This document shows positions 1-64,000 of a DNA stretch of 64,000 bases, in pieces. Both the position numbers and the translations under genes were made by a program. Source of the DNA: Opitutaceae bacterium EW11 (GTDB taxonomy: Bacteria > Verrucomicrobiota > Verrucomicrobiia > Opitutales > Opitutaceae). The notes beneath the pieces are model-generated. The model made no database searches, was not told the DNA's origin, and was given only the letters and a program-made list of their open reading frames with translations. The first letter of the stretch is position 1. Each line of letters starts with the position of its first letter. The stretch is from positions 496,001 to 560,000 of the forward strand of contig QAYY01000002.1 in the NCBI GenBank assembly GCA_003054665.1. Reading direction: 5' to 3'.

Positions 1-1335
1 CGCGGCGGATTGGGCCGTGGCGCGTTTTTCGAGGTCGGCAATTTCCCGCTGGCGGTGCTCGGCGGCGTAATGCTGTTCGAGTTCCGCCACCCGTTTGTTG
101 ACGTTTTCGCGCGAGGCGGTGTCGAGGCGTTCCGCCGCCTCGCGTTGGGCCTCGTAAGCACGGCGATAGTCGCCGGCCGCGGCGGCGGTCTCGGCGACGG
201 TTTCGGCGGCGCCGGCGATTTCGGTCGCGACGCCGATCTTTTTTGAAAGGACGAGCGCCGTCTCGGCGTCCTGGAGGGCGCCCTGCAGATCGCCCAACTG
301 GACGCGGACTTCGCTTCGCGTGAGCAGCGTGCCCCGGCGGCCCTGTTCGACGCCGCTTTGGACGTGGAGCTGGATCGCTTCGTCGAGCAACGGGAGCGCC
401 TCCTTGGGCCGCTTCTGGTTTTTCAGGTTGGTCGCGAGATTGCTGAGCGTGGCGGCGAGGGCCGGGACTTCGCCCACCTCCCGGCGCAGCGCGAGCGCCC
501 GACGAAAATAGCCTTCGGCTCGGGGGCGGTCGCCTCGCAGCCCGATGGTCATCCCGAGTTGTTCGAGCGCGTTTGCCCGGGCGTATTTCGCGCCGTTTTC
601 TCCGAGCAGCTCGAGCATGGTGTTGAAGTGCGCCGCCGCTTCCCCGTAGCGCTTGCTCCGCAGCAAGGCGTTTCCCAGCGCGTCGTGGGCGAAGACCGCC
701 AGGTGCGGATCTCGCATCTGTTCCGAGAGGGCGATCAAGCGAGCTGCCACCGACGCCACCGCGTCGAGCTCGTCCCGGTCCCCATGCACCTGAGACTTGG
801 TCACGAGGCAGCTGGCAAGGGCCTGCTGGTCGCCGGCTTTCTCCAGGAGCTCGAGGCTGCGGTCGATCGTCTCGAGGGCTTCATCCAGCCGACCAAGATC
901 CGAGAGCGCCATGGCGCGGCGGCACTCGGCCACGCCTTCGTCCCTCGAGTTGTGAACCGAGCGGGCGAGTTGGAGCGCCTGGTCGGCGACCTGCAGGGCC
1001 TCGTCGGAATGTCCCGCCAGGACCGCGCTGTAGCTCCAGGTTTGAAGCAGGTAAAACCGGTCTTCGGAACTCGCGTCGGGCGGCAGCTGGTCGCGCAGCT
1101 TCAGCGTCTGCGCATAGCCGGCGCCGGCGTTCCGGTCGGCGAGTTCCCCGGCGGCGTGGATTTCGGCATGCCAATCCCGCGCCGGCGGAGGCGTCCCAAA
1201 AAGGGGCAGCGCAAGCGCGGCCACGCAGACGAGGGCGCCTCGCCGTCGCAAACTTCCGGCCGCGGCCGAAACGCGCAGAAACAGTCCGCGCAATCGGGCA
1301 GTTTTGGACGGCTCGGGGGTGAGGGCGAAGTCCAT
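1..1335 (-). CDS. TPR-repeat signalling protein, C-terminus beyond window
   Basis: An open frame of 445 codons runs from an ATG at 1335 to the window edge without a stop, so the gene is partial. A hydrophobic stretch near residues 38-55 (GALVCVAALALPLFG) suggests a signal or membrane anchor. The rest is helical pairs typical of tetratricopeptide repeats (for example ALSDLGRLDEALETIDRSLE and LSNLATNLKNQKRPKEALPL). The last visible residues form a charged coiled coil (ELEQHYAAEHRQREIADLEK). In known families this arrangement precedes a GGDEF, histidine-kinase or cyclase output domain, so a sensor-type enzyme is likely. The output domain itself is not in the window and cannot be named. Confidence 0.75.
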   Translation of the reverse strand, partial: MDFALTPEPSKTARLRGLFLRVSAAAGSLRRRGALVCVAALALPLFGTPPPARDWHAEIHAAGELADRNAGAGYAQTLKLRDQLPPDASSEDRFYLLQTWSYSAVLAGHSDEALQVADQALQLARSVHNSRDEGVAECRRAMALSDLGRLDEALETIDRSLELLEKAGDQQALASCLVTKSQVHGDRDELDAVASVAARLIALSEQMRDPHLAVFAHDALGNALLRSKRYGEAAAHFNTMLELLGENGAKYARANALEQLGMTIGLRGDRPRAEGYFRRALALRREVGEVPALAATLSNLATNLKNQKRPKEALPLLDEAIQLHVQSGVEQGRRGTLLTRSEVRVQLGDLQGALQDAETALVLSKKIGVATEIAGAAETVAETAAAAGDYRRAYEAQREAAERLDTASRENVNKRVAELEQHYAAEHRQREIADLEKRATAQSAA

Positions 1336-1389
1336 CAAATCGTGGTATCGGCACAAACGAGCCGAAGCTCCACGACTACCTGACAGCCT

Positions 1390-2994
1390 CTACCGCCCTG
1401 TCGCCTTCGGGTTGCCCGGGCTCCGTTCCTCCGATCCGGGCGGCGTTGCGGCCGATGGCTCGTCGGAAGAGGACCCGACGAGGTCGACGAGATCCTGCAC
1501 CGCGCGGTCCATTTCCATCGCCTGGGCGCTCAATTCCTCCGAAGCGCTGGCGGTTTCTTCGGAATGGGCGGCGTTGCGCTGCGTGACCTGGTCGAGCTGC
1601 GTCATCGCGGTGTTCACCTGGCCGACGTTTTGGCTCTGTTCGATCGAGGCGTTCGCGATTTCGCCGACCAGTTCGTCCATCCGGCGAACCTTCGCCAGAA
1701 TGTCGCCGAGGCTCTTCTCCACGCGTCCGCAAATGGCGGCGCCGTGGGCGCTTTTCTGGATCGAGTCTTCGATCTTTCCTGCCGTTTCGCGCGCGGCCGT
1801 GGCGCTTCGTTGCGCGAGTGCCCGGACTTCTTCGGCCACGACGGCAAAACCTGCGCCTGCTTCGCCGGCGCGGGCCGCCTCCACCGCGGCGTTCAGCGCG
1901 AGAATGTTCGTTTGAAACGCGATCGCGTCGATGGTCTTCACGATCTGCGCGATGCTTCCGCTGGCGGAGTCGATGTCGGCCATCGCACGATTCATCTGTT
2001 CCACGTCGACGGCTCCAGCCTCCGCCGCCTGGCGAGCTTCGCCGGCCAGCGTTTTTGCGGTGCCTGCCGTCTCTGCGTTTCGCTGGGTTCTCGTGGAAAT
2101 CTCCTCCATCGACGCCGCGGTTTCCTCGAGGGTCGCCGCCTGTTCGCTGGCGCCTTCGGCGAGGTTCTGGCTCGACCTGGAAATCTGGCCGGCGGCGAGG
2201 GCCGTCTGTTCGCTGCCGCGCCGCAGGCTGGCGATGGCGGTCCGCAGTTTTCGCACGATGGTGTTGCGGATCAGGAAAAAGAATCCGAGGGCGATCGCGA
2301 GCGTGAGGGGCGCGGCCCACGCGAGGCTGCGTATCATTCCACCCATGACAACGGCGTCCACGCGCTTGAGGTCCGCCTTGAGCACGAAGGCGCCGTGGAT
2401 TTCGCCCTCCTTCCAGTTCTCCATCTTGAAGCCGAGGAGATCGCGTCCGTCCCTGGTCGGGCTCGTCGCCGGATCGCCGTGGCAGAAGAGGCAGTCCTTC
2501 GAAAGTTTGATCGCCCGTGCGAAGACGATTTTTTGGGCGTCGCGGTCGACCTTCACATACTCCGCCTGCGAGCCGGACTCCAGGATCCGGAGGATTTCCT
2601 CCTCTTCGGGCGTCGGCTTGTTTTTGGAGTTTCTCGCTTCGTTTTTCGGCACGCGGAAGTCGAAGCCCTCCTGTTCGGCGACCTTCTGGATCGCGTCCCA
2701 CGCGGCCACGACCGGGATCGTGCGGTAGAGGGTGGAGCTTCGCAGGTCGCCCGACGCCTTGAATTCGGCGAGCAGCTTTGCCCGGTCGAACGCGCCGGCT
2801 TTCCCAAGTTGGGAGATACTCTCGCGGACGTTTTCCGCTTCGAGGACCGCGGCGCGCATGGTCCGGACCGTCAGGTCCACGCCCTGGCGTTCGATGACGA
2901 ATCGCTGCACGACGAGGAGCGTGCCCGCAGTGCTGGCGACTGCGCAGAGGGCCGCGACGATGATTTTGGTCCCTATCTTCAAGTCCACGGGCAC
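1390..2994 (-). CDS. Methyl-accepting chemotaxis protein with periplasmic heme-type (DUF3365/Tll0287-like) domain
   Basis: The protein has a first membrane segment ([19 protein letters not shown]), a periplasmic domain of about 190 residues, a second segment ([19 protein letters not shown]) and a cytoplasmic signalling domain. The periplasmic domain ends with [11 protein letters not shown], a CxxCH heme-attachment motif as in DUF3365/Tll0287-like sensors, so heme-based redox or gas sensing is likely. The signalling hairpin tip is canonical ([20 protein letters not shown], then [16 protein letters not shown]). There is no clear HAMP domain. The start is uncertain: the frame stays open to a GTG at 3075, and a TTG at 3066 has a GAGG eight bases upstream. 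The GTG at 2994 places the first membrane segment at the usual distance. The family assignment is firm and the ligand is inferred. Confidence 0.88.
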
Positions 2995-3660
2995 CGGAAG
3001 GCGCCCGCGAGGGTAACTACGACCGCCCGCCAATAAACTTGAGCAGACACCGTCGGGGTTTTCCAACGAACCCACCTCGAGCGAACTTTTTTACCAGCTG
3101 CCGACGAGGAGGGTTGCTGAACAAAACCGAGACGCAGGTCGCCTGTGCCCCTGCCACCAGCATTTCAATGGGACCGCGCTCGGGTGAGCGCGGAGAGGGT
3201 CAGGCGTAGTTTGCTGCGGGGGCGCGTCCAATCAGCGTGCCCGCGAGCGGTGCGGGAGCCATGGCAGTTCCGCATCGCCAGGGGCTTTCTTCTTCGGCGC
3301 GTCATGAACGGGACGCAGCGCCCGGCTTTCCCGGTGGTGGTGCGCGCGGGCATCCGGAATTGAAGTCCGAGGGCACGCCATCGACCAAGGCCCGTGGCCA
3401 CGGGATGGAACCCCGGCCGGTTGTTTTTGAGGCCGCGCGCCGCTCCCAGCGATCAATCTCCAGAATCTGCCACAGTAACGCGGCTTCATGTGCGACGCCT
3501 GCGAACCCGTGCGCTTGCCGCGACGAGGCGGCGCCGCTTGTATCCAGATTGTCCCCGCGCCGCGGAGTGCCGCGCTCGCTGTCCTGGCAGGCAGCCGGAG
3601 CGGGCGTGCTTTCCCCGGCTCGGCCCGAAGTTCCCCTCAACCGTCGAATCCCCCTCCGCC
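2995..3660. other. Long intergenic region with one CRISPR-repeat-like unit
   Basis: About 585-665 bases separate the chemoreceptor start from the cytochrome gene. The frames here look like random high-GC ORFs, with no recognisable domain or conserved motif. The only structured item I see is the 36-base hairpin unit at 3162-3197, listed separately. The 3' part must hold the promoter of the cytochrome gene, but no convincing -35/-10 pair stands out. Confidence 0.5.
3162..3197. repeat. Solitary CRISPR-repeat-like 36-mer
   Basis: The unit begins ATTTCAATGGGACCGCG and ends GCGCGGAGAG. It contains a perfect 8-bp stem, CCGCGCTC (3174-3181) and GAGCGCGG (3186-3193), around a GGGT loop. Length, the TTTCAATGGG start, the central GC hairpin and the purine-rich end resemble CRISPR repeats of GC-rich bacteria. 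There is only one copy, with no spacer-repeat periodicity on either side, so this is not an array. It could be a relic, an orphan unit or coincidence. Confidence 0.3.
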
Positions 3661-4020
3661 ATGAATCCCGTCAGATTGCTCGCTTGTGCCCTCGTTCTCA
3701 GCCCGCTTGCCGCGTTCGTGACAAATGCCGCCGATGCGCCGGCCAACTGGACCAAACACTGCGCCAAATGCCACGCGGCGGACGGCTCCGGCACCACGAA
3801 GATGGGAAAGAAGCTTCAGTTGAAGGACTACACGAAACAGGCGGTGCAGGCCAAACTCACCGACGCGGAGCTGCTGAAGGCCACCGTGGACGGCGTGGTG
3901 GACGAGGCTGGCAAGGAGAGGATGCCGGCCTACAAGGAGAAGCTTTCCGATCAAGAGGCCAAGGACCTGGTCGCGTACATTCGGACCATGGTGAAGCCCG
4001 AGGCCGAACCGGCCAAATAG
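3661..4020 (+). CDS. Small periplasmic class I cytochrome c
   Basis: This 119-residue protein has a signal peptide (MNPVRLLACALVLSPLAAFV, cleavage near TNA-AD). A heme-binding CAKCH motif lies at residues 34-38, and the distal Met ligand is probably Met88 in ERMPAYKEKLSDQEAKDLV. The order CxxCH, then MPAY, then a C-terminal helix is that of a monoheme Cytochrome_CBB3/class I cytochrome c. It should act as a soluble periplasmic electron carrier. The ATG at 3661 is chosen because it starts the signal peptide; the frame is open further upstream but codes for nothing recognisable there. It lies between a heme-sensing chemoreceptor and a two-component system, so a redox-sensing context is possible. 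Confidence 0.9.
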   Translation: MNPVRLLACALVLSPLAAFVTNAADAPANWTKHCAKCHAADGSGTTKMGKKLQLKDYTKQAVQAKLTDAELLKATVDGVVDEAGKERMPAYKEKLSDQEAKDLVAYIRTMVKPEAEPAK

Positions 4021-4221
4021 GTCGGCGACGCCTGTCGTCGGCGGGCCGCGCCCAACCCGGCGCAGCCGCGTTCTGTCGGATCGGCCGGTGTCTCCGTACG
4101 GGTTGGCGGCCGCGGCGCCTCGACGCAGGCGCCTTCCGGGCGGGCGTAAAGTGGTCGGTCGGATTGCTCTTGGGCGCACCCTCCTGCATCCTCCCGGCGA
4201 GCCGAACGCGAACAGGCCGCC

Positions 4222-6321
4222 GTGTCCCAAGTCCCGACATCCCTCCGAGAAGACGCCGACCCGACCACCGCCGCCCTGCGCAGGGAGCTGGACCTGTGTC
4301 GCCAGGAACTGGAGACGTCCCGGAAGCGCCTCGAGCAGCTGGAGCAGCGGGCCGGCGCGCGGGAGGAGGACTCACGGTTCCGGGGCATTTTCGACGCGGT
4401 GCCCGGCATGGTCTGCGTGCTGAATCCCGCGGGGGAGGTCGAGCTGCTCAACGAACGCGTTCTGGAGTATTTCGGGAAAACGCTCGAGGAGCTGAAGAGC
4501 TGGGCGCTGATCGATGCGGTTCACCCGGACGATTTGGGCGGCGTCGTCGAGGCGTGGAGACATTCGGTGCAAACCGGAGAACCGTTCGATCGCGCGCAGC
4601 GCCAGCGCAGGGCCGACGGAGTCTACCGGTGGCACCATTCACGCGCCGAGCCCGTGCGCGATGCGGCGGGCCGCATCACGACGTGGTACATGTTGATCAC
4701 CGACATCGATGACCTCAGGAGGGCCGAAGAGGCATTGCGGCAGAACCAGGCGTACCTCAAGGAGGCCCAACGCCTCAGCCGCACCGGGAGTTTCGGATGG
4801 AACGTGAGGACGGGCGAACTCACCTGGTCGACGCAGACGTTCAGTATCCTCGGTTACGAACCGGTGGCGCGGCCCACGCTCGAGCTGGTCCTGGCGCGGG
4901 TGCATCCCGAGGACGCGGGTTTGGTGCGGGAGACGATGGACCGCGCCAGCCGCGATTTTTCGGATTTGGCTTTTGAGCACCGGCTCCTCCTGCCGGGCGG
5001 CACGGTCAAATACGTGCGTGTCGTCGCTCACGCGGCCGCCGATGCCTCCGGCAAGGTGGAGTATGTGGGGGCGCTGATGGACGTGACGGAGCGGATACAA
5101 ACGACGCAGTCGCTGGAGCGGGCGATGGCCAGGTTGCGCGACTCGGAGCACTTCGCCCGCGACCAGGCAGAAGCGTTGCGGAGAATCCTCGACGCCCTGG
5201 CGCACGAGTCGTCGCCCGATCGGATCGTCGAACACGTCCTGCGCACCCTGACCGAGCAGCTTCTCGCCCATAGCTGCAGCGTCTGGTCGCGGGATTCCGC
5301 GACCGGACTGCTGCACTTCGGATTTTCCTACGTTTCGGGTGAATTCCGCACCAATAAGGACGTCCGTTTTGCCGCGTCGTTCTCCTCCGAGTGCGGGAAA
5401 GGGATCTGGCCCGGAGTCGATATTTTCAACTCCGGCCAGCCGCAGGTGATCGAGGACATCCGGGCCATGCCGGATTTTCCCTGGCGCTCCGACCTGCTCG
5501 CGCAGGGCGTGATCACCGTCCTGGTCGTTCCCATGCTGGTGGTGGGCGAAGTGCACGGAGTGGTGGGGATTCGGTTCGCGGTGAAACGTTCTTTCCTTCC
5601 CGAGGAGATCCAACTGGCCCAGAGCCTCGCGAACCAGGCCATGCTGGCGATGCAGCTCAGCCGTATCTCGGCGCAGAGCCGCCAGACTGCCGTTCTGGCG
5701 GAGCGAAACCGGATGGCCCGCGACATCCACGATACCCTGGCGCAGGGCTTCACAGGTGTGATCGTTCAGCTGGAGGCGGCGGCCGACGCGCGGGCGCAGG
5801 GGCTGGGTCCCGAGGCCGGCGATCACCTCCAGCGGGCCGTCTCTCTTGCGCGTGAGAGCCTCAACGATGCGCGCAGGTCGGTCCGCGCGCTGCGCCCGCA
5901 GGCCCTCGATCAACGGGGACTTCCCGAGGCGCTCGGGGGCATGCTCCAGAAATTGACGGTGAATACGCCGCTCCGGACGCAGTTCGAGATGGCGGGCGCT
6001 CCTCAGCCCTTGCCCTTCGAACACGAGGACAATCTGCTGCGCATTGCCCAGGAGGTCCTGACCAACGCCCTCCGGCACTCCCAGGCGCGCACGTTCTCCG
6101 TGCGGCTGGCCTTCACGCCCGAGGAGGTGCGGCTCGAGATGCGCGATGACGGCCGGGGCTTTGACGGTTTGAAACGGAGCGATGGCTTCGGGCTCTTGGG
6201 TATCCGCGAACGCGCCGAGCAGATGGGCGGTCGCCTGACGCTCCGCACGTCCGTGGGCGAGGGAACGACGACGGTCGTGCAGCTGCCTCTCTCGGCGGCC
6301 GAAGAATCCCGCGCCCCATGA
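4222..6321 (+). CDS. PAS-PAS-GAF sensor histidine kinase, NarL/DegS type
   Basis: The 699-residue protein starts at a GTG and has no membrane segment, so it is a cytosolic sensor. In order it has a coiled-coil lead (to about residue 50), PAS 1 (about 52-165, [19 protein letters not shown]), PAS 2 (about 180-295, with [18 protein letters not shown]), a GAF domain (about 325-485), a HisKA_3 dimerisation region and an HATPase_c domain. The phosphorylated His is His503 in [13 protein letters not shown]. The N-box contains Asn615 (VLTNALRHS), and the G-boxes DDGRGF and [11 protein letters not shown] follow. HisKA_3 kinases partner NarL/FixJ-type regulators, and the next gene is one, overlapping by 4 bases. 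The signal is unknown; the PAS/GAF pair suggests redox, light or a small ligand. Confidence 0.93.
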
Positions 6322-6980
6322 CCCCCGCGGAAAAAAAGTCACCCGGGATTCGTCGGGCCGGGGAAAAGATTCGCGTGCTCGTCGCGGATGACCACGTTAC
6401 CGTGCTCGAGGGGCTTTCCGCCATTGTCGGGCGGCAGCCCGACATGGTCGTTGTCGCGCAGGCGTCGAACGGACAGGAGGCGGTCGAGCTGTGGGCGAAA
6501 CACCACCCGGACGTCACGCTCCTGGACCTGCAGATGCCGGTCCTCGACGGCGTGCGAGCCCTGGAGGAGCTGCGTCAGCGGGACCCCTCTGTTCGCGTGC
6601 TGATGCTGACGACCTTCGACACCGAGCATGACATTTCTCGGGCGATCAGGGCGGGCGCCAAGGGGTACCTGTTGAAGGACGCGCCCCGGGAACAGCTGCT
6701 GGACTGTATCCGGAAAGTGCATGCCGGCGGGACGTTCCTCGCCCCGGCGGTGGTGGCCAAGCTGGCGTCGGAACTCAGCAGCGAGCCCCTCACTGGACGC
6801 GAACGGGAGGTCCTGTCGCTGCTCGCCGCGGGCAGGAGCAACAAGGAGATCAGCACCAATCTGTTCATCAGCGAAACGACGGTGAAATCCCATCTGCGCG
6901 GTATTTTCGCCAAGTTGAACGTCCTCAGCCGCACCGAAGCCATCGCGGTGGCCAGCCGCCGTGGGCTGGTGCAGCGGTAG
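6318..6980 (+). CDS. NarL-family response regulator, receiver plus LuxR HTH
   Basis: The ATG overlaps the kinase stop as ATGA, which indicates translational coupling and a cognate pair. The 220-residue protein has a receiver domain with acidic pocket D24/D25, phosphoacceptor D70 (VTLLDLQMP), switch T98/T99 and K120 (GYLLKDAP). A LuxR-type helix-turn-helix follows at about residues 157-215 ([20 protein letters not shown], then [14 protein letters not shown]). Phosphorylation by the upstream kinase should control DNA binding. Targets cannot be seen, but the plus-strand redox enzyme genes starting about 160 bases downstream are candidates. Confidence 0.95.
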
Positions 6981-7142
6981 GCGCCGGGCCCCTGGGTGCC
7001 CGCCGCCCTTCGGCGCATCCTCCGAAAGGAGGAGACGGCGACTGTCCGATCGACGCGCCCGAAGTTCGTCCCCACGACCAATGGGATTCGCCCTGCGCCG
7101 GGGCTATAGTCGGGGCGTGGATACGAAACACCGGGGCTGAGC

Positions 7143-7814
7143 ATGGCGAGCATGAGTTCAACTGACCATGGGCTGATCACGCCCGAAAACTGTGCGCTCC
7201 TCCTCGTCGATCAGCAGCCGGAGATGTTCGCGCCGCTGGCGAGCGATGTCCGCGAGCTCCTGCTTCGCAACGTCCTGATCCTCGCCCGCGCGGCCAGGAT
7301 TTTCTCCGTGCCGGTGGTTCTCACCTCGCAACGGACGCCGGCTTTCGATGGAGAGGTCGTGCCGTCCCTGCTCGACGTGCTTCCTGGAGTGAACCCCATC
7401 GTGCGCTCCGGCCTTAACGCCTGGGACGAGGAGGCGTTCGTGAAGGCCGTTCGCGACACGGGCCGGAGGAACGTTCTCCTCGCTGGGCCGTGGACGGAAG
7501 TGAGCCTGGTCTTTCCCGCGCTCGAGATGTTGGAGGAGGGATTTGGCGTCTATGCGGTGGAGGACGCCTGCCTCGGGTTGAGCCGGGTGGGGCACGCTGC
7601 GGCTATTCGCCGCGTCGAACAGGCGGGCGCGGTGTCGGTGACCGCGCTTCAGGTGCTGCTGGAGTTGCAGCGCGATTGGTCCCGTGGCGGCCACTCCGCC
7701 GAAGTTTTGGCTCTGCTGAAGGAGCATCGCCGGGCCCAGGGCTCCGCCACCGCGCTCACCGGGGCGGCAGAGCGTCCGCAACCCGAACGGCGAAAGCGCC
7801 GTGCCCAAACCTAG
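7143..7814 (+). CDS. Isochorismatase-fold (YcaC-like) hydrolase lacking catalytic Cys
   Basis: The 223-residue protein matches the isochorismatase/YcaC family: [14 protein letters not shown] at the N-terminus (D23), then [13 protein letters not shown], then [19 protein letters not shown]. In the family the last motif reads TEVCV and supplies the nucleophilic Cys; here it is Ser121 (codon AGC, one base from TGC). The triad Lys also appears to be Arg88 (IVRSGLNAW). Asp23 is kept. The protein may therefore be inactive, use Ser, or have a non-catalytic role. An ATG at 7152 (MSSTDHG) is an alternative start. It leads a plus-strand run of five enzyme genes, 40 bases before the next. Confidence 0.85.
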
Positions 7815-7854
7815 CACCTCTCCCAACCCTCGGCCTGAACCGTTCCGTGCATTC

Positions 7855-8859
7855 ATGAATACACCCGCATCGTCCCAATCCGGCCCCCGCTCACCCGGCG
7901 GATTTTCCCGTCGCGACTTCGTCCTGTCCACCGCCGCGTTCGCGGCGATCGCGGGACTTCCGTTCTCCCGCCTGGCGGCCAGTCCGGAGTCCACCGCATC
8001 CCAGCCCCTCTCCAACCCAGAATCGAAAAAGCCTATGACAACGATCACCACCAAAGACGGCACCACCCTTTACTACAAAGATTGGGGCGCGGGCCCGGTC
8101 GTCACCTTCAGCCACGGATGGCCGCTGAACGCGGACGCTTGGGACTCGCAGATGTTCTTCCTCGCATCGCAGGGTTACCGCTGCGTCGCGCACGACCGGC
8201 GGGGGCACGGCCGCTCCAGTCAGCCATGGAACGGCAATGACATGGACACCTATGCCGACGACCTTGCGGAGCTGTTCGAAAAGCTGGACCTCAAGGACGT
8301 CACGATGATTGGCCACTCCACCGGCGGCGGTGAGGTGGCCCGCTACATCGGACGGCATGGCACGAAACGGGTGAAAAAGGCGGTGCTGATGGGCGCGATA
8401 CCGCCGATCATGCTCAAGACCCCGGCGAATCCGGGGGGCCTTCCCATCGAGGTGTTTGACGGATATCGCGCCGCGTACCTGGCTGACCGTTCCCAGTTTT
8501 TCCTCAACGTCGCGAGCGGACCGTTTTTTGGCTTCAACCGCCCCGGCGCCAAGGTCTCGCCGGGCCTGATCCAGGCGTGGTGGCTCCAGGGCATGATGAC
8601 CGGCCACAAGAATGCCTACGACTGCATCCAGGCATTCTCGGAAACGGATTTCACCGAGGATCTGAAGAAGTTCGACGTACCCACGTTGATCCTACACGGC
8701 GACGACGATCAGGTCGTGCCGATCGCCGACTCGGCGTTGCTGACGGCGAAACTTGTCCCGCATGCGACCCTGAAGATCTACCCGGGCGGCACCCACGCGC
8801 TCGGGCACACTCACGCGGACCAGCTCAACCGCGATTTGCTCGAGTTCGTGCGATCCTGA
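7855..8859 (+). CDS. Tat-exported alpha/beta hydrolase, chloroperoxidase/esterase family
   Basis: This 334-residue protein begins with a twin-arginine signal ([20 protein letters not shown] at 19-20), so it should be exported folded. The mature part is a cofactor-free haloperoxidase/esterase fold: oxyanion region [12 protein letters not shown], nucleophile Ser155 in IGHSTGGGE, Asp285 in HGDDDQVVP and His314 in GGTHALGH. The ATG at 7855 is preferred because it gives the Tat signal. A GTG at 7801 is in frame but adds a proline-rich stretch, and an ATG at 8035 would give a cytosolic form like many homologues. Haloperoxidase activity in this family is often incidental; hydrolysis of an ester or perhydrolysis is likely. 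It sits among redox genes. Confidence 0.9.
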
Positions 8860-8898
8860 TCCCCGTCGACGTCTGACCCTGAACCCGCGCGAAGTGTG

Positions 8899-10347
8899 AT
8901 GAACCAAGAAACGATTCCGACCGAAGTCTTCGACCTGCTGGTGCTCGGCAGCGGCGAAGCCGGAAAATACCTCGCGTGGACCCTGGCAAGGAAGGGGCAG
9001 AAGGTGGGCGTGGTGGAACGCCGCTACGTCGGCGGCTCCTGCCCCAACATCGCCTGCCTGCCGAGCAAGAACGTCATCCACAGCGCCAAGGTCGCGGCGC
9101 TGATTCGGCGCAGCGAGGAGTTCGGCGTCGCGCGGGGAGACGTGCGCATCGACATGGCCGCTATCCGCGAACGCAAGCGCCGGATGGTTTCCGACCTTGT
9201 TGACGTTCATCTCGCCAACTACCGGGCGAGCGGGACCGAATTGATCCGCGGTGCAGGCCGGTTCATCGGAACCCGGCTCCTGGAGGTGACCCTTTCGGAT
9301 GGCGGCCGGCGGAGGTTGACAGCCGAAAACGTCGTCCTCAGCACCGGCAGTCGCGCCACGATCGACGACACGCCGGGGCTGCGCGACGCGCAGCCCTTGA
9401 CCCACATCGAGGCGCTTGAATTGGGAGAGACCCCGGGGCGGCTCCTGATCCTTGGAGGCGGCTACGTGGGCTTGGAGTTTGCGCAGGCGCTGCGTCGGCT
9501 CGGGAGCGAGGTCACCGTCATCGATCGGAACGAGCGCCTGCTGTATCGGGAGGATGGCGACGTGTCGGATGCCGTCGACGGAATCCTTCGGGCGGAGGGA
9601 ATCGAGGTGTTCACAGGGACAACGTGTGTCCGCGTGGACGGGAGGTCGGGCGCTCAGGTCACCCTTCGGCTGCGGCGCGACGGCGTGGAATCCACCGTGT
9701 CAGGCACGCACTTGCTGGTGGCGGCGGGTCGCACGCCCAACACGGACGGCATCGGTCTGGAGAGCGCCGGAGTGGAAACGAACCCGCACGGTTTCGTCGA
9801 AGTAAACGCGCGGCTGGAGACGTCCGCGCCGGGCGTCTGGGCGGTGGGCGACTGCGCCGGAAGCCCTCAGTTCACGCACATCGCCTTCGACGACTTTCGG
9901 GTCGTGCGCGACAATCTGGCCGGCGGCCACCGGGTTACCACGGGGCGGCAGGTTCCGTTCTGCCTGTTCACGGATCCAGAGGTGGCCCGTGTGGGGCTGA
10001 ATGAAACGCAGGCCCGGGAGAAGGGCATTGCCCACCGTGTGGCCACGCTTCCGATGGCAGCGGTCCTGCGCACGCGGACGCTTTCCGAGTCGCAGGGCTT
10101 TCTCAAGGCGCTCCTCGATCCCGACACCGACCGGATTCTGGGATTCACGGCCGTGGGCGTGAACGCCGGCGAGCTTTTGCCCGCGGTGCAGTTGGCCATG
10201 TCCGCCGATCTTCCTTTCACCGTGTTGCGAGAAGCCATCTTCACCCATCCCACCCTGGCGGAAGGGCTGATCGGACTTTTCGCCAACGTTCCGGCGGCGA
10301 CGTGGCGCGCTGCAAACCCGGCGCCCGCCGCCGCCGATCAGCGCTGA
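8899..10347 (+). CDS. FAD-dependent pyridine nucleotide-disulfide oxidoreductase, mercuric-reductase-like
   Basis: The 482-residue flavoprotein has an FAD Rossmann motif (LLVLGSGEAGKYLA), the redox-active pair C48/C53 in GGSCPNIACLPSKN, a second NAD(P) Rossmann motif (LLILGGGYVGLEFAQAL), the FAD GD motif (VWAVGDCAG) and a dimerisation domain ending in THPTLAEGL. That interface supplies the His/Glu pair of the class. It lacks an N-terminal HMA domain and the C-terminal Cys pair of true MerA. It is therefore better called a disulfide reductase of the MerA/lipoamide-dehydrogenase group with unknown substrate. A GTG directly before the ATG at 8899 is an alternative start. The gene is 39 bases from the upstream hydrolase and on the same strand. 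Confidence 0.92.
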   Translation: MNQETIPTEVFDLLVLGSGEAGKYLAWTLARKGQKVGVVERRYVGGSCPNIACLPSKNVIHSAKVAALIRRSEEFGVARGDVRIDMAAIRERKRRMVSDLVDVHLANYRASGTELIRGAGRFIGTRLLEVTLSDGGRRRLTAENVVLSTGSRATIDDTPGLRDAQPLTHIEALELGETPGRLLILGGGYVGLEFAQALRRLGSEVTVIDRNERLLYREDGDVSDAVDGILRAEGIEVFTGTTCVRVDGRSGAQVTLRLRRDGVESTVSGTHLLVAAGRTPNTDGIGLESAGVETNPHGFVEVNARLETSAPGVWAVGDCAGSPQFTHIAFDDFRVVRDNLAGGHRVTTGRQVPFCLFTDPEVARVGLNETQAREKGIAHRVATLPMAAVLRTRTLSESQGFLKALLDPDTDRILGFTAVGVNAGELLPAVQLAMSADLPFTVLREAIFTHPTLAEGLIGLFANVPAATWRAANPAPAAADQR

Positions 10348-10410
10348 CCGTCAATGCCAGAGCCGAAGCGGGCGCCGTCCACAGTGGCGGCGCGGACTCC
10401 AAACCATCCA

Positions 10411-11289
10411 ATGACGACAAAAATGAAGAACCCAAGAGTTTGGCTCGTGACCGGCAGCGCCAGTGGGCTGGGGCGCCATCTGGCCGAAGCGATTCTCGCC
10501 TCCGGTGATCGCCTCGTGGCCACGGCCCGCGATCCCGGCCGCCTCGCCGATCTCGTGGCGCGTTACGGCGATAGCATTCGAACCGCAGCGCTCGACGTCG
10601 CGGACGAGCCCGCCGCCGAGGCCGCGGTCCAACTCGCGGTGAAGGCGTTCGGGCACCTCGACGTGGTGGTGAACAACGCCGGTTACGGCGACACTGCGCC
10701 GTTCGAACAGGTGAGTTCTGCGCGGTTCAAGGCGGTGATCGACACGAACTTTTTTGGCGTTGTCCACGTCACCCGGGCGGCGCTGCCGGTCATGCGGCGG
10801 CAGCGGAGCGGGACAATCCTGCAGATATCTTCCGTGGGCGGTCGCCTCGCGAGCCCGGGGAACAGCGCCTATCATGCGGCAAAATGGGCGGTCGGCGGTT
10901 TCGCGGAAGCCCTCGCGCTCGAGGTGGCGCCCTTCGGCGTCAAGGTGTGCGCGATCGAACCGGGCGGCATGCGCACGCAGTGGGGCGTGCGCGCGAACCG
11001 GCGGATACCGACGTTGCTTCCTGAATACGAGGCGTCGGTCGGCGCCTTCGTCAAAGCCGTCGCCTCCCTGTGGGGAAACGAGAACAGCGATCCGGCGAAG
11101 GTCGCCCAGCTCATCCTCCGGCTCGCGGAGATGGACAGGCTTCCCGCCCATCTCCTGGTCGGCAGCGATGCCGTGACGTTCGCCGCTCAGGCCCAGGCGA
11201 CGCGGGCGGCCGAGGCCGAACGCTGGCGGGAACTGAGTGTATCCACCGACGCCGAAGCCTCCGCGGTGTTGCCCGACGTGAGATTCTGA
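10411..11289 (+). CDS. Short-chain dehydrogenase/reductase
   Basis: A classical SDR of 292 residues has the coenzyme motif TGSASGLG (14-21), NNAG (88-91), Asn113, a catalytic Ser near 140-141 (ILQISSVGG) and YHAAK (Tyr154, Lys158). The C-terminal substrate loop (GGMRTQWGVRANRR) fits the classical group that acts on varied alcohols and ketones. The ATG at 10411 starts eight residues before the first beta strand; an ATG at 10354 would add 19 unrelated residues. It sits in the plus-strand redox run. The substrate cannot be predicted. Confidence 0.93.
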   Translation: MTTKMKNPRVWLVTGSASGLGRHLAEAILASGDRLVATARDPGRLADLVARYGDSIRTAALDVADEPAAEAAVQLAVKAFGHLDVVVNNAGYGDTAPFEQVSSARFKAVIDTNFFGVVHVTRAALPVMRRQRSGTILQISSVGGRLASPGNSAYHAAKWAVGGFAEALALEVAPFGVKVCAIEPGGMRTQWGVRANRRIPTLLPEYEASVGAFVKAVASLWGNENSDPAKVAQLILRLAEMDRLPAHLLVGSDAVTFAAQAQATRAAEAERWRELSVSTDAEASAVLPDVRF

Positions 11290-11400
11290 CCCGTGGCCGA
11301 CACGCACCTGCACCTGGTGCTGACGCCCGCGGTGCGGCAGGCGCGGGAGTCTCCCGTTGCCCTGCTTTTGCCCCGGCCGTGCGACATCCCTCCTCCTACC

Positions 11401-12414
11401 ATGAAACTCGTCAGCTACCACCAGTCTCTTCCGATCTCCGATCCAAGCAGCTTCCTCGACCTCACCGGCGATGCGCCCCGGCCGGGACCTCGCGACCTGT
11501 TGGTCGAAGTGCGGGCGATCTCCGTCAATCCCGTCGACGCGAAAATCCGCGGCGGCGGCGGTCCGGGCCGCCCTGACGGCGACCTCCAGATCCTCGGCTG
11601 GGATGCGGCGGGAGTCGTGAAGGAGATCGGCGGCGACGTGACTCTCTTCAAGCCGGGCGACGAGGTTTATTATGCCGGCTCGGTCGATCGCGCCGGTTCC
11701 TATGCGGAATTTCAGTGTGTCGATGAGCGGCTGGTCGGGCGCCGACCGCGCACGCTGGAGTTCGCCGCCTCAGCCGCGCTTCCCCTCGCGACGATCACCG
11801 CCTGGGAGATGATGTTCGACCGTTTGCGTATCGAAAAAGAGGAGACCGGCGTGCTGCTCGTCGTGGGCGGCGCCGGCGGCGTCGGTTCCATCGCCCTCCA
11901 GCTCGCCCGCCAACTCACGGGCCTGACGGTCATCGCCACCGCTTCCCGACCCGAGACGCACCAGTGGTGTCGGCGCATGGGGGCGCACCAGGTCGTCGAC
12001 CACAGCCAGCCCCTGGCGCGCCAGGTCAAAGCCCTGGCTCCGGGCGGAGTGGACTACACCCTCGCGCTGACGCGTACGGAAGACCACTTCGACGAATTGA
12101 TCGAGGCCATGGCGCCGCAGGGCGCGCTGGCGTTGATCGAGAACCCGGCCCGGCCGCTGGAACTCACCAAGCTCAAGCCGAAAAGCCTCTCCCTGCACTG
12201 GGAGTTCATGTTCACCCGCTCCCGTTACCAGACGCCGGACATGGGTGAACAGGGCCGCCTCCTCAGCGAGGTCGCGGACCTGGTCGACGCGGGACGGATA
12301 CAAACGACGATGCACACCCATCTCGGCCGGATCGATGCCGCCCACCTGAAAAAGGCGCACGCCCTGGTGGAGACCGGCACGACGATCGGGAAGATCGTGC
12401 TCGCCGGATTCTGA
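11401..12414 (+). CDS. Zinc-independent MDR-family quinone oxidoreductase
   Basis: The 337-residue protein has a GroES-like N-terminal domain (VEVRAISVNPVDAKIRGG), the nucleotide-binding motif VVGGAGGVGSIALQLA (GGAGGVG at 156-162) and the C-terminal HLGRIDAAHLKKAHALVETG. It has no Cys ligands for catalytic or structural zinc, so it belongs with the NADPH quinone oxidoreductases/enoyl reductases (ZADH group). It should reduce quinones or activated alkenes with NADPH. The ATG at 11401 follows a 111-base gap after the SDR gene. It is the last gene of the redox run and is convergent with the mannosidase gene. Confidence 0.92.
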   Translation: MKLVSYHQSLPISDPSSFLDLTGDAPRPGPRDLLVEVRAISVNPVDAKIRGGGGPGRPDGDLQILGWDAAGVVKEIGGDVTLFKPGDEVYYAGSVDRAGSYAEFQCVDERLVGRRPRTLEFAASAALPLATITAWEMMFDRLRIEKEETGVLLVVGGAGGVGSIALQLARQLTGLTVIATASRPETHQWCRRMGAHQVVDHSQPLARQVKALAPGGVDYTLALTRTEDHFDELIEAMAPQGALALIENPARPLELTKLKPKSLSLHWEFMFTRSRYQTPDMGEQGRLLSEVADLVDAGRIQTTMHTHLGRIDAAHLKKAHALVETGTTIGKIVLAGF

Positions 12415-12575
12415 GCACGGAGCCCGGAGAGCGTCGGCAAGCGGTCTTTTATCGACGACCGGGCAGCTGCTTCAACGAGGCATCCTCGACGTGTTCGTCT
12501 GCCGCCTGCCTCCGTGGACTCGATATGGCGAGGGGCGGACCCAGCCGGTCAGAGCCGCGTGCGCGCGGACAGGCT

Positions 12576-15500
12576 TCAGCGGCTCAGTCGAACGCTGAGA
12601 ATCTGGTACGGGCGGTAGGGCAGCCGGACATTGGCCGTGGCTCCCGGAAGCCGGGCGCCGTCGAGACCGCACGGCGTCGCTTTCCAGCCCGGAGCGAGAT
12701 CCAGTTCGGCGGTGCCGCTTTGGCCCGCGACCTCGTGAAGTCGCAGCACCCAGCCGCCCTGCGGATGCGGCATGGCCCAGGCTGAAACAAGCGTAGGGGC
12801 TTTCTGGACACCGCGCAGACCGGACTGGCGCGACGGGCCTCGGTAGAGCAAGGGCGGAGTGAAGAGCGTGTCGGCCAACGCCGCGGGTTGGGACGATGAC
12901 GGAGCGGCGATCCCGAAACGCCCCACGGCGAGTCGTATCACGTGGCGCCCCTGGTCGGAGTACGGGGTTTCCGGCTGATAGCGGGAGAGGCCGGGAGGCG
13001 CGGCGTAACGATGGTCGTCGCAGCCGGTGATGCGCGCGCTGCGCAGCAGCGACACGGAGAGGTTTCCGTCGCGCGCGGCAAAACCGTATTTCGCCTCCGT
13101 CACGATCGCCAGGCCCTCCAGTTCGCCGTCGCGCGACACCGTGGCCCAGCGGCTGCCGGGGACTTCCCACTGCGCCTCCACGCGCGAATCGCCGGGCAAC
13201 TGGCCGCGCAAGACGCTGCCGAACGGCGCGCCGAAACGCGCCTGGGTGCCGCGGTAATCCGTCGGAAAATGGAAGCGAAGCAAGGTCCGCTCCTCCTGCC
13301 AGTCGACGGTCGCCTCGATTCGCAGCACCGCCGCGCCCGCCTCCAGGATGAACCGCGTGGTCAACCGGCTGCGATCGCCGAGCGAACGGGAAACGGCCAG
13401 CACGGCGCGCTCGGGACCGGAGTTTTCCAGGGTGATCGCGGCGCGGCTTCGCACTGGATGACCGAGTTCAAGGGAGTGGCGGTCGACGTCCCAGGCTTCA
13501 TAGTTGGCGGGATTGTCCGGGTAGAGCACCGCACGGGCCGCGGGCCCGGTGAGCGCCAGCGGGACCCCGTCGACCGTCAGGCGGTGCAGCCAGCCGTCGG
13601 CGCCGATTTCCGCGCGGACGCGGCCGTTGCTCAGCACCTTCCCGCGGACCGCCGCGGGCGGTGGAGGAGTCGCCGGCGCGGCCAGCGGCGCGCCGGTCAG
13701 TGGAGGCAGCTCCATCCAGACGGAACGCCGGCGACCGGGCGCGCGCACCCAGCCCTGCCAGGATTGCGGGAGCGGATTGAACGCCAGCCACTCGTCACGC
13801 CCGAGGACGGATCCGGCCAGTTCGCCGGCGGTCGCGGCCTGCTGCTCCGCAGCGAGGCGACGCAGCTCGGGCACTCCCTCGGCGTAAACCTCGGCCACGG
13901 AGCTTCCCGGGATGAAATCGTGAAACTGGGAGAACACCAAGCGCCGCCACACGGCGGCGAGGTCGGGCGTCCGCCCGTCGGCCGCCGCCAGGGCCTCGCG
14001 CACCTGCAGCGCGCGTTCCAGGCCGCGGAATGCCGCCTTCAGATCGCCGTGGGTCGTGTAAGTGCCTCGGTGATACTCGAGGTAACATTCGCCCTGATAC
14101 ACAGGCAGGCGGTCGCGCTGGGCGGCCAACCGGGAGAAGAAGGCCTCGGGCTGCGTCCACTTCAGCGCGGGCGTCCCAGCCAAGCCGCTGAGCCGTCGTG
14201 CGCGTTCGCACATCGCCTCGGTGGTGCCGCCCCCGCCGTCGCCGTAGCCCGTCGGGTGGAGAAACTCGGGGTGCAGATGCGATTGCGAGTGGCCGCGCGC
14301 GTTGGCGTCGAGTTCCGCCGGATCGAGTCGGTTGTTGTAACCGACGTTCTGGGTGACGTGGGCCAGGACTTCGCTGCCGTCCATGCCCCGCCAGACAAAA
14401 CTGCTGTAGGGAAAGCGGTTCACGGCGCCCCAGGTGAACTTGGTGGTGAAGAACCAGTCCGCCCCGGTCAGGCGCATCAGCTGCGGCAGGCAGCCGCTGT
14501 AGCCGAAGACGTCCGGCAGCCAGAGCAGGCGCGCCGGGGAGCCCCGGAGCCGGCGGAACTCCTGCTGGCCGAGGAGGAAGGAGCGGGCCAGCGCCTCCCC
14601 GCAGGGCAGCTGGGTGTCGCTCTCGACGTCGAGCACTCCCGTGGCTTCCCAGGTGCCGCGAGCGATCCGGCGGCGGATGGCGGAGGCTAGCCGGGGCGCG
14701 CGGCGTTCGACCGCGCGGTAGCTGGCCGGCTGGCTGTAGGCGAAACGAAATTCCGGATACAGCTCCAGCAGCCGGTTCATGGTGGCGAAGGTGTGCACCG
14801 CCTTCGCCTCGCCCATGCGCTCCGGCCAGAGCCAGACCAGGTCGATGTGGGCGTGCCCCGTAAGGGCCGCGGTGATACGCGGGCGCTCCTCGCGCAACTC
14901 GGCCCGAGCGGCGGTTAGCTTGGGCCGGAGCGCGGAAATGCCGGCGCGGTCGAACGCGTCGAGCGCCTGGTCGAGCAGGAAAAGCACCTGGCGGTAGACC
15001 GGGGTGCTTTGGTCGACCGCGGGCTGCTGGCCGAAACGGGCGAGCTCGGCGGGGGGCTGCGGCGTCTGCTTGGCGCGCAGGGCCATCATCAGGTCGAATA
15101 GCGCGCGCAGATCGTGCCAGGCTTCCCAGGCCTCTTCGTCGCGATGCGACAGGAACGCGCCGCCGAAGACGCTGCCTTCCGGGGACAAGCCGGTGGCCTC
15201 GGGATGCCAGATGGCCGATTGGCAGCAGTAGCCCTCGATCCAAGCCTCCCGGACGTGGTTCGGCACGGCGACGTACCGGTGAGCGACGTCGAAACCGTAG
15301 TAGGGCACGCCGTCGATGTGCAGCGTGGCTTCGCCCTGGTCGCGCCATTCCAGGTATCGCGCGCCGGCGTTCCCGGCGGAGCGGGGCAGCGCGACGTGAA
15401 ACCAGCGCTGGTCGTACAGGCGGCCCCAGGTCGAGCCCGTCGCGACCGGCGTGCGGCGCTCGCGTCGGACGGCGTCCAGCGAGCGATGCTCGCGCGTGGG

Positions 15501-15617
15501 AGCGGCCGCCGTGACCGCGAGCGGCGTGCGGCCGCGCCAGACGAGCTCCGGCAGGCGGCGAAGCGCCGCTTCGGCGCGGTTGGGCACAAACTGCAAGAAG
15601 GGATTGGGCGTCGGCAT
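12576..15617 (-). CDS. Alpha-mannosidase, glycoside hydrolase family 38
   Basis: The 1013-residue protein shows the GH38 zinc site motif TGHAHIDLVWLWP (His257, Asp259) and the nucleophile motif LLWLPDVFGYSG (Asp369). The C-terminal half carries the beta-sandwich domains of the family (for example RFILEAGAAVLRIEATVDWQ). Length is normal for bacterial GH38. No signal peptide is evident, so it should work in the cytoplasm, releasing mannose from alpha-mannosides. It is divergent from a LacI regulator 74 bases away, its probable controller. The far end is convergent with the quinone reductase gene. Confidence 0.95.
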   Translation of the reverse strand: MPTPNPFLQFVPNRAEAALRRLPELVWRGRTPLAVTAAAPTREHRSLDAVRRERRTPVATGSTWGRLYDQRWFHVALPRSAGNAGARYLEWRDQGEATLHIDGVPYYGFDVAHRYVAVPNHVREAWIEGYCCQSAIWHPEATGLSPEGSVFGGAFLSHRDEEAWEAWHDLRALFDLMMALRAKQTPQPPAELARFGQQPAVDQSTPVYRQVLFLLDQALDAFDRAGISALRPKLTAARAELREERPRITAALTGHAHIDLVWLWPERMGEAKAVHTFATMNRLLELYPEFRFAYSQPASYRAVERRAPRLASAIRRRIARGTWEATGVLDVESDTQLPCGEALARSFLLGQQEFRRLRGSPARLLWLPDVFGYSGCLPQLMRLTGADWFFTTKFTWGAVNRFPYSSFVWRGMDGSEVLAHVTQNVGYNNRLDPAELDANARGHSQSHLHPEFLHPTGYGDGGGGTTEAMCERARRLSGLAGTPALKWTQPEAFFSRLAAQRDRLPVYQGECYLEYHRGTYTTHGDLKAAFRGLERALQVREALAAADGRTPDLAAVWRRLVFSQFHDFIPGSSVAEVYAEGVPELRRLAAEQQAATAGELAGSVLGRDEWLAFNPLPQSWQGWVRAPGRRRSVWMELPPLTGAPLAAPATPPPPAAVRGKVLSNGRVRAEIGADGWLHRLTVDGVPLALTGPAARAVLYPDNPANYEAWDVDRHSLELGHPVRSRAAITLENSGPERAVLAVSRSLGDRSRLTTRFILEAGAAVLRIEATVDWQEERTLLRFHFPTDYRGTQARFGAPFGSVLRGQLPGDSRVEAQWEVPGSRWATVSRDGELEGLAIVTEAKYGFAARDGNLSVSLLRSARITGCDDHRYAAPPGLSRYQPETPYSDQGRHVIRLAVGRFGIAAPSSSQPAALADTLFTPPLLYRGPSRQSGLRGVQKAPTLVSAWAMPHPQGGWVLRLHEVAGQSGTAELDLAPGWKATPCGLDGARLPGATANVRLPYRPYQILSVRLSR

Positions 15618-15691
15618 CGAGGGACTCAGGGACGGAGAAATTCAGGGGCGCAGGCTTGGCTTGGGTGCGACGAGGCGCACATTGGTGGAAA

Positions 15692-16756
15692 ATGAAGCCG
15701 ATCACGCTGGCCGACGTCGGCCGGGAAGCCGGAGTCCACAAGGCCACGGCGGCCCGGGCGCTGAATCAGGATCCACGAATCACGGAGGAGACGAAGGCGC
15801 GGGTCAGGGCTGCGGCGGAAAAACTCGGGTACCGCGTGAATCACCTGCTGGCGGCGTGGATGAGCACGCGGCGGCGCGGGGTGCCGGTGGCGAGCGCGAC
15901 GATCGCTTACGTCACCGGGCACCCGACCCGCCACGGCTGGCGGCCGCCGGAGTCGGATCTCCCCGATTTCTTCCCCGGAGCGAAGGCGCGCGCGGAGGCG
16001 GCGGGTTTCCGTTTGGAGCAGTTCTGGTTGCGGGAGCCGGGGATGACGCCGGCGCGTTTCGTGCGCATTCTGCGGGCGCGGAACATCCAGGGTGTGCTGA
16101 TCGGCCGCATGCCGGGCTGGCAGACGACCCTGCTGGAGTACGACTGGAGCAGTTTCTCCGTCGCGGCTTTGGGCATCTCGCTGAAGGCTCCGATTTTTCA
16201 CCGGGTGCGGGAGAATCATTTCCACACCGCGAGCATGGCGGCGGCGCGTTGCCGCGAGCGGGGCTTCCGCCGCATCGGCCTGGTCTTCGACCGGCTCGAC
16301 GACATCGGCCGGATGAACGACATGTGGGTGGGAGGTTTCCTGAGCGAGCAGGCCAAGTGGCCGATGGCGCAGCGACTCCCGCCGTTGCTGATTCCCGCGC
16401 CGGATCGGAAACGCTTCCTGGCCTGGGTGCGGCAGCACCGGCCCGACGTGATTCTCGTGAGCCAGGCGGATCCGGTGCGCGCGTGGCTGGCCGGGGCCGG
16501 CTTCCGGGTGCCGGGCGACGTGGGGGTGGTCGATCTGCGGTGCTACGACCCGAACGCTGGAGTCACCGGAGTACATTACGACATCGCCTTCACCGGCGCG
16601 GCAGGCGTGGAGACGCTGATCGGCTTGATGCACCGCCAGGAACGAGGCGTGCCGGCCCGGCCGCAGGAAGTCCTGCTGCAGGGGGATTGGGTCGACGGCG
16701 CGACGCTCGGGGCGTGCAAAGCGAAACGCATGGGGCGGGTCTCAGGGGGCCGGTAG
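15692..16756 (+). CDS. LacI-family transcriptional regulator
   Basis: The 354-residue protein has an N-terminal HTH (ITLADVGREAGVHKATAARA), a hinge region (LGYRVNHLLAAWMSTRRRG) and a periplasmic-binding-protein-like sensor domain. The ATG at 15692 is chosen because the HTH starts four residues later; the frame opens 12 codons earlier. It is divergent from GH38 (74-base gap). Its 3' end overlaps the GH28 gene by 15 bases tail to tail. A role in controlling the mannosidase, or the GH28/MFS pair, is inferred from position. The 74-base divergent spacer shows no clear palindrome. Confidence 0.92.
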   Translation: MKPITLADVGREAGVHKATAARALNQDPRITEETKARVRAAAEKLGYRVNHLLAAWMSTRRRGVPVASATIAYVTGHPTRHGWRPPESDLPDFFPGAKARAEAAGFRLEQFWLREPGMTPARFVRILRARNIQGVLIGRMPGWQTTLLEYDWSSFSVAALGISLKAPIFHRVRENHFHTASMAAARCRERGFRRIGLVFDRLDDIGRMNDMWVGGFLSEQAKWPMAQRLPPLLIPAPDRKRFLAWVRQHRPDVILVSQADPVRAWLAGAGFRVPGDVGVVDLRCYDPNAGVTGVHYDIAFTGAAGVETLIGLMHRQERGVPARPQEVLLQGDWVDGATLGACKAKRMGRVSGGR

Positions 16757-18412
16757 TTCGCGGAACTTCTCTTTCGGAGTCTCCGGCCACTCGACGGTGT
16801 CCAGGCCGGTGGCCGGGGCGCCGGCGAGCACCACGGCGGGCGTGGCGGAGGGCGGAGCCGCAATCCGACCGCCGCTGAACGCGAGGTCGGTCACGCGGTC
16901 GGCGACGATCGCGGGCCGGTAGTCGGGAGCCGACTGGACCAGTCGCACGTTCTCCAGCCGGACGCCGCGTGCGTGGCGAAGGTAGAGCCCCCAGGCGGGC
17001 AGTTCGCCGAACATGGAAAACTCCGGATAGTTGCCGCGCTTCTCCGGCACGGCGCCGAGTTCGGCGAGCGGGACGTGAGCGACTTCCGGGCGCGCGCCGC
17101 CCGCGTAGCGGATCGTGACGTTGCGGAGAACGATGGCCTCCACGGCCTGTTCGGGCAGGCCGACGATGGAGGAGGGAACGACGTTCGCGCGGACTTTGAG
17201 CGGCGGGCCCTCGTGCGGGTAACCGGCGTCGGGCTTGCCGGCGGGGACCTCCACATCGAAGTCGCTGAGAACGATCTCGCGGACGATGCCGGCGGGTTTC
17301 TCCGTATTCCGTTGCCCGATACGGACGAAGAAGGCGTTGCCGGTGTTGCGGGCGCGGACGCCGGAGACGCGGATGTCCTGCAGCACGCCGCCGTCGACGG
17401 ATTCGAGAGCGACGGCGGAGCGATAGGTGTCGAACACCTCGAGGTTCTCGACGCGGATGCGGCGGAAACCGTGGTGAGAGGCGGTGCCGAGCTTGAAGGC
17501 GCTGGCGCTGCTGCGGATGCGGCAGCGGCGGACCACGACGTCCTCGCAGAGGCGCTCGGTGGCGGACGGATCGGATTTGAGACAGATGCCGTCGTCGGCG
17601 GCGTCGATGTCGCAATCCTCGATGAGCACCTGCCGGCAGTTCACGACGTCGAGTCCGTCATTGTTCCAGTACGTGGTGCTCACCACTTTCACGCCCTGGA
17701 CGGTGAGGCCGTCGCATTCGCGGTAGGTCTGGACCCAGTTGGCGGCGTTCACGAGTTTGACGCCGCTGACGCGGACTTGCTGGCAGCGCAGGAATTCAAG
17801 CAGCTGCGGGCGGACAAATTCGTCGACGCGCCACGTGGCGACGTCCTCGCGGCTGCGGGGTGCGACGCGGTTGGCGAGGGTGCCGGCCTTCTGCATCGCG
17901 AACGGGTCGATCCACGGCTGCTTGTCGGTGCCGATCCCGGTGAAAACCCGTTCGCCTTCCTTGATCCCGGGGAAGAAATCGGTGTACCGGCCCGATTCGT
18001 AAATGCGCAGGGTGTCGGCTGCCAGGGCGGTGCCCTGCCCGTCGATGCAACCGTCGCCGGTGATGGCGATGTTTTGCTGATCCCGGGCGAGCACGAGGGC
18101 CGGCCAGTTGCCGCGCCGATAGTCGGCCACCCGCGCGCTTCCGAGCAGGGTGGCTCCCGCATCCAAGTGAAGCGTGACGCCGGACCGGAGGCGGATAGTA
18201 CCGGAGAGATAGGTGCCGGCATCGAACCGGACCGTGCCCCCGCCCGCCGCGTGGGCGGCGTCGATCGCTCCCTGGATGGCCGCGGTGTCGAGCGTCTGCC
18301 CGTCGGCCTTCGCGCCGAAGCGCCGGGGTGACCAGGGCGAGTCCGCGGCCAGGGCGTAGGCGGCGGTGAGCGGAAAGAGAAACGCGATCAGGCGAGCACG
18401 GAGGGGAAGCAT
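16742..18412 (-). CDS. Polygalacturonase-like glycoside hydrolase family 28
   Basis: A secreted (signal MLPLRARLIAFLFPLTAAYA) right-handed beta-helix protein of 556 residues. The pectate-lyase-3 type start (FGAKADGQTLDTAAIQGAID) is followed by the GH28 blocks YWNNDGLDVVNC (about 249-259) and DAADDGICLKS with the Asp pair D273/D274. The usual downstream GHG block appears as TASHHG, and the RIK block is not obvious, so the fine substrate is unclear. It should cleave galacturonan or a related uronate polymer, outside or in the periplasm. It follows the MFS gene by 12 bases on the same strand, so uptake of a hexuronate product fits. Confidence 0.9.
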   Translation of the reverse strand: MLPLRARLIAFLFPLTAAYALAADSPWSPRRFGAKADGQTLDTAAIQGAIDAAHAAGGGTVRFDAGTYLSGTIRLRSGVTLHLDAGATLLGSARVADYRRGNWPALVLARDQQNIAITGDGCIDGQGTALAADTLRIYESGRYTDFFPGIKEGERVFTGIGTDKQPWIDPFAMQKAGTLANRVAPRSREDVATWRVDEFVRPQLLEFLRCQQVRVSGVKLVNAANWVQTYRECDGLTVQGVKVVSTTYWNNDGLDVVNCRQVLIEDCDIDAADDGICLKSDPSATERLCEDVVVRRCRIRSSASAFKLGTASHHGFRRIRVENLEVFDTYRSAVALESVDGGVLQDIRVSGVRARNTGNAFFVRIGQRNTEKPAGIVREIVLSDFDVEVPAGKPDAGYPHEGPPLKVRANVVPSSIVGLPEQAVEAIVLRNVTIRYAGGARPEVAHVPLAELGAVPEKRGNYPEFSMFGELPAWGLYLRHARGVRLENVRLVQSAPDYRPAIVADRVTDLAFSGGRIAAPPSATPAVVLAGAPATGLDTVEWPETPKEKFRELPAP

Positions 18413-18424
18413 AAAAGAACTCCT

Positions 18425-19693
18425 CTAGCGGGCGGTCCGGCGGACCGCCGCCGAGGGGCGCATGAAATGCCGGAGCAGCAAGCCGGCTGCGAGCGGGTGG
18501 AGGCAGGCGCCGACGTAGAACGGCAGATCGTAGCCGAAGTGGTCGATGATCGTGCCGACAACCGCGTTGAAGCCGATGGACGTCACCCCGCCCAGCGCGC
18601 TCATGATCGCGATGGCGGAGGCGAGCGAGTGGCGCGGCACCAATGCGCCCATGAAAACGGAACTCATGTTCAACCACGTGGCGCACATCACCCAGACCGC
18701 CGTCACGAGGGCGAGCGCAGCGAATTCGCCATGAATCAAAGGGAGGGCGAAGGCGGCGGGAGCCAGCGTGGTGGCGGCGACGATGAGCACGAGGCGCGCC
18801 TTCGGCGCCGCCCAGCCGCGTGTGACGAGGCGGTCGGAAAACGCGCTCAGCAGGAGCGCGGCGCCCATGTACACCAGCGGCGGAATCCAGGTGAGCTGCC
18901 CGACGCGGGCGAGGCTCATGCCGATGCGTTCCTGGAGGAAGGCGGTCTGCCAGTATTGGAAGAAGAACCAGAACGGATCCGAAACGATTCGGGCGAGAAT
19001 GAGAACCCGGACGGACGGAATCGCCCAGAGCTGGCGGAACCTATCAAGCAGTCCGAGGTTCGGCTCCGCGGGAGCCGCGGCCTCGGGTTCCGGCGGAGGG
19101 GGCTCGCCGGCTCGTCGTTGTCCCTGCCACCAGAGCAGGGCGATGACGAAGCCCGAGGCGCCGGGAATCAGGAATGCCCAGCGCCAGCCGAGTCCCAGCG
19201 TGATGGCGGCGACAAAGGGAGGACTGAGGATGTAGGCGGTCTGCTGAACCGTGTTCGCCAGCGAGTAGGCGACTGCGCGGCGGTCGGAAGCGAACCAGGT
19301 GAAGATCGCGAGCGTGATGGAGGGAACCACTCCGGCCTCGGCGATGCCGAGCAGAAGCCGGGCGACGAAGAGCTGCCCGAGCCCGTGGGCGGTGCCGGCC
19401 AGCACGGTCGCCACGGACATGCCGAGCGTGCAGAGCGCGAGGAGGCGCCCGGCGCCGAAGCGGTCGATCCACCCGCCGACGAAAAAATACATCGCCGTGT
19501 ACGGCACCATGAACGCGGTCACGAGGAGGGAGTACCCGGAGTTGCTCAGTCCGAGTTCGCCGCAGATCGTCGCCTTGAGGATGCCGAGAACCGCTCGGTC
19601 GCCGGCGAACAGCGCGAAGATGATGCCGAGCAATCCCAGCAGCCACCAGGCGGCGCGGGGAGAGGTTCGGGCGGTTGTGACGGACGGATTCAT
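18425..19693 (-). CDS. MFS transporter, hexuronate/ACS type
   Basis: This is a 422-residue, 12-helix major facilitator. The N-terminal half has the ACS-family pattern (GIIFALFAGDRAVLGILK, then YTAMYFFVGGWIDRFGAGRL, a motif-A-like loop) and LLGIAEAGVVPS. Such carriers (ExuT/GudP group) import hexuronates or related organic acids by proton symport at the inner membrane. It is the first gene of a two-gene unit with GH28, 12 bases upstream of it, pointing to galacturonate-type uptake. The TonB receptor gene upstream ends in a strong terminator, so this pair probably has its own promoter at 19694-19780. Confidence 0.9.
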   Translation of the reverse strand: MNPSVTTARTSPRAAWWLLGLLGIIFALFAGDRAVLGILKATICGELGLSNSGYSLLVTAFMVPYTAMYFFVGGWIDRFGAGRLLALCTLGMSVATVLAGTAHGLGQLFVARLLLGIAEAGVVPSITLAIFTWFASDRRAVAYSLANTVQQTAYILSPPFVAAITLGLGWRWAFLIPGASGFVIALLWWQGQRRAGEPPPPEPEAAAPAEPNLGLLDRFRQLWAIPSVRVLILARIVSDPFWFFFQYWQTAFLQERIGMSLARVGQLTWIPPLVYMGAALLLSAFSDRLVTRGWAAPKARLVLIVAATTLAPAAFALPLIHGEFAALALVTAVWVMCATWLNMSSVFMGALVPRHSLASAIAIMSALGGVTSIGFNAVVGTIIDHFGYDLPFYVGACLHPLAAGLLLRHFMRPSAAVRRTAR

Positions 19694-19781
19694 TGACCGG
19701 AAAATTCTCGGCGGATTACTCGGTATGATCGACGGGGCCTGGACCTTCGTTCTCGCTCCGCCGCTGGCGCGGGCCCACCTG

Positions 19782-19817
19782 AAAAACGGGCGCGTTGCGG
19801 GAGAGCAACGCGCCCGT
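19782..19817 (-). terminator. Rho-independent terminator of the TonB receptor gene
   Basis: A perfect 13-bp stem, ACGGGCGCGTTGC paired with GCAACGCGCCCGT, surrounds a six-base loop. On the minus strand the stem is followed by TTTTT (plus-strand A run at 19782-19786). It lies about 50 bases past the receptor stop. Confidence 0.9.
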
Positions 19818-19864
19818 GGGCGAGGAATGACTGCGCGTTGGGTCGGAGTGACCCTGGAAGTGGC

Positions 19865-22183
19865 TTAGAACTTGTAGGTGACGGAACCGGAGAAGTTGCG
19901 GGGATTACCGATGTAGACGGAGGTGCGGGTCTGGCTCGCCGCGTAGTCCTCCTTGTCGAGGAGATTGTTGACCGCCAGGCGATAGGTCCAGGCGCCGCGC
20001 GTGTAGCTGGCGTTGGCGTCGACCAGCGTGCGGGCGGGCAGGTAGAACGACGGCTGGTTCGCGATGATGACGGTGCTGGTGGAGGCGGAGGTGAAGCCCG
20101 AAGCCTGGTCGCCGGCGCGTTTGCCGAGGTAGTTGGCTCCGAGCGAGAGGGCGAGGCCCTTGGCCCGGCCGGTCTTGAATTCGTACCGCAAATACGCCGC
20201 GCCGGACTTTTCGGCGGCTCCGCGGAACGGGACGTCGTAGGCGTCGCGGTTCTTGGAGTCGTTGTAGTTGGCGATCAGCGACAGGCTCTTCGTCAGGCTG
20301 GCGGTGATCTGGTACTCCCACCCGGTGGCGACGCGGTCGGTGAGAATCGCGGGAAGGACGACGGGCGGCGGCGGCGAGGTCAGGTTGGCGGGATTGGCCA
20401 GCGCGTAGTTGCTCTGGTTGATCTCGTAGTAGGCCACCGAGAACATCAGGCGGTTGTCGAAGAGCTGGATCTTGCCGCCGAATTCATCCTGCTTTCCGAC
20501 GGAGAACGTGATGTCGCGGCCGTCCTGCGCGAAGCGATCGTAGACGGACTGGAAGTTCGTGGTGGGAACGGCGCTTTCGGAGTGCCCGTAGTACAGCGAG
20601 GCGTAGGACACGGGTTTCACGACGAGGCCATAGTTGAACGTCGTCTCGTTGCCGTCGCCCGAATACATCCGGCCGGGAATGCCGGTTTGAGCCGCGGTGG
20701 AGATCTTGGAGCCAAAGTAGCCGTTGAACGAGAGGTTGGCGACTCCGGCGGAGGCGATGACACGCTTGTTGAAGAACTCGGCCTTTTCGGTGAGGTAGAA
20801 CTGCATGCGGCTGAGTTCGCGGCGGCGCGCATTGCTCAGGGTTGCGGCGGGAACCGGGGCGGTCGTGTCCTCCACGAAATTGTCGACGCTGAACGGCTTG
20901 GCCGTCCAGTTGCGGGCGTCCTGGTTCTGGTGCTCGAAGCCATAGGCGAAACCGGTCATGGTGGTGGTTTCAACGCCGCCGATTCCGGCGGTGTAGACCC
21001 AGTCGTTCTGGAGGTCCCGGTAGCGGAGGTGCTGGTTGGAGCTGGAGCCGGTATGGTTGAACGTGTGGCTGAGCGCAGGAGCCGCGGTGTAGGCGTAGGG
21101 CGCGGAATTCGAGTAGATGCGCCCACCTTCCCAGAGGCCGGTGAGGGGGTTGCGCGAGCCGCCTTGGGTGCTGGCGCCCCAGCCGAAGCCCGAGTCGGGC
21201 GTGGCTTCCTCGGTCACGCGGCCGGCCACACGGACGGAAAGCCGGTCGTTGATCGCGGAGGTGAAGAAGAACGTGCCGGTGTGCGACTCGACGCGGCGGA
21301 ACTGATATTGATCGTTCAACGCGGCAGAGAAGTCGGTCGGAATGGCGTTCCAGAGCTTGAAGGTGTCGTTCGTGCCGACGGAGGGATCGACGAGGACACC
21401 CTCCAGTGCGGTGGTCTTGAAGTTGTAGTATTCGTACCGGAACGTGATCTGGGCGTTGTTCGCAACGCGCCAGGTCAGCGACGGTGCGACGAAGGTGGAC
21501 TTGCGGAAGGAGTTCCAGGTGTATCCGTCGGAATCGTGGAAGGAGGCGACGACACGATAGGCGAGTTTCTTGGAGGAGCCGAGCGGGCCGGTGGAGTCGA
21601 GTTCGACGCGGTTGGAATCGTACTGCCCGGCCTGAACCGTGATCGAATTCGCGGCTTTGAACTGCGGGCGCTTGGAAACGAGGTTGATCGTGCCGCCCGG
21701 GACACCCGTGGGCTGAAGCAGGGCGTCGGGCCCCTTGATGACCTCGATGCGTTCGATGCCCACCGTGTCGTAATTGGCCTGATCGCTCCAGGAGAAGCCG
21801 TCGACCCGGCGGCCGTCGGACTGGAAGCCGCGGATGTTCACGCGGTCGAGACCGTTGGGGATGGTGGCTTCAGAAACACCGGCGACGTATTTCGCGACGT
21901 CGAGAACGCGCAAGGTGCCTACATCCTCGATGAAGTCGCGCGTGAGCACGGCGACGGTGGCCGGCGTATCCATCAAGTTGGCACGGATGCGGCCGCCCGA
22001 GGCGGCTTCTTCGGCTTGATAGCGGCCGGGCAGCGAGGTCGAAACTTCAAAGGGGGAGAGAACGATCAAGTCCTCGTCGGTGGAGGAAGCGGAGCCTGCC
22101 GTTTTGTTGGTTTGTGCGAAAACGAGCGGGGCGGGGGCGAGCGCGAGCGCAAGAAGGAGCGCGGAGGGGAAGCGTCTGTTCAT
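19865..22183 (-). CDS. TonB-dependent outer-membrane receptor
   Basis: A 772-residue receptor has a signal peptide (MNRRFPSALLLALALAPAPLVFAQ) and a TonB-box-like LIVLSPFEVSTSLPG. The plug domain runs from DTPATVAVLTRDFIEDVG to IEVIKGPDALLQPTGVPGG, and a long beta-barrel ends in the C-terminal motif YIGNPRNFSGSVTYKF. Siderophore-type plug blocks are evident, but members in these bacteria may also carry glycans. There is no SusD partner. The ATG at 22183 is chosen at the signal peptide, although the frame is open to 22336. The neighbours are a tandem DUF1080 protein upstream and MFS-GH28 downstream, consistent with plant-glycan uptake, but cargo is not provable here. Confidence 0.93.
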   Translation of the reverse strand: MNRRFPSALLLALALAPAPLVFAQTNKTAGSASSTDEDLIVLSPFEVSTSLPGRYQAEEAASGGRIRANLMDTPATVAVLTRDFIEDVGTLRVLDVAKYVAGVSEATIPNGLDRVNIRGFQSDGRRVDGFSWSDQANYDTVGIERIEVIKGPDALLQPTGVPGGTINLVSKRPQFKAANSITVQAGQYDSNRVELDSTGPLGSSKKLAYRVVASFHDSDGYTWNSFRKSTFVAPSLTWRVANNAQITFRYEYYNFKTTALEGVLVDPSVGTNDTFKLWNAIPTDFSAALNDQYQFRRVESHTGTFFFTSAINDRLSVRVAGRVTEEATPDSGFGWGASTQGGSRNPLTGLWEGGRIYSNSAPYAYTAAPALSHTFNHTGSSSNQHLRYRDLQNDWVYTAGIGGVETTTMTGFAYGFEHQNQDARNWTAKPFSVDNFVEDTTAPVPAATLSNARRRELSRMQFYLTEKAEFFNKRVIASAGVANLSFNGYFGSKISTAAQTGIPGRMYSGDGNETTFNYGLVVKPVSYASLYYGHSESAVPTTNFQSVYDRFAQDGRDITFSVGKQDEFGGKIQLFDNRLMFSVAYYEINQSNYALANPANLTSPPPPVVLPAILTDRVATGWEYQITASLTKSLSLIANYNDSKNRDAYDVPFRGAAEKSGAAYLRYEFKTGRAKGLALSLGANYLGKRAGDQASGFTSASTSTVIIANQPSFYLPARTLVDANASYTRGAWTYRLAVNNLLDKEDYAASQTRTSVYIGNPRNFSGSVTYKF

Positions 22184-22528
22184 GTTCTTCAGGAGTAATC
22201 CCCTAGGGGTGAGGGGGCTTGGTTCGGAGGTGGGGTGCGTGCACGCTAACCGCACGCTATGCCCTGGAAACCCAAGTACGGCGGTGGAGGCAATTGCCCG
22301 CCTGTGCGCCTCGTCGCACAAACCCGGGCGGAGCACTCGCCTGGAAGAGGTGGTTGCGAGCGGGGGACGCGCCGACCCGCCGACGCGGGGAGCCGTGGCT
22401 GCGAGTGCGCACCGATCGCGGGTGCTACAGAGGCCGTTGCGCCAGCCCTGGCGCGTCCAGGCAAATCCGGAACCGTCTGCGGCCTCGCCGGCGTTTCCGC
22501 CTGTGGGCGAACGGCGGATCGATGTCGG
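22184..22528. other. Intergenic region upstream of the TonB receptor
   Basis: This 345-base stretch shows no credible gene on either strand and no homology that I recognise. It must carry the receptor promoter. The only feature noted is the 10-base palindrome at 22200-22209. Confidence 0.5.
22200..22209. promoter_or_regulatory. Palindrome CCCCTAGGGG in receptor leader
   Basis: A perfect 10-base palindrome lies 17 bases upstream of the receptor start codon. It could be an operator half-site or an RNA structure near the ribosome site. It may be chance in GC-rich DNA; only one copy was noticed. Confidence 0.2.
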
Positions 22529-23938
22529 TCACTTCGCCGACAAGTCCCGGAGCTTGATGCTCTGGAAGGAGACCTCGTTGCCGTGGTCCTGCAGGAGGAG
22601 GTGCCCGTCCTGCCATTCGCCGAACCCGGGGATCGTATGGTATTTGCTCCGAGCGACGGCGTCCCGGAATGCGGCCGATCCTCGCTCGTATTCGGCGACT
22701 TTCCGGCCGTTCAGCCAGTGTTCGACGTGGCGGCCCCGGCAGACGATCCGGGCCGTATTCCATTCGCCGATGGGGTTGGGGCGTTTCGCCGCGGACGCGG
22801 GGATCAGGTCATAGACGGACGCCAGGGTGCGGTCTCCGTCGCGACCGAGCTTGGCGTCCGGATGCCGTTCGTCGTCGAGAATCTGATACTCGAGCCCGAT
22901 CGCCGATCCGGTCTGGGCCTTCGCTCCGGAACCGGTGATGGGATCGAGGTTGGGCTGGACGAAATACTTCACCCCGCTGTTCGCGCCCGGCGTGATCCGA
23001 AAATCCAGGCGGAGTTCAAAATCTGAATACCGCCGGATCGTGATGATGTCGCCGCCGGCGCTGGATTCGGCTCCGCCGGACGCGAGCACCGTCAGCACGC
23101 CGTCCCGGATCGTCCATCCCGACTTGGGGAACGTATCGGTCCGTGCCCCGCGCCAGCCTTCGCCGTCGACTCCGTTCCAGAGCAGCGTCCAGCCCTCGGC
23201 CTTTTCCGCTTCGCTCAGCGTGTTGGCCATGGGTTTCAGCCGGAGATTCCGCCACCGCACCTGGGCGCCGGCCAGAGACGCGTCGCTACCGATCGAATGG
23301 ACCTGCAGCGCAATGAAACCGCGGGGCGTCATCGCGTCGCGCAGGACGGCGCAGGGCTGGCCGTTCAACCACGTCCGCAGGGAATCGCCAATCGCTTCGA
23401 CCCGCACGTGGTTCCAGTCGCCGGGCCTGAAGAGCTTGCGGCCTTGGGCGCTGAACGCCTGCCCCTGGGATCCCTTTTCGCCGTCGCTGGGGAAGAGCCA
23501 GCCGCGTCTTGCTTCGTCGTAGATTCCCGCGGTCCACAAGCGGCCGCGTTTCACGTCGGGATCGATCTCGATCTGGTAGCCGTGCACGCGCCCGGCGGGA
23601 ATCGTGATCGATCGACCGTCCCAATCGGTCCGCGTCTCGGCATCGAAGGACTGGCTGCGGATCTGCACGCCGGAGTTGAGCCGCGGATCGACCTGAAAGT
23701 CGTATTCCAGGACGAAGTCGCCGAACGTGCGCTTCGTGCAGAGAAAGCTGTTGGGCGTATTCGGCACGCTGGTACCGACGATCTCGTCTCCGCGGACCTC
23801 AAACCTGGCCGAGCCGCCTTTCTGGGACCAGTCCGAGAGGTCTTTTCCGTTGAACAGCGGAATCCAGCCGGCTCCGGCCGGAGCTGCGGCGGCCAGAATC
23901 GGAGCGACCAGGAGCATGAGAAGGGGAAGGAGTTTCAT
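22529..23938 (-). CDS. Secreted protein with two DUF1080 (3-keto-disaccharide hydrolase) domains
   Basis: The 469-residue protein has a signal peptide (MKLLPLLMLLVAPILAAAAP) and two concanavalin-like DUF1080 repeats. The first starts WIPLFNGKDLSDWSQKGG (about 20-235) and the second WTLLWNGVDGEGWRGA (about 245-465). Each has the family's NSGV(Q/K) strand (LNSGVQIRSQ, ANSGVKYFVQ) and a second edge strand (GYQIEIDPD, GLEYQILDDE). DUF1080 members include 3-keto-glycoside hydrolases acting after glycoside 3-oxidation, and many are uncharacterised. A GTG three codons upstream (23947) is an alternative start. The gene precedes the receptor on the same strand. Confidence 0.9.
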   Translation of the reverse strand: MKLLPLLMLLVAPILAAAAPAGAGWIPLFNGKDLSDWSQKGGSARFEVRGDEIVGTSVPNTPNSFLCTKRTFGDFVLEYDFQVDPRLNSGVQIRSQSFDAETRTDWDGRSITIPAGRVHGYQIEIDPDVKRGRLWTAGIYDEARRGWLFPSDGEKGSQGQAFSAQGRKLFRPGDWNHVRVEAIGDSLRTWLNGQPCAVLRDAMTPRGFIALQVHSIGSDASLAGAQVRWRNLRLKPMANTLSEAEKAEGWTLLWNGVDGEGWRGARTDTFPKSGWTIRDGVLTVLASGGAESSAGGDIITIRRYSDFELRLDFRITPGANSGVKYFVQPNLDPITGSGAKAQTGSAIGLEYQILDDERHPDAKLGRDGDRTLASVYDLIPASAAKRPNPIGEWNTARIVCRGRHVEHWLNGRKVAEYERGSAAFRDAVARSKYHTIPGFGEWQDGHLLLQDHGNEVSFQSIKLRDLSAK

Positions 23939-24269
23939 GGGGAGCACCTTGAGCGTTGGGGACAGCCTCTAGGTAGCCGATTCCCGCTGAACGGCAACGT
24001 CCTCCCCCAGAAGCCGGCGCGTCGAAAGAGACGCCCCTGCTTCCCGCTGTCGGCGAAGCGGAGCTCGTCGCGTTCGGGTCGGGAGATCCCGCCGCCGTGG
24101 GGCCGCTAGCCGACTCGCAGACGAACGCTTTCCAGGAAAGACGGCTCGCGATCGGCCGCCCGAGCAGAGCCGGTGGCTAACGTTGCCCAACGTCCGGTGT
24201 CTGGCCGACCGGCTTTGTGAGCACGTGAAAGGGCACGTGAGCTTGGTTCAAGTTTCCCCCGGGGGGCAC
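23939..24269. other. Intergenic region carrying an araC relic
   Basis: Between the DUF1080 start and the sulfatase stop lie 331 bases without an intact gene. The part at 24149-24215 is a recognisable fragment of an AraC gene end, listed separately. The rest shows nothing I recognise and should include the DUF1080 promoter. Confidence 0.6.
24149..24215 (-). pseudogene. Relic of the 3' end of an AraC-family regulator gene
   Basis: Read on the minus strand this encodes ARHRTLGNVSHRLCSGG, against AKYRTLVNVSNRLRPGG at the C-terminus of the intact AraC protein at 43333-44154. The DNA match is 54 of 65 bases from 24149 against 43330. The stop codon TGA of the intact gene is CGA here, and similarity breaks down with an indel just upstream, so this is a decayed fragment. 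The two copies are in the same orientation and bracket the sulfatase block. Confidence 0.7.
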
Positions 24270-25775
24270 TCAGTTACCAGGCGAGGTGCGCCGGAGCAGG
24301 GCTTCGAGGTCCGCCACGGCGGGATCGGCGAGGCTTTTCATCCAGGCGAGTGTCTCGCGGCGGGATTTCTCCAACTCCGCGCGATATTGGGGATCGTCGA
24401 CCAAGTTGTGGAGCGCGTGGGGATCGTTCTGGAGATCGTAGAGTTCCTCGGGCGCGCGGTGGATCAGCATCTCGACGCGAGCGGCGAGGGTCGGATCGTC
24501 GGCTGCGGCGGTCTTCATGGCTTCGAAGGTCAGACCGATCATCGATTCGGAGCGGTAGGTTTTCTTGCCGTCGGCCCAGGCGTTAAAGATGTAACCGAAA
24601 CGCGCGCTCTGACGGCATCGCATCACGTAGGAGGTCTTCGTCACCGTGTCGTTGTAGCAGGTGAAAACGTGGTCGCGGTCGAGTTCGGTGCCTCCTCGCA
24701 GGATCGGCAACAGCGAGCGGCCTTGCAGGCCGTCCGGTATCGGAACTGCGGTTGCTTCGAGCAGCGTGGGCATGAGATCGACCGCGGAGACGAAGTTGGT
24801 CTGGTCCTGCGAATCGGGTTCGGTTTTCCCTGGCCAGCGGATGATCAGCGGGGTGCGTGTGCTCGTGAGATAGCAATTGCTTTTGGCGAACGGCAGCGAG
24901 ACGCCGTTGTCGCTCAGGAAGACGACGATCGTATTGGACTCCAAACCGCTGTCGCGGAGCGCATCGAGGATTCGTCCGACGGTGAGGTCGGCGCGGCGGG
25001 CGCCGGTGTAGTATTGCGCGACTTCTTTGCGCACATTCGGCAGGTCGGGAAGGAATCCGAATACAGGTACCTCGTCTGGCGAATAGACGCGACTCGGCGT
25101 CGGAATCTCGAAGGGCGGTGCCTCACCGGCGTCGCGGGCGTCTTCCGATTGGCCGGAGGCGCTGCGCGCGACTTGCTTGCCGAGGAGTTCTCGTTCGCGA
25201 TTGGCGCCGGGCCACGGACGGTGCGGGTCGTGCGAGTTGGCCATAAGGAAGAACGGGCGTCCACTGACCTTGGCTTGCGCGATAAACTCGCCAGTGAGTG
25301 CGTAGTAGCGCTCGGGATCTCGGCCGGCGCCGAGTTCATGCAGGTCGTGCTGGACGTCCCACGGGAATTTCTCCGCGGGTTTCAGGTGCGAAACTTTGCC
25401 GAGGATGCCGAGTTGGTAACCGTGCTCTTTGAGCCGTTCTTGCAGCGTGACGACGTTGGGCTTCACCGGGTAGAAGCCGGTTGCGCCATTCACTGCGGGG
25501 AAGCTGCCGGTCATCATACATTCGCGGCTCGGTTGGCAGACGGCGACGGCAACATGCGCGCGAGTGAAGCGGCGACCTTCGCGCGCGAGGCGATCGATAT
25601 TCGGCGTGATACCTGCGACGGTGCCGCCGAAGCATCCCGGCGTGTCGTGGTTCATGTCGTCGACGGTGATGAAGAGAATGTTCGGGTGCGGTGTCGTTTC
25701 GGCGCAGACCCTCGAAGGGACAAGCGCGGCGAAAAACACAGTGACTAAGGCAGCGACGGAGAGCGCGCGTTTCAT
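24270..25775 (-). CDS. Secreted type I sulfatase, heparan N-sulfatase-like (S1_8-like)
   Basis: The 501-residue protein has a signal peptide (MKRALSVAALVTVFFAALVP) and the alkaline-phosphatase-type sulfatase fold. Metal residues D39/D40 occur in FITVDDMNHDTPGC, and the formylglycine signature is CQPSR with Cys80. Other active-site blocks are GKVSHLKP, NSHDPHRPW and VVFLSDNGVSL. The overall pattern resembles N-sulfoglucosamine sulfohydrolase, but the sulfoester position on the substrate is not certain. It needs conversion of Cys80 to formylglycine by a maturase not seen in the window. It is downstream of the TonB receptor gene on the same strand but separated from it by a terminator. Confidence 0.93.
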   Translation of the reverse strand: MKRALSVAALVTVFFAALVPSRVCAETTPHPNILFITVDDMNHDTPGCFGGTVAGITPNIDRLAREGRRFTRAHVAVAVCQPSRECMMTGSFPAVNGATGFYPVKPNVVTLQERLKEHGYQLGILGKVSHLKPAEKFPWDVQHDLHELGAGRDPERYYALTGEFIAQAKVSGRPFFLMANSHDPHRPWPGANRERELLGKQVARSASGQSEDARDAGEAPPFEIPTPSRVYSPDEVPVFGFLPDLPNVRKEVAQYYTGARRADLTVGRILDALRDSGLESNTIVVFLSDNGVSLPFAKSNCYLTSTRTPLIIRWPGKTEPDSQDQTNFVSAVDLMPTLLEATAVPIPDGLQGRSLLPILRGGTELDRDHVFTCYNDTVTKTSYVMRCRQSARFGYIFNAWADGKKTYRSESMIGLTFEAMKTAAADDPTLAARVEMLIHRAPEELYDLQNDPHALHNLVDDPQYRAELEKSRRETLAWMKSLADPAVADLEALLRRTSPGN

Positions 25776-25825
25776 GGAACAGGAGGTGTCGGGGTTAGCC
25801 CCGCGGAATCAGACGCATGCGGGAG

Positions 25826-25863
25826 AAAGAAAAACGGTGCGTCGGACGATTCCGGCGCACCGT
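25826..25863 (-). terminator. Rho-independent terminator of the second TonB receptor gene
   Basis: The stem ACGGTGCGTCGGA pairs with TCCGGCGCACCGT (13 bp, one mismatch) around a CGAT loop. On the minus strand it is followed by TTTTTCTTTC. It lies 26 bases past the receptor stop and separates the receptor from the sulfatase gene. Confidence 0.88.
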
Positions 25864-25888
25864 GAAAGCTATCGCTGACGAACCGGGA

Positions 25889-28495
25889 TCAGAAGGAATA
25901 GCTGACGGAGCCGACGATCGAGCGCGGCAGCGCGACGCGCATGTTGACGTAGGCGGCGGTCGGGTCGGCAAAGAGCCGTGCGACGCGGGCGTCGCCGTTT
26001 ACGACGGCATGGCTGTCCATGAAGTTTTTAACGACGAGGCGGTAGGTGAGTTTTTTCGCCTTAAGCGTCACACCGGCGTCGAAGAGACTGTAACCGTCGA
26101 CCTTGGCGCGGTTGGCTTCGTCCACCATGATGTCGCCGGTGTAGTTCCAGGTGAAGTCGATGGTCGGCTTGCCGAGTCGGGTCTTGGGCAGGCGATACGT
26201 CGCGTTCAGCGTGCTGTAGCGCTGCGGAATGTTCGTTACGCGGTTGCCCTTGATATTGATCGCGGCGGTGGTCGAGTTCGGGTCCGCGACGAAGGCGTCG
26301 TTGGCAAACTCCGACCGCTGCTCGGTGCCGACGAACCGGAAGGTGAGGCTCTTGATGGGTGTGTAGATCACTTCCAGCTCCAGGCCGTAGCTGTCGGTGT
26401 CGCGCAGAACGTTTCGCTCGATCAAGCTTCCGTCGGGTTGAGAGACCAAGCCCGAGAAGAGCTGGTCCTTCAGCTGGCTGGCGATGAGCGTGCCGAAGAT
26501 GGAGAGCTTGCGTGTCGCGTATTTGATGCCCGTTTCGGCCGAGTAGACCTTGTTGGTGGGGCCGGGATCGGAGGAGCCGGCGGCGGCGGAGGAGTAGAAG
26601 TCGTCGCTGATCGGCATGCGGTAAGCGCTGGTCACGCGTCCGTAGGCGCTGAGGCGGGGATTGATGCGGTAGTTGGCGCCGGCGGACCACGCGGTGGCGG
26701 AAATGTCGTAGCTGGCGGTGGTGAAGGTGCCGTTCGGGAAGCCCGCGTTGCGCAGCGCCAGAATATTGCTGCCGGCGGGGTTGAGGTTGTAGTTCGAACG
26801 GTTGCTGACGACCATCGTCTCCTCCTTTTTCTGGTGTCGGACGCCGGCATCCAGGCTCCAGTTGCCGAACTGCTGTTCGTAGCTCACGAACGGGGCGATG
26901 GTTTTCTGATCCGTCGAGTAGCGGCGGAACGCGCTGGCGACGCTGGCCTGACGCATGCCTTGGTATGTGGCGTAGCCGAGCGAGGAGCCCGTGGTGGCGT
27001 TCACGAATTCAAGGTCGAGTCGCCGCGGGTTGTTCCGAATCTCGGCGAGCATCGTGTTGTTGATCGTGACTGCCTTCGGCATGTCGAGCCAGCTGTTGTA
27101 GAGGCCGACGGCGAGCGCGCCTTCGTTCGGCAGCGTCTTGATCACGCGGAAGTCGTTCTGGAAATTCTCGATGAAGGAGTAGGTGCCGTTGTTGGTCATC
27201 GTCCACGCGAGACCGTTGCCGTTGAGCGTCGACGGATCGGCGATCAACGCACCGTTCTGACCGGGATAGTAGAGGCGGTATGTATAGTTGGCGCCGGATT
27301 TGGCGGCGGCGTACTGGGCACCGCCGGCGGCGCCAATCTGGTTGACGAGGGTTTGGATGGGCGTCGCGACCGATGAGGTCAGCATCGTGGATGAGTTGTA
27401 GACCAGGTTGGTGTATTTCAGGCGCTCCTGGAGCTTCCACCCTTCGGCGAGGTTGTATTCGAGCGTTCCGGTGATCGTCGCCAGCTTCGGACCGGACTTG
27501 CCGGTATCGAAGCTGAGCGGGCCCATCGGCGTGTTGGGCAGCTCGGTGTAGCGGAGATCTGCCGAGTCGATGATGCCGGCGCCCATGGGGAAGCCGCCGG
27601 GAATCGCCTGGGGGTCTTTCGCGTTCTGAAGCGGGATCGCGGTGATGTTCGCCGTGTAATCCTGCACCCACTTGGCCGCCAGCTTCACCGAGCCGCGACC
27701 GTTCGCGAAACGGTGAATGACATTGCCCTGTAGGGTGTAGCCCCTGTTGGCCGTGTAGCCGGGCGAGCGAATGCCGTCGTCACGGCGGTAGGATATGCCC
27801 GCCGCCATCGTCGTGCGACTGGTGAGCGGACCGCTCGACCAAGCCTCGACCTTGATCTGATTGTAGTCGGTGGTGCCGACCAACACCTCGCCGCGCAGCA
27901 CATCCGAACCTTCGCGGGTGATCAGATTGATGATGCCGCCCGGGACGTTGTTCATGAAGATGCTCGAGGTGCCGCCGCGGACGTTCTCGACGCGCTCCAC
28001 GAAGTTGCTCGGGCGGACCAACAGATCCTGCCAGATATTCCGGAACTGCATCTCGGAAAGGTCGGCCAAGCCATCCTGCTGCAAGCCGACGAACACGAGC
28101 CCGCCCGTTTGCGGGAGTCCGCGGGCGTAGATGTTGGAGCGGCCCTCGCCGCTGACGCTCGTGACGAACACGCCGGGGAGTTGCTTGAGCAACTCCGGCA
28201 GACCGACCGGGGCGGTGGCGCGCATGCGCTCGATGTCGATCGTCGTCACGGCGGCGGCCGAATCGAGCTGCCGGCGGGGCGCGATGGTGCTTGAGACAAC
28301 GAAGGGGTCGAGAGTGATGAGTTCGTCTTTCTTCGGGGTCGCTTCATCCGTGGCCGCGGCTTTTTTCGCCGCGGATTCGGGGTTCGGCTCCTCGGTGGAG
28401 GAGACTGCTTGGGCGAAACCAAGCGAAGCGACAAAAGACAACACGAACGCTAACGACAGCGTGTGCGTGAGCCGGCTGGGCACGACGGAGTTCAT
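25889..28495 (-). CDS. TonB-dependent receptor of the sulfated-glycan block
   Basis: An 868-residue receptor has a signal peptide (to about LGFAQAVSS), a TonB-box-like ELITLDPFVVSSTIAPRR and a plug domain (TTIDIERMRATAPVGLPELL to VENVRGGTSSIFMNNVPGG). The barrel ends in IVGSVSYSF with the terminal Phe expected for insertion by the BAM machinery. It has no SusD partner. The ATG at 28495 gives the signal peptide directly. Upstream, at 28581-28632, lies a 52-base element shared with the promoter region of the sulfatase/GH3 operon, so co-expression is likely. It should import oligosaccharides of the sulfated glycan. Confidence 0.94.
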   Translation of the reverse strand: MNSVVPSRLTHTLSLAFVLSFVASLGFAQAVSSTEEPNPESAAKKAAATDEATPKKDELITLDPFVVSSTIAPRRQLDSAAAVTTIDIERMRATAPVGLPELLKQLPGVFVTSVSGEGRSNIYARGLPQTGGLVFVGLQQDGLADLSEMQFRNIWQDLLVRPSNFVERVENVRGGTSSIFMNNVPGGIINLITREGSDVLRGEVLVGTTDYNQIKVEAWSSGPLTSRTTMAAGISYRRDDGIRSPGYTANRGYTLQGNVIHRFANGRGSVKLAAKWVQDYTANITAIPLQNAKDPQAIPGGFPMGAGIIDSADLRYTELPNTPMGPLSFDTGKSGPKLATITGTLEYNLAEGWKLQERLKYTNLVYNSSTMLTSSVATPIQTLVNQIGAAGGAQYAAAKSGANYTYRLYYPGQNGALIADPSTLNGNGLAWTMTNNGTYSFIENFQNDFRVIKTLPNEGALAVGLYNSWLDMPKAVTINNTMLAEIRNNPRRLDLEFVNATTGSSLGYATYQGMRQASVASAFRRYSTDQKTIAPFVSYEQQFGNWSLDAGVRHQKKEETMVVSNRSNYNLNPAGSNILALRNAGFPNGTFTTASYDISATAWSAGANYRINPRLSAYGRVTSAYRMPISDDFYSSAAAGSSDPGPTNKVYSAETGIKYATRKLSIFGTLIASQLKDQLFSGLVSQPDGSLIERNVLRDTDSYGLELEVIYTPIKSLTFRFVGTEQRSEFANDAFVADPNSTTAAINIKGNRVTNIPQRYSTLNATYRLPKTRLGKPTIDFTWNYTGDIMVDEANRAKVDGYSLFDAGVTLKAKKLTYRLVVKNFMDSHAVVNGDARVARLFADPTAAYVNMRVALPRSIVGSVSYSF

Positions 28496-28568
28496 GGGGT
28501 GGGGGCGGGGTTTGATTGGTAGACGACAGGCGCGCGTGGCGCTGTTCGTATGGCGCTAGGTTATCCGA

Positions 28569-28635
28569 GGACGATTTTTCGCGCGACACCGCCAGTGAAC
28601 CGCGCTTCAAAAATCGCCGCAGCCGGACGATTTTT
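28569..28635 (-). promoter_or_regulatory. Shared upstream element, copy A
   Basis: Bases 28581-28632 match 37947-37998 at 46 of 52 positions. Copy A starts 86 bases upstream of the receptor ATG, copy B 82 bases upstream of its gene. An inverted repeat AAAAATCG (28609-28616) and CGATTTTT (28628-28635) lies inside, and GGACGATTTTT occurs as a direct repeat at 28569 and 28625. The conservation and equal spacing suggest a shared promoter or operator, perhaps for an AraC regulator. No protein is known to bind it. Confidence 0.65.
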
Positions 28636-28790
28636 CTTCGGTCGATTTTGCGATGGCGAACTCTCGAACCTGGAAGAAATGCGCTGCGCGGCAGCCGACG
28701 CGCGGAGCGTGCATTCAGGCGACACGAAGCCCGGACGGCGCCAAGCTCGAACGCGAGTGTCGCGTGATCGGGGCGACTCCAATCTCAGCA

Positions 28791-30179
28791 TCAGTCGTTC
28801 GCGCCAGTCCGCCGGGCGGCGAGGTCGCGCATGATCTGCGCGTGCCGTCCGTCGAGGCGGTAGAGCAGGAGCAACACGACCATCAGGCCGGTGCAGATGG
28901 CGGGCGCGATGATATAGTTGGAACGGATGGCGGCGAGGGCGGGAGCGGTTTGCTCGGCGTTCGGCACGTAGCCGGCCGAAGAGAGCATCCAAGCCGAATA
29001 CGCGCCGCCGAAGCCGAGGCCGAGTTTCACGCCGAGCGTGGCTGCGGCGAAAAGGAAGCCCGCGGCACGGACGCCGGTCTTCCATTCGCCGTAATCGACC
29101 GTGTCGGCCATCATTGCGAAGAGCAGGCCGACATAGAAACCCTTGCTGAAGTTCGCGACGATGTTGCCGCCTATGAGCAGCGCCGTGTCCTGCGGACCGG
29201 CGAGGCCGATCAGCAGAATGCCCAGCGCCATGCCGACGAGACCGACGACCATCGTATTACGCTTTCCAATACGACGCGAGAGATAGGCGCCGAGCGCGAT
29301 GCTCGGGAGTGCGGCGAGGTTCGTCAGCATCACGGTCGGCACGAGCTCGGCTCGGTGAAGATTGTAGCGGAGGTAATAGACGGTGGTCTGCATCCGCATG
29401 GCGTAACCGAACCAGTAGATGAGATTCAGGAGGAGCGTGATCGCCCACGGCCAGTTGCGCAGAGCGGAGCGCATCGACTCGGCGATGGTCGGCTCGTCGC
29501 GCGTGGCGGGTTGGTAGCGTTCGCGGGTATTCCAGAACGTCAGCAGGAAAAACACGCACGCGACCGACGCGAAGAGCGTCATGGTCCAGAAAAAGCCTTT
29601 CACCATGTCGCGCTGGCCGAAGAAGCCGACGAGCGGCATCGTGCCGTAGGTGACGATCGACATGCCCGCGATCGCGAGGAACATCCGCACCGAACTGGTC
29701 TCCGCGCGTTCCTGGCTGTTGCGCGTCATGCTCGGCAACATCGCAGAGATCGGCAGGTTGATCGCGGTGTAGAGCAGACTGAGAGCGTTGTAGGTGATGT
29801 AGGCGTAGATCAGTTTGCCGCTCGCCGCGAGGTCAGGCACATGGAACGTCAACACGGCCAAGACGCCGTAGGGCAATGCGCACCACAGGAACCACGGACG
29901 GCATTTGCCCCAGCGCGTGCGCGTCTTGTCGATGAGGATGCCCGCGCCCATGTCGTAGACGGCATCCATCACGCGCGTAAACAGGAAGAGCGTGCCGACC
30001 GCCGCAACCGGCAGGCCGTAGACATCGGTGTAGAAAAACAGCAGGTAAGTCCCGACCGTGTGAAAGACGAGATTGCTGGCCGTGTCGCCCAGGCCGTAGC
30101 TGATCTTCTCAATCCAGCCGACGACACGCGGTTCGCCGGCGACGGAGTTGGCGGGGGGCGTTTCGGTCGAAGCAGGCAT
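28791..30179 (-). CDS. GPH-family sugar:cation symporter (MelB-like MFS)
   Basis: The 462-residue protein has 12 predicted helices and the glycoside-pentoside-hexuronide pattern: ISYGLGDTASNLVFHTVGTY near the start, then MDAVYDMGAGILIDKTRTRWGKCRPW, the motif-A loop of the family. It imports oligosaccharides or glycosides with a cation across the inner membrane. It is the last gene of a minus-strand operon: its start is 3 bases from the stop of a sulfatase gene. This ties uptake to periplasmic desulfation and to the cytoplasmic GH3 fusion encoded in the same operon. Confidence 0.93.
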   Translation of the reverse strand: MPASTETPPANSVAGEPRVVGWIEKISYGLGDTASNLVFHTVGTYLLFFYTDVYGLPVAAVGTLFLFTRVMDAVYDMGAGILIDKTRTRWGKCRPWFLWCALPYGVLAVLTFHVPDLAASGKLIYAYITYNALSLLYTAINLPISAMLPSMTRNSQERAETSSVRMFLAIAGMSIVTYGTMPLVGFFGQRDMVKGFFWTMTLFASVACVFFLLTFWNTRERYQPATRDEPTIAESMRSALRNWPWAITLLLNLIYWFGYAMRMQTTVYYLRYNLHRAELVPTVMLTNLAALPSIALGAYLSRRIGKRNTMVVGLVGMALGILLIGLAGPQDTALLIGGNIVANFSKGFYVGLLFAMMADTVDYGEWKTGVRAAGFLFAAATLGVKLGLGFGGAYSAWMLSSAGYVPNAEQTAPALAAIRSNYIIAPAICTGLMVVLLLLYRLDGRHAQIMRDLAARRTGAND

Positions 30180-30182
30180 GGT

Positions 30183-32042
30183 CTACGGTTTCTCGGTCTT
30201 TGCGCGGCGGGAGGAGAGGCTGCCGTAATCGGCGAGAATGAGGCGTGCGAGACGTGCGTTGTAGTAATCGAAGCCGCCAAACACATCCGACGCGGCCAGG
30301 CGACCGAGCAGCAACGCCAGCGACTTCGGTGCGGTGCGCTCCACTCGGCACAACGCGTCGAGCGCGAACAGACGCAGCTCGGGCCGGTCACCTTGCTCAA
30401 TCGCGTTCTCGAGTTCGCGCCATGCTTCAGGCGTATCGCCGTGCCGGAGAAGAGCGGCCGCCGCGGTCACGCGCACGACGGCGTCGGTGTCTTGCCGCAA
30501 GGTGGTGGAAACGCTCGACGGACCTCCGCGCAACGTGGCGACCGCGGCCCAGTAACGCACGACCGGCAGCGGATCGCGTGCTGCTTCCACGACGCGCGCG
30601 TCCGTAGGCGTCGCACCGAGCTGAAGCTCGTCGAGCAAGTCCAGCAGGCGCGCGAGCGGATAGCGCGCGTCATCCGCAGCGGTGATCGCAGGTGATCCTC
30701 CGGCGGCGAACTCGATCATCATTGGCTCCGGCATGAAACCGGTGTCGCGAATCGCGAGTTGGTGCGCGCGCAACGCGGTGCGCATCTGATGCAGGCGCTC
30801 CGTCTGCGAGGGATCGCGTGCGAGATTGCGCACGTTGTCGGGATCGTTGGCGCAGTCGTAGAGCGCTTCGGCGGGCGATGGCTCGAAGAACGCGCGCTGA
30901 GCGGCATTCAGCGCACCGGAGCGGAAGTGCAAATCCCACTCGCGCATCGCCGGGGCCTGCCAGAGGAAATCAATCCGTTGGCCCCAGGGGCGATCGGGAT
31001 AATAGTTGCGCACGTAGCGGAAGCGTCCGTCCGTGACCGCACGGACGAGATTGTAGCGTTCGTCCATCCGATCGGCGAATTGGAAGATGAACTCCGGCGG
31101 CGCGACACGCGCTTGGCCGGCGAAAGCGCGGCCCTGAAACTGCGCGGCGGGCGGCAGCCCGGCGAGGCTCAGCATCGTGGGTGCGAGGTCGATCAGATGA
31201 ACGAGTTCGCCGATGCGTGCGCCAGGCGCGGCGGGCGCGAGATGTGCGAATTTTTTCGGGAATCGCGCGATCAGGGCGACATGGGTGCCCTCTTCGTTGA
31301 GAAAACGTTTCGTGCCCGCGACGGCGCCGCCGTTGTCGGAGTAGTAGAACACAATGGTGTCCTCCGCGAGGCCGTCGGCCTCGAGTTCGGCGAGCACGCG
31401 ACCGATGGCACGGTCGGCGGCGGAGACGGCATCGTAGTATTGGGCGACGTCAGCGCGGACGACCGCGGTGTCGGGCAAATAGGCCGGCACGCGCACTTTC
31501 GCGGGATCGGTCGTCAGAGCCCGTCGAGTGGCGAGTGCGACCTCGTGCGACTCCATGAAGTTGAATACGGCGAAGAACGGCTGGCCCGCTCGGCGGTGAC
31601 GCCAGTGCGCGTGCGCACCATCCTCGTCCCACGCCGCCGCCCACGGCGTCGAGGTGTTGTAATCCGTCTTGGCGTTGTTTGTGCAAAAATAGCCGGCAGC
31701 GCGGAGGAACTCAGGGAAGAAACGCACGCCTTCCGGCAGCGGACGTGCGCTGCGCATGTGTTGTGTGCCAAGTCCGTTCGCAAAGCGGCCGGTAATGATC
31801 GTGCTGCGCGAAGGCGCGCAAACGGGTGCGGTGTAGACTTTGTCGAAGACGATGCCCTCCTTCGCGAGGCGATCCAAGGCGGGCGTGCGTGCGAGCGGAT
31901 CGCCATAGGCGCCGACGAAACGCGGCGAGTTGTCCTCGCTGACGACCCAGAGAATGTTCGGGCGCGTCAGCTCAGCCGCGTGCACGGCGGCGGCCAGCGT
32001 GAAGAGTGTCGCCAGGGCGCCGATGATTCGGGGAGCATGCAT
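30183..32042 (-). CDS. Secreted type I sulfatase with HEAT-like C-terminal extension
   Basis: The 619-residue protein has a signal peptide (MHAPRIIGALATLFTLAAAVHA). The formylglycine motif is CAPSR with Cys75, metal residues E36/D37 lie in WVVSEDNSPRFVGAYG (ED in place of the usual DD), and further blocks are NFMESHEVAL and VFYYSDNGGAV. The last 130 residues are helical pairs (VEAARDPLPVVRYWAAVATL, VRVTAAAALLRHGDTPEAW) like HEAT repeats, as in other planctomycete/verrucomicrobial sulfatases of the SGSH-like group. The sulfated position is unknown. It is 23 bases downstream of the iduronate-type sulfatase gene and 3 bases upstream of the symporter gene in one operon. Confidence 0.93.
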   Translation of the reverse strand: MHAPRIIGALATLFTLAAAVHAAELTRPNILWVVSEDNSPRFVGAYGDPLARTPALDRLAKEGIVFDKVYTAPVCAPSRSTIITGRFANGLGTQHMRSARPLPEGVRFFPEFLRAAGYFCTNNAKTDYNTSTPWAAAWDEDGAHAHWRHRRAGQPFFAVFNFMESHEVALATRRALTTDPAKVRVPAYLPDTAVVRADVAQYYDAVSAADRAIGRVLAELEADGLAEDTIVFYYSDNGGAVAGTKRFLNEEGTHVALIARFPKKFAHLAPAAPGARIGELVHLIDLAPTMLSLAGLPPAAQFQGRAFAGQARVAPPEFIFQFADRMDERYNLVRAVTDGRFRYVRNYYPDRPWGQRIDFLWQAPAMREWDLHFRSGALNAAQRAFFEPSPAEALYDCANDPDNVRNLARDPSQTERLHQMRTALRAHQLAIRDTGFMPEPMMIEFAAGGSPAITAADDARYPLARLLDLLDELQLGATPTDARVVEAARDPLPVVRYWAAVATLRGGPSSVSTTLRQDTDAVVRVTAAAALLRHGDTPEAWRELENAIEQGDRPELRLFALDALCRVERTAPKSLALLLGRLAASDVFGGFDYYNARLARLILADYGSLSSRRAKTEKP

Positions 32043-32065
32043 AGGTAGCGCGCTGGAGCGCGAGG

Positions 32066-33535
32066 TTAGCGGTCTTCATCCGGAATGTAGCCCGGCGAAC
32101 GTTTAGGGAACCAAGGGCGACGTTCCGGTCGGCCCAACGCCGGACGCGGCTGCAGCGCGGCGTGGAGCTGCTCGGCCAGTTCCGCGATAACGGACGCGTA
32201 GGCAGGATCTCCGGCGAGGTTGTGCTGCTCGGCGGGATCGTTGACGTGGTCGTAGAGTTCCTTGCCGTCGGCCCCGGCAGCGCCCCATTCGTGATAGGCC
32301 CAACGATCCGTGCGTATCGCGGTGCCGGTGGATGTCTGCGAGAACGCGGCGTGCGGCCATGGCGTATCGGGGCGGGTGAGGAGCGGCACCAGACTGCGGC
32401 CGGCGAGACCTGCGGGTGCTGGGACGTGTGCAAGCTCGGTGATGGTTGGGTAGAGGTCCACGAACTCGACTGGATGGACCGCCGCGCCATGGGCACGACC
32501 GGGTGCGGCGATGATGAGGGGAGTGCGGATGGATTCCTCGAAGAGGCGCTGCTTCCACCATTGGCCGTGTTCGCCGAGCAGGAAACCGTGGTCGCTCACG
32601 AAGACGACGATCGTGTTGTCGGCAAGGCCGAGGCGTTCGAGTTCCTCGAGCACGCGGCCAACCTGCGCGTCGACGAAGGAAATCGCGGCGTAGTAGCCGC
32701 GGATGATGAGGCGCTGTTGTTTCGGCGTGAGGCCGGCGAACAGTGGGGTGCCAAACGCCGGTGCGGGCACGTTCCGCAAGCTCTCCGTGGGGTCGGCGGG
32801 CGCGGGAATCGCGTCGAGCGGATAGAGGTCGAAGTATTTCTTCGGTGCGACGAACGGCAGGTGCGGGCGGTAGAAGCCCACGCCGAGGAAGAATGGCTGG
32901 CCGGAGGCTTTGAAGCGCGCGAGTTCGCGGATCGCCATGGTGGCAACCCAACCGTCGGTCTGTTCCTCGTCGGGGCCGTCGTCGATGCGGTAAGCGAGCG
33001 CGCCTCCGATGGGGACTTGCGGCGTGAAATTGATGAGCCGGTCCTTGTTCTCGGTATCGCGCCCGAACGGATTGACCGTTTTGTCCCACGAGATCGGGTC
33101 GTCGCTGCCAGGCGAGCCGATCTCGGAGGGGACACCGTAGTGATAGATCTTTCCGATGCGGACCGCTTCATAGCCGTGGCGTCGGAACAACTGGGGCAGC
33201 GTGACGACGTCGGGCGTGGTGGAGCGGAAGTGCGTGTCGAGGTCGTAGATCTTGATCTGGTCGGGCCGAAGTCCGGTGAGCATCGAGGCACGGCTCGGGT
33301 TGCAGAGCGGAAACTGGCAGTAGGCGTGATCGAAGCGCACGCCGCGCTGCGCGAGGCGGTCGATGTTGGGCGACTTGACCAAGGGATGTCCGTAGGTCCC
33401 GAGGTTGTTGTTCAGGTCATCCGACATGATGAGCAGCACGTTCGGGCCGCGCGCGGCGGGTGCCGCGGGTTGGGCGACGGCGGAGAGACACGAGGCGACG
33501 ACGCAGACGAGCGCGAGCGGATGCAGGGGCTTCAT
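32066..33535 (-). CDS. Secreted type I sulfatase, iduronate-2-sulfatase-like (S1_7-like)
   Basis: The 489-residue protein has a signal peptide (MKPLHPLALVCVVASCLSAV, then AQPA) and the iduronate-2-sulfatase pattern. Metal residues D39/D40 occur in LLIMSDDLNNNLGTYGHPLV, the formylglycine motif is CNPSR with Cys78, and SMLTGLRPDQIKIYDLDTHF, GVGFYRPHLPFVAPKKYF and VFVSDHGFLLGEHGQW follow. The S1_7 group includes enzymes on uronates and also on galactans or fucoidan, so the substrate is not fixed. It lies 18 bases after the GH3 fusion gene in the operon. Confidence 0.94.
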   Translation of the reverse strand: MKPLHPLALVCVVASCLSAVAQPAAPAARGPNVLLIMSDDLNNNLGTYGHPLVKSPNIDRLAQRGVRFDHAYCQFPLCNPSRASMLTGLRPDQIKIYDLDTHFRSTTPDVVTLPQLFRRHGYEAVRIGKIYHYGVPSEIGSPGSDDPISWDKTVNPFGRDTENKDRLINFTPQVPIGGALAYRIDDGPDEEQTDGWVATMAIRELARFKASGQPFFLGVGFYRPHLPFVAPKKYFDLYPLDAIPAPADPTESLRNVPAPAFGTPLFAGLTPKQQRLIIRGYYAAISFVDAQVGRVLEELERLGLADNTIVVFVSDHGFLLGEHGQWWKQRLFEESIRTPLIIAAPGRAHGAAVHPVEFVDLYPTITELAHVPAPAGLAGRSLVPLLTRPDTPWPHAAFSQTSTGTAIRTDRWAYHEWGAAGADGKELYDHVNDPAEQHNLAGDPAYASVIAELAEQLHAALQPRPALGRPERRPWFPKRSPGYIPDEDR

Positions 33536-33553
33536 TGCGGAATGGAGTTGGCG

Positions 33554-35980
33554 TCAGAGTTTGGCGTCCCAGTAGCCGCAGAACGGATCGATCGGGCTGA
33601 TGCCGGTGAACCGCGAGCGGCCGAACAGTTTTTCGACGATGGCTTCCACGACGTAGCTGTTGCTCGTGTAGCCGTTGATGAACGTCTTCACCTGAGGCAC
33701 ATCCTGGAGGTGGTAAGGGTTGTCGATGGAAATGAAGAGCGTGGGCACTTCCGTGACGTAGCGTGGTGCGTCGAACGCGAGACGCAGTCCCCAATTCAGT
33801 CGCACGACAGTTTGGTTGCTCGCGGTTTTAAGGCTCGCGAAATAGATGACGAGGTCGTGAGAGGCACGCATCGCGGCGCTGGATCTCAGCGCCGCGTTCG
33901 CGGGGGCGCCGGGGTCGAAGACCTCGACGACGCAGCCGGCTGCGCGCAGCAATTCGATCAGGCGCGAGGCGTTGCCACCGCCGTTATCGAGGTAGCCGCC
34001 TTTGTCTCCGAGCACGTGAATCAGCACGCGGCGGTGACGCACGGGCGAGATCGGCAGCAGATTTTGCGTGTCCTTGACGAGGGTGACCGCGCGGTCGGCG
34101 CATTCGCGCGCCCAACGTTCGTGTTCGGCGCAGCGCAAGACCGAGAGCGCCTCCGGCGGCGGCACGAGCGTGCCGTCCCGCTGCTGGCGGTGCAGCCCGA
34201 GGGACGCCTTGAGTGCGAGGATGCGGAGCACGGCTTCGTCGAGGCGAGCATCGCTGAGCAAGCCATCGCGAAGGCCTTCGCGCATGAACGCGAGGTCTTC
34301 CTTCAGGTCGACGGTGAACAAGAACATGTCGCAGCCGATCTCGATCGCCGTCGGCACGGCGCGGCGGCGCGGCATCGAGGTGGTCATGCCTACCATGTTG
34401 GTGGCGTCGGTGACGATGACGCCGTTGAAGCCGAGCTGGCCGCGCAGGAGGTGGCGGTTCAATTCCGGCGACAGCGTCGAAGGGAGAATCTGCGCGTCGG
34501 TCAGGCCGGGTGAAAAATGGCGCGAGTAGGCTGGGAGCGCGATGTGCGCCGCCATGATCGTGGCGGCTCCGGCTTCGATGGCTGCACGGTAAACCTCGCC
34601 GTAAGTGCGGTCCCATTCTTCGACCGGGAGATTGTTGACCGTAGCGTGCAGGTGCTGGTCACGAGCGTCGACGCCGTCGCCGGGCCAGTGTTTCACCGAG
34701 GCCGCGAGTCCTCCCTCGTGCAAGCCGCGGAGAACGGCGCGCACCATGCGCGCCACCCGCGTCGGATCGGAACCGAAGGTGCGGATGTTCGTGATTGGAT
34801 TCTGGCACGTGAAATCGATATCGGCGACCGGCGCGAAAGCCCAGTTGCACCCAACCGCGCGCCCCTCGCGCCCACAGACGAGACCGAGGCGATACGCATG
34901 CTCTTCGTCGTCGGTCGCGGCGACGCCGAGCGGCGCGGAGAAACGCGTGCCGTCGTCCGCGATGCCGATGCCGCCTTGTTCGAGGTTAGCAGCGAGCAGG
35001 AGCGGAATGCTCGAGCGCGATTGCAGGTGCCGATGCAGGCGCTGGGCTACTTCGCCTTTGCGCGGGCGCAGCATGAGGCCGCCGGGTTTGAGTAACTCGA
35101 ACATGCGGTCGAGCGACGCCTCGGTTTCGTCCTCCCTCACCACGAGGCAGAAAAGTTGGCCGATTTTCTCGTCGATCGACATCGCCGCGTGCGTGGAGCG
35201 GACCCAATCGAGATCCTCGGGCGTGAGGTGAAAAGGTTCGGCGGCAAAATCGATGTTCGGCACCCTGACCGCAGGCGCGGGCTGAAACAGATCGTTCATG
35301 GAAAATTGAGCCAGGCCGGGCACGACGACATCCGCTCCGTCGAGTCCCGCGGCGTGACCGATGCCCACGGCGTACATGCCAGCGCGTTTGGCAGCGAGGA
35401 TCCCGGCAGCGGCGTCTTCAAACACCACGCAATCCGCCGGCGCGACGCCGAGCGCGCGGGCGCCGAGCAGGAAAACCTCGGGGTCCGGCTTCGATGCCGA
35501 GATGCACGTGCCGTCGATGACGGCGTCGAACAGGTGCGCGATGTCGAGACGTTCGAGGACGAACGCGGCGTTGCGGCTCGAGGAGCCGAGGGCGACTTTC
35601 ACGCCGCGGCGGTGGAGTTCCGCGAGGCACGCGCGGGCTCCGGGTAAGGCGCTCTCAGGAACCAGTTCGCCGAGCAATGCCTGATACCAGCGGTTTTTCC
35701 GCTCGGCCATCGCCGTCTTCTCCGCGGCGCTGGCGGTGCGGCCGCCGTGGCGAAGGAGAATTTCCAACGATTCCAGGCGGCTCACGCCCTTCAACGCCTC
35801 GTTCGCCGACTCTGGGAAATCGAAACCGAGCTCCTGCGCGAGTTGGCGCCATGCGCGGTAGTGGAATGCCGCCGTATCGACGAGCACGCCATCGAGATCG
35901 AAGATCGCGGCGCGGTAGGCGGAACGCGGTGGCGCACAGGTGACCGGTGAGGACGCGACGGAAGAAGCGGAGGCGGACAT
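33554..35980 (-). CDS. Fusion: beta-phosphoglucomutase (HAD) + GH3 glycosidase/phosphorylase
   Basis: This single 808-residue frame joins two complete enzymes. Residues about 21-215 are a beta-phosphoglucomutase: nucleophile and acid/base D28/D30 (FDLDGVLVDT), H40 (FHYRAW), K64/R68 (LKGVSR), GSSSRN (133-137), K164 (SASKPDP) and E188/D189 (FEDAAAGI), all as in the known mutase. After a linker, residues about 255-800 are GH3 of the NagZ/Nag3 type, with KHWPGDGVDARDQH (Asp441-x-His443 dyad as acid/base) and nucleophile Asp525 (VIVTDATNM), then a C-terminal sandwich domain. No signal peptide means cytoplasmic. The His acid/base has been linked to phosphorolysis, and a retaining cut of a beta-linkage would give the beta-1-phosphate that the mutase uses. 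That coupling is inference. The start at 35980 fits the mutase; the frame is open to 36202. Confidence 0.92.
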   Translation of the reverse strand: MSASASSVASSPVTCAPPRSAYRAAIFDLDGVLVDTAAFHYRAWRQLAQELGFDFPESANEALKGVSRLESLEILLRHGGRTASAAEKTAMAERKNRWYQALLGELVPESALPGARACLAELHRRGVKVALGSSSRNAAFVLERLDIAHLFDAVIDGTCISASKPDPEVFLLGARALGVAPADCVVFEDAAAGILAAKRAGMYAVGIGHAAGLDGADVVVPGLAQFSMNDLFQPAPAVRVPNIDFAAEPFHLTPEDLDWVRSTHAAMSIDEKIGQLFCLVVREDETEASLDRMFELLKPGGLMLRPRKGEVAQRLHRHLQSRSSIPLLLAANLEQGGIGIADDGTRFSAPLGVAATDDEEHAYRLGLVCGREGRAVGCNWAFAPVADIDFTCQNPITNIRTFGSDPTRVARMVRAVLRGLHEGGLAASVKHWPGDGVDARDQHLHATVNNLPVEEWDRTYGEVYRAAIEAGAATIMAAHIALPAYSRHFSPGLTDAQILPSTLSPELNRHLLRGQLGFNGVIVTDATNMVGMTTSMPRRRAVPTAIEIGCDMFLFTVDLKEDLAFMREGLRDGLLSDARLDEAVLRILALKASLGLHRQQRDGTLVPPPEALSVLRCAEHERWARECADRAVTLVKDTQNLLPISPVRHRRVLIHVLGDKGGYLDNGGGNASRLIELLRAAGCVVEVFDPGAPANAALRSSAAMRASHDLVIYFASLKTASNQTVVRLNWGLRLAFDAPRYVTEVPTLFISIDNPYHLQDVPQVKTFINGYTSNSYVVEAIVEKLFGRSRFTGISPIDPFCGYWDAKL

Positions 35981-36000
35981 GTGAAGGACTGGGCGGCGGC

Positions 36001-36237
36001 TCAATGCGAGTGCCGACGAAAGGTCGCAGCAGGCGCGACGAAGAGCTCGGGCGAAGGAGTCGCATCGACGTTCCGCAGGCCTTCCTCGCCGGGAAAATTC
36101 GTGAATGGAGAGAGGACCTGCGCGGCGCCTTTCGCCCGCACGAGCCGCGCATCGCGCGCCGGCGTCAGCCCGGACGCATCGTTCGCCCAGCGGTCTTCGC
36201 ACGCGGCCACAGAGGGAGCGGATCGAAGTGGATTCAC
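36001..36237 (-). CDS. Small unrecognised ORF overlapping a sulfatase stop
   Basis: A 78-residue frame starts with GTG overlapping the sulfatase TGA as GTGA, and ends 20 bases before the fusion gene. Third codon positions are GC-rich and the sequence looks protein-like (RDARLVRAKGAAQVLSPFTN, FPGEEGLRNVDATPSPELF). I recognise no family and there is no signal peptide or membrane segment. It may be a real small protein, the surviving tail of a larger deleted gene, or chance. Confidence 0.4.
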   Translation of the reverse strand: MNPLRSAPSVAACEDRWANDASGLTPARDARLVRAKGAAQVLSPFTNFPGEEGLRNVDATPSPELFVAPAATFRRHSH

Positions 36238-37865
36238 GGGTGCCGGGGTGGCGCGTCAGTTGCCGGTGCGGTGCCGGGTTTGACCATTTGAAGGTGGGCC
36301 GGGTATTGGGTCTTGATGCCGAACCAGTCGTCCGGGATCTGCTCCGGCACCTTGAGTTCGCGGCGCAACCGGGAGAGCGACGCCATCAGCTCCTTCTGCG
36401 TCTCCGCGTAGCGCTCCTCGCCGAAGACGCTCGTCATCTCGTGCGGGTCGAGGTTGAGGTCGAAGAGCTCCCAATACTCCTCGCCGCTGGCATCCGGCGG
36501 AACCGGAAAATGCACGAGCTTGTATCGATCGGTGACGACGCCGTAGTGCGGACGCACGCGGTGAAACGCCGGATACTCGAAATACTGAAAGTAGAACGCC
36601 GTACGCCAATCCGCCGGCCGCTCGCCGCGCAACAGCGGCACAAAACTGCGCCCCTGCATCTCCGGTGGCACGGCGAGTCCTGCGGCGTCGAGGAATGTCT
36701 CGGCGAAGTCGACGTTCGATACGATGTCGCGCACGACACCGCCGGGCTTCGCGACCGCCGGCCAGCGCACCAGCAGCGGCGTGCGGGAGGATTCCTCAAA
36801 GATCCAGCGCTTGTCGAACCAGCCGTGTTCGCCGAGGAAGAATCCTTGATCGGACGAATAGACCACGATCGTGTTCTCGGCGAGACCCTCGCGATCGAGA
36901 TAGTCGAGGAGGCGGCCGACGCTCTCGTCAACCGCGCGAATGCACGCGAGGTAGTCGTGCATGTAGCGCTGGTATTTCCAACGCACGAGGTCGCGACCTT
37001 GGAGATTAGCGGCACGAAACGCTTCGTTGCGCGGACCGTAGTAGGCGTCCCACTCACGGCGCTGTTCGTCGGTGAGACGGGCTGGCGGGGCGAATTTGAG
37101 ATCCACGTCGTTCAGCGTGTTCGCGATCATCATGTCCTGCCCTTTTTCCGCCGCGCCGCGGCCCGCGTAGTTGTCGAACAGCGTTGTCGGTTCCTCGTAG
37201 CGGCGATCGCCGTCGGCGTTGAGGTGGCGCAGTGCCGGCATCCACGAGCGGTGCGGCGCTTTGTGGTGCGTCATGAGGAGAAACGGTTTCGATTTGTCCC
37301 GGTTCTCAAGCCACTCGATCGAGCGATCGGTGATGACATCGGTGACGTACCCAGGCTCGATGATCTTCTCGCCGTTGCGGATCATCGGCGCGTTGTAGTA
37401 GTCGCCCTGGCCCGGGAGGATTTGCCAGTGATCGAAGCCGGTCGGGTCGGACTCGAGGTGCCACTTGCCGACCACGGCGGTCTGGTAGCCGGCGTCGTGG
37501 AGCAATCGGGGGAACGTGGTCAGCTTGTTGTCGAAGACCTTGTTCGAGTTGTTCACGAAACCGTTCACGTGGTTGTAGAGGCCCGTGAGCATTGTGGCGC
37601 GACTCGGGCCGCAGAGCGGGTTGGGCACGAGGCAGCGGTCGAAGCGCACGCCCTCGCGCCCGAGGCGGTCGATGTTGGGCGTTTCGATGAGTTTCCGCCC
37701 GTCACCGTAAGCACTGACCGCCTGCCAGGCGTGGTCGTCGGAAAAAATAAAGACGATGTTCGGACGCTTGATCGGGATCGACGCGTGGCTTGCCTCGGCG
37801 GCGGACGAAAGCGCTGATCCGCCGAAGGCGAGGGCGAGGGCGAGCAAATGCGAGGCACGAATCAT
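36234..37865 (-). CDS. Secreted type I sulfatase, N-acetylglucosamine-6-sulfatase-like (S1_11-like)
   Basis: The 543-residue protein has a signal peptide (MIRASHLLALALAFGGSALS). Metal residues D43/D44 lie in IVFIFSDDHAWQAVSAYG, the formylglycine motif is CGPSR with Cys85, and VVGKWHLESDPTGFDHW, THHKAPHRSW and VVYSSDQGFFLGEHGWFDKR follow. The layout resembles glucosamine-6-sulfatases and related mucin or glycosaminoglycan sulfatases; substrate is inferred. The ATG at 37865 is at the signal peptide, and the frame extends to 38288 without sense. It is the first gene of the minus-strand run leading to the GH3 fusion, and the shared 52-base element lies 82 bases upstream. Confidence 0.93.
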   Translation of the reverse strand: MIRASHLLALALAFGGSALSSAAEASHASIPIKRPNIVFIFSDDHAWQAVSAYGDGRKLIETPNIDRLGREGVRFDRCLVPNPLCGPSRATMLTGLYNHVNGFVNNSNKVFDNKLTTFPRLLHDAGYQTAVVGKWHLESDPTGFDHWQILPGQGDYYNAPMIRNGEKIIEPGYVTDVITDRSIEWLENRDKSKPFLLMTHHKAPHRSWMPALRHLNADGDRRYEEPTTLFDNYAGRGAAEKGQDMMIANTLNDVDLKFAPPARLTDEQRREWDAYYGPRNEAFRAANLQGRDLVRWKYQRYMHDYLACIRAVDESVGRLLDYLDREGLAENTIVVYSSDQGFFLGEHGWFDKRWIFEESSRTPLLVRWPAVAKPGGVVRDIVSNVDFAETFLDAAGLAVPPEMQGRSFVPLLRGERPADWRTAFYFQYFEYPAFHRVRPHYGVVTDRYKLVHFPVPPDASGEEYWELFDLNLDPHEMTSVFGEERYAETQKELMASLSRLRRELKVPEQIPDDWFGIKTQYPAHLQMVKPGTAPATDAPPRHP

Positions 37866-37946
37866 GGGGAACGGCGGGTGGACCGGGGTGGCGGGCGAAC
37901 GGGGTGGGGTGAGCGAAGACGGGAGCATAACGGCTCCGGCGGCGGC

Positions 37947-37998
37947 GCGCGACGCCGGCAGTGAACTGCGCTTCAAAAATCGCCGCAACGGAACGATT
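37947..37998 (-). promoter_or_regulatory. Shared upstream element, copy B
   Basis: This copy matches 28581-28632 at 46 of 52 positions and begins 82 bases from the sulfatase ATG. It sits in the 208-base divergent spacer between the sulfatase and the octaheme cytochrome gene, so it could serve either, but the matching copy A points the minus-strand way. The AAAAATCG arm is kept and its partner is degenerate (CGATTCT). Confidence 0.65.
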
Positions 37999-38073
37999 CT
38001 GTTGTGAATAGGGCCGTCTCGAGCAGTTGGGGTTTGCGTTGCGGTCGGGAACGCTAGTAGCCGTCGCACTCGC

Positions 38074-40353
38074 TTGAATACGAAATCTTCGCGCCGCACG
38101 CGCACGCTGTTTTTCGCGTCGTCGGTGGCCGTCGTCGCGGCTGCAGGCGCGGCGCTCGCCGGCGCGCTTGGGGGTTGTTCGCGTTCGCACAAGCCCGCAT
38201 CGCGGCGACCTGTTTCCGCGGCGGTGGCGCAGAAGTCGGCGTCTTGCCGCGAGTGCCACGAAGAGATTTTCCGCGCGTGGGAAGGCACGGATCACGCGCT
38301 TGCGAATCGTCCGCTCGATCCGGCGCGGCATGGCGCGGCGTTCGCGGTGGCGGTTGAGATCGTCGACGGCGGTGCGAGGTTCACGTTGGGGTCGCGCAAT
38401 GGACGACCGACGATGACTGAAAAGCGGACCGACGGCACGAGGCGTGAACACGCACCGGACTTTATTCTCGGCGCCAAGCCGCTCTGGCAGCCGCTCGTGG
38501 CGGCCCCGGGCGGACGCTGGCAGCCGACCGACATGGCGTTCGATGTGAAACGCGGCGAGTGGTTCAATGTGTTCGGCGCCGAGAATCGCCAGCCCGGCGA
38601 GTGGGGGCATTGGACCGGCCGGGGGATGAACTGGAACTCGATGTGCGCGCCGTGCCACATGACCGGCTATCGCAAGAACTACGATCCGGCGACCGACAGC
38701 TACCGCTCGAGTTGGGTCGAACACGGCGTTGGCTGTATTCAGTGCCACGGCGCGATGCCCGACGAGCATCGTCTTTTGCCGAAGAATGCCACGCGACCCG
38801 CGGGCGCGCCGATGCCGGCGCCGTTCTTTGGCGACCGGACGAAGTGGATCCAGGTGTGCGCGAGCTGTCACGCGCGCGGTGAGCCGTTGACCGGCGATTT
38901 TCAGCCGGGCTATCTCTACGCCGACCACTACCGGCTCGTGCTTCCGGTCGATCCGCACACGTATTATCCCGACGGACAACAGCGCGACGAGGATTTCACC
39001 TGGACATCGTTTCGATTGAGCCGAATGGGCGGCCACGGCGGTGTCACCTGTTTCGACTGTCACGATCCGCACACGACGAAGACGTTTCTGCCGATCGACC
39101 AGAATCAGCTCTGCCTGCAGTGTCACGCCACGCCGGGGCGCTTGCAGCCCAACGGCGCTCGCGCGGCGCCGATCGATCCTCTGGCTCACTCCCATCATAA
39201 GGAAGGCAGCACCGGCAATTCGTGCGTCGCCTGCCACATGCCGACGACGAACTATATGCAGCGCGCCCCGCGGCACGATCATGGCTTCCTGATTCCCGAT
39301 CCGCTCCTGAATCGCGAACTCGGCATCCCCGATGCCTGCTCGCGCTGTCACACGGACAAACCTGTCGAGTGGTCCATCGAGGCCGCGGAAAAGTGGTATG
39401 GCGACCGCATGAGCACGCGCCAGCGGCGCCGCACGCGCGCCATCGTGGCGGCGCAAGCGGGCCGGCCGGAAGCGGTCGAGGCGCTGCTGAGCGTCTGGCC
39501 GACTGAAGAGGTCGCGGTTTGGCGCGCGACGATGCTGGAGTTGCTCGTGGGAGCCGCCAACGACGCGCGTGTGGCGACCATCGCGCGCGCGGCATTGCGC
39601 GACGCCGATTCACTCGTGCGCTCGGCAGCGGTGCGTGTGGTGGGTCGGAGTTCGGACGCGCCGGCGGTGCTCACGCCGCTACTGAGCGATCCGGTGCGAT
39701 CGGTGCGCCTCGATGCGGCGTGGGCGCTTTCACGGGAACTGCCCGCGGATTCGGCGGCGCGGCGCGAACTCGATGCGTATCTCGCGCTCGGTGTCGACCA
39801 GCCCGGCGGGCTGGCGCTGCTCGCGCAGGATCTGGCGAATCGTGGGCAGCTCAGCGAAGCCGAGGCACACCTGACAAAGGCAATTGAGTGGGACGCGAAC
39901 TCGCCCGGGCTGCGGCAGACGCTTGGCTTGGTGCTCGCGAGCGCCGGAAAAATGGACGCGGCTGCCGCGCAGTTGGCGCGCGCCGCCGATCTCGCGCCGC
40001 ATGACGGTGAATTGGCGCAGAGCGCGGGGCTGGCGTTTGCCGAAATCGGTCGAACGGCCGATGCGGAGCGCTACTTGCGATTGGCCGTCGCACGCGTGCC
40101 GAGTCTGCACCGTGCGTGGTATAACCTCGGTTTGCTGCTCGCGCAGCAGCGCAGAACGCTCGACGCGATCGAAGCGTTGAACGCCGCGGAGAAGGCCGCG
40201 CCGGCGATTGCGGATTACCCGCATGCGCTCGCGACGGTTTTGCTACAAACGGGCGACCGCCGTGGCGCGCAGGCCGCTGCGGCACGCGCGCTCGCGATCG
40301 ATCCCTCGCGCGACGACACGCGGCAGTTGTTGAGGTTGGTCTCGCAGCCGTAG
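38074..40353 (+). CDS. Octaheme cytochrome c with HEAT and TPR repeats
   Basis: The 759-residue protein starts at a TTG. The N-terminus is basic then hydrophobic and ends in ALGGC, a possible lipobox (Cys35). Eight CxxCH motifs follow: CRECH (58-62), CAPCH, CIQCH, CASCH, CFDCH, CLQCH, CVACH and CSRCH, in a cytochrome c554/NapC-like multiheme fold. Next come HEAT-like pairs (IARAALRDADSLVRSAAVRV, LLSDPVRSVRLDAAWALS) and about four TPRs to the C-terminus (LTKAIEWDANSPGLRQTLGL). It should be a periplasmic or outer-membrane-facing electron-transfer protein with a protein-binding platform. It is divergent from the sulfatase operon. The link to glycan use is not clear. Confidence 0.9.
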   Translation: MNTKSSRRTRTLFFASSVAVVAAAGAALAGALGGCSRSHKPASRRPVSAAVAQKSASCRECHEEIFRAWEGTDHALANRPLDPARHGAAFAVAVEIVDGGARFTLGSRNGRPTMTEKRTDGTRREHAPDFILGAKPLWQPLVAAPGGRWQPTDMAFDVKRGEWFNVFGAENRQPGEWGHWTGRGMNWNSMCAPCHMTGYRKNYDPATDSYRSSWVEHGVGCIQCHGAMPDEHRLLPKNATRPAGAPMPAPFFGDRTKWIQVCASCHARGEPLTGDFQPGYLYADHYRLVLPVDPHTYYPDGQQRDEDFTWTSFRLSRMGGHGGVTCFDCHDPHTTKTFLPIDQNQLCLQCHATPGRLQPNGARAAPIDPLAHSHHKEGSTGNSCVACHMPTTNYMQRAPRHDHGFLIPDPLLNRELGIPDACSRCHTDKPVEWSIEAAEKWYGDRMSTRQRRRTRAIVAAQAGRPEAVEALLSVWPTEEVAVWRATMLELLVGAANDARVATIARAALRDADSLVRSAAVRVVGRSSDAPAVLTPLLSDPVRSVRLDAAWALSRELPADSAARRELDAYLALGVDQPGGLALLAQDLANRGQLSEAEAHLTKAIEWDANSPGLRQTLGLVLASAGKMDAAAAQLARAADLAPHDGELAQSAGLAFAEIGRTADAERYLRLAVARVPSLHRAWYNLGLLLAQQRRTLDAIEALNAAEKAAPAIADYPHALATVLLQTGDRRGAQAAAARALAIDPSRDDTRQLLRLVSQP

Positions 40354-40407
40354 GGTTCGGAGGGGGGAGGCGCGTTGATCTCGGAATGGCCTTTCCCACA
40401 GCCGCGG

Positions 40408-40486
40408 CCATCGCCACGCCCGACGAAGTCAGGCCTGGCGGTCCAGGCAGAGCTGGACTGTATCGTCGTTCCACTCCTCGCAATGG
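40408..40486. repeat. Imperfect palindromic intergenic repeat
   Basis: The ends are inverted (CCATCGCC at the left, GCAATGG at the right), and a central GCCTGG-CGGT-CCAGGC stem lies at 40433-40448. On the minus strand it reads CCATTGCGAGGAGTGG, then CGACGA, similar to the widespread dispersed repeat beginning CATTGCGAGGAGCG. It lies between two convergent genes. No second copy was noticed in the window. Confidence 0.45.
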
Positions 40487-40552
40487 CAGGGAGGAGCGTC
40501 ACTTTCTAGCGCAGGTCTCAAAAGGGAGTAGCGTCTCGCGCACGCAACGAAG

Positions 40553-42190
40553 TCACGTCTTGCTGAGTCGCACGGGCGAACGACCGCGGAAGGGGATCGC
40601 GCCGACGAGCGCTTGCACGACGGCATCTTGCACCACCGGGGCGAGTGAGTAGGCGTTGATGAACGTGGGGCACGCCGGCACATCCCGGAGGTGGAAAGGC
40701 GAACCGAACGAGATGAACACCGTCGGCACGTCGTGCCAGTAGCGGTCCATCGCACGCGGAAAGCCGCCTTGCAGGTCAAGCCAGCGCAGCTCCATCGACG
40801 CGCGCACTTTCGAGGCTTCCTCGGCGATCGCGTAGATGACGACGTCGTAGTAATCGCGATGAACATCGGTGTCGGGCGCGAAACGTTCGACGCGGAAACC
40901 TTTCGCGACGAGGCGGCGCTCGAGTTCCAGCTCTGGCGCGTAGGCGTTCGGCTTCGGTATGTGGTGCGACCACTCCTGGATCAACAGCACGCGCCGATGC
41001 CGTCGTGGGGAGAACGGCAGCAGGCGTTGCTCGTCTTTCACGAGCGTGACAGCATGTCGCGCGCAGTCGCGTGCCCATTGTTCGTGCCGGTGGCGAACGT
41101 TCGCGGGAACGGCGGGAGACAAGTCGTGCGTGCGCCAGAGACCCAAAGCGGCTTTGAGGGCGAGGATGCGCGTGACCGCTTCGTCGACGCGCGCGATCGC
41201 CAATCGTCCGTCGCGCACGGCTTCGCGCAGGTAATGCAGGTCGAGTTCCGGGTCGTTGGAGAACAGCAGCAGGTCGCAACCGTTGGCGACAATCTGCGGA
41301 ACGAACTTGGGACGCGGTGCAAGTGAGGTGACGCCGCCCATGGTGCTGGCGTCCGAGAAGATCACGCCGCGGAAGCCAAGGCGCTCGCGTAGCAGGCGGA
41401 CGTTGAGCGCGGCGGACAGACTCGCGGGCGCCTCGCCAGCGCCTCGAAATGCGGGCAATGAGACGTGCGCGCTCATGACCGCGAGCGTGCCGGCGCGGAT
41501 CGCGCTGCGGTAGACGTGGCCGTAAGTCGCCTCCCATTGCGCGAGCGATAGGCCGTTGCGCGTGGTCACGAAGTGCTGGTTGCGATCGTCCCAGCCGTCC
41601 CCCGGCCAGTGTTTCACACACGCGGCAACGCCGCCGCGCTGCAGCGCGCGGATGTAGGCCGCGACGAACGGCGCGACCGTCACAGCGTTGTCGCCAAAAG
41701 AGCGTGTGCTCACGAGGGCGTTGCGGTGATTCAGTGCGAGGTCGGAGACCGGACTGAACGAGCAGTTGAATCCCGCCGCGCGACCTTCGCGCGCGGCGAT
41801 GCGCGCCATTCGCTCGGCCCAACGTGTGTCGCCGGTGGCGGCGACGGTCATCTGATTCGGGAAAACGGTGCCGATGCCTCCGATCGCCCCTTCCGCGCCG
41901 AGCTCGAGATCGCCGCAGATCAGCGCGGGCACACGCGAGTGCGACTGGAGGTGTCCGATGGCGGTGCGTAGCGAATGGATCGGTCCGCCGGCGCGGCAGA
42001 AGAGACCGCCGATGCCGAGTGCGGCGAAGCGTTCGAGATTCTCGCGGCTCGAGTCGATCGATTGGACAACGATGAGTTGCGCGAGCTTTTGTTCGAGCGT
42101 GAGACCGCCGCGTGTGGCCTCGACCCAGCGGACGGCATGCTGGGCCAAGTGGAAGGGAGCGGAGGCGAGCGCGTGAGAGCGTTTGCCCAT
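40553..42190 (-). CDS. Cytoplasmic GH3 glycosidase/phosphorylase with altered dyad
   Basis: The 545-residue protein is a paralogue of the GH3 half of the fusion enzyme. It has KHWPGDGWDDRNQH with His206, but the dyad Asp is Asn204. The nucleophile is Asp280 (VIFSDASTM), and the C-terminal domain shares the block PTVFISFGSPFHLRDVP with the fusion protein (PTLFISIDNPYHLQDVP). No signal peptide and no mutase domain are present. The start at 42190 is chosen since the preceding residues are not family-like. It follows the AraC gene by 19 bases, so the regulator and enzyme form one unit. Activity with the Asn variant is uncertain. Confidence 0.9.
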   Translation of the reverse strand: MGKRSHALASAPFHLAQHAVRWVEATRGGLTLEQKLAQLIVVQSIDSSRENLERFAALGIGGLFCRAGGPIHSLRTAIGHLQSHSRVPALICGDLELGAEGAIGGIGTVFPNQMTVAATGDTRWAERMARIAAREGRAAGFNCSFSPVSDLALNHRNALVSTRSFGDNAVTVAPFVAAYIRALQRGGVAACVKHWPGDGWDDRNQHFVTTRNGLSLAQWEATYGHVYRSAIRAGTLAVMSAHVSLPAFRGAGEAPASLSAALNVRLLRERLGFRGVIFSDASTMGGVTSLAPRPKFVPQIVANGCDLLLFSNDPELDLHYLREAVRDGRLAIARVDEAVTRILALKAALGLWRTHDLSPAVPANVRHRHEQWARDCARHAVTLVKDEQRLLPFSPRRHRRVLLIQEWSHHIPKPNAYAPELELERRLVAKGFRVERFAPDTDVHRDYYDVVIYAIAEEASKVRASMELRWLDLQGGFPRAMDRYWHDVPTVFISFGSPFHLRDVPACPTFINAYSLAPVVQDAVVQALVGAIPFRGRSPVRLSKT

Positions 42191-42209
42191 GAAGTTCGCG
42201 GAGGGGGGC

Positions 42210-43160
42210 TTAAGCGTAGGCACTGCCGGCGGGCAGGTATTTTCTCAGCAAGTGAAACGCGAAACCGGCGTCGCAGCGATTGTAGGCGCTCTCGCCAATG
42301 CCGGGGATGTCGCTGCCGGCCTGCTGACGCCATTGTGAGGGCGTGAGGTGAAAGAGGCGTTTGAAAGCAGTGTTGTAGCTCTTCACGTTCGGGAAGCCGC
42401 ATTCCATCGCCACGTCGAGGATGGTGGTTTCGCGACGGGCGAGGAGCGGGAGCGATTTTTTCGTCCGCACGATGCTGACATATTCGCTCACCGTGCAGCC
42501 GAGACGGGTTTTGAAGAGTCGCGCAAGGTAGCTGACCGACACGGACTCGCTCGCGGCGAGTTCGGCGGAAGAGATTTCCTCGTTGCTGTGCGCTTCGAGA
42601 TAGGTGACGAGGCGCGCGAGTCGCTGGCCGAGCGCATCGTCGGCGATGTTTTGCGGTTCGGCTCTCGGTGCGGCGGCGAGAGTCGATGGCACGTCCCGCA
42701 TCAGCAGCGCCAGCAATCGGAGTAGGTGGGACTCGACTTGGAAGCGGTAGCCTTCGCGCCTCATGCGCATTTCCCAGAGGATTTCGGCGATAATCTCGCG
42801 CGTCGCTTGGAGGCGGCGATCGTTGGGAAAGCGGCGACCGATCTGGTTGTAGGCAAAGCGCCGCCGCGGGAAATCCGGATCGAGGCGCGAAGCGAAGGCG
42901 GTGTCGATCTGGAGCGCGACGAGCAAGTTCGCTCCCGCCGTCTCGTGCGTGAAATGCATTTCGCCGCTCGGAATAAAATATACGTCGTCTGGCTTGAGCA
43001 CGACCTGACCCTCGCTTGTCTGCACCATCACTTGGCCGCGCAGCACGAGGAGAAACTCCGAGTCGCGGTGGCAGTGGCTCGCGCAGTTTCGAACACTATG
43101 CACGAAAATCCGCAGCGGCAGATTCTCCTGATGCTCGATGCGCTCGAGATGGGTTTCCAT
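42210..43160 (-). CDS. AraC-family regulator with cupin sensor domain
   Basis: The 316-residue protein has an N-terminal cupin-type ligand domain (LVLRGQVMVQTSEGQVVLKP, then DDVYFIPSGEMHFTHE) and two C-terminal HTHs (SSAELAASESVSVSYLARLF; ILDVAMECGFPNVKSYNTAFKRLF). It probably senses a sugar and activates glycan genes. It is cotranscribed with the GH3 gene downstream (19 bases). It is the most likely binder of the 52-base element shared by the receptor and sulfatase operons, but that is inference. The ATG at 43160 fits the cupin start. Confidence 0.92.
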   Translation of the reverse strand: METHLERIEHQENLPLRIFVHSVRNCASHCHRDSEFLLVLRGQVMVQTSEGQVVLKPDDVYFIPSGEMHFTHETAGANLLVALQIDTAFASRLDPDFPRRRFAYNQIGRRFPNDRRLQATREIIAEILWEMRMRREGYRFQVESHLLRLLALLMRDVPSTLAAAPRAEPQNIADDALGQRLARLVTYLEAHSNEEISSAELAASESVSVSYLARLFKTRLGCTVSEYVSIVRTKKSLPLLARRETTILDVAMECGFPNVKSYNTAFKRLFHLTPSQWRQQAGSDIPGIGESAYNRCDAGFAFHLLRKYLPAGSAYA

Positions 43161-43329
43161 GCAGCTTCGCAGTCCAATGCACGAGCAACGTCGCCAGTTC
43201 AAGACTCGACGACGCTTGTGTGTCAGTGAGGTGCGTTGCACCGCGCGCGAACGAGTGAAACGCGCGGCGACTGATTACCCACTGGAAGCGGATGGACGCT
43301 CCCGCGCGCTTTCAGATGTTGGCATGCCC

Positions 43330-43394
43330 CGATCAGCCGCCCGGGCGGAGCCGGTTGCTCACGTTGACCAACGTCCGGTACTTGGCCGGCGGGC
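43330..43394. repeat. Right copy of the araC-end direct repeat
   Basis: These 65 bases cover the last codons and stop of the AraC gene at 43333-44154 and match 24149-24213 at 54 positions in the same orientation. This copy is within an intact gene, while the left copy is a relic without a stop. Confidence 0.65.
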
Positions 43395-44154
43395 AGTTGA
43401 GCGATCGGGAGAACATCCGGGAGAAGTAACCGCGGTCCCCGAAGCCTGTTTTCTCCGCGATCTCGTCGAGCGAGGCGTCGTCGTGGTGGAGCATCGAGCA
43501 CGCCTCCTCGAGCCGGAGATTCGTCAGGTACTCCAGCGGCGTGTGGCCCGTGCATTGGCGGAACAGCCGGATGAAGGCGGAGGGATGCATCCGCGCCTCA
43601 CGGGCCAGCGCGACATTGCCGACCTTGCGGGGATAGCGATTCGCGATGGTTTCCACCGCGCGCGTGATCCGCGGGTCCTCGTAACGCCGCGTCCAGTCGG
43701 TGGACGGGAGCTGTAGCAGTGCGCTGGAGACAAGAATCTGCGCGAGCAGGGAGATCCTGACGCTGGAGGTGTCCCACGAGAACTGCTCGAGAACCTGTTG
43801 ACGGCAGATCCTCTGCTCCTCCGTCGCACGAAACTGGAACACGGTCTCTGGTGCGCCCCGGAACCGGGGCTCCACGAGGAAGTGCACGAACAGCTGCTGC
43901 ACGGGAGAGCGCAGCTTCGACGAATAGTGCGTGTTGGGCGGGATCAGGACGACGTGGCCGGGTCGAATCGGTATCGACTTCTTCGCGACGCCGATTTCCG
44001 CCCCGCGTTTGTCGTGCCAGTAGAGCCTCCAGTAAGGCGCGCAGTGGTCCGTGGCCTCCCAGGCCAGGAATTCGGCCAGGTCGCAGGACAGGATCTGGAC
44101 CTGGTGCAGGGTCTTCGCGGTGAGCCAACTCACGGACTTGAGCTTCGATGGCAT
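43333..44154 (-). CDS. AraC-family transcriptional regulator
   Basis: The 273-residue protein has an N-terminal AraC-type binding domain (SIPIRPGHVVLIPPNTHYSS, LFVHFLVE) and a C-terminal double HTH (VALAREARMHPSAFIRLFRQ; LDEIAEKTGFGDRGYFSRMF). It is divergent from GH43 across an 85-base spacer and is the probable activator of GH43-GH78. Its 3' end has a decayed copy at 24149-24215. Confidence 0.92.
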   Translation of the reverse strand: MPSKLKSVSWLTAKTLHQVQILSCDLAEFLAWEATDHCAPYWRLYWHDKRGAEIGVAKKSIPIRPGHVVLIPPNTHYSSKLRSPVQQLFVHFLVEPRFRGAPETVFQFRATEEQRICRQQVLEQFSWDTSSVRISLLAQILVSSALLQLPSTDWTRRYEDPRITRAVETIANRYPRKVGNVALAREARMHPSAFIRLFRQCTGHTPLEYLTNLRLEEACSMLHHDDASLDEIAEKTGFGDRGYFSRMFSRSLNCPPAKYRTLVNVSNRLRPGG

Positions 44155-44239
44155 TGCTCAAAACGTCCCCATGTTCGTCACTTTTGTCCATAGGCATTCG
44201 GGGGCGGCGGTGATTAGCTTGAAGGACCCCATCCGCCCG
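44155..44239. promoter_or_regulatory. Divergent promoter region, AraC / GH43
   Basis: Only 85 bases separate the two start codons, so promoters in both directions and any AraC site must lie here. No unambiguous -35/-10 pair or direct repeat was identified. Confidence 0.45.
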
Positions 44240-45832
44240 ATGCGTATGCCTCCGATACCGACAAAACTCCTCTCGATCATGGCCTGTCTCGCCAGCGCCG
44301 CGGTTTCTTCCGCGGATCGTTCGCTTGCCGCAGAATCCTCCTGGGCCCGAGGCCCGGAAGGGCAGCGGAAAGCCGATCAGGGCAACGGCACTTACCTGAA
44401 TCCCATCCTGGCGGGCGACCGGCCGGATCCTTCAGTGCTGAAGCACGGCAGGGACTACTACATGGTTCATTCCTCGTTCGGCAGCGTGCCGGGATTGCTG
44501 GTCTGGCACTCGCGCGACCTGGTGAACTGGGAGCCGCTCGGGCCCGCGCTCAAGCGGTCGGTCGGCATCGTTTGGGCGCCCGACCTGACGTTTCACGACG
44601 GGCTTTTTTATATCTACCTGCCGGTTCTGAACGAAAAGGGCTTCACCAACATGGTCGTGTCCGCGAAGGACCCGCGCGGGCCGTGGAGCGATCCGGTGGA
44701 CCTGCACATCGGCAATTTCGACCCGGGCCACGGTGTTTCGACGGACGGCAAGCGGTATCTGTTTTTCAACGGCGGCACGATGGCCCCGCTGTCCGGCGAC
44801 GGGCTGAGCGTGGCGGGTCCGGTGCGGAAGGTGTACGAAGGCTGGAGATACCCCGAACACTGGGACGTGGAGACCTTCGCGCAGGAAGGACCGAAGCTCC
44901 TGCACCACGGCGACTATTATTACATGGTGCTCGCCGAGGGCGGCACGGGCGGGCCTGCCACCAGCCACATGGTGATCATGGCACGCTCCCGGAGCCTCGA
45001 AGGACCGTGGGAGAACTCGCCCTACAACCCGGTGGTGCGGACGCAGAGCGCGAGCGAGAAATGGTGGTCCAGGGGCCATGCCACGCTCGTCGAGGGGCCG
45101 GATGGAAAACAGTGGTACCTCGTCTATCACGCGTATGAGAGCGGGTACTACAACTTGGGACGCCAGACCCTTCTCGAACCCGTGGAATGGACGGCCGACG
45201 GCTGGGTCAAGGCCTCCGGCTACGACGTTGCCAGGCCGATACCGATGCCGCACGGGGGCGAGGCGGTCCCTCACGGTTTCGCCTATTCGGACGACTTCAG
45301 CACCGACAAGATCGGCAGGCAGTGGACGTTTTTCACGCCCAGGATCCCGATCGCCGACTGTTACCGCTACGAGCAGGGCGCGCTGGTGGTGAAAGCGACG
45401 GGCACCTCTCCCAAGGACGGTTCGCCGCTGTCGTTTGTGACCGGCGATCACGCCTACGAGGTTCAGGTGGAGGTGGAGTGCGACGAGGGAGCCACGGGCG
45501 CGCTGTTGGTGTTCTACAGCGAACGTTTGTTTGCCGGACTCGGGTTCTCCAAGGATTCCTTGCTCGAATACAGCAAAGGCGATTCGCAGACGTTTCCGAA
45601 ACCGGCCTCGATCGGCCGCCGCTTCTTCCTGCGCCTGAGAAACGATCGCCACGTCGTCACCGTTTGGCACAGCCCGGACGGTGAGCATTGGACCAAGCAC
45701 TGGATGCAGTTCGAGGTTTCCGGATACCACCACAACGTCGCCGGAGGTTTCCTCAGTCTGCGACCGTCGCTCCTCGCGACGGGCAACGGCGAGGTCCGCT
45801 TCCGGAATTTCCGTTACACCGCGCTTCCTTAA
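44240..45832 (+). CDS. Secreted GH43 glycosidase (xylosidase/arabinosidase type)
   Basis: The 530-residue protein has a signal peptide (MRMPPIPTKLLSIMACLASA). The five-bladed GH43 domain has the expected acids: base Asp63 (LAGDRPDPSVL), Asp161 (NFDPGHG) and acid Glu216 (AQEGPKLL). A C-terminal beta-sandwich (about 345-530, FAYSDDFSTDKIGRQWTFF) is of the GH43 C2/concanavalin type, as in beta-xylosidases. It should remove xylose or arabinose residues outside the cytoplasm. The ATG at 44240 is at the signal peptide; the frame opens upstream at 44051. It is followed after 31 bases by GH78, which points to arabinan or rhamnogalacturonan side chains. Confidence 0.93.
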   Translation: MRMPPIPTKLLSIMACLASAAVSSADRSLAAESSWARGPEGQRKADQGNGTYLNPILAGDRPDPSVLKHGRDYYMVHSSFGSVPGLLVWHSRDLVNWEPLGPALKRSVGIVWAPDLTFHDGLFYIYLPVLNEKGFTNMVVSAKDPRGPWSDPVDLHIGNFDPGHGVSTDGKRYLFFNGGTMAPLSGDGLSVAGPVRKVYEGWRYPEHWDVETFAQEGPKLLHHGDYYYMVLAEGGTGGPATSHMVIMARSRSLEGPWENSPYNPVVRTQSASEKWWSRGHATLVEGPDGKQWYLVYHAYESGYYNLGRQTLLEPVEWTADGWVKASGYDVARPIPMPHGGEAVPHGFAYSDDFSTDKIGRQWTFFTPRIPIADCYRYEQGALVVKATGTSPKDGSPLSFVTGDHAYEVQVEVECDEGATGALLVFYSERLFAGLGFSKDSLLEYSKGDSQTFPKPASIGRRFFLRLRNDRHVVTVWHSPDGEHWTKHWMQFEVSGYHHNVAGGFLSLRPSLLATGNGEVRFRNFRYTALP

Positions 45833-45863
45833 GCCGCACGTCTGCGCTTAACTGCCGAGCACG

Positions 45864-48677
45864 ATGATGCCCCTGCCTGTGGTTGCTTTTTCCCGGTCTA
45901 CCGCCACCGCCGGAACCGTTGCGGCGCGGAGCTGCGCCTTCCGCCGCCTCACGCTGGCCGTGATCCTCGGCTTGGCAGCGCTCACGGAGGCCCGTGCCTT
46001 TTCGGTCGAGAGGATGACGACCAACGGGCGCGCCCACCCGCTCGGCATCGGCGGCGACGACATATCCTTCGCGTGGGCGATCGACTCCGATGCGCGCGGG
46101 ACGGTGCAGAGCGCGTATCAGGTGCGCCTCGGATCGAGCGAGTCCGGGGCGGACGTGTGGGACTCCGGCCGGGTCGCGTCGGATCGGCAGATCGACATCG
46201 CCCTGCCCGCGGGGGTGTGGCTGGCGCCTGCGACGCGCTACTACTGGCAGGTGCGGATTTGGGATGGCCACGGTGTCCCCAGCGAGTGGAGTTCGCCTGC
46301 GTGGTTCGAGACCGGCCTTTCTTCCGATGACTGGAGAGGCGCGCGGTGGATCACTCATCGAGCGATCTCCCGCGAGCCTCAACCGGCGGCCGGCAAGGCG
46401 TCGCTTCCGCTGCTGCGCCGCGCTGTCCGGCTCTCGAAGCCGATCAAGCGGGCGCGGCTCTACGCTTCCGCACACGGAATCTACCAGGTGTGGCTCAACG
46501 GCGAGAAAGTGGGCGACCAGTTTCTCGCGCCGGGCTGGACGGATTATGTGCGGCGTCAGCAGGCGCAGACCTATGACGTCACGTCGCAGCTTCACGCCGG
46601 CGAGAATGTGATCGGGGCGGCGCTGGGCGACGGCTGGTACCGCGGCAAGGTGGGCCTCGGCTGGCATCACGTCTACGGCGACACCCTGGCGCTGATCGCG
46701 AGATTGCGGGTGGACTACGCGGACGGCTCGACCGAGGACATCGTCACCGACGGAGATTGGTCCTCCGCCGAGGGCCCGTTCGTGCGGGCGGACTTGCAGG
46801 ACGGCGAGAGTTATGACGCGCGTCTCGAGCAGCGCGGCTGGAGTCGACCGGAGTTCGACGCATCGAAATGGACGGCTGCGACCGTTGTTCCTGCCGACAC
46901 GACCAGCCTCGTGCCCCAGCCCGACGAACCCGTCCGAGCAACCGCCGTGCTGACGGCGCGCACCTGCGCGACCACCGCGCCGGGCGAGTATGTCTACGAT
47001 TTCGGCCAGAACCTCGTCGGCGTTGCGCGGGTGAAACTCACCGGACGCGCGGGGCAGACGGTTCGGCTTCGTCACGCCGAGGAGCTCGTGCGCCAGGGAG
47101 AACGCAAGGGACGGTTGTACACGGAGAATCTCCGCAGCGCCGGCGCGACGGATTCGTACACCTTCGCCCGCGACGAGACGGTGCAGTATCAACCGACGTT
47201 CACCCAGCACGGTTTTCGCTATGTCGAGATCACGGGCGTCGACGCGCCGCCGGATGCCGGCGACGTTCAGGCTGTCGTGCTGGGATCCGATTTGCCGAAC
47301 ACGGGCGACCTGCAGCTCTCGAACGCGATGCTCGACCAGCTGGTGCGGAACATCCGCTGGGGACAGCGGAGCAATTTCGTATCGATCCCGACGGATACGC
47401 CGGCGCGCGACGAACGCCTCGGCTGGACCGGCGATATCGCCGTGTTCGCGCCGACGGCGTGCCGGTATCAGGACACGCGGGCGTTTCTCTCGAAATGGAT
47501 GGACGACGTTCGCGACGCCCAGCGCGCCGACGGCAACATCCCCGCCGTCGTGCCGCAGCCGCGCGACTATTTCAGCGCGACCGGGGTGGGGTGGTCCGAC
47601 GCCTTCATCGCGGTGCCGTACGCCGTGTGGCGGGCGACGGGCGACACGCGCATCGTTCGCCGAAACTGGGACTGGATTTGGCGCTTCTACCGGTTCGTGC
47701 ACGAGAGCGCCACGCACGACGGCAACCTGCTCGAGGAGGGACGGAGTTCGTGGTTTTCCGGCGATTGGCTGAATCTCGAGGGCGTCGACCGGCTGGCCGA
47801 GCATCGGGTGATCGCCACGGCGTATTTCGCCGAGGACACGCGGATGATGGCCGAAATGGCGGCGGCGATCGGCGAAACGGCGCAAGCGACCGAATGCGCG
47901 ACTCTGCTCCCGAAAATCCGCGCGGCGTTCGTTGCGGCCTACCGGCACGCGGACGGCTCGCTCGAGATGGGCACGCAGACGGTCTATGCCATGGCGCTCG
48001 GCATGGGGTTGATCGAAGACCCGAGCCAGCGCAAGGAGACCGCCGCCAAGTTCGTCGAGAAGCTCGCGGCCGACAATTACCACCTGAAGACCGGTTTTCT
48101 CGGCACCCCTTGGCTGCTGCCGGCCCTCAGCCGGATCGACCGCGACGATCTGGCGATGCGGCTCTTGCTCAACGAGGACTATCCCTCGTGGGGATTCGAA
48201 GTGCGCATGGGCGCGACGACGATGTGGGAGCGATGGAACAGCATTCGCGCCGACGGGAGTTTCGGCCCCGTGGACATGAATTCGTTCAACCACTACGCGT
48301 ACGGTGCGGTGGGCGACTGGCTGTTCGGGCACCTCGGCGGCGTGCAGATTCTGGAGGCGGGGTACCGAAAGTTCCGCGTCGCGCCTGCCGTCGGCCTCGG
48401 CGGTCTGAACCACGCACGCTGCGCGCTCCAGACGCCATACGGCGGCGTGAGCTGCGAGTGGACGCTCGCCCAGCGGGAACTGAAGCTGGTCGTCGCCGTT
48501 CCCGCGAACACGAGCGCGGAGGTGGTTCTTCCGGTCAAGCGAGCCGACCTGGTGAGCGAATCCGGCAAGCCGGTCGCAGACGCTTCCGGAGTGACGCGCA
48601 CCGTCGTCACCGACGAGGGCCTCAGCCTCACCGTAGGCTCCGGCCGGTACGAGTTCTCCGTTCCTCGCGAACCGTAA
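45864..48677 (+). CDS. Alpha-L-rhamnosidase, glycoside hydrolase family 78
   Basis: The 937-residue protein has an N-terminal hydrophobic segment (LTLAVILGLAALTEARAF, about 29-46), so it is exported. Beta-domains follow (SSDDWRGARWI; YQVWLNGEKVGDQFLAPGWT). The (alpha/alpha)6 catalytic domain has the motif TPARDERLGWTGD (Asp516, Glu517) and the general-base region TTMWERWNS near residue 795. Length and domain order are normal for GH78. It cleaves terminal alpha-L-rhamnose, as from rhamnogalacturonan. It forms an operon with GH43. Confidence 0.94.
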   Translation: MMPLPVVAFSRSTATAGTVAARSCAFRRLTLAVILGLAALTEARAFSVERMTTNGRAHPLGIGGDDISFAWAIDSDARGTVQSAYQVRLGSSESGADVWDSGRVASDRQIDIALPAGVWLAPATRYYWQVRIWDGHGVPSEWSSPAWFETGLSSDDWRGARWITHRAISREPQPAAGKASLPLLRRAVRLSKPIKRARLYASAHGIYQVWLNGEKVGDQFLAPGWTDYVRRQQAQTYDVTSQLHAGENVIGAALGDGWYRGKVGLGWHHVYGDTLALIARLRVDYADGSTEDIVTDGDWSSAEGPFVRADLQDGESYDARLEQRGWSRPEFDASKWTAATVVPADTTSLVPQPDEPVRATAVLTARTCATTAPGEYVYDFGQNLVGVARVKLTGRAGQTVRLRHAEELVRQGERKGRLYTENLRSAGATDSYTFARDETVQYQPTFTQHGFRYVEITGVDAPPDAGDVQAVVLGSDLPNTGDLQLSNAMLDQLVRNIRWGQRSNFVSIPTDTPARDERLGWTGDIAVFAPTACRYQDTRAFLSKWMDDVRDAQRADGNIPAVVPQPRDYFSATGVGWSDAFIAVPYAVWRATGDTRIVRRNWDWIWRFYRFVHESATHDGNLLEEGRSSWFSGDWLNLEGVDRLAEHRVIATAYFAEDTRMMAEMAAAIGETAQATECATLLPKIRAAFVAAYRHADGSLEMGTQTVYAMALGMGLIEDPSQRKETAAKFVEKLAADNYHLKTGFLGTPWLLPALSRIDRDDLAMRLLLNEDYPSWGFEVRMGATTMWERWNSIRADGSFGPVDMNSFNHYAYGAVGDWLFGHLGGVQILEAGYRKFRVAPAVGLGGLNHARCALQTPYGGVSCEWTLAQRELKLVVAVPANTSAEVVLPVKRADLVSESGKPVADASGVTRTVVTDEGLSLTVGSGRYEFSVPREP

Positions 48678-48683
48678 ACCTGT

Positions 48684-48714
48684 CTCGCGCCGCGTGGGCT
48701 CCCACGCTCGCGAG
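48684..48714 (+). terminator. Strong hairpin after GH78
   Basis: Two nested stems, CTCGCG/CGCGAG and GCGTGG/CCACGC, lie just past the stop. No T run follows, so it may be a terminator acting with Rho, or an mRNA end protector. Confidence 0.4.
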
Positions 48715-48757
48715 CCTCGGATGCAATCAGGCAGGCCGTGCTCCCGGTAAGCAATTT

Positions 48758-48774
48758 GACCGAGGGTCAGTCGC
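48758..48774. promoter_or_regulatory. TetR operator at its own gene
   Basis: GACCGAGGGTCAGTCGC, with the dyad TGACC-GAG-GGTCA, lies 20-36 bases before the tetR start. It matches 13 of 17 bases with the site before the RND adaptor gene (53667-53683), which suggests autoregulation. Confidence 0.6.
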
Positions 48775-48793
48775 CGGGTAGTCGTATGTATCC

Positions 48794-49417
48794 ATGAGAA
48801 AACGAGTCTCCAAGGATCCTGAGGTGCGGAAAGAAGAGTTGGTCCAGGCGGCAAACGATCTTTTCCACAAGAAGGGGTACGAGAACACATCGGTCAGCGA
48901 CATCGTGCGCAGACTCAAGGTCGCCCAGGGTACGTTCTATTATCATTTCCCGTCGAAAGAGGCCGTGCTCAAGGCGGTGGTCCGAAAGATCATCGACCGA
49001 TTCGAGGAACGTATCGGACTTGCGCAGCAGCGCGCCGGCGACTCCGCGAAAGCCCAGCTTTTCGCAATCCTCCGCGTCTTGCCCGAGATCGCGGTGGAGA
49101 ATCCGAAGGTGGTCGAGTTTCTGCATCGGTCGGAGAACGCGGCCGTGCATCAGTCGATCATGCAGGAAGGCCTTGAGCGCCTGTTGCCGCTCCTCGCCAG
49201 GACGGTCGAACTCGGAGTCGCGCAAGGGGACTTCCGGATGAAGCGGCCTCTCGAAACATCGGAGTACATCCTCGCCTCGATATCCTATTTCATGCACCAC
49301 CCGGATATCCGCACCCCGGGGGCACGGCGCACCGCGTTGTTCGAGGCGTTGGAGGAATCTGTGAACCGGGCGCTTGGTGCGAATCTAGAGGGATTGCTCC
49401 AGCGGTTCCGGAAGTGA
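48794..49417 (+). CDS. TetR-family repressor of the RND pump
   Basis: The 207-residue protein has a TetR HTH at residues about 12-58 (LVQAANDLFHKKGYENTSVS; LKVAQGTFYYHFPSKEAVL) and a helical ligand domain. It overlaps the RND gene tail to tail by 33 bases. A palindrome before its start matches one before the RND adaptor gene, so it very probably represses both and releases on binding a pump substrate. Confidence 0.93.
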   Translation: MRKRVSKDPEVRKEELVQAANDLFHKKGYENTSVSDIVRRLKVAQGTFYYHFPSKEAVLKAVVRKIIDRFEERIGLAQQRAGDSAKAQLFAILRVLPEIAVENPKVVEFLHRSENAAVHQSIMQEGLERLLPLLARTVELGVAQGDFRMKRPLETSEYILASISYFMHHPDIRTPGARRTALFEALEESVNRALGANLEGLLQRFRK

Positions 49418-52400
49418 CCGCGGGTGTTTCGCGGCTGGGATCCCGACCCGTGAGCGTCGGAGTCGCAGCTGAAGCACTTTCAGGTGCGCGACAGGCACGA
49501 GAAACAGGGTCAAGAAGAGCGAGCTGCTGAGCCCGCCGACCAGCGTCCAGGCGAGGGCCGATTTCCATTCCGACCCTGCGCCGCCGGCCAACGCAATCGG
49601 AAGCATTCCGATCACCATGGCGAGCGACGTCATGAGGATCGGCCGCAGCCTGGACCGTCCCGCATCGATCACGGCAGAGACGGGATCGAGTTCTCCTTCT
49701 GCGAGCCGCTGTTTGGCGCGGTCGACAAGCAGTATTCCGTTTTTTGCTACAAGTCCCATCATCATGATCATGCCCAGAAGCGAAAAGATGCTGAGGGAGC
49801 TGTGGGTGAGCGCCAAGGCGCCAAGCGCCCCCACGATCGCGACGGGAATCGTGAATAGCACGATCAGCGGATCGACATACGAATCGTACAAGGCGACCAT
49901 GATCAGGTAGACAAAAACGAGAGCGCCCACAAACGCAGCCCCCAGGCTGGAAAAACTCTCCTGCATGTATTTCTCGTCGCCCAGATAAACGATTTCGACG
50001 CCCGACGGCAGCGCGGTTTTCCCCATCTCCTTGCGGAACTCTTCGACAACGCTACCCACGGGCCTGCCGTTTGCCTGAGCCATCAGCGTGACCGCCGGGA
50101 TGCGGTTTTCACGCTCCAATCGGGATGGTCCGGTTGCCCTCTTCAGCTGAACGAATCGGCGAAGCGGCACCAGCGTCCCCGATTTGTTGGTCAGAAAGAG
50201 GGTTTCGATCGTGGAGGGTTGCGCTCGATCCTCGGACCTGAACATCACGGTGATTGGATACTCCTTACCTTTTTCGCGGAAGGTGTTCGTGTCGTCGCCG
50301 CCGAAAGCCACTCGCAGGACGTCGCTCACCGCCCCGACGGTCAGCCCGATCCGGGCCAGGCGCTCCCGATCGAGTTCGATCGCGAGTTCCGGCTTTCCGA
50401 TGCGTGTCGACAGTCTGACGTCGGTTGCTCCCGGTATGCGGCGCATGGTTTCTGCGGCGCGTGCCGCAACACGCTCCACGACTTCACGGTCGGTCCCGGA
50501 GATCGCGATTTGGATGGGGGTCGCATCGGCGATGCCGAAGATGGTTACCGGATTCACATAGGCACGCACCCCCGGTATCCGGCCGATGAATCGCTTGATG
50601 TCGGCTATCACGGCGTTGGTGGTTCGCGTTCGGGCCTGAAGAGGAACGAGTGCGACGGAAAGTTCGGACGAGTTTTTCGACATTTGTCCGAGGAACCCCT
50701 CTTGAGCCGTGCCGACGCTTGCGAATACGGATGCGACTTCAGGTACTTTGAACAGGAAGTCTTCGATGTCTCGGGTTACGCGGTCGGTCTCCTCGATAGC
50801 CGCGCTGGTGGGGAGCTCGATGGTCACGACAAATTCACCGCGATCGGCCTGCGCGATGAACTCGCTCCCGATGAAGCCGAGCGGCAACAGCGACACTGCT
50901 AGAAGGAAGAGCACAAACGAACAGCCGACCACCGCGTACGCATGCGAAAGCGCCCACCGTAAACAGCGCGTATAGCGGACGGAGAGTCCGCTCATCGCCG
51001 CGTCCAGGACTCTCATGATATAGGAAGCCGTCGCGGCGGATGGGTTCGTCCGGCTTGAGAACCGGGAAGCCAGCCAGGGCGTCAAGGTGAAGGAGACGAG
51101 GAGACTCATCGTGGTCGCGGCAACGACCACAACCGAGAATTCCCGGACCATGTTTCCAATGATTCCCGGGATGACAGCCAGCGGGATGAACACAGCGACG
51201 TCGACGAGGGTGATGGCAAGCGCGGCAAATCCGATTTCGTGCCGTCCCGCTATGGCCGCCCTCCGCGCTTCTTCGCCCTGCTCAAGATGACGGTGGATGT
51301 TCTCGAGCACCACGATCGAGTCATCCACCAGGATCCCTATGACAAGAGACAGCGCCAAGAGCGTCATCAGGTTCAGCGAGTACCCGAACATCCACATCAC
51401 CAGGAACGTGAATACCAGCGACACGGGAATCGCGACCATGACGATCAACGAACTCCTCCAGCTGTGCAGGAAGAGCAGCATGACCGCTCCCACCAGCAAT
51501 ATGGCCAGCCCCAGGTCGTGTTTGACTGCCGTGGCTGCCGCTTCCGTGAATACCGCACTGTCCTGCGCGATGGAGAACCGAAGAGCGATTTGGGAGTTCT
51601 CCCCCGCAAGGCGGGCCAGTTCCGTTCGGACGACGTGAGAGACTTCGATCGTGTTCGCGTCGGCCTGCTTTTGTACCAGCAGACCGATCGCGCCGGCCTT
51701 GTTGATTCTGCTGATGGTTTTGCGTTCTTGCACCTCGTCCGCCACCAGCGCGACGTCCTGGAGCCGTACGATGCCGCCGCCTTCAGACAGCCGAAGGGCC
51801 AAGGACTTCAGGTCGTTCACTCCCGACAGTTTTCCATCCAGACGCACGCCTTCGTCGCGATGGGTGTCGGACAGACTCCCCGTGGGCAGAGAGAGGTTCG
51901 CGGCGCGGATGGTCTCCACGACGTCCGCGGGCGAAAGCCTGAAGGACTGAAGACGCGCCTTGTCGAGATGGACCCGGATGGCGCGCTGGTCGCCTCCGAC
52001 GAGGGTTACGCGACCGACCCCCGGCAGACGCGAGAGTCGTGGTTGGACGTGGTCTTCGAGGAACTCCCGAAGATCTCGGGACGGAAGGTTGGCGGTGGCG
52101 CCAAGACGCAGGACGGGCAACTCGTCCAGTGCCAGTTTGGAGATCTCCGGCGGTTCAACATCGTCGGGGAGCTCGGGCAAGACTTGGTTGATCCTGCGAG
52201 ACGATTCCTGCAGCGCCACGTCGAGATCCGTGCGTTGGGCGAACTCGATCGTGACCAACGAGAGGCCCTCGTGGCTGGCCGAGTGGACTGCCGTCACGTT
52301 CTCGATTCCACTGACGGCATCTTCGATCTTTCTCGTTACCGTGGTCTCGACTTCGGACGGAGAAGCGGCCGGATACGCAACCGACACCGTGACGGTCGGC

Positions 52401-52525
52401 GGGCTGATCTTGGGCATCAGTTCATATTTCAGCCATGAATAGCCGTACAGCCCGAGTAGAGACAGGGCCGTGAAGAGGACGATGACCAACGAAGGTCGGT
52501 GTACTGCGAGTTCGGTAGGGCTCAT
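49385..52525 (-). CDS. RND multidrug efflux transporter (HAE1 family)
   Basis: At 1046 residues this has the RND inner-membrane pump layout: TM1 (LVIVLFTALSLLGLYGYSWL), a periplasmic porter domain, the TM4 proton-relay Asp pair in LVIGILVDDSIVVLENIHRH, a second porter domain and TM8-12 (LGMIMMMGLVAKNGILLVDR). It exports drugs or other hydrophobic compounds with an adaptor and an outer-membrane channel. The adaptor gene precedes it by 48 bases; no outer-membrane factor gene is nearby, so one must be supplied from elsewhere. Confidence 0.95.
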   Translation of the reverse strand: MSPTELAVHRPSLVIVLFTALSLLGLYGYSWLKYELMPKISPPTVTVSVAYPAASPSEVETTVTRKIEDAVSGIENVTAVHSASHEGLSLVTIEFAQRTDLDVALQESSRRINQVLPELPDDVEPPEISKLALDELPVLRLGATANLPSRDLREFLEDHVQPRLSRLPGVGRVTLVGGDQRAIRVHLDKARLQSFRLSPADVVETIRAANLSLPTGSLSDTHRDEGVRLDGKLSGVNDLKSLALRLSEGGGIVRLQDVALVADEVQERKTISRINKAGAIGLLVQKQADANTIEVSHVVRTELARLAGENSQIALRFSIAQDSAVFTEAAATAVKHDLGLAILLVGAVMLLFLHSWRSSLIVMVAIPVSLVFTFLVMWMFGYSLNLMTLLALSLVIGILVDDSIVVLENIHRHLEQGEEARRAAIAGRHEIGFAALAITLVDVAVFIPLAVIPGIIGNMVREFSVVVVAATTMSLLVSFTLTPWLASRFSSRTNPSAATASYIMRVLDAAMSGLSVRYTRCLRWALSHAYAVVGCSFVLFLLAVSLLPLGFIGSEFIAQADRGEFVVTIELPTSAAIEETDRVTRDIEDFLFKVPEVASVFASVGTAQEGFLGQMSKNSSELSVALVPLQARTRTTNAVIADIKRFIGRIPGVRAYVNPVTIFGIADATPIQIAISGTDREVVERVAARAAETMRRIPGATDVRLSTRIGKPELAIELDRERLARIGLTVGAVSDVLRVAFGGDDTNTFREKGKEYPITVMFRSEDRAQPSTIETLFLTNKSGTLVPLRRFVQLKRATGPSRLERENRIPAVTLMAQANGRPVGSVVEEFRKEMGKTALPSGVEIVYLGDEKYMQESFSSLGAAFVGALVFVYLIMVALYDSYVDPLIVLFTIPVAIVGALGALALTHSSLSIFSLLGMIMMMGLVAKNGILLVDRAKQRLAEGELDPVSAVIDAGRSRLRPILMTSLAMVIGMLPIALAGGAGSEWKSALAWTLVGGLSSSLFLTLFLVPVAHLKVLQLRLRRSRVGIPAAKHPRSLPEPLEQSL

Positions 52526-52573
52526 GGCACGCCGTGGATCGGCTGAATCGTGCGACGAAGAAGTTGCTCGAAA

Positions 52574-53662
52574 CTATTGCCTCCGCGGAGAGGGCAGGGG
52601 TTCGACGAAAGCACCGGCCTGGAGATCGTCCGGACCGTCTAGGATGACCAAGGTCCCTTCAGGGACGTTTTCGACGGGAATATAGGGCGCCGTCGCTTCC
52701 GAAAGCGGCGGAAGGTCCACGATTCGCACGTGATTGTCCTGGACCGTCCATAGTTGCGGGGTGGCCGCCGCGCCGCGTACCGCGCTCCGTGGCACCGACA
52801 AGGGTGCGGACGTGGTGCTGATGCGCAGATGAATCTGCGCGGACAATCCGGCTTTGAGCGCAGGCTCCGACGTGTTGGGAACGTCGACCTCGATGCGATA
52901 GCAGTGCGCGTCGTCCGCCATGGCGGCTATGCCGGACACTTTCCCCATTTTTTGGATACTGGGAGGAAACCCGAAGGAGACTTCCAGCGGCTGGCCGAGG
53001 GAGAAGAGCCGGATGTCCGATTCCGGCACGGCTGCGACCACCTTGATGACCTGCAGATCGACCATATGCGCGACGCCGGAGCCGGGTTGTAACATTCCCC
53101 CGAGTTCCGCGATGCGTGCATCTACAACACCGTCAAAGGGCGCGCGGATGGTTGCATATTCCAGCTGTTGCTGAGTGATCGCCAGATCGGCCACGGCCCG
53201 TCTGTATGCGAAGTCCGCGCTCTCAATTGCCTCCCGGCTCAGATTCCCGGCATCAAACAGTGTCCTGGTTCGCTCCAGGTCGGATTTCGCCTGCGCTTCG
53301 GCTACAACGGCCTTTTCGAGGTTCGCGCGCAGGACCGTGTCATCGAGCTTTGCGAGAACCTGCCCGCGTTGAAGAGATTGCCCGGGCGTGAGGTCGATGG
53401 AGACAACCTTCCCCTGAGTTTCCGCGGCGGCGACCACCTCTCTGAGCGGCGCGGTCGTGGCGACGTAGGACCGGACAGTTTCCGAACGGACGCGAGTTAC
53501 CTCGATCACGTTGACCGCGACCCGGGACGCACGCGGCTCCGAGGCCACGACCGGCCGCCGACCGAGCCACCACCAGGCAGCGAGGGCAGAGCAGAGGAGA
53601 GACACCCCTGCAAGGGCAGGGCCGCGCCACTTGCGTCTCTTGGATTTGTGGTTGAAAGACAT
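52574..53662 (-). CDS. RND efflux periplasmic adaptor (membrane fusion protein)
   Basis: The 362-residue protein has an N-terminal anchor (GPALAGVSLLCSALAAWWWL), a biotinyl-lipoyl-like hairpin (GKVVSIDLTPGQSLQRGQVL), a coiled coil (about 105-160) and beta-barrel domains (VAAVPESDIRLFSLGQPLEV). It bridges the pump and an outer-membrane channel. The ATG at 53662 is preferred for the anchor; the frame is open to 53827. No Shine-Dalgarno sequence is seen, and the TetR-type palindrome begins 5 bases before the ATG, so the transcript may be nearly leaderless. Confidence 0.92.
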   Translation of the reverse strand: MSFNHKSKRRKWRGPALAGVSLLCSALAAWWWLGRRPVVASEPRASRVAVNVIEVTRVRSETVRSYVATTAPLREVVAAAETQGKVVSIDLTPGQSLQRGQVLAKLDDTVLRANLEKAVVAEAQAKSDLERTRTLFDAGNLSREAIESADFAYRRAVADLAITQQQLEYATIRAPFDGVVDARIAELGGMLQPGSGVAHMVDLQVIKVVAAVPESDIRLFSLGQPLEVSFGFPPSIQKMGKVSGIAAMADDAHCYRIEVDVPNTSEPALKAGLSAQIHLRISTTSAPLSVPRSAVRGAAATPQLWTVQDNHVRIVDLPPLSEATAPYIPVENVPEGTLVILDGPDDLQAGAFVEPLPSPRRQ

Positions 53663-53666
53663 GACT

Positions 53667-53683
53667 GACTGACGATCAGTCGG
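53667..53683. promoter_or_regulatory. TetR operator before the RND adaptor gene
   Basis: GACTGACGATCAGTCGG contains the perfect palindrome GACTGA-CGA-TCAGTC (53667-53681). It matches the site at 48758-48774 at 13 of 17 bases. It lies 5-21 bases before the adaptor ATG, so binding would block initiation of the efflux operon. Confidence 0.7.
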
Positions 53684-53848
53684 AAAACGAAAATGGCAAC
53701 CAGAATGCGGACGGAGCCTCGTTTCCAGCTTACCTAGAGGAGTGTTGGTCGCCTGGCCCTTCTCCGGCACGGAGAGAAGTCCGACAGAATCGGAATCCGG
53801 GATGCCCCCTGAGATTCTCGCGGGCACGGAGGCTTGGCTGAGTTCGCT

Positions 53849-55816
53849 CTAGGCGGGGTCGTTCCAGGCGAGCAATCGGAGGGCGTTCAGCGCAACGGCG
53901 ACGGTGCTCCCTTCGTGGAAGACGACCGCGACGCTGAGTGGAATCGCGCATGCGAAAGCCGCCAGAATCAGGAGGCCGATGACGCCGAGCGCGATGGCGA
54001 GGTTCTGTTTGATGATCCGCTGACTGGCGCGGCTGAGCCCGACGGCAAACGGGAGTTTCGTCAGGTCGTCGCCCATGAGCGCGACGTCTGCCGTTTCCAA
54101 CGCGACTGCCGTGCCCGCTCCGCCCATCGCGATCCCGACCGTGGCGGCCGCCAGCGCCGGCGCGTCGTTCACGCCATCGCCCACCATGGCGATCGGACCG
54201 TGCTGGGCCTGCAAATCGCGGATCACCGTCAGCTTCTTTTCGGGCAGAAGCTCGGCGCGGAATTCGTCGATCCCGACTCTGCTCGCCACGGCGCGCGCCA
54301 CCGAGGTGTTGTCGCCCGTCAGCATGATCCGCCGGGCGATCCCCTGATCGTGCAATCGCGCCAGGACGCGTTCCGTGTGCTCGCGCGGTTGGTCGGCGAG
54401 TCCGATCAGACCGGCGAATTTCTCAGCCCTCTGGACAACCACGACCGTCTGACCGGCTTCCTCGAGCTGACGGACCTGCCCCCGGACCGGAATTCCGTTC
54501 GCCCCTTCCTCGAAGGCGCGCCAGGCACCGATCACCACAGGCGCCTCCTCCACGCGGGCACGCATGCCTTTCCCCGGCAGGTTTTCGACTGCGGATGCCC
54601 GAGGGAATCGCACGCCACGGTGGTGCGCGGCTTCGACAATCGCGGCGGCCAACGGATGATTTGACTGCTCTTCCACCGCGGCGGCTGTTCGCAAAACGTC
54701 CGTTTCCGTCATTCCGTCCAGCGAGACAATGTGCGTCACGGCGAACTTCCCGGTCGTGAGGGTGCCCGTCTTGTCGAAGGCGATCGTCCGCAGCCTGCCC
54801 AGGTTCTCCAGGTGCACGCCGCCTTTCACCAGGACGCCGTGCCTTGCGGCTTGCGCAATGCCGGCCAGCACGGCGGCCGGCGTTCCGATCGCCAGAGCGC
54901 AGGGGGACGCCGCGACGAGCAGCAGCATGCCGCGGTAGAAACTGTCCGCCCAAGTCCAGTGCCGCAGCAGCGGCGGAACGACGATCACGAGCACGGTGGC
55001 GCCCAGTACTGCAGGCACAAAGCGGCGCGTGAACCTCTCCGCGAAGCGCTGAGTTGGGCTCTGCTGTTCTTGGGCTTCGGCGACGAGCCGCATCACTCGG
55101 GCCAGCGTATTGTCCCGGGCCAGACGCGTCACTTTCACGTCGAGCGCGTTCTCCTTGTTGATGGTGCCCGCAAACACGTCGTCGCCGGGCTTGCGGCTCA
55201 CCGGCACGCTTTCTCCGGTGATGGCGCTCTGATCGAGGCTGCTCTCACCTGCGGCGATGGTGCCGTCGGACGGGACGCGATCGCCCGGACGCACGACGAC
55301 GACATCGCCCACGGCGAGTTGCTCGACGGGCACTTCCTCAATCCGCTCGCCGCGTTTCAGCCGCGCCGTGCGTGGCATGAGTTCTCCAAGCGCACCGATG
55401 GCGTTGCGAGCGCGGCCGAGCGCGTAGTGTTCGCCGGCATGGCCGAGCGAGAAAAGGAAAAGCAGGAAGGCGCCTTCCGGCCATTTGCCGAGAGCTGCGG
55501 CGCCGGCCGCGGCGGCAAGCATCAGGAGGTCGGTATCGAACTTGCCCCGGAAAACGGCGGGCAGGGCTTCCCGCGCCACATCGAAGCCGCCGCACACGTA
55601 TGCCGCCACATAACACACGAGCGCAACCGAGGGTGGGAGCCCAAACAGTCGTTCTCCGATGAATCCGATCGCGAGGAACAGCCCTGCGCCGCCGACGGTG
55701 ATCACGGTCCACCGATGCTGCATCCAATGCGGCAGAAACGCCGGAGCTTCGGCGTGTTCATGCCCATGGTGGCTGCCGTGGCCGTGACGCTCGTGGGGAT
55801 GGTCGTGATCGCTCAT
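53849..55816 (-). CDS. P1B-4-type heavy-metal ATPase (Co/Zn/Ni export)
   Basis: The 655-residue P-type ATPase has a His-rich N-terminus (HDHPHERHGHGSHHGHEH) and no HMA domain. Motifs are TGES (200-203), SPC in TM (304-306, VAASPCALAIGTP), DKTGT with Asp348, the HP motif (SNHPLAAA), GDGVND, and FHEGST in the last membrane pair. SPC plus HEGST marks the P1B-4 group (CoaT/CtpD-like), which exports Co, Zn, Ni or Fe. It is 81 bases downstream of the RcnR/CsoR-type sensor gene, so it is its likely output. Confidence 0.93.
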   Translation of the reverse strand: MSDHDHPHERHGHGSHHGHEHAEAPAFLPHWMQHRWTVITVGGAGLFLAIGFIGERLFGLPPSVALVCYVAAYVCGGFDVAREALPAVFRGKFDTDLLMLAAAAGAAALGKWPEGAFLLFLFSLGHAGEHYALGRARNAIGALGELMPRTARLKRGERIEEVPVEQLAVGDVVVVRPGDRVPSDGTIAAGESSLDQSAITGESVPVSRKPGDDVFAGTINKENALDVKVTRLARDNTLARVMRLVAEAQEQQSPTQRFAERFTRRFVPAVLGATVLVIVVPPLLRHWTWADSFYRGMLLLVAASPCALAIGTPAAVLAGIAQAARHGVLVKGGVHLENLGRLRTIAFDKTGTLTTGKFAVTHIVSLDGMTETDVLRTAAAVEEQSNHPLAAAIVEAAHHRGVRFPRASAVENLPGKGMRARVEEAPVVIGAWRAFEEGANGIPVRGQVRQLEEAGQTVVVVQRAEKFAGLIGLADQPREHTERVLARLHDQGIARRIMLTGDNTSVARAVASRVGIDEFRAELLPEKKLTVIRDLQAQHGPIAMVGDGVNDAPALAAATVGIAMGGAGTAVALETADVALMGDDLTKLPFAVGLSRASQRIIKQNLAIALGVIGLLILAAFACAIPLSVAVVFHEGSTVAVALNALRLLAWNDPA

Positions 55817-55897
55817 TGGTAATCGGAGTTCACCGCGAGCGGACGACGCTCGGGCAGATTTCGGGCGGGAAGCAGGGTTCGGTGGACAGGTCCGGAG

Positions 55898-56176
55898 CTA
55901 CTTCAGGTACGCCCGGACTACTTCGATCAAATCGTCCGCCGCCTGCTTCTGCTTCGGCGACGGCTTTCCCTCGGGATTCAACACGTGAAACCGAACGTGC
56001 CCTTCGAGCACTTCGGACATGAGCGAGTTGATCGCCCCGCGTGCGGCGGCGAGCGTCATCAGGACCGTCGAGCAGTCCTTCTCGTCTATCAGCGCCTGCT
56101 CGACCGCGTTGACTTGACCGCGGATGCGCCGGATGCGCTGCAGGAGTTTGTCTTTGTCGTGAACGGTATGGGCCAT
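55898..56176 (-). CDS. RcnR/CsoR-family metal-sensing repressor
   Basis: The 92-residue all-helical protein (DUF156) keeps the four RcnR ligands: His3 (MAHTVHDKDK), Cys35 (DEKDCSTVL), His60 and His64 (EGHVRFHV). This His-Cys-His-His set is that of Ni/Co sensors rather than the Cys-His-Cys set of Cu(I) sensors. The DNA-contact block RIRRIRGQVNAVEQ is typical. The operator lies in its own promoter (56185-56206), and the P1B-4 ATPase gene follows. Metal binding should release DNA and induce export. Confidence 0.93.
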   Translation of the reverse strand: MAHTVHDKDKLLQRIRRIRGQVNAVEQALIDEKDCSTVLMTLAAARGAINSLMSEVLEGHVRFHVLNPEGKPSPKQKQAADDLIEVVRAYLK

Positions 56177-56184
56177 GGCGTCGA

Positions 56185-56216
56185 ATACCGTAGGGGGGTA
56201 TGGTATACTGCGTCAA
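56185..56216 (-). promoter_or_regulatory. RcnR/CsoR promoter with G-tract operator
   Basis: The arms ATACCGTA (56185-56192) and TATGGTAT (56199-56206) form an inverted repeat with one mismatch around six G bases, the known operator type of this family. On the minus strand a -35 TTGACG (56211-56216) and a -10 TACGGT (56187-56192) are 18 bases apart with the C-tract in the spacer. The start codon is only about 11 bases from the -10, so the mRNA may be leaderless. Confidence 0.75.
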
Positions 56217-56414
56217 GCGGCCGAAGTGGAATGGGCGGCGCTGCGCGTCTCTGCGGAGACGCTCGAAACCTGCGGCCGGAAGTGCTGCGAGAGCACCCTC
56301 CGGGACGTCAGACACGGCAGTCTCGGAAGGAGGCGGTCGATCGATCGCGTCGCGAGGGACGCCGCGGGGAACGCGGCGCCGGCCGCGATCAGGATTCCTC
56401 GCAGAAGCCGTAGC

Positions 56415-58739
56415 TCAGCGGGAGGCGGAGGCGGGGACGCCTAACGACGGATTCAGTTCGCGGGTTTCGATCCGACCCGGCCAGCGAAGTTGCGCGGGGC
56501 GGACTGTGCCTGCGCGAGCGGGTGCGGCGTCGACGACGAAGCCCGCCGAATGAGCAGGCACGCGCACGACGACCGACGCGATACCCGCTTCGGCTGCGAC
56601 CGTGGCCGGACCGACGATCTCAGCGGCGCCCGTGAGTGAGAACACGACAGGCGCTGTGTCGAAGACGCAGAGACTGCCGCGTTCGTCGTGCCAGGCCGCG
56701 TGAACAAAAAGCACGTCCGACTCGCCTGCGGCGGGGAGCACGCCGAGATCGTCGACGGTGAGCTCCAGGGCGCTGGAGGCGAGCGGGGTGGCCACGGCGT
56801 GGGATACGTACGGGCGGCCGTCGAGATAACCGACCGCCTCGAGCACGCCGGACGCGAACTGAGGCAGGTCGAAAAAGATGGGCGGGTGCGCGAGGTGCTG
56901 AGTGATCGCCATCTGTGCGGGGCGACTGCGACCGACGGCGGCGCCGTTCAGGCGGAGTTCCACCTCCTCGCAATTGCTGAACACGAGAATGCGAAGGTTG
57001 GAAAGAGGCGTCCAATGCGAGGCGATGAACACGACAGGCCCGCCTTCCCAACCGGTGCCGTGTTCGCCCGGGTCGCGCTGACTGCGATAGAAATGATACG
57101 AGAATTTCGGCAGCCGGAAAATGTCCATGACACCGGCGGCGGCGCGTACCGCATCGTAGCCGCGCGCGTAGTCGAACATCGCCCACTGCCCGTCGAGCAC
57201 GGCCGGCGAGGCGAGGGTGTCGCTGAGCGCGACCATGTGGTTGAAGGCCTGCTGGCGCAGTCCGCGCTCGCCGTCGCTGCGAAACTGGCGGGCGGTGCTC
57301 CAGCGGTCGAAAAGCCCGGCACCCGACTTCTGGTCGAAGCCTTCGTTGCGCGCGAAAAACTCCCAATCGCCGTATTCGGCGATGACGAGGGCCTTGTCGC
57401 CATTGCGCCAGCGATGGATTTCGCCGTGTTGGCGCGAATGGGTGAAGACATCGTAGCGGTCGATCCAGCCGCAGGTGTACATCTGATCGCCCGGATATTC
57501 CTCGTGGCCGATGGCGTGGAGCTGGGCCATGAAGGCGTCGTCCATGGGGGTTTCGTTGAGCGAAAGCTCCCAGAGGACGATGCTCGGATGATTCCGATCG
57601 CGGCGGATCATCTGGCGCGCGGTCTCGAAGCACGCGGAACGGAATTGTTCGCCGCCGAGGAATTGCCAGCCCGGAAGGCACGTCATCACGACGAGGCCGA
57701 GCTCGTCGCAGGCGTCGAGGAAGTCCGGCGACTGCGGGTAGTGCGAGAGGCGCACGTAGTCGAAACCGGCTTCCTTGATGCGCCGGGCGTCGCGATACTG
57801 CGCGGCGCGCGGAGCGGCGTATCCGACGCGCGGGTACTCCTGATGGCGATTCGTGCCGCGAAGGCGCAAGCGCCGGCCGTTGACGACGAAACCGCCGGAG
57901 CGGGAAAACGCGATGCGACGGATTCCAAAGCGCTCTCGGACGGAATCGAGGGGCGTCTCCGCGAGATCGACGAGCGTCACGATCGCGTCGTGCAGTTCCG
58001 GCGCATCGTGATTCCAGAGGTGGGGGCAATCCAGCGTGAGCGACTGCGCGACGTGCTGCGACGCGCCGGCGGAGAGGCGAATCGGATCGGAGGTCGCGAG
58101 GGCGACCTCGTGGGCGCCATGGCGGAGGGATACGCGGACGCGAATCGCCTGAGCGACGGCCGATTGATTGCGCACGTGGGTGCGGACGGAAACGACGGCA
58201 TGCACCGGCGAAGCTTCCAGTGTGCGGACGAATACTCCGCCGCCGGCCGCTTCGTTTGCCCCGAGCGGGTCCGTGATGTGGACCGCGGGTTTGATGCGCA
58301 ATTCGGCTCCGCGATAGAGCCCCCCGTACCAGCAAAAATCGAGTTGGTCGTAGGCCTTTCCGGGCGGAATCTCGGGGTTGTGGCGATTGTCGAGGCGCAG
58401 GACGAGTTCGACCGCAGGGGCGCGGCGCAGCGCGTCGGTGAGATCGACCTCAAACGGCAGATACCCGCCGGCATGGGTGGCGATGAGCTGGCCGTCGACG
58501 AAGACTTCCGCTTGTTGCATCGCGGCGCCGATCCAAAGAAAGCATCGCTCGTCGGGGCGGAGCGAAGGCGTCTCGAGAGGGCGGCGGTACTCGCAGCGCC
58601 CGAACCAGTGCTCGCGTCCGTCGAGATCGGCGACGAACGGCGAGTGGGGCAGATCGACCACGACGGCCGGGCCGTCGACGAGCGCTTCATCCAAGCGAAG
58701 AAACTGCCAGCCACAGTTGAGTTCGATGCGCCGGTTCAT
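56415..58739 (-). CDS. Glycoside hydrolase family 2 (beta-galactosidase/glucuronidase type)
   Basis: The 774-residue protein has the GH2 order: sugar-binding jelly roll (MNRRIELNCGWQFLRLDEAL), an immunoglobulin-like domain, and a TIM barrel with acid/base Glu396 (LWELSLNETPM) and nucleophile Glu455 (VIAEYGDWEF), then a C-terminal beta domain. The barrel entry motif RLRGTNRHQEYPRVGY is classical. It has no signal peptide, so it is cytoplasmic. The exact sugar (galactose, glucuronate or mannose) is not decided by these motifs. The start at 58739 is set by homology-like sequence; the frame is open to 58802. It follows LacI and the GPH symporter on the same strand. Confidence 0.93.
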   Translation of the reverse strand: MNRRIELNCGWQFLRLDEALVDGPAVVVDLPHSPFVADLDGREHWFGRCEYRRPLETPSLRPDERCFLWIGAAMQQAEVFVDGQLIATHAGGYLPFEVDLTDALRRAPAVELVLRLDNRHNPEIPPGKAYDQLDFCWYGGLYRGAELRIKPAVHITDPLGANEAAGGGVFVRTLEASPVHAVVSVRTHVRNQSAVAQAIRVRVSLRHGAHEVALATSDPIRLSAGASQHVAQSLTLDCPHLWNHDAPELHDAIVTLVDLAETPLDSVRERFGIRRIAFSRSGGFVVNGRRLRLRGTNRHQEYPRVGYAAPRAAQYRDARRIKEAGFDYVRLSHYPQSPDFLDACDELGLVVMTCLPGWQFLGGEQFRSACFETARQMIRRDRNHPSIVLWELSLNETPMDDAFMAQLHAIGHEEYPGDQMYTCGWIDRYDVFTHSRQHGEIHRWRNGDKALVIAEYGDWEFFARNEGFDQKSGAGLFDRWSTARQFRSDGERGLRQQAFNHMVALSDTLASPAVLDGQWAMFDYARGYDAVRAAAGVMDIFRLPKFSYHFYRSQRDPGEHGTGWEGGPVVFIASHWTPLSNLRILVFSNCEEVELRLNGAAVGRSRPAQMAITQHLAHPPIFFDLPQFASGVLEAVGYLDGRPYVSHAVATPLASSALELTVDDLGVLPAAGESDVLFVHAAWHDERGSLCVFDTAPVVFSLTGAAEIVGPATVAAEAGIASVVVRVPAHSAGFVVDAAPARAGTVRPAQLRWPGRIETRELNPSLGVPASASR

Positions 58740-58781
58740 AAACAAGCGTTTCGACGAGGCGCGGAGTTCAGCAAAAAGTGG

Positions 58782-58793
58782 AAGACTTTTATC
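58782..58793 (-). promoter_or_regulatory. GATAAAAGTCTT motif before GH2
   Basis: This 12-base word, read on the minus strand, lies 43-54 bases before the GH2 start. It recurs exactly, in the coding-strand sense, upstream of the third TonB receptor gene (61591-61602). The core AAGTCTT is palindromic. A LacI operator or promoter part is possible. Confidence 0.4.
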
Positions 58794-58834
58794 ATCGGAC
58801 AAAGGGAACGGCGGCTAAGGCGGAAGAGGGGCGA

Positions 58835-59908
58835 TCAGGCTACCGAGTCGCGTTCGATCAGGCGAACCGGGAGGGTGATGTGACGATCGGCGACGCGGGC
58901 GCCAGAGGTGAGCTGGTCGAACATGTCGGCCGCGCGATCCGCCATCTCCTTCAGCGGCTCCTCGATCGTGGTGAGGGGAGGGTTCTGGATGGCGGAGAGG
59001 CCTTCGTTTTCGCCGCCGATGATCGAGATCTCCTGCGGCACTTTCACGCCCATCACATAGGTGAGGATGTGGAGGCACTCCATGGCCTGAAAACTCGTTC
59101 CGGGTACGTAGACGCAGTCGGCGCCGCCGCGAACGATGCGCGTGATGGCCGACAATTGATTGATGTTGGGCCCGGTGAAGACGTGCAGCCGCTCGTCGAT
59201 GGGCACGTTGGCCTCGGCGAGGGCTTGGCGGAAACCTCTCAGGCGCTCGACGTAGGGCGCGTTGTTGTTCGCGGCGAGAAAGCCGAGGCGACGTTTGCCG
59301 CGGGCGAGGAAATGCTGGGCGGCGACGTAACCGGAATTGAAGTGGTCGGAGCGGACGACGTACTCGCCGGGGGCCACGTCGAACTTGTCCATGTAGACGA
59401 CGTGCATGCGCGTCTCGAGTTCGGCGAGGAGCGCCTGAAGCTGCTTGTCGAAGGTGACCGCGATCAAGCCGTCGAGGAAGAGGCTGGGGAGCTGCTCGAA
59501 GGGATTCGAGGGAAGCACGACGCCGATGTTGCGCCTGGAGAACGCGAACGAGAGGTGGGCGGTGAGCGTGGCGGCGTAGCCTTCGATGCGATCGTGAAAC
59601 GTGGGCTCGGAAAGGATCGCGACCTGGCGAAAGCGGGCGGAAACCTGCGGCTTGAGATTGAGGGCGTTGGCGGCGCGGAGGACGCGCTCGCGCGTCTCGG
59701 CCTTCACCTTGTCGCGGTTGTTGAGGACCCGGCTGACGGTGCCGGGCGAGACCTCGGCGATGCGCGCGAGGTCGTAGATGGTCGGTTTCTTGGTGGGGCG
59801 GCGCGGCGGATCGGAGCGTGGCACGGCGTTCACTGTGGCGGCGGGTTGGGTGGCACGCGACTCCATCTTGGTCCGATCGGTCGGCGAAACTGAATTGGGC
59901 TTGGTCAT
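58835..59908 (-). CDS. LacI-family transcriptional regulator
   Basis: The 357-residue protein has a HTH after a 40-residue lead (TIYDLARIAEVSPGTVSRVL; NNRDKVKAETRERVLRAANA) and a sugar-sensing domain (VVYMDKFDVAPGEYVVRSDH; ISIIGGENEGLSAIQNPPLT). Its ATG overlaps the symporter stop as ATGA, so regulator and transporter are translated together. GH2 follows after 95 bases. It probably controls the GH2 unit and the divergent TonB receptor gene. Confidence 0.94.
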   Translation of the reverse strand: MTKPNSVSPTDRTKMESRATQPAATVNAVPRSDPPRRPTKKPTIYDLARIAEVSPGTVSRVLNNRDKVKAETRERVLRAANALNLKPQVSARFRQVAILSEPTFHDRIEGYAATLTAHLSFAFSRRNIGVVLPSNPFEQLPSLFLDGLIAVTFDKQLQALLAELETRMHVVYMDKFDVAPGEYVVRSDHFNSGYVAAQHFLARGKRRLGFLAANNNAPYVERLRGFRQALAEANVPIDERLHVFTGPNINQLSAITRIVRGGADCVYVPGTSFQAMECLHILTYVMGVKVPQEISIIGGENEGLSAIQNPPLTTIEEPLKEMADRAADMFDQLTSGARVADRHITLPVRLIERDSVA

Positions 59909-61362
59909 GCGGAGGTGCTGGAACCGCGGCGCGCTTCGAGCAGATCGCGAGTTTCGTAAGCGCGCTTTTTGCTGATCGGATAGAAGCACAATAAACCGAT
60001 CGCAAGGATCGACCAGAGAGTGATCGATCCGGCGAGCATCAGGCGCATGCCGAGGATCGTCCCATGCGACTGCGCGCCGCCGAGCGCGGCGTTGAAGCCG
60101 ACAAAATTGAGCGCCAGACCCGCGCCGAAAAATGCGAGCGCGAATCCGGTTTTCTGTATCCACGAAAAGAGCGATCCGAGCATGCCCTCGCGTCGGAGGC
60201 CGTGGCGCAGTTCGTCGTCATCGCAGACATCGGCGAGCATGGAGTATTGGAGAACATTAACCGCCGTCCACGCCGGGCCGCACAGGAGGGGATCGAGGAG
60301 GATTTTCCAAGGGTTGCCTGGATTGTAGATGAACCACTTGGCCACGCCCCCGACGAGATTCATGCCGAAGACGATGAAGAGCGTCGTGCGTTTGCCGCAG
60401 CGGTTGGCGAGCAGATTCACGGGGTAGATCGCGCCGATGCCGACGATGGCGAAGCCGGCCGAGAGCACGCCTTTCCACTTGGTGCCCTCCACGATGTCGC
60501 CGGCGTTCATGTGGTAAACCAGCAGGTAATAATCGATGTTGCTCGAAAGCATGCCGGCGATGACCTGGCAGATCGTGAAACCGATCAGCACGAGAAAGGC
60601 GCGATTGCCGAAGCTGGCCTTGAGCGCGGGAACGAAGTGCACCTTGGGCTGCCGGGCCGCGCGCTGGAACTGGCGCTCGCGAACCAACAGGCCGGGAATC
60701 ATGCCCACGAGCCCCATGATACAAAGGGCGATCGTCCAGCCCACGGCGCGCATGCCGTGCATGACGGAGCCGAAGACCGCCAGGTTGGCCGCCCAGAAAA
60801 CCCAGCTGTAGGTCAGCTCTCCGATCTTGCCGAAAAAGCCGCCGAAGGCCGACACGCGAGTCCGCTCCTTGTAGTCGGCCGTCATCTCGTAGGTCAGGCT
60901 CATGAGCGGGACCGAAAAGATGGAGAAGCAGGTATAGAAAACGATCAGGGTGACCGCCAAATAGGTGACCGTCGCCCTCTGGCTGAGGCCGGTCGGGACC
61001 ATCCAGATCGCGCCGAACGCGAGCGCCTGTAGCAATGCGCCCAATACGATGATCGGTTTTCGTCGGCCGAAGCGGGAGCGGCAGTTGTCCGAAATCATGC
61101 CGACGATCGGGTCGGTGATCGCGTCCCACAAGCGAGGTATGGCGAGGACCAGGCCCAGGAGCGCCGGGTCGACCTTGAGGACCATCTGGTAGAACGGAAT
61201 CGTGAGGCTCTTCACCCCGTTATCGCCGTAGAACTTGGCGAGGTAACCCGCCCCCAACGCCGTCTTTTCCCAGAAGCTGACCTTGTCCTTGTCGCGCGTT
61301 TCGAATGCGGTCGAGTCGCGTGTCACGGCAGGACCGGCGACAAGTGGAGTGGGGGAGGGCAT
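59905..61362 (-). CDS. GPH-family sugar:cation symporter (MFS)
   Basis: The 485-residue carrier has 12 helices and the GPH pattern (LGAGYLAKFYGDNGVKSLTI; LWDAITDPIVGMISDNCRSR; FGRRKPIIVLG). It should import a glycoside or hexuronide for GH2. The stop overlaps the lacI start by 4 bases. The ATG at 61362 is chosen because the preceding residues are not carrier-like; the frame is open to 61449. It is divergent from the TonB receptor gene. Confidence 0.93.
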   Translation of the reverse strand: MPSPTPLVAGPAVTRDSTAFETRDKDKVSFWEKTALGAGYLAKFYGDNGVKSLTIPFYQMVLKVDPALLGLVLAIPRLWDAITDPIVGMISDNCRSRFGRRKPIIVLGALLQALAFGAIWMVPTGLSQRATVTYLAVTLIVFYTCFSIFSVPLMSLTYEMTADYKERTRVSAFGGFFGKIGELTYSWVFWAANLAVFGSVMHGMRAVGWTIALCIMGLVGMIPGLLVRERQFQRAARQPKVHFVPALKASFGNRAFLVLIGFTICQVIAGMLSSNIDYYLLVYHMNAGDIVEGTKWKGVLSAGFAIVGIGAIYPVNLLANRCGKRTTLFIVFGMNLVGGVAKWFIYNPGNPWKILLDPLLCGPAWTAVNVLQYSMLADVCDDDELRHGLRREGMLGSLFSWIQKTGFALAFFGAGLALNFVGFNAALGGAQSHGTILGMRLMLAGSITLWSILAIGLLCFYPISKKRAYETRDLLEARRGSSTSA

Positions 61363-61728
61363 GGGGCAGTCAGGGGTAGAACAGCGACAGCTGAGGCGCG
61401 GGGAGGGGCTGCGCGCGTTGAATTCGCCGGTTTGGCCTGAGGGAGTCAAACAGTTTTACTCCTTTCGTAACTACCGGGGCTCCGAATGGGCTCTCCGGCG
61501 GACGCTGCGAGACAGGGAGGGAACAGAGGGGCGATCCCGGCGCCTCTACCCGCGGCGGGTGTGGCAGAGAAATAAAACTGTTTCGGCAACGATAAAAGTC
61601 TTGATAAATCGGGTGGAAGAGTCATTCGAGGGTTCCTGTTCACCCCGACCCCGCCGCCATTGCCCCTCTTGGCGTTGCCATCCGCTCTTTCGCACAAGCG
61701 ACCGCTTCCCCTGTTCGTTCACACCCCC
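61363..61728. promoter_or_regulatory. Divergent control region, GPH symporter / TonB receptor
   Basis: In 366 bases without a gene there are two matching words in opposite orientation: AAACAGTTTTA (61448-61458) and TAAAACTGTTT (61573-61583). Each contains the palindrome AAAC-A/T-GTTT. GATAAAAGTCTT follows at 61591-61602. LacI-type operators serving both promoters are likely, with the regulator encoded in the left operon. Confidence 0.55.
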
Positions 61729-64000
61729 ATGAAACTACAAACCGCGTCAGCGATACTCAGAGCTGGGAGAGTCCGCCGTTATGCCCTACCGGCGCTTCCG
61801 CTGCTACTGGCCAATTTCGGCTTTGGCCAGACGTCCCCCTCCGCCCCCTCGGCAACTGCCCCAGAAGACCAAACCGTCGTCCTTTCGCCCTTCATGGTCG
61901 ATGCCACGAAGGACACTGGTTACCAGGCGACGAGCACGCTCGCCGGCAGCCGTGTCAATACGTCCCTGAAGGACGTGGCTGCTTCCATCACTGTCGTGAC
62001 GAAGGATATGTTTACCGACCTGGCGGCGGTGAACGTGAACGATATCCTGTCCTACACCGCGAACACGGAGGGCTTTCATGAATACACCTACGCCCCGTCG
62101 GGTGTTGGAGGAAGGACGATGGACGCGGCCTCTCAGTCGCCCAACAACGCCAACCGCGTGCGCGGTCTCTCCTACGCCGACAATCTTCGCGACTACTACT
62201 ACACGATCAATGCGACCGGACTGGACACCTATAATATCGACCAGGTGACTCTCAATCGTGGCCCCAACTCCGTTCTCGCGGGACTCGGAACACCTTCGGG
62301 CGTTATCAACTACTCTCCGCAGAATGCGCTGTTGTACAAAAACTCCGGAGCGGTGTCTTTCCGTTTTGGCTCCTGGGGCGATCTACGTGCAACGTTGAAT
62401 GCCAACTACGTTGCGATTCCGAAAACCCTGGCCTTCCGGGTGGCCCTGGCCGCCGACGACGTGGGCTACAAACAGAAGCCGTCCTTCAATCGGGATACAC
62501 GCATGTATCTCGCGATGACCTATCAACCGTGGAAAAAGACGACCATTCGCGCCAATGTTGAGCGCGTGGTTCTCCACGCGAACCGGCCGAATACCATCAC
62601 CGCTGCGGACCAGGTCTCGAACTGGATCGCTGACGGAAAGCCGATCTACGACAGTAAGAGCGGCTCCAACGTGTTCGACAACTACTCCAACCTGTGGAGT
62701 TGGGCGGCGCCGAACCTTCTGGTCGTGCGCGACAAGACTGGCCAGATCGAGACTGCCTACAACGGCAGCTCGCAGAAGGTCGTAGCCTCCGCCATCAGCG
62801 GCCTCGTTACCCCTCTGGGCCTCAACAGCAACCTGTACCTCCCGCTCGATACCATCAATACCCAGCCCAGCAACGAGCGGGATCGATATACGTCGTTTTC
62901 GGTGTCGGTTGACCAGGAGATCGTGGAGAACCTCAACTTGAATCTCGGCTACCTCCACGAGGCCTACAACTCCAGCTACCTGAGCCTGTACCGGCCGGAC
63001 AACAACTCGTTGTTTGTTGATGCCAATAAATACCTCCCGGACGGCACACCGAATCCTCACCTCGGCGAGCTGTATATGGACTTCCGCGGACTGGACAACA
63101 GCCAATTCGATTGGAATACGAACGATATTTTCCGGGGTACGATCAGCTATAATCTCGACCTCACCAAAACCAACCCCTGGTTCGGTAGCTATCAGTTCAC
63201 CGGATTTGCCGAGCAGCGCGACAGCAAGTTCCATCATGAACAGTATACGGCGTTTGGAACCAACGGCGCGGGCGACTTTCAGGAAGCCAACTTCCGCTAT
63301 TATCTTGGCGGCAGTCTCCTCGGAAACACCGTTGTGCCCGCTTCCGCCGCGCCGGGGGCGTTTGGGCTGCTGAAGGGAGTCAACGAGCTCTACCAGAGCG
63401 GCGGCAGCTGGACGACCACGCCTCTCGACACAAACTACTATCGCAAGGCCGACTCGCGTTTCAGGCGCAAGCTCGGTTCCAAAGCAGCCATTGTACAGGG
63501 CCATTTCTTGAAGGATCGCATCGTGGCGATGTACGGCATCCGGCGCGACAAGGACCAGGAGGGAGTCAACAAGGTCAATCTCGACCCCACCTCGCCCACG
63601 AATGTCGCCGGCCTGGCCTCCGAGGATATTGCTCTGTCGACGTACAGCAAAACCACGAATACGGTCGCCGTGGTCGTCCACCCGCTCCCGATCGACTGGC
63701 TAAGCTTTCACTACAGCCATTCCGAGAATTGGGTGCCGCACGGCAGTGCCATCGACCTGCTCGGCAACCCGACTCCAAGTCCGAGCGGAAAGGGCAAGGA
63801 TTACGGCTTCTCGCTGGATCTGCTTAAAAACAAGCTCCACGTGAAGGTTAACTGGTACGACATGACCGCGGCCAACGACTCGGACTCCATTGCGGACTCG
63901 GTTAACATGCCGCTGGCGCAGTGGGCGCTCACGTTCATGGACCTGTACAAGATGCCCGGCATCGCCGCGTACAACGGAATGACCAATTACAGGAAGGGCA
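61729..64000 (+). CDS. TonB-dependent receptor, partial at window end
   Basis: At least 757 residues are visible from the ATG at 61729; the frame is open at the window edge. The signal region (YALPALPLLLANFGFGQ) is followed by a TonB-box-like QTVVLSPFMVDATKDTG, a plug domain (SITVVTKDMFTDLAAVNVND; QVTLNRGPNSVLAGLGTPSG) and the first part of the barrel. It is divergent from the GPH/LacI/GH2 operon, so it should take up the same glycan. There is no SusD partner in view. Confidence 0.93.
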   Translation, partial: MKLQTASAILRAGRVRRYALPALPLLLANFGFGQTSPSAPSATAPEDQTVVLSPFMVDATKDTGYQATSTLAGSRVNTSLKDVAASITVVTKDMFTDLAAVNVNDILSYTANTEGFHEYTYAPSGVGGRTMDAASQSPNNANRVRGLSYADNLRDYYYTINATGLDTYNIDQVTLNRGPNSVLAGLGTPSGVINYSPQNALLYKNSGAVSFRFGSWGDLRATLNANYVAIPKTLAFRVALAADDVGYKQKPSFNRDTRMYLAMTYQPWKKTTIRANVERVVLHANRPNTITAADQVSNWIADGKPIYDSKSGSNVFDNYSNLWSWAAPNLLVVRDKTGQIETAYNGSSQKVVASAISGLVTPLGLNSNLYLPLDTINTQPSNERDRYTSFSVSVDQEIVENLNLNLGYLHEAYNSSYLSLYRPDNNSLFVDANKYLPDGTPNPHLGELYMDFRGLDNSQFDWNTNDIFRGTISYNLDLTKTNPWFGSYQFTGFAEQRDSKFHHEQYTAFGTNGAGDFQEANFRYYLGGSLLGNTVVPASAAPGAFGLLKGVNELYQSGGSWTTTPLDTNYYRKADSRFRRKLGSKAAIVQGHFLKDRIVAMYGIRRDKDQEGVNKVNLDPTSPTNVAGLASEDIALSTYSKTTNTVAVVVHPLPIDWLSFHYSHSENWVPHGSAIDLLGNPTPSPSGKGKDYGFSLDLLKNKLHVKVNWYDMTAANDSDSIADSVNMPLAQWALTFMDLYKMPGIAAYNGMTNYRKG

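Follow-up and report, generated by a model that had tools for sequence, protein, structure and literature searches.

A bacterial protein joining a beta-phosphoglucomutase to a GH3 domain of the BglP type

The fusion gene and its cluster

The window, as we call the whole stretch of DNA analysed, is 64,000 nt long, and all coordinates count from its first letter. It contains a gene in which a beta-phosphoglucomutase (bPGM; gene pgmB) is joined to a GH3 domain of phosphorylase type. The initial annotation had described a single uninterrupted frame without giving its strand, and had named a set of catalytic residues and noted the lack of a signal peptide; all of this held, the frame starting with ATG, containing no internal stop, and showing no evident signal peptide when its N-terminal sequence was inspected. 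The features of the gene and of the surrounding cluster are collected in Table 1; G and L numbers are labels of compared genomes and loci.

Table 1. Features of the fusion gene and its neighbours. dN/dS values were obtained by the Nei-Gojobori method for the window fusion against the G039 copy; percentages are identities to G039.
Feature	Position	Strand	Basis
Sulfatase	24270..25775	minus	PF00884; 90%
TonB-dependent receptor	25889..28495	minus	PF00593, PF07715; 88%
GPH-type sugar:cation symporter	28791..30179	minus	TIGR00792 415 bits, cut-off 231; 88%
Sulfatase, second downstream of fusion	30183..32042	minus	PF00884; 83%
Sulfatase, first downstream of fusion	32066..33535	minus	PF00884; 86%
Fusion gene, 808 aa, bPGM + GH3 phosphorylase-type domain	33554..35980	minus	ATG start, no internal stop; full-length copy in G039
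GH3 domain of BglP type, aa 246-808	33557..35245	minus	5VQD E 2.2e-164; Foldseek 5VQE TM 0.95; dN/dS 0.075
Catalytic nucleophile Asp525 in VTDAT	34406..34408	minus	Invariant in 100 GH3 rows
Acid/base dyad Asp441-Gln-His443 in KHWPGDGVDARDQH	34652..34660	minus	Sequence, 100-row alignment
End of bPGM + linker, aa 209-245	35246..35356	minus	76%; dN/dS 0.22
bPGM domain, aa 22-208	35357..35917	minus	TIGR01990 230 bits; alignments to 3NAS, 4GIB, 1LVH; dN/dS 0.052
N-terminal aa 1-21, poorly conserved	35918..35980	minus	43%; dN/dS 0.46
Sulfatase upstream of fusion, start codon approximate	36234..37862	minus	PF00884, PF16347; 86%
Multihaem cytochrome c with TPR + HEAT-like repeats	38074..40353	plus	Same place in G039, 84%
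GH3 paralogue without bPGM, dyad Asn-Gln-His	40553..42223	minus	Alignment; outside BglP clade
AraC-type regulator of cluster	42210..43241	minus	PF12833; 96%

The same frame, of identical length and without a stop, was found in G039, a genome of another genus of the family (locus L009), with 88% identity. Because dN/dS between the two copies was low in each domain, both are under purifying selection. A search of 252 genomes of the family gave strong relatives in five. A third instance, in G023 (L010, contig C45), has bPGM followed by GH3 as in the window and 59% identity; here the GH3 frame extends through the last part of bPGM, and the remainder of bPGM is read in a different frame, contains a stop and lies near the end of the contig. 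This disruption reflects either decay or poor assembly. No further bPGM of that genome exceeds the TIGR01990 cut-off. The fusions of the window, G039 and G023 form one clade (SH-aLRT 99).

An error of sequencing or assembly joining two neighbouring genes, which the initial annotation had named in advance as a ground for refutation, might be suspected from the fact that many other bacteria encode bPGM and GH3 by two genes lying near each other. The identical-length frame in another genus, the constraint on the linker and the low dN/dS of both domains all argue against such an error, and we rejected it, with next to no residual doubt, because the full-length G039 copy is independent.

The fusion gene, the two downstream sulfatase genes and the symporter gene follow one another with intergenic gaps of 18, 23 and 3 bp, and are therefore consistent with one operon, as had been claimed for the symporter, which TIGR00792 identifies as GPH type. 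The cluster is kept in G039 at 83-96% identity, including the regulator, the paralogue, the cytochrome-c gene, the four sulfatases, the symporter and the receptor. The presence of four sulfatases suggests a sulfated glycan or glycoside as the source. The multihaem cytochrome c gene is read in the other direction, and its flanking genes are those for the GH3 paralogue and the first sulfatase.

The GH3 paralogue of the cluster is 41-44% identical to the GH3 domain of the fusion, and the Asp of its dyad is replaced by Asn (N-Q-H). This Asn is common to the copies in G039 (L020) and G125 (L011); the copy in G019 (L012) has Asp. Since G125 and G019 carry the paralogue without a bPGM over the cut-off, it may not be a maker of beta-glucose 1-phosphate. 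On a Sphingobium plasmid (L026, 5950-13406) a related GH3 gene is followed, after a TonB receptor gene, by genes for a GH3, a formylglycine-generating enzyme-like protein, a sulfatase and an MFS transporter, and the wider GH3 group is thus linked with sulfatases in another phylum.

Identity of the two domains

The bPGM domain scored 230 bits with the TIGR01990 equivalog model, for which the curated cut-off is 189.4. All eight mutase residues that had been named (D28, D30, H40, K64, R68, K164, E188 and D189) were in place and aligned with catalytic residues of Lactococcus lactis bPGM (1LVH), so that counterparts of its two catalytic Asp, its cap His/Lys/Arg, Lys145 and Glu169/Asp170 were looked for and found. 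Over 40 bPGM sequences seven of the eight were invariant; position 64 was variable, with Arg as the majority residue. From these alignments D28 is predicted to be the nucleophile and D30 the acid/base, with H40, K64 and R68 in the cap. The fusion shares all catalytic and phosphate-binding residues of the TIGR01990 enzymes (L. lactis PgmB 1LVH; 3NAS); whereas such enzymes are usually separate proteins, here the mutase is fused to the probable maker of its substrate. The bPGM reaction runs through a phospho-Asp and beta-glucose 1,6-bisphosphate as intermediate, and the enzyme is largely glucose-specific. No bPGM other than the fused domain exceeds the TIGR01990 cut-off in the genome of the window, and the same is true in G039; in a bPGM tree the fused domain groups with stand-alone bPGMs of its own family (support 84).

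No GH65 (PF03632) was found in the genome of the window by a search that did find GH65 in four control genomes. As there is also no other bPGM over the cut-off, the one evident partner of each fused domain for beta-glucose 1-phosphate is the other. In GH65 phosphorylase and pgmB pairs, as in the fusion, production of beta-glucose 1-phosphate by the phosphorylase is coupled to bPGM; GH65, however, inverts alpha-glucosides, whereas the GH3 domain of the fusion is predicted to be a retaining enzyme acting on beta-glycosides.

The GH3 domain matched PF00933 over aa 269-589 with 198 bits (cut-off 27). Its dyad, D441-x-H443, and its nucleophile, D525, stood at the positions claimed; H443 and D525 were invariant in 100 GH3 rows, and position 441 was Asp in 96 of them. 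The nearest solved relative was BglP (deposited as 'BglX', PDB 5VQD/5VQE, AUG44408.1), a GH3 retaining beta-glucoside phosphorylase of metagenomic library origin, which aligned over the whole domain to the C terminus (5VQD, E 2.2e-164), the next being YbbD (1.2e-47). Foldseek with an AlphaFold2 model likewise gave 5VQE (TM 0.95, target-normalised), and the next groups reached at most 0.83. In this model of the whole protein pLDDT was mostly above 90 in the GH3 domain and poor in the bPGM part, which was covered by two rows; in the alignment used, MAFFT had set bPGM-only rows on the GH3 part, and three plasmid-record rows were left out. In the tree the GH3 domain of the fusion, BglP and the operon-linked relatives fell into one clade (97), with the cluster paralogue outside it. 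The GH3 domain is an orthologue of BglP. The two are about 46% identical, and transfer of substrate from BglP is therefore uncertain. The solved BglP chain is GH3 alone (573 residues); the window protein adds the N-terminal bPGM.

The initial annotation had relied on the His dyad and on the Nag3/NagZ group. The Asp-x-His acid/base pair is indeed common to the fusion and the NagZ/Nag3/YbbD enzymes; but the dyad loop of the window, KHWPGDGVDARDQH, matches that of BglP, KHFPGDGVDYRDQH, and not that of the NagZ-type YbbD, KHFPGHGDTDVDSH. The loop KH[FW]PGDGVDxRDQH and the nucleophile motif TDAT are present in both BglP and the window domain, from which the NagZ-type loop KHFPGHGxxxxDSH is absent. 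YbbD has GHGDTDVDSH at this place and far lower overall similarity (E 1e-47 against 2e-164 for BglP). The window GH3 also missed the cut-off of the NagZ profile NF003740, with 102 bits against 207. We rejected NagZ/Nag3 membership on the profile score, the loop and the tree position. Only two GH3 phosphorylases, BglP and Nag3, are counted as characterised in a 2022 review, where BglP is entered as a retaining GH3 phosphorylase with both beta-Glc1P and beta-GlcNAc1P (PMC8950772). The NagZ-type enzyme LpqI, tested under the conditions used for Nag3, did not use phosphate, and a Herbaspirillum His-dyad GH3 enzyme has also been reported without phosphorolysis (PMC6572805). The His dyad alone is therefore not diagnostic of phosphorolysis, and this part of the earlier argument did not stand.

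Linkage of BglP-type GH3 genes to pgmB

The initial annotation had proposed a search for the same domain pair in other genomes; the pair proved to be fused in G039 and encoded by separate neighbouring genes in many of the best relatives elsewhere. The GH3 domain was searched against 84,980 species genomes, and the best 80 loci out of a larger number were taken; these were mostly from Bacillota, with others from Actinomycetota, Spirochaetota, Pseudomonadota and Chloroflexota. A pgmB gene lay within 6 kb of the GH3 gene in at least 49 of the 80, on the same strand in all 49; in 25 it either overlapped the end of the GH3 gene or had its start within the next 250 bp, and in 4 it stood directly upstream. 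The other 31 had no pgmB inside 6 kb on either side, but some of these loci are shortened by contig ends, so that 49 of 80 is a lower bound. In annotated records the GH3 gene and pgmB of Carnobacterium inhibens (L022) overlap by 8 bp, and in Melissococcus 2.8 kb separate GH3 from a downstream pgmB. Brevibacillus fluminis (L030) has GH3 and PgmB as separate genes. In some gut Clostridia (L048, L050, L065, L069 and L073) a second GH3 gene comes right after GH3-pgmB or GH3; its product shows 38-39% identity, has the loop WDELDPHIS with a D-P-H dyad, and belongs to a distinct long-branched subgroup.

The 29 bPGM genes over the cut-off in 19 of these genomes, each of 2-7 Mb, amount to about 1.5 per genome, and chance proximity of pgmB is therefore about 1% or less. 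The control consisted of 86 further GH3 genes from 18 of these genomes. Four of them had a bPGM no more than 6 kb away, and the coordinates show each of the four either to lie beside a gene of BglP size or to be one whose open frame is longer. Control genes were those outside the BglP size range of 560-610 aa, size standing in for clade, and the 18 genomes had been picked partly for linked pairs; the unselected 49 of 80 is the figure for the BglP clade.

Fusion was seen in none of the 80 best GH3 relatives outside the family, in none of 388 genomes sampled from the phylum save G039, in none of 399 genomes of the class of Brevibacillus fluminis, and in none of 301 genomes from the phylum to which the Chloroflexota relative belongs.

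Proposed function and origin

GH3 enzymes act by retaining double displacement via an Asp nucleophile, and a base that is His allows the approach of anionic phosphate (PMC8950772). We consider it very probable that the fusion is a cytoplasmic two-step enzyme, which would split beta-glucosides by phosphorolysis and then yield glucose 6-phosphate without ATP; in this proposal we infer that phosphate is the acceptor and, from bPGM as the partner, that the sugar is glucose, as well as the cytoplasmic location and the order of events. The GPH symporter would import a beta-glucoside, probably after periplasmic sulfatases had stripped its sulfate, and the GH3 domain would cleave it by retaining double displacement, Asp525 forming the glucosyl-enzyme and the Asp441-His443 pair serving as acid/base. 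Inorganic phosphate, tolerated as the base is not a carboxylate, would accept the glucosyl group, and the beta-glucose 1-phosphate so formed would be turned by the bPGM domain (Asp28 as phosphoryl carrier, Asp30 as acid/base) into glucose 6-phosphate. This would enter glycolysis, saving one ATP per sugar relative to hydrolysis followed by glucokinase. That GH3 phosphorolysis feeds the mutase had been predicted by the initial annotation, and the prediction is supported by BglP as the nearest solved relative, by the pgmB linkage in at least 49 of the 80 best loci of the GH3 clade, and by a genome with neither GH65 nor another bPGM over the cut-off. Weighing against this reading are the 31 loci in which no pgmB lay inside 6 kb, some of them shortened by contig ends, the hydrolases among His-dyad GH3 enzymes (PMC6572805), the distance to BglP and the broken bPGM part in G023. 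More tentatively, and with the odds somewhat against it, the bifunctional phosphorylase-mutase may pass beta-glucose 1-phosphate between its active sites and be the fused end-point of a widespread, undescribed, ATP-saving GH3 phosphorylase/pgmB pathway for beta-glucosides in several phyla.

Two other readings of the function were weighed. The GH3 domain might be mainly a hydrolase, NagZ-like or a beta-glucosidase, with bPGM joined for another reason, such as scavenging of beta-glucose 1-phosphate or co-expression. Sequence cannot reveal phosphate dependence, and LpqI lacks phosphorolysis despite its His dyad (PMC6572805); yet the domain is of the BglP type, with the loop GDGxDxxDQH rather than GHGDTDVDSH and a score well below the NagZ cut-off, the genome holds no GH65 as supplier of beta-glucose 1-phosphate, and the linkage to pgmB recurs in several phyla, so that we regard a mainly hydrolytic role as quite improbable. 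It is unlikely, too, that the enzyme acts by phosphorolysis on another sugar, for example a beta-N-acetylglucosaminide or beta-galactoside, with a bPGM specialised for that 1-phosphate. Such a specificity would fit the listing of BglP with both beta-Glc1P and beta-GlcNAc1P (PMC8950772) and the SGSH_C region of the cluster sulfatases; against it, the bPGM domain exceeds the equivalog cut-off and keeps the L. lactis cap residues H40, K64, G65, R68 and S71. The largely glucose-specific nature of bPGM is a further point against it.

As to origin, a sample of 388 genomes of the phylum contained, G039 apart, no close relative of the GH3 domain, and in the tree its nearest relatives outside the family were from Chloroflexota and Bacillota, which suggests that the domain may have been acquired by transfer. 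Because the bPGM domain groups with the stand-alone bPGMs of the family, we tentatively propose that a resident bPGM was joined to the incoming GH3. We found no published GH3-bPGM fusion in open-access full texts, which cover the literature in part. The fusion is real, conserved and rare; it is the fusion that is new, both enzymes being known.

The use of phosphate in the cell by His-dyad GH3 enzymes is disputed, and the fusion bears on that dispute. Fusion with bPGM, together with the operon link to pgmB seen in about 60% of close relatives, strongly suggests that members of the BglP branch of GH3 would be natural phosphorylases working with bPGM on beta-glucosides, and the pgmB evidence sets this branch apart from the NagZ branch, in which tested phosphorolysis failed. 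With both activities in one polypeptide the question becomes directly testable, as cleavage with phosphate should give glucose 6-phosphate, and the fusion protein could serve as a catalyst for making or breaking beta-glucosides.
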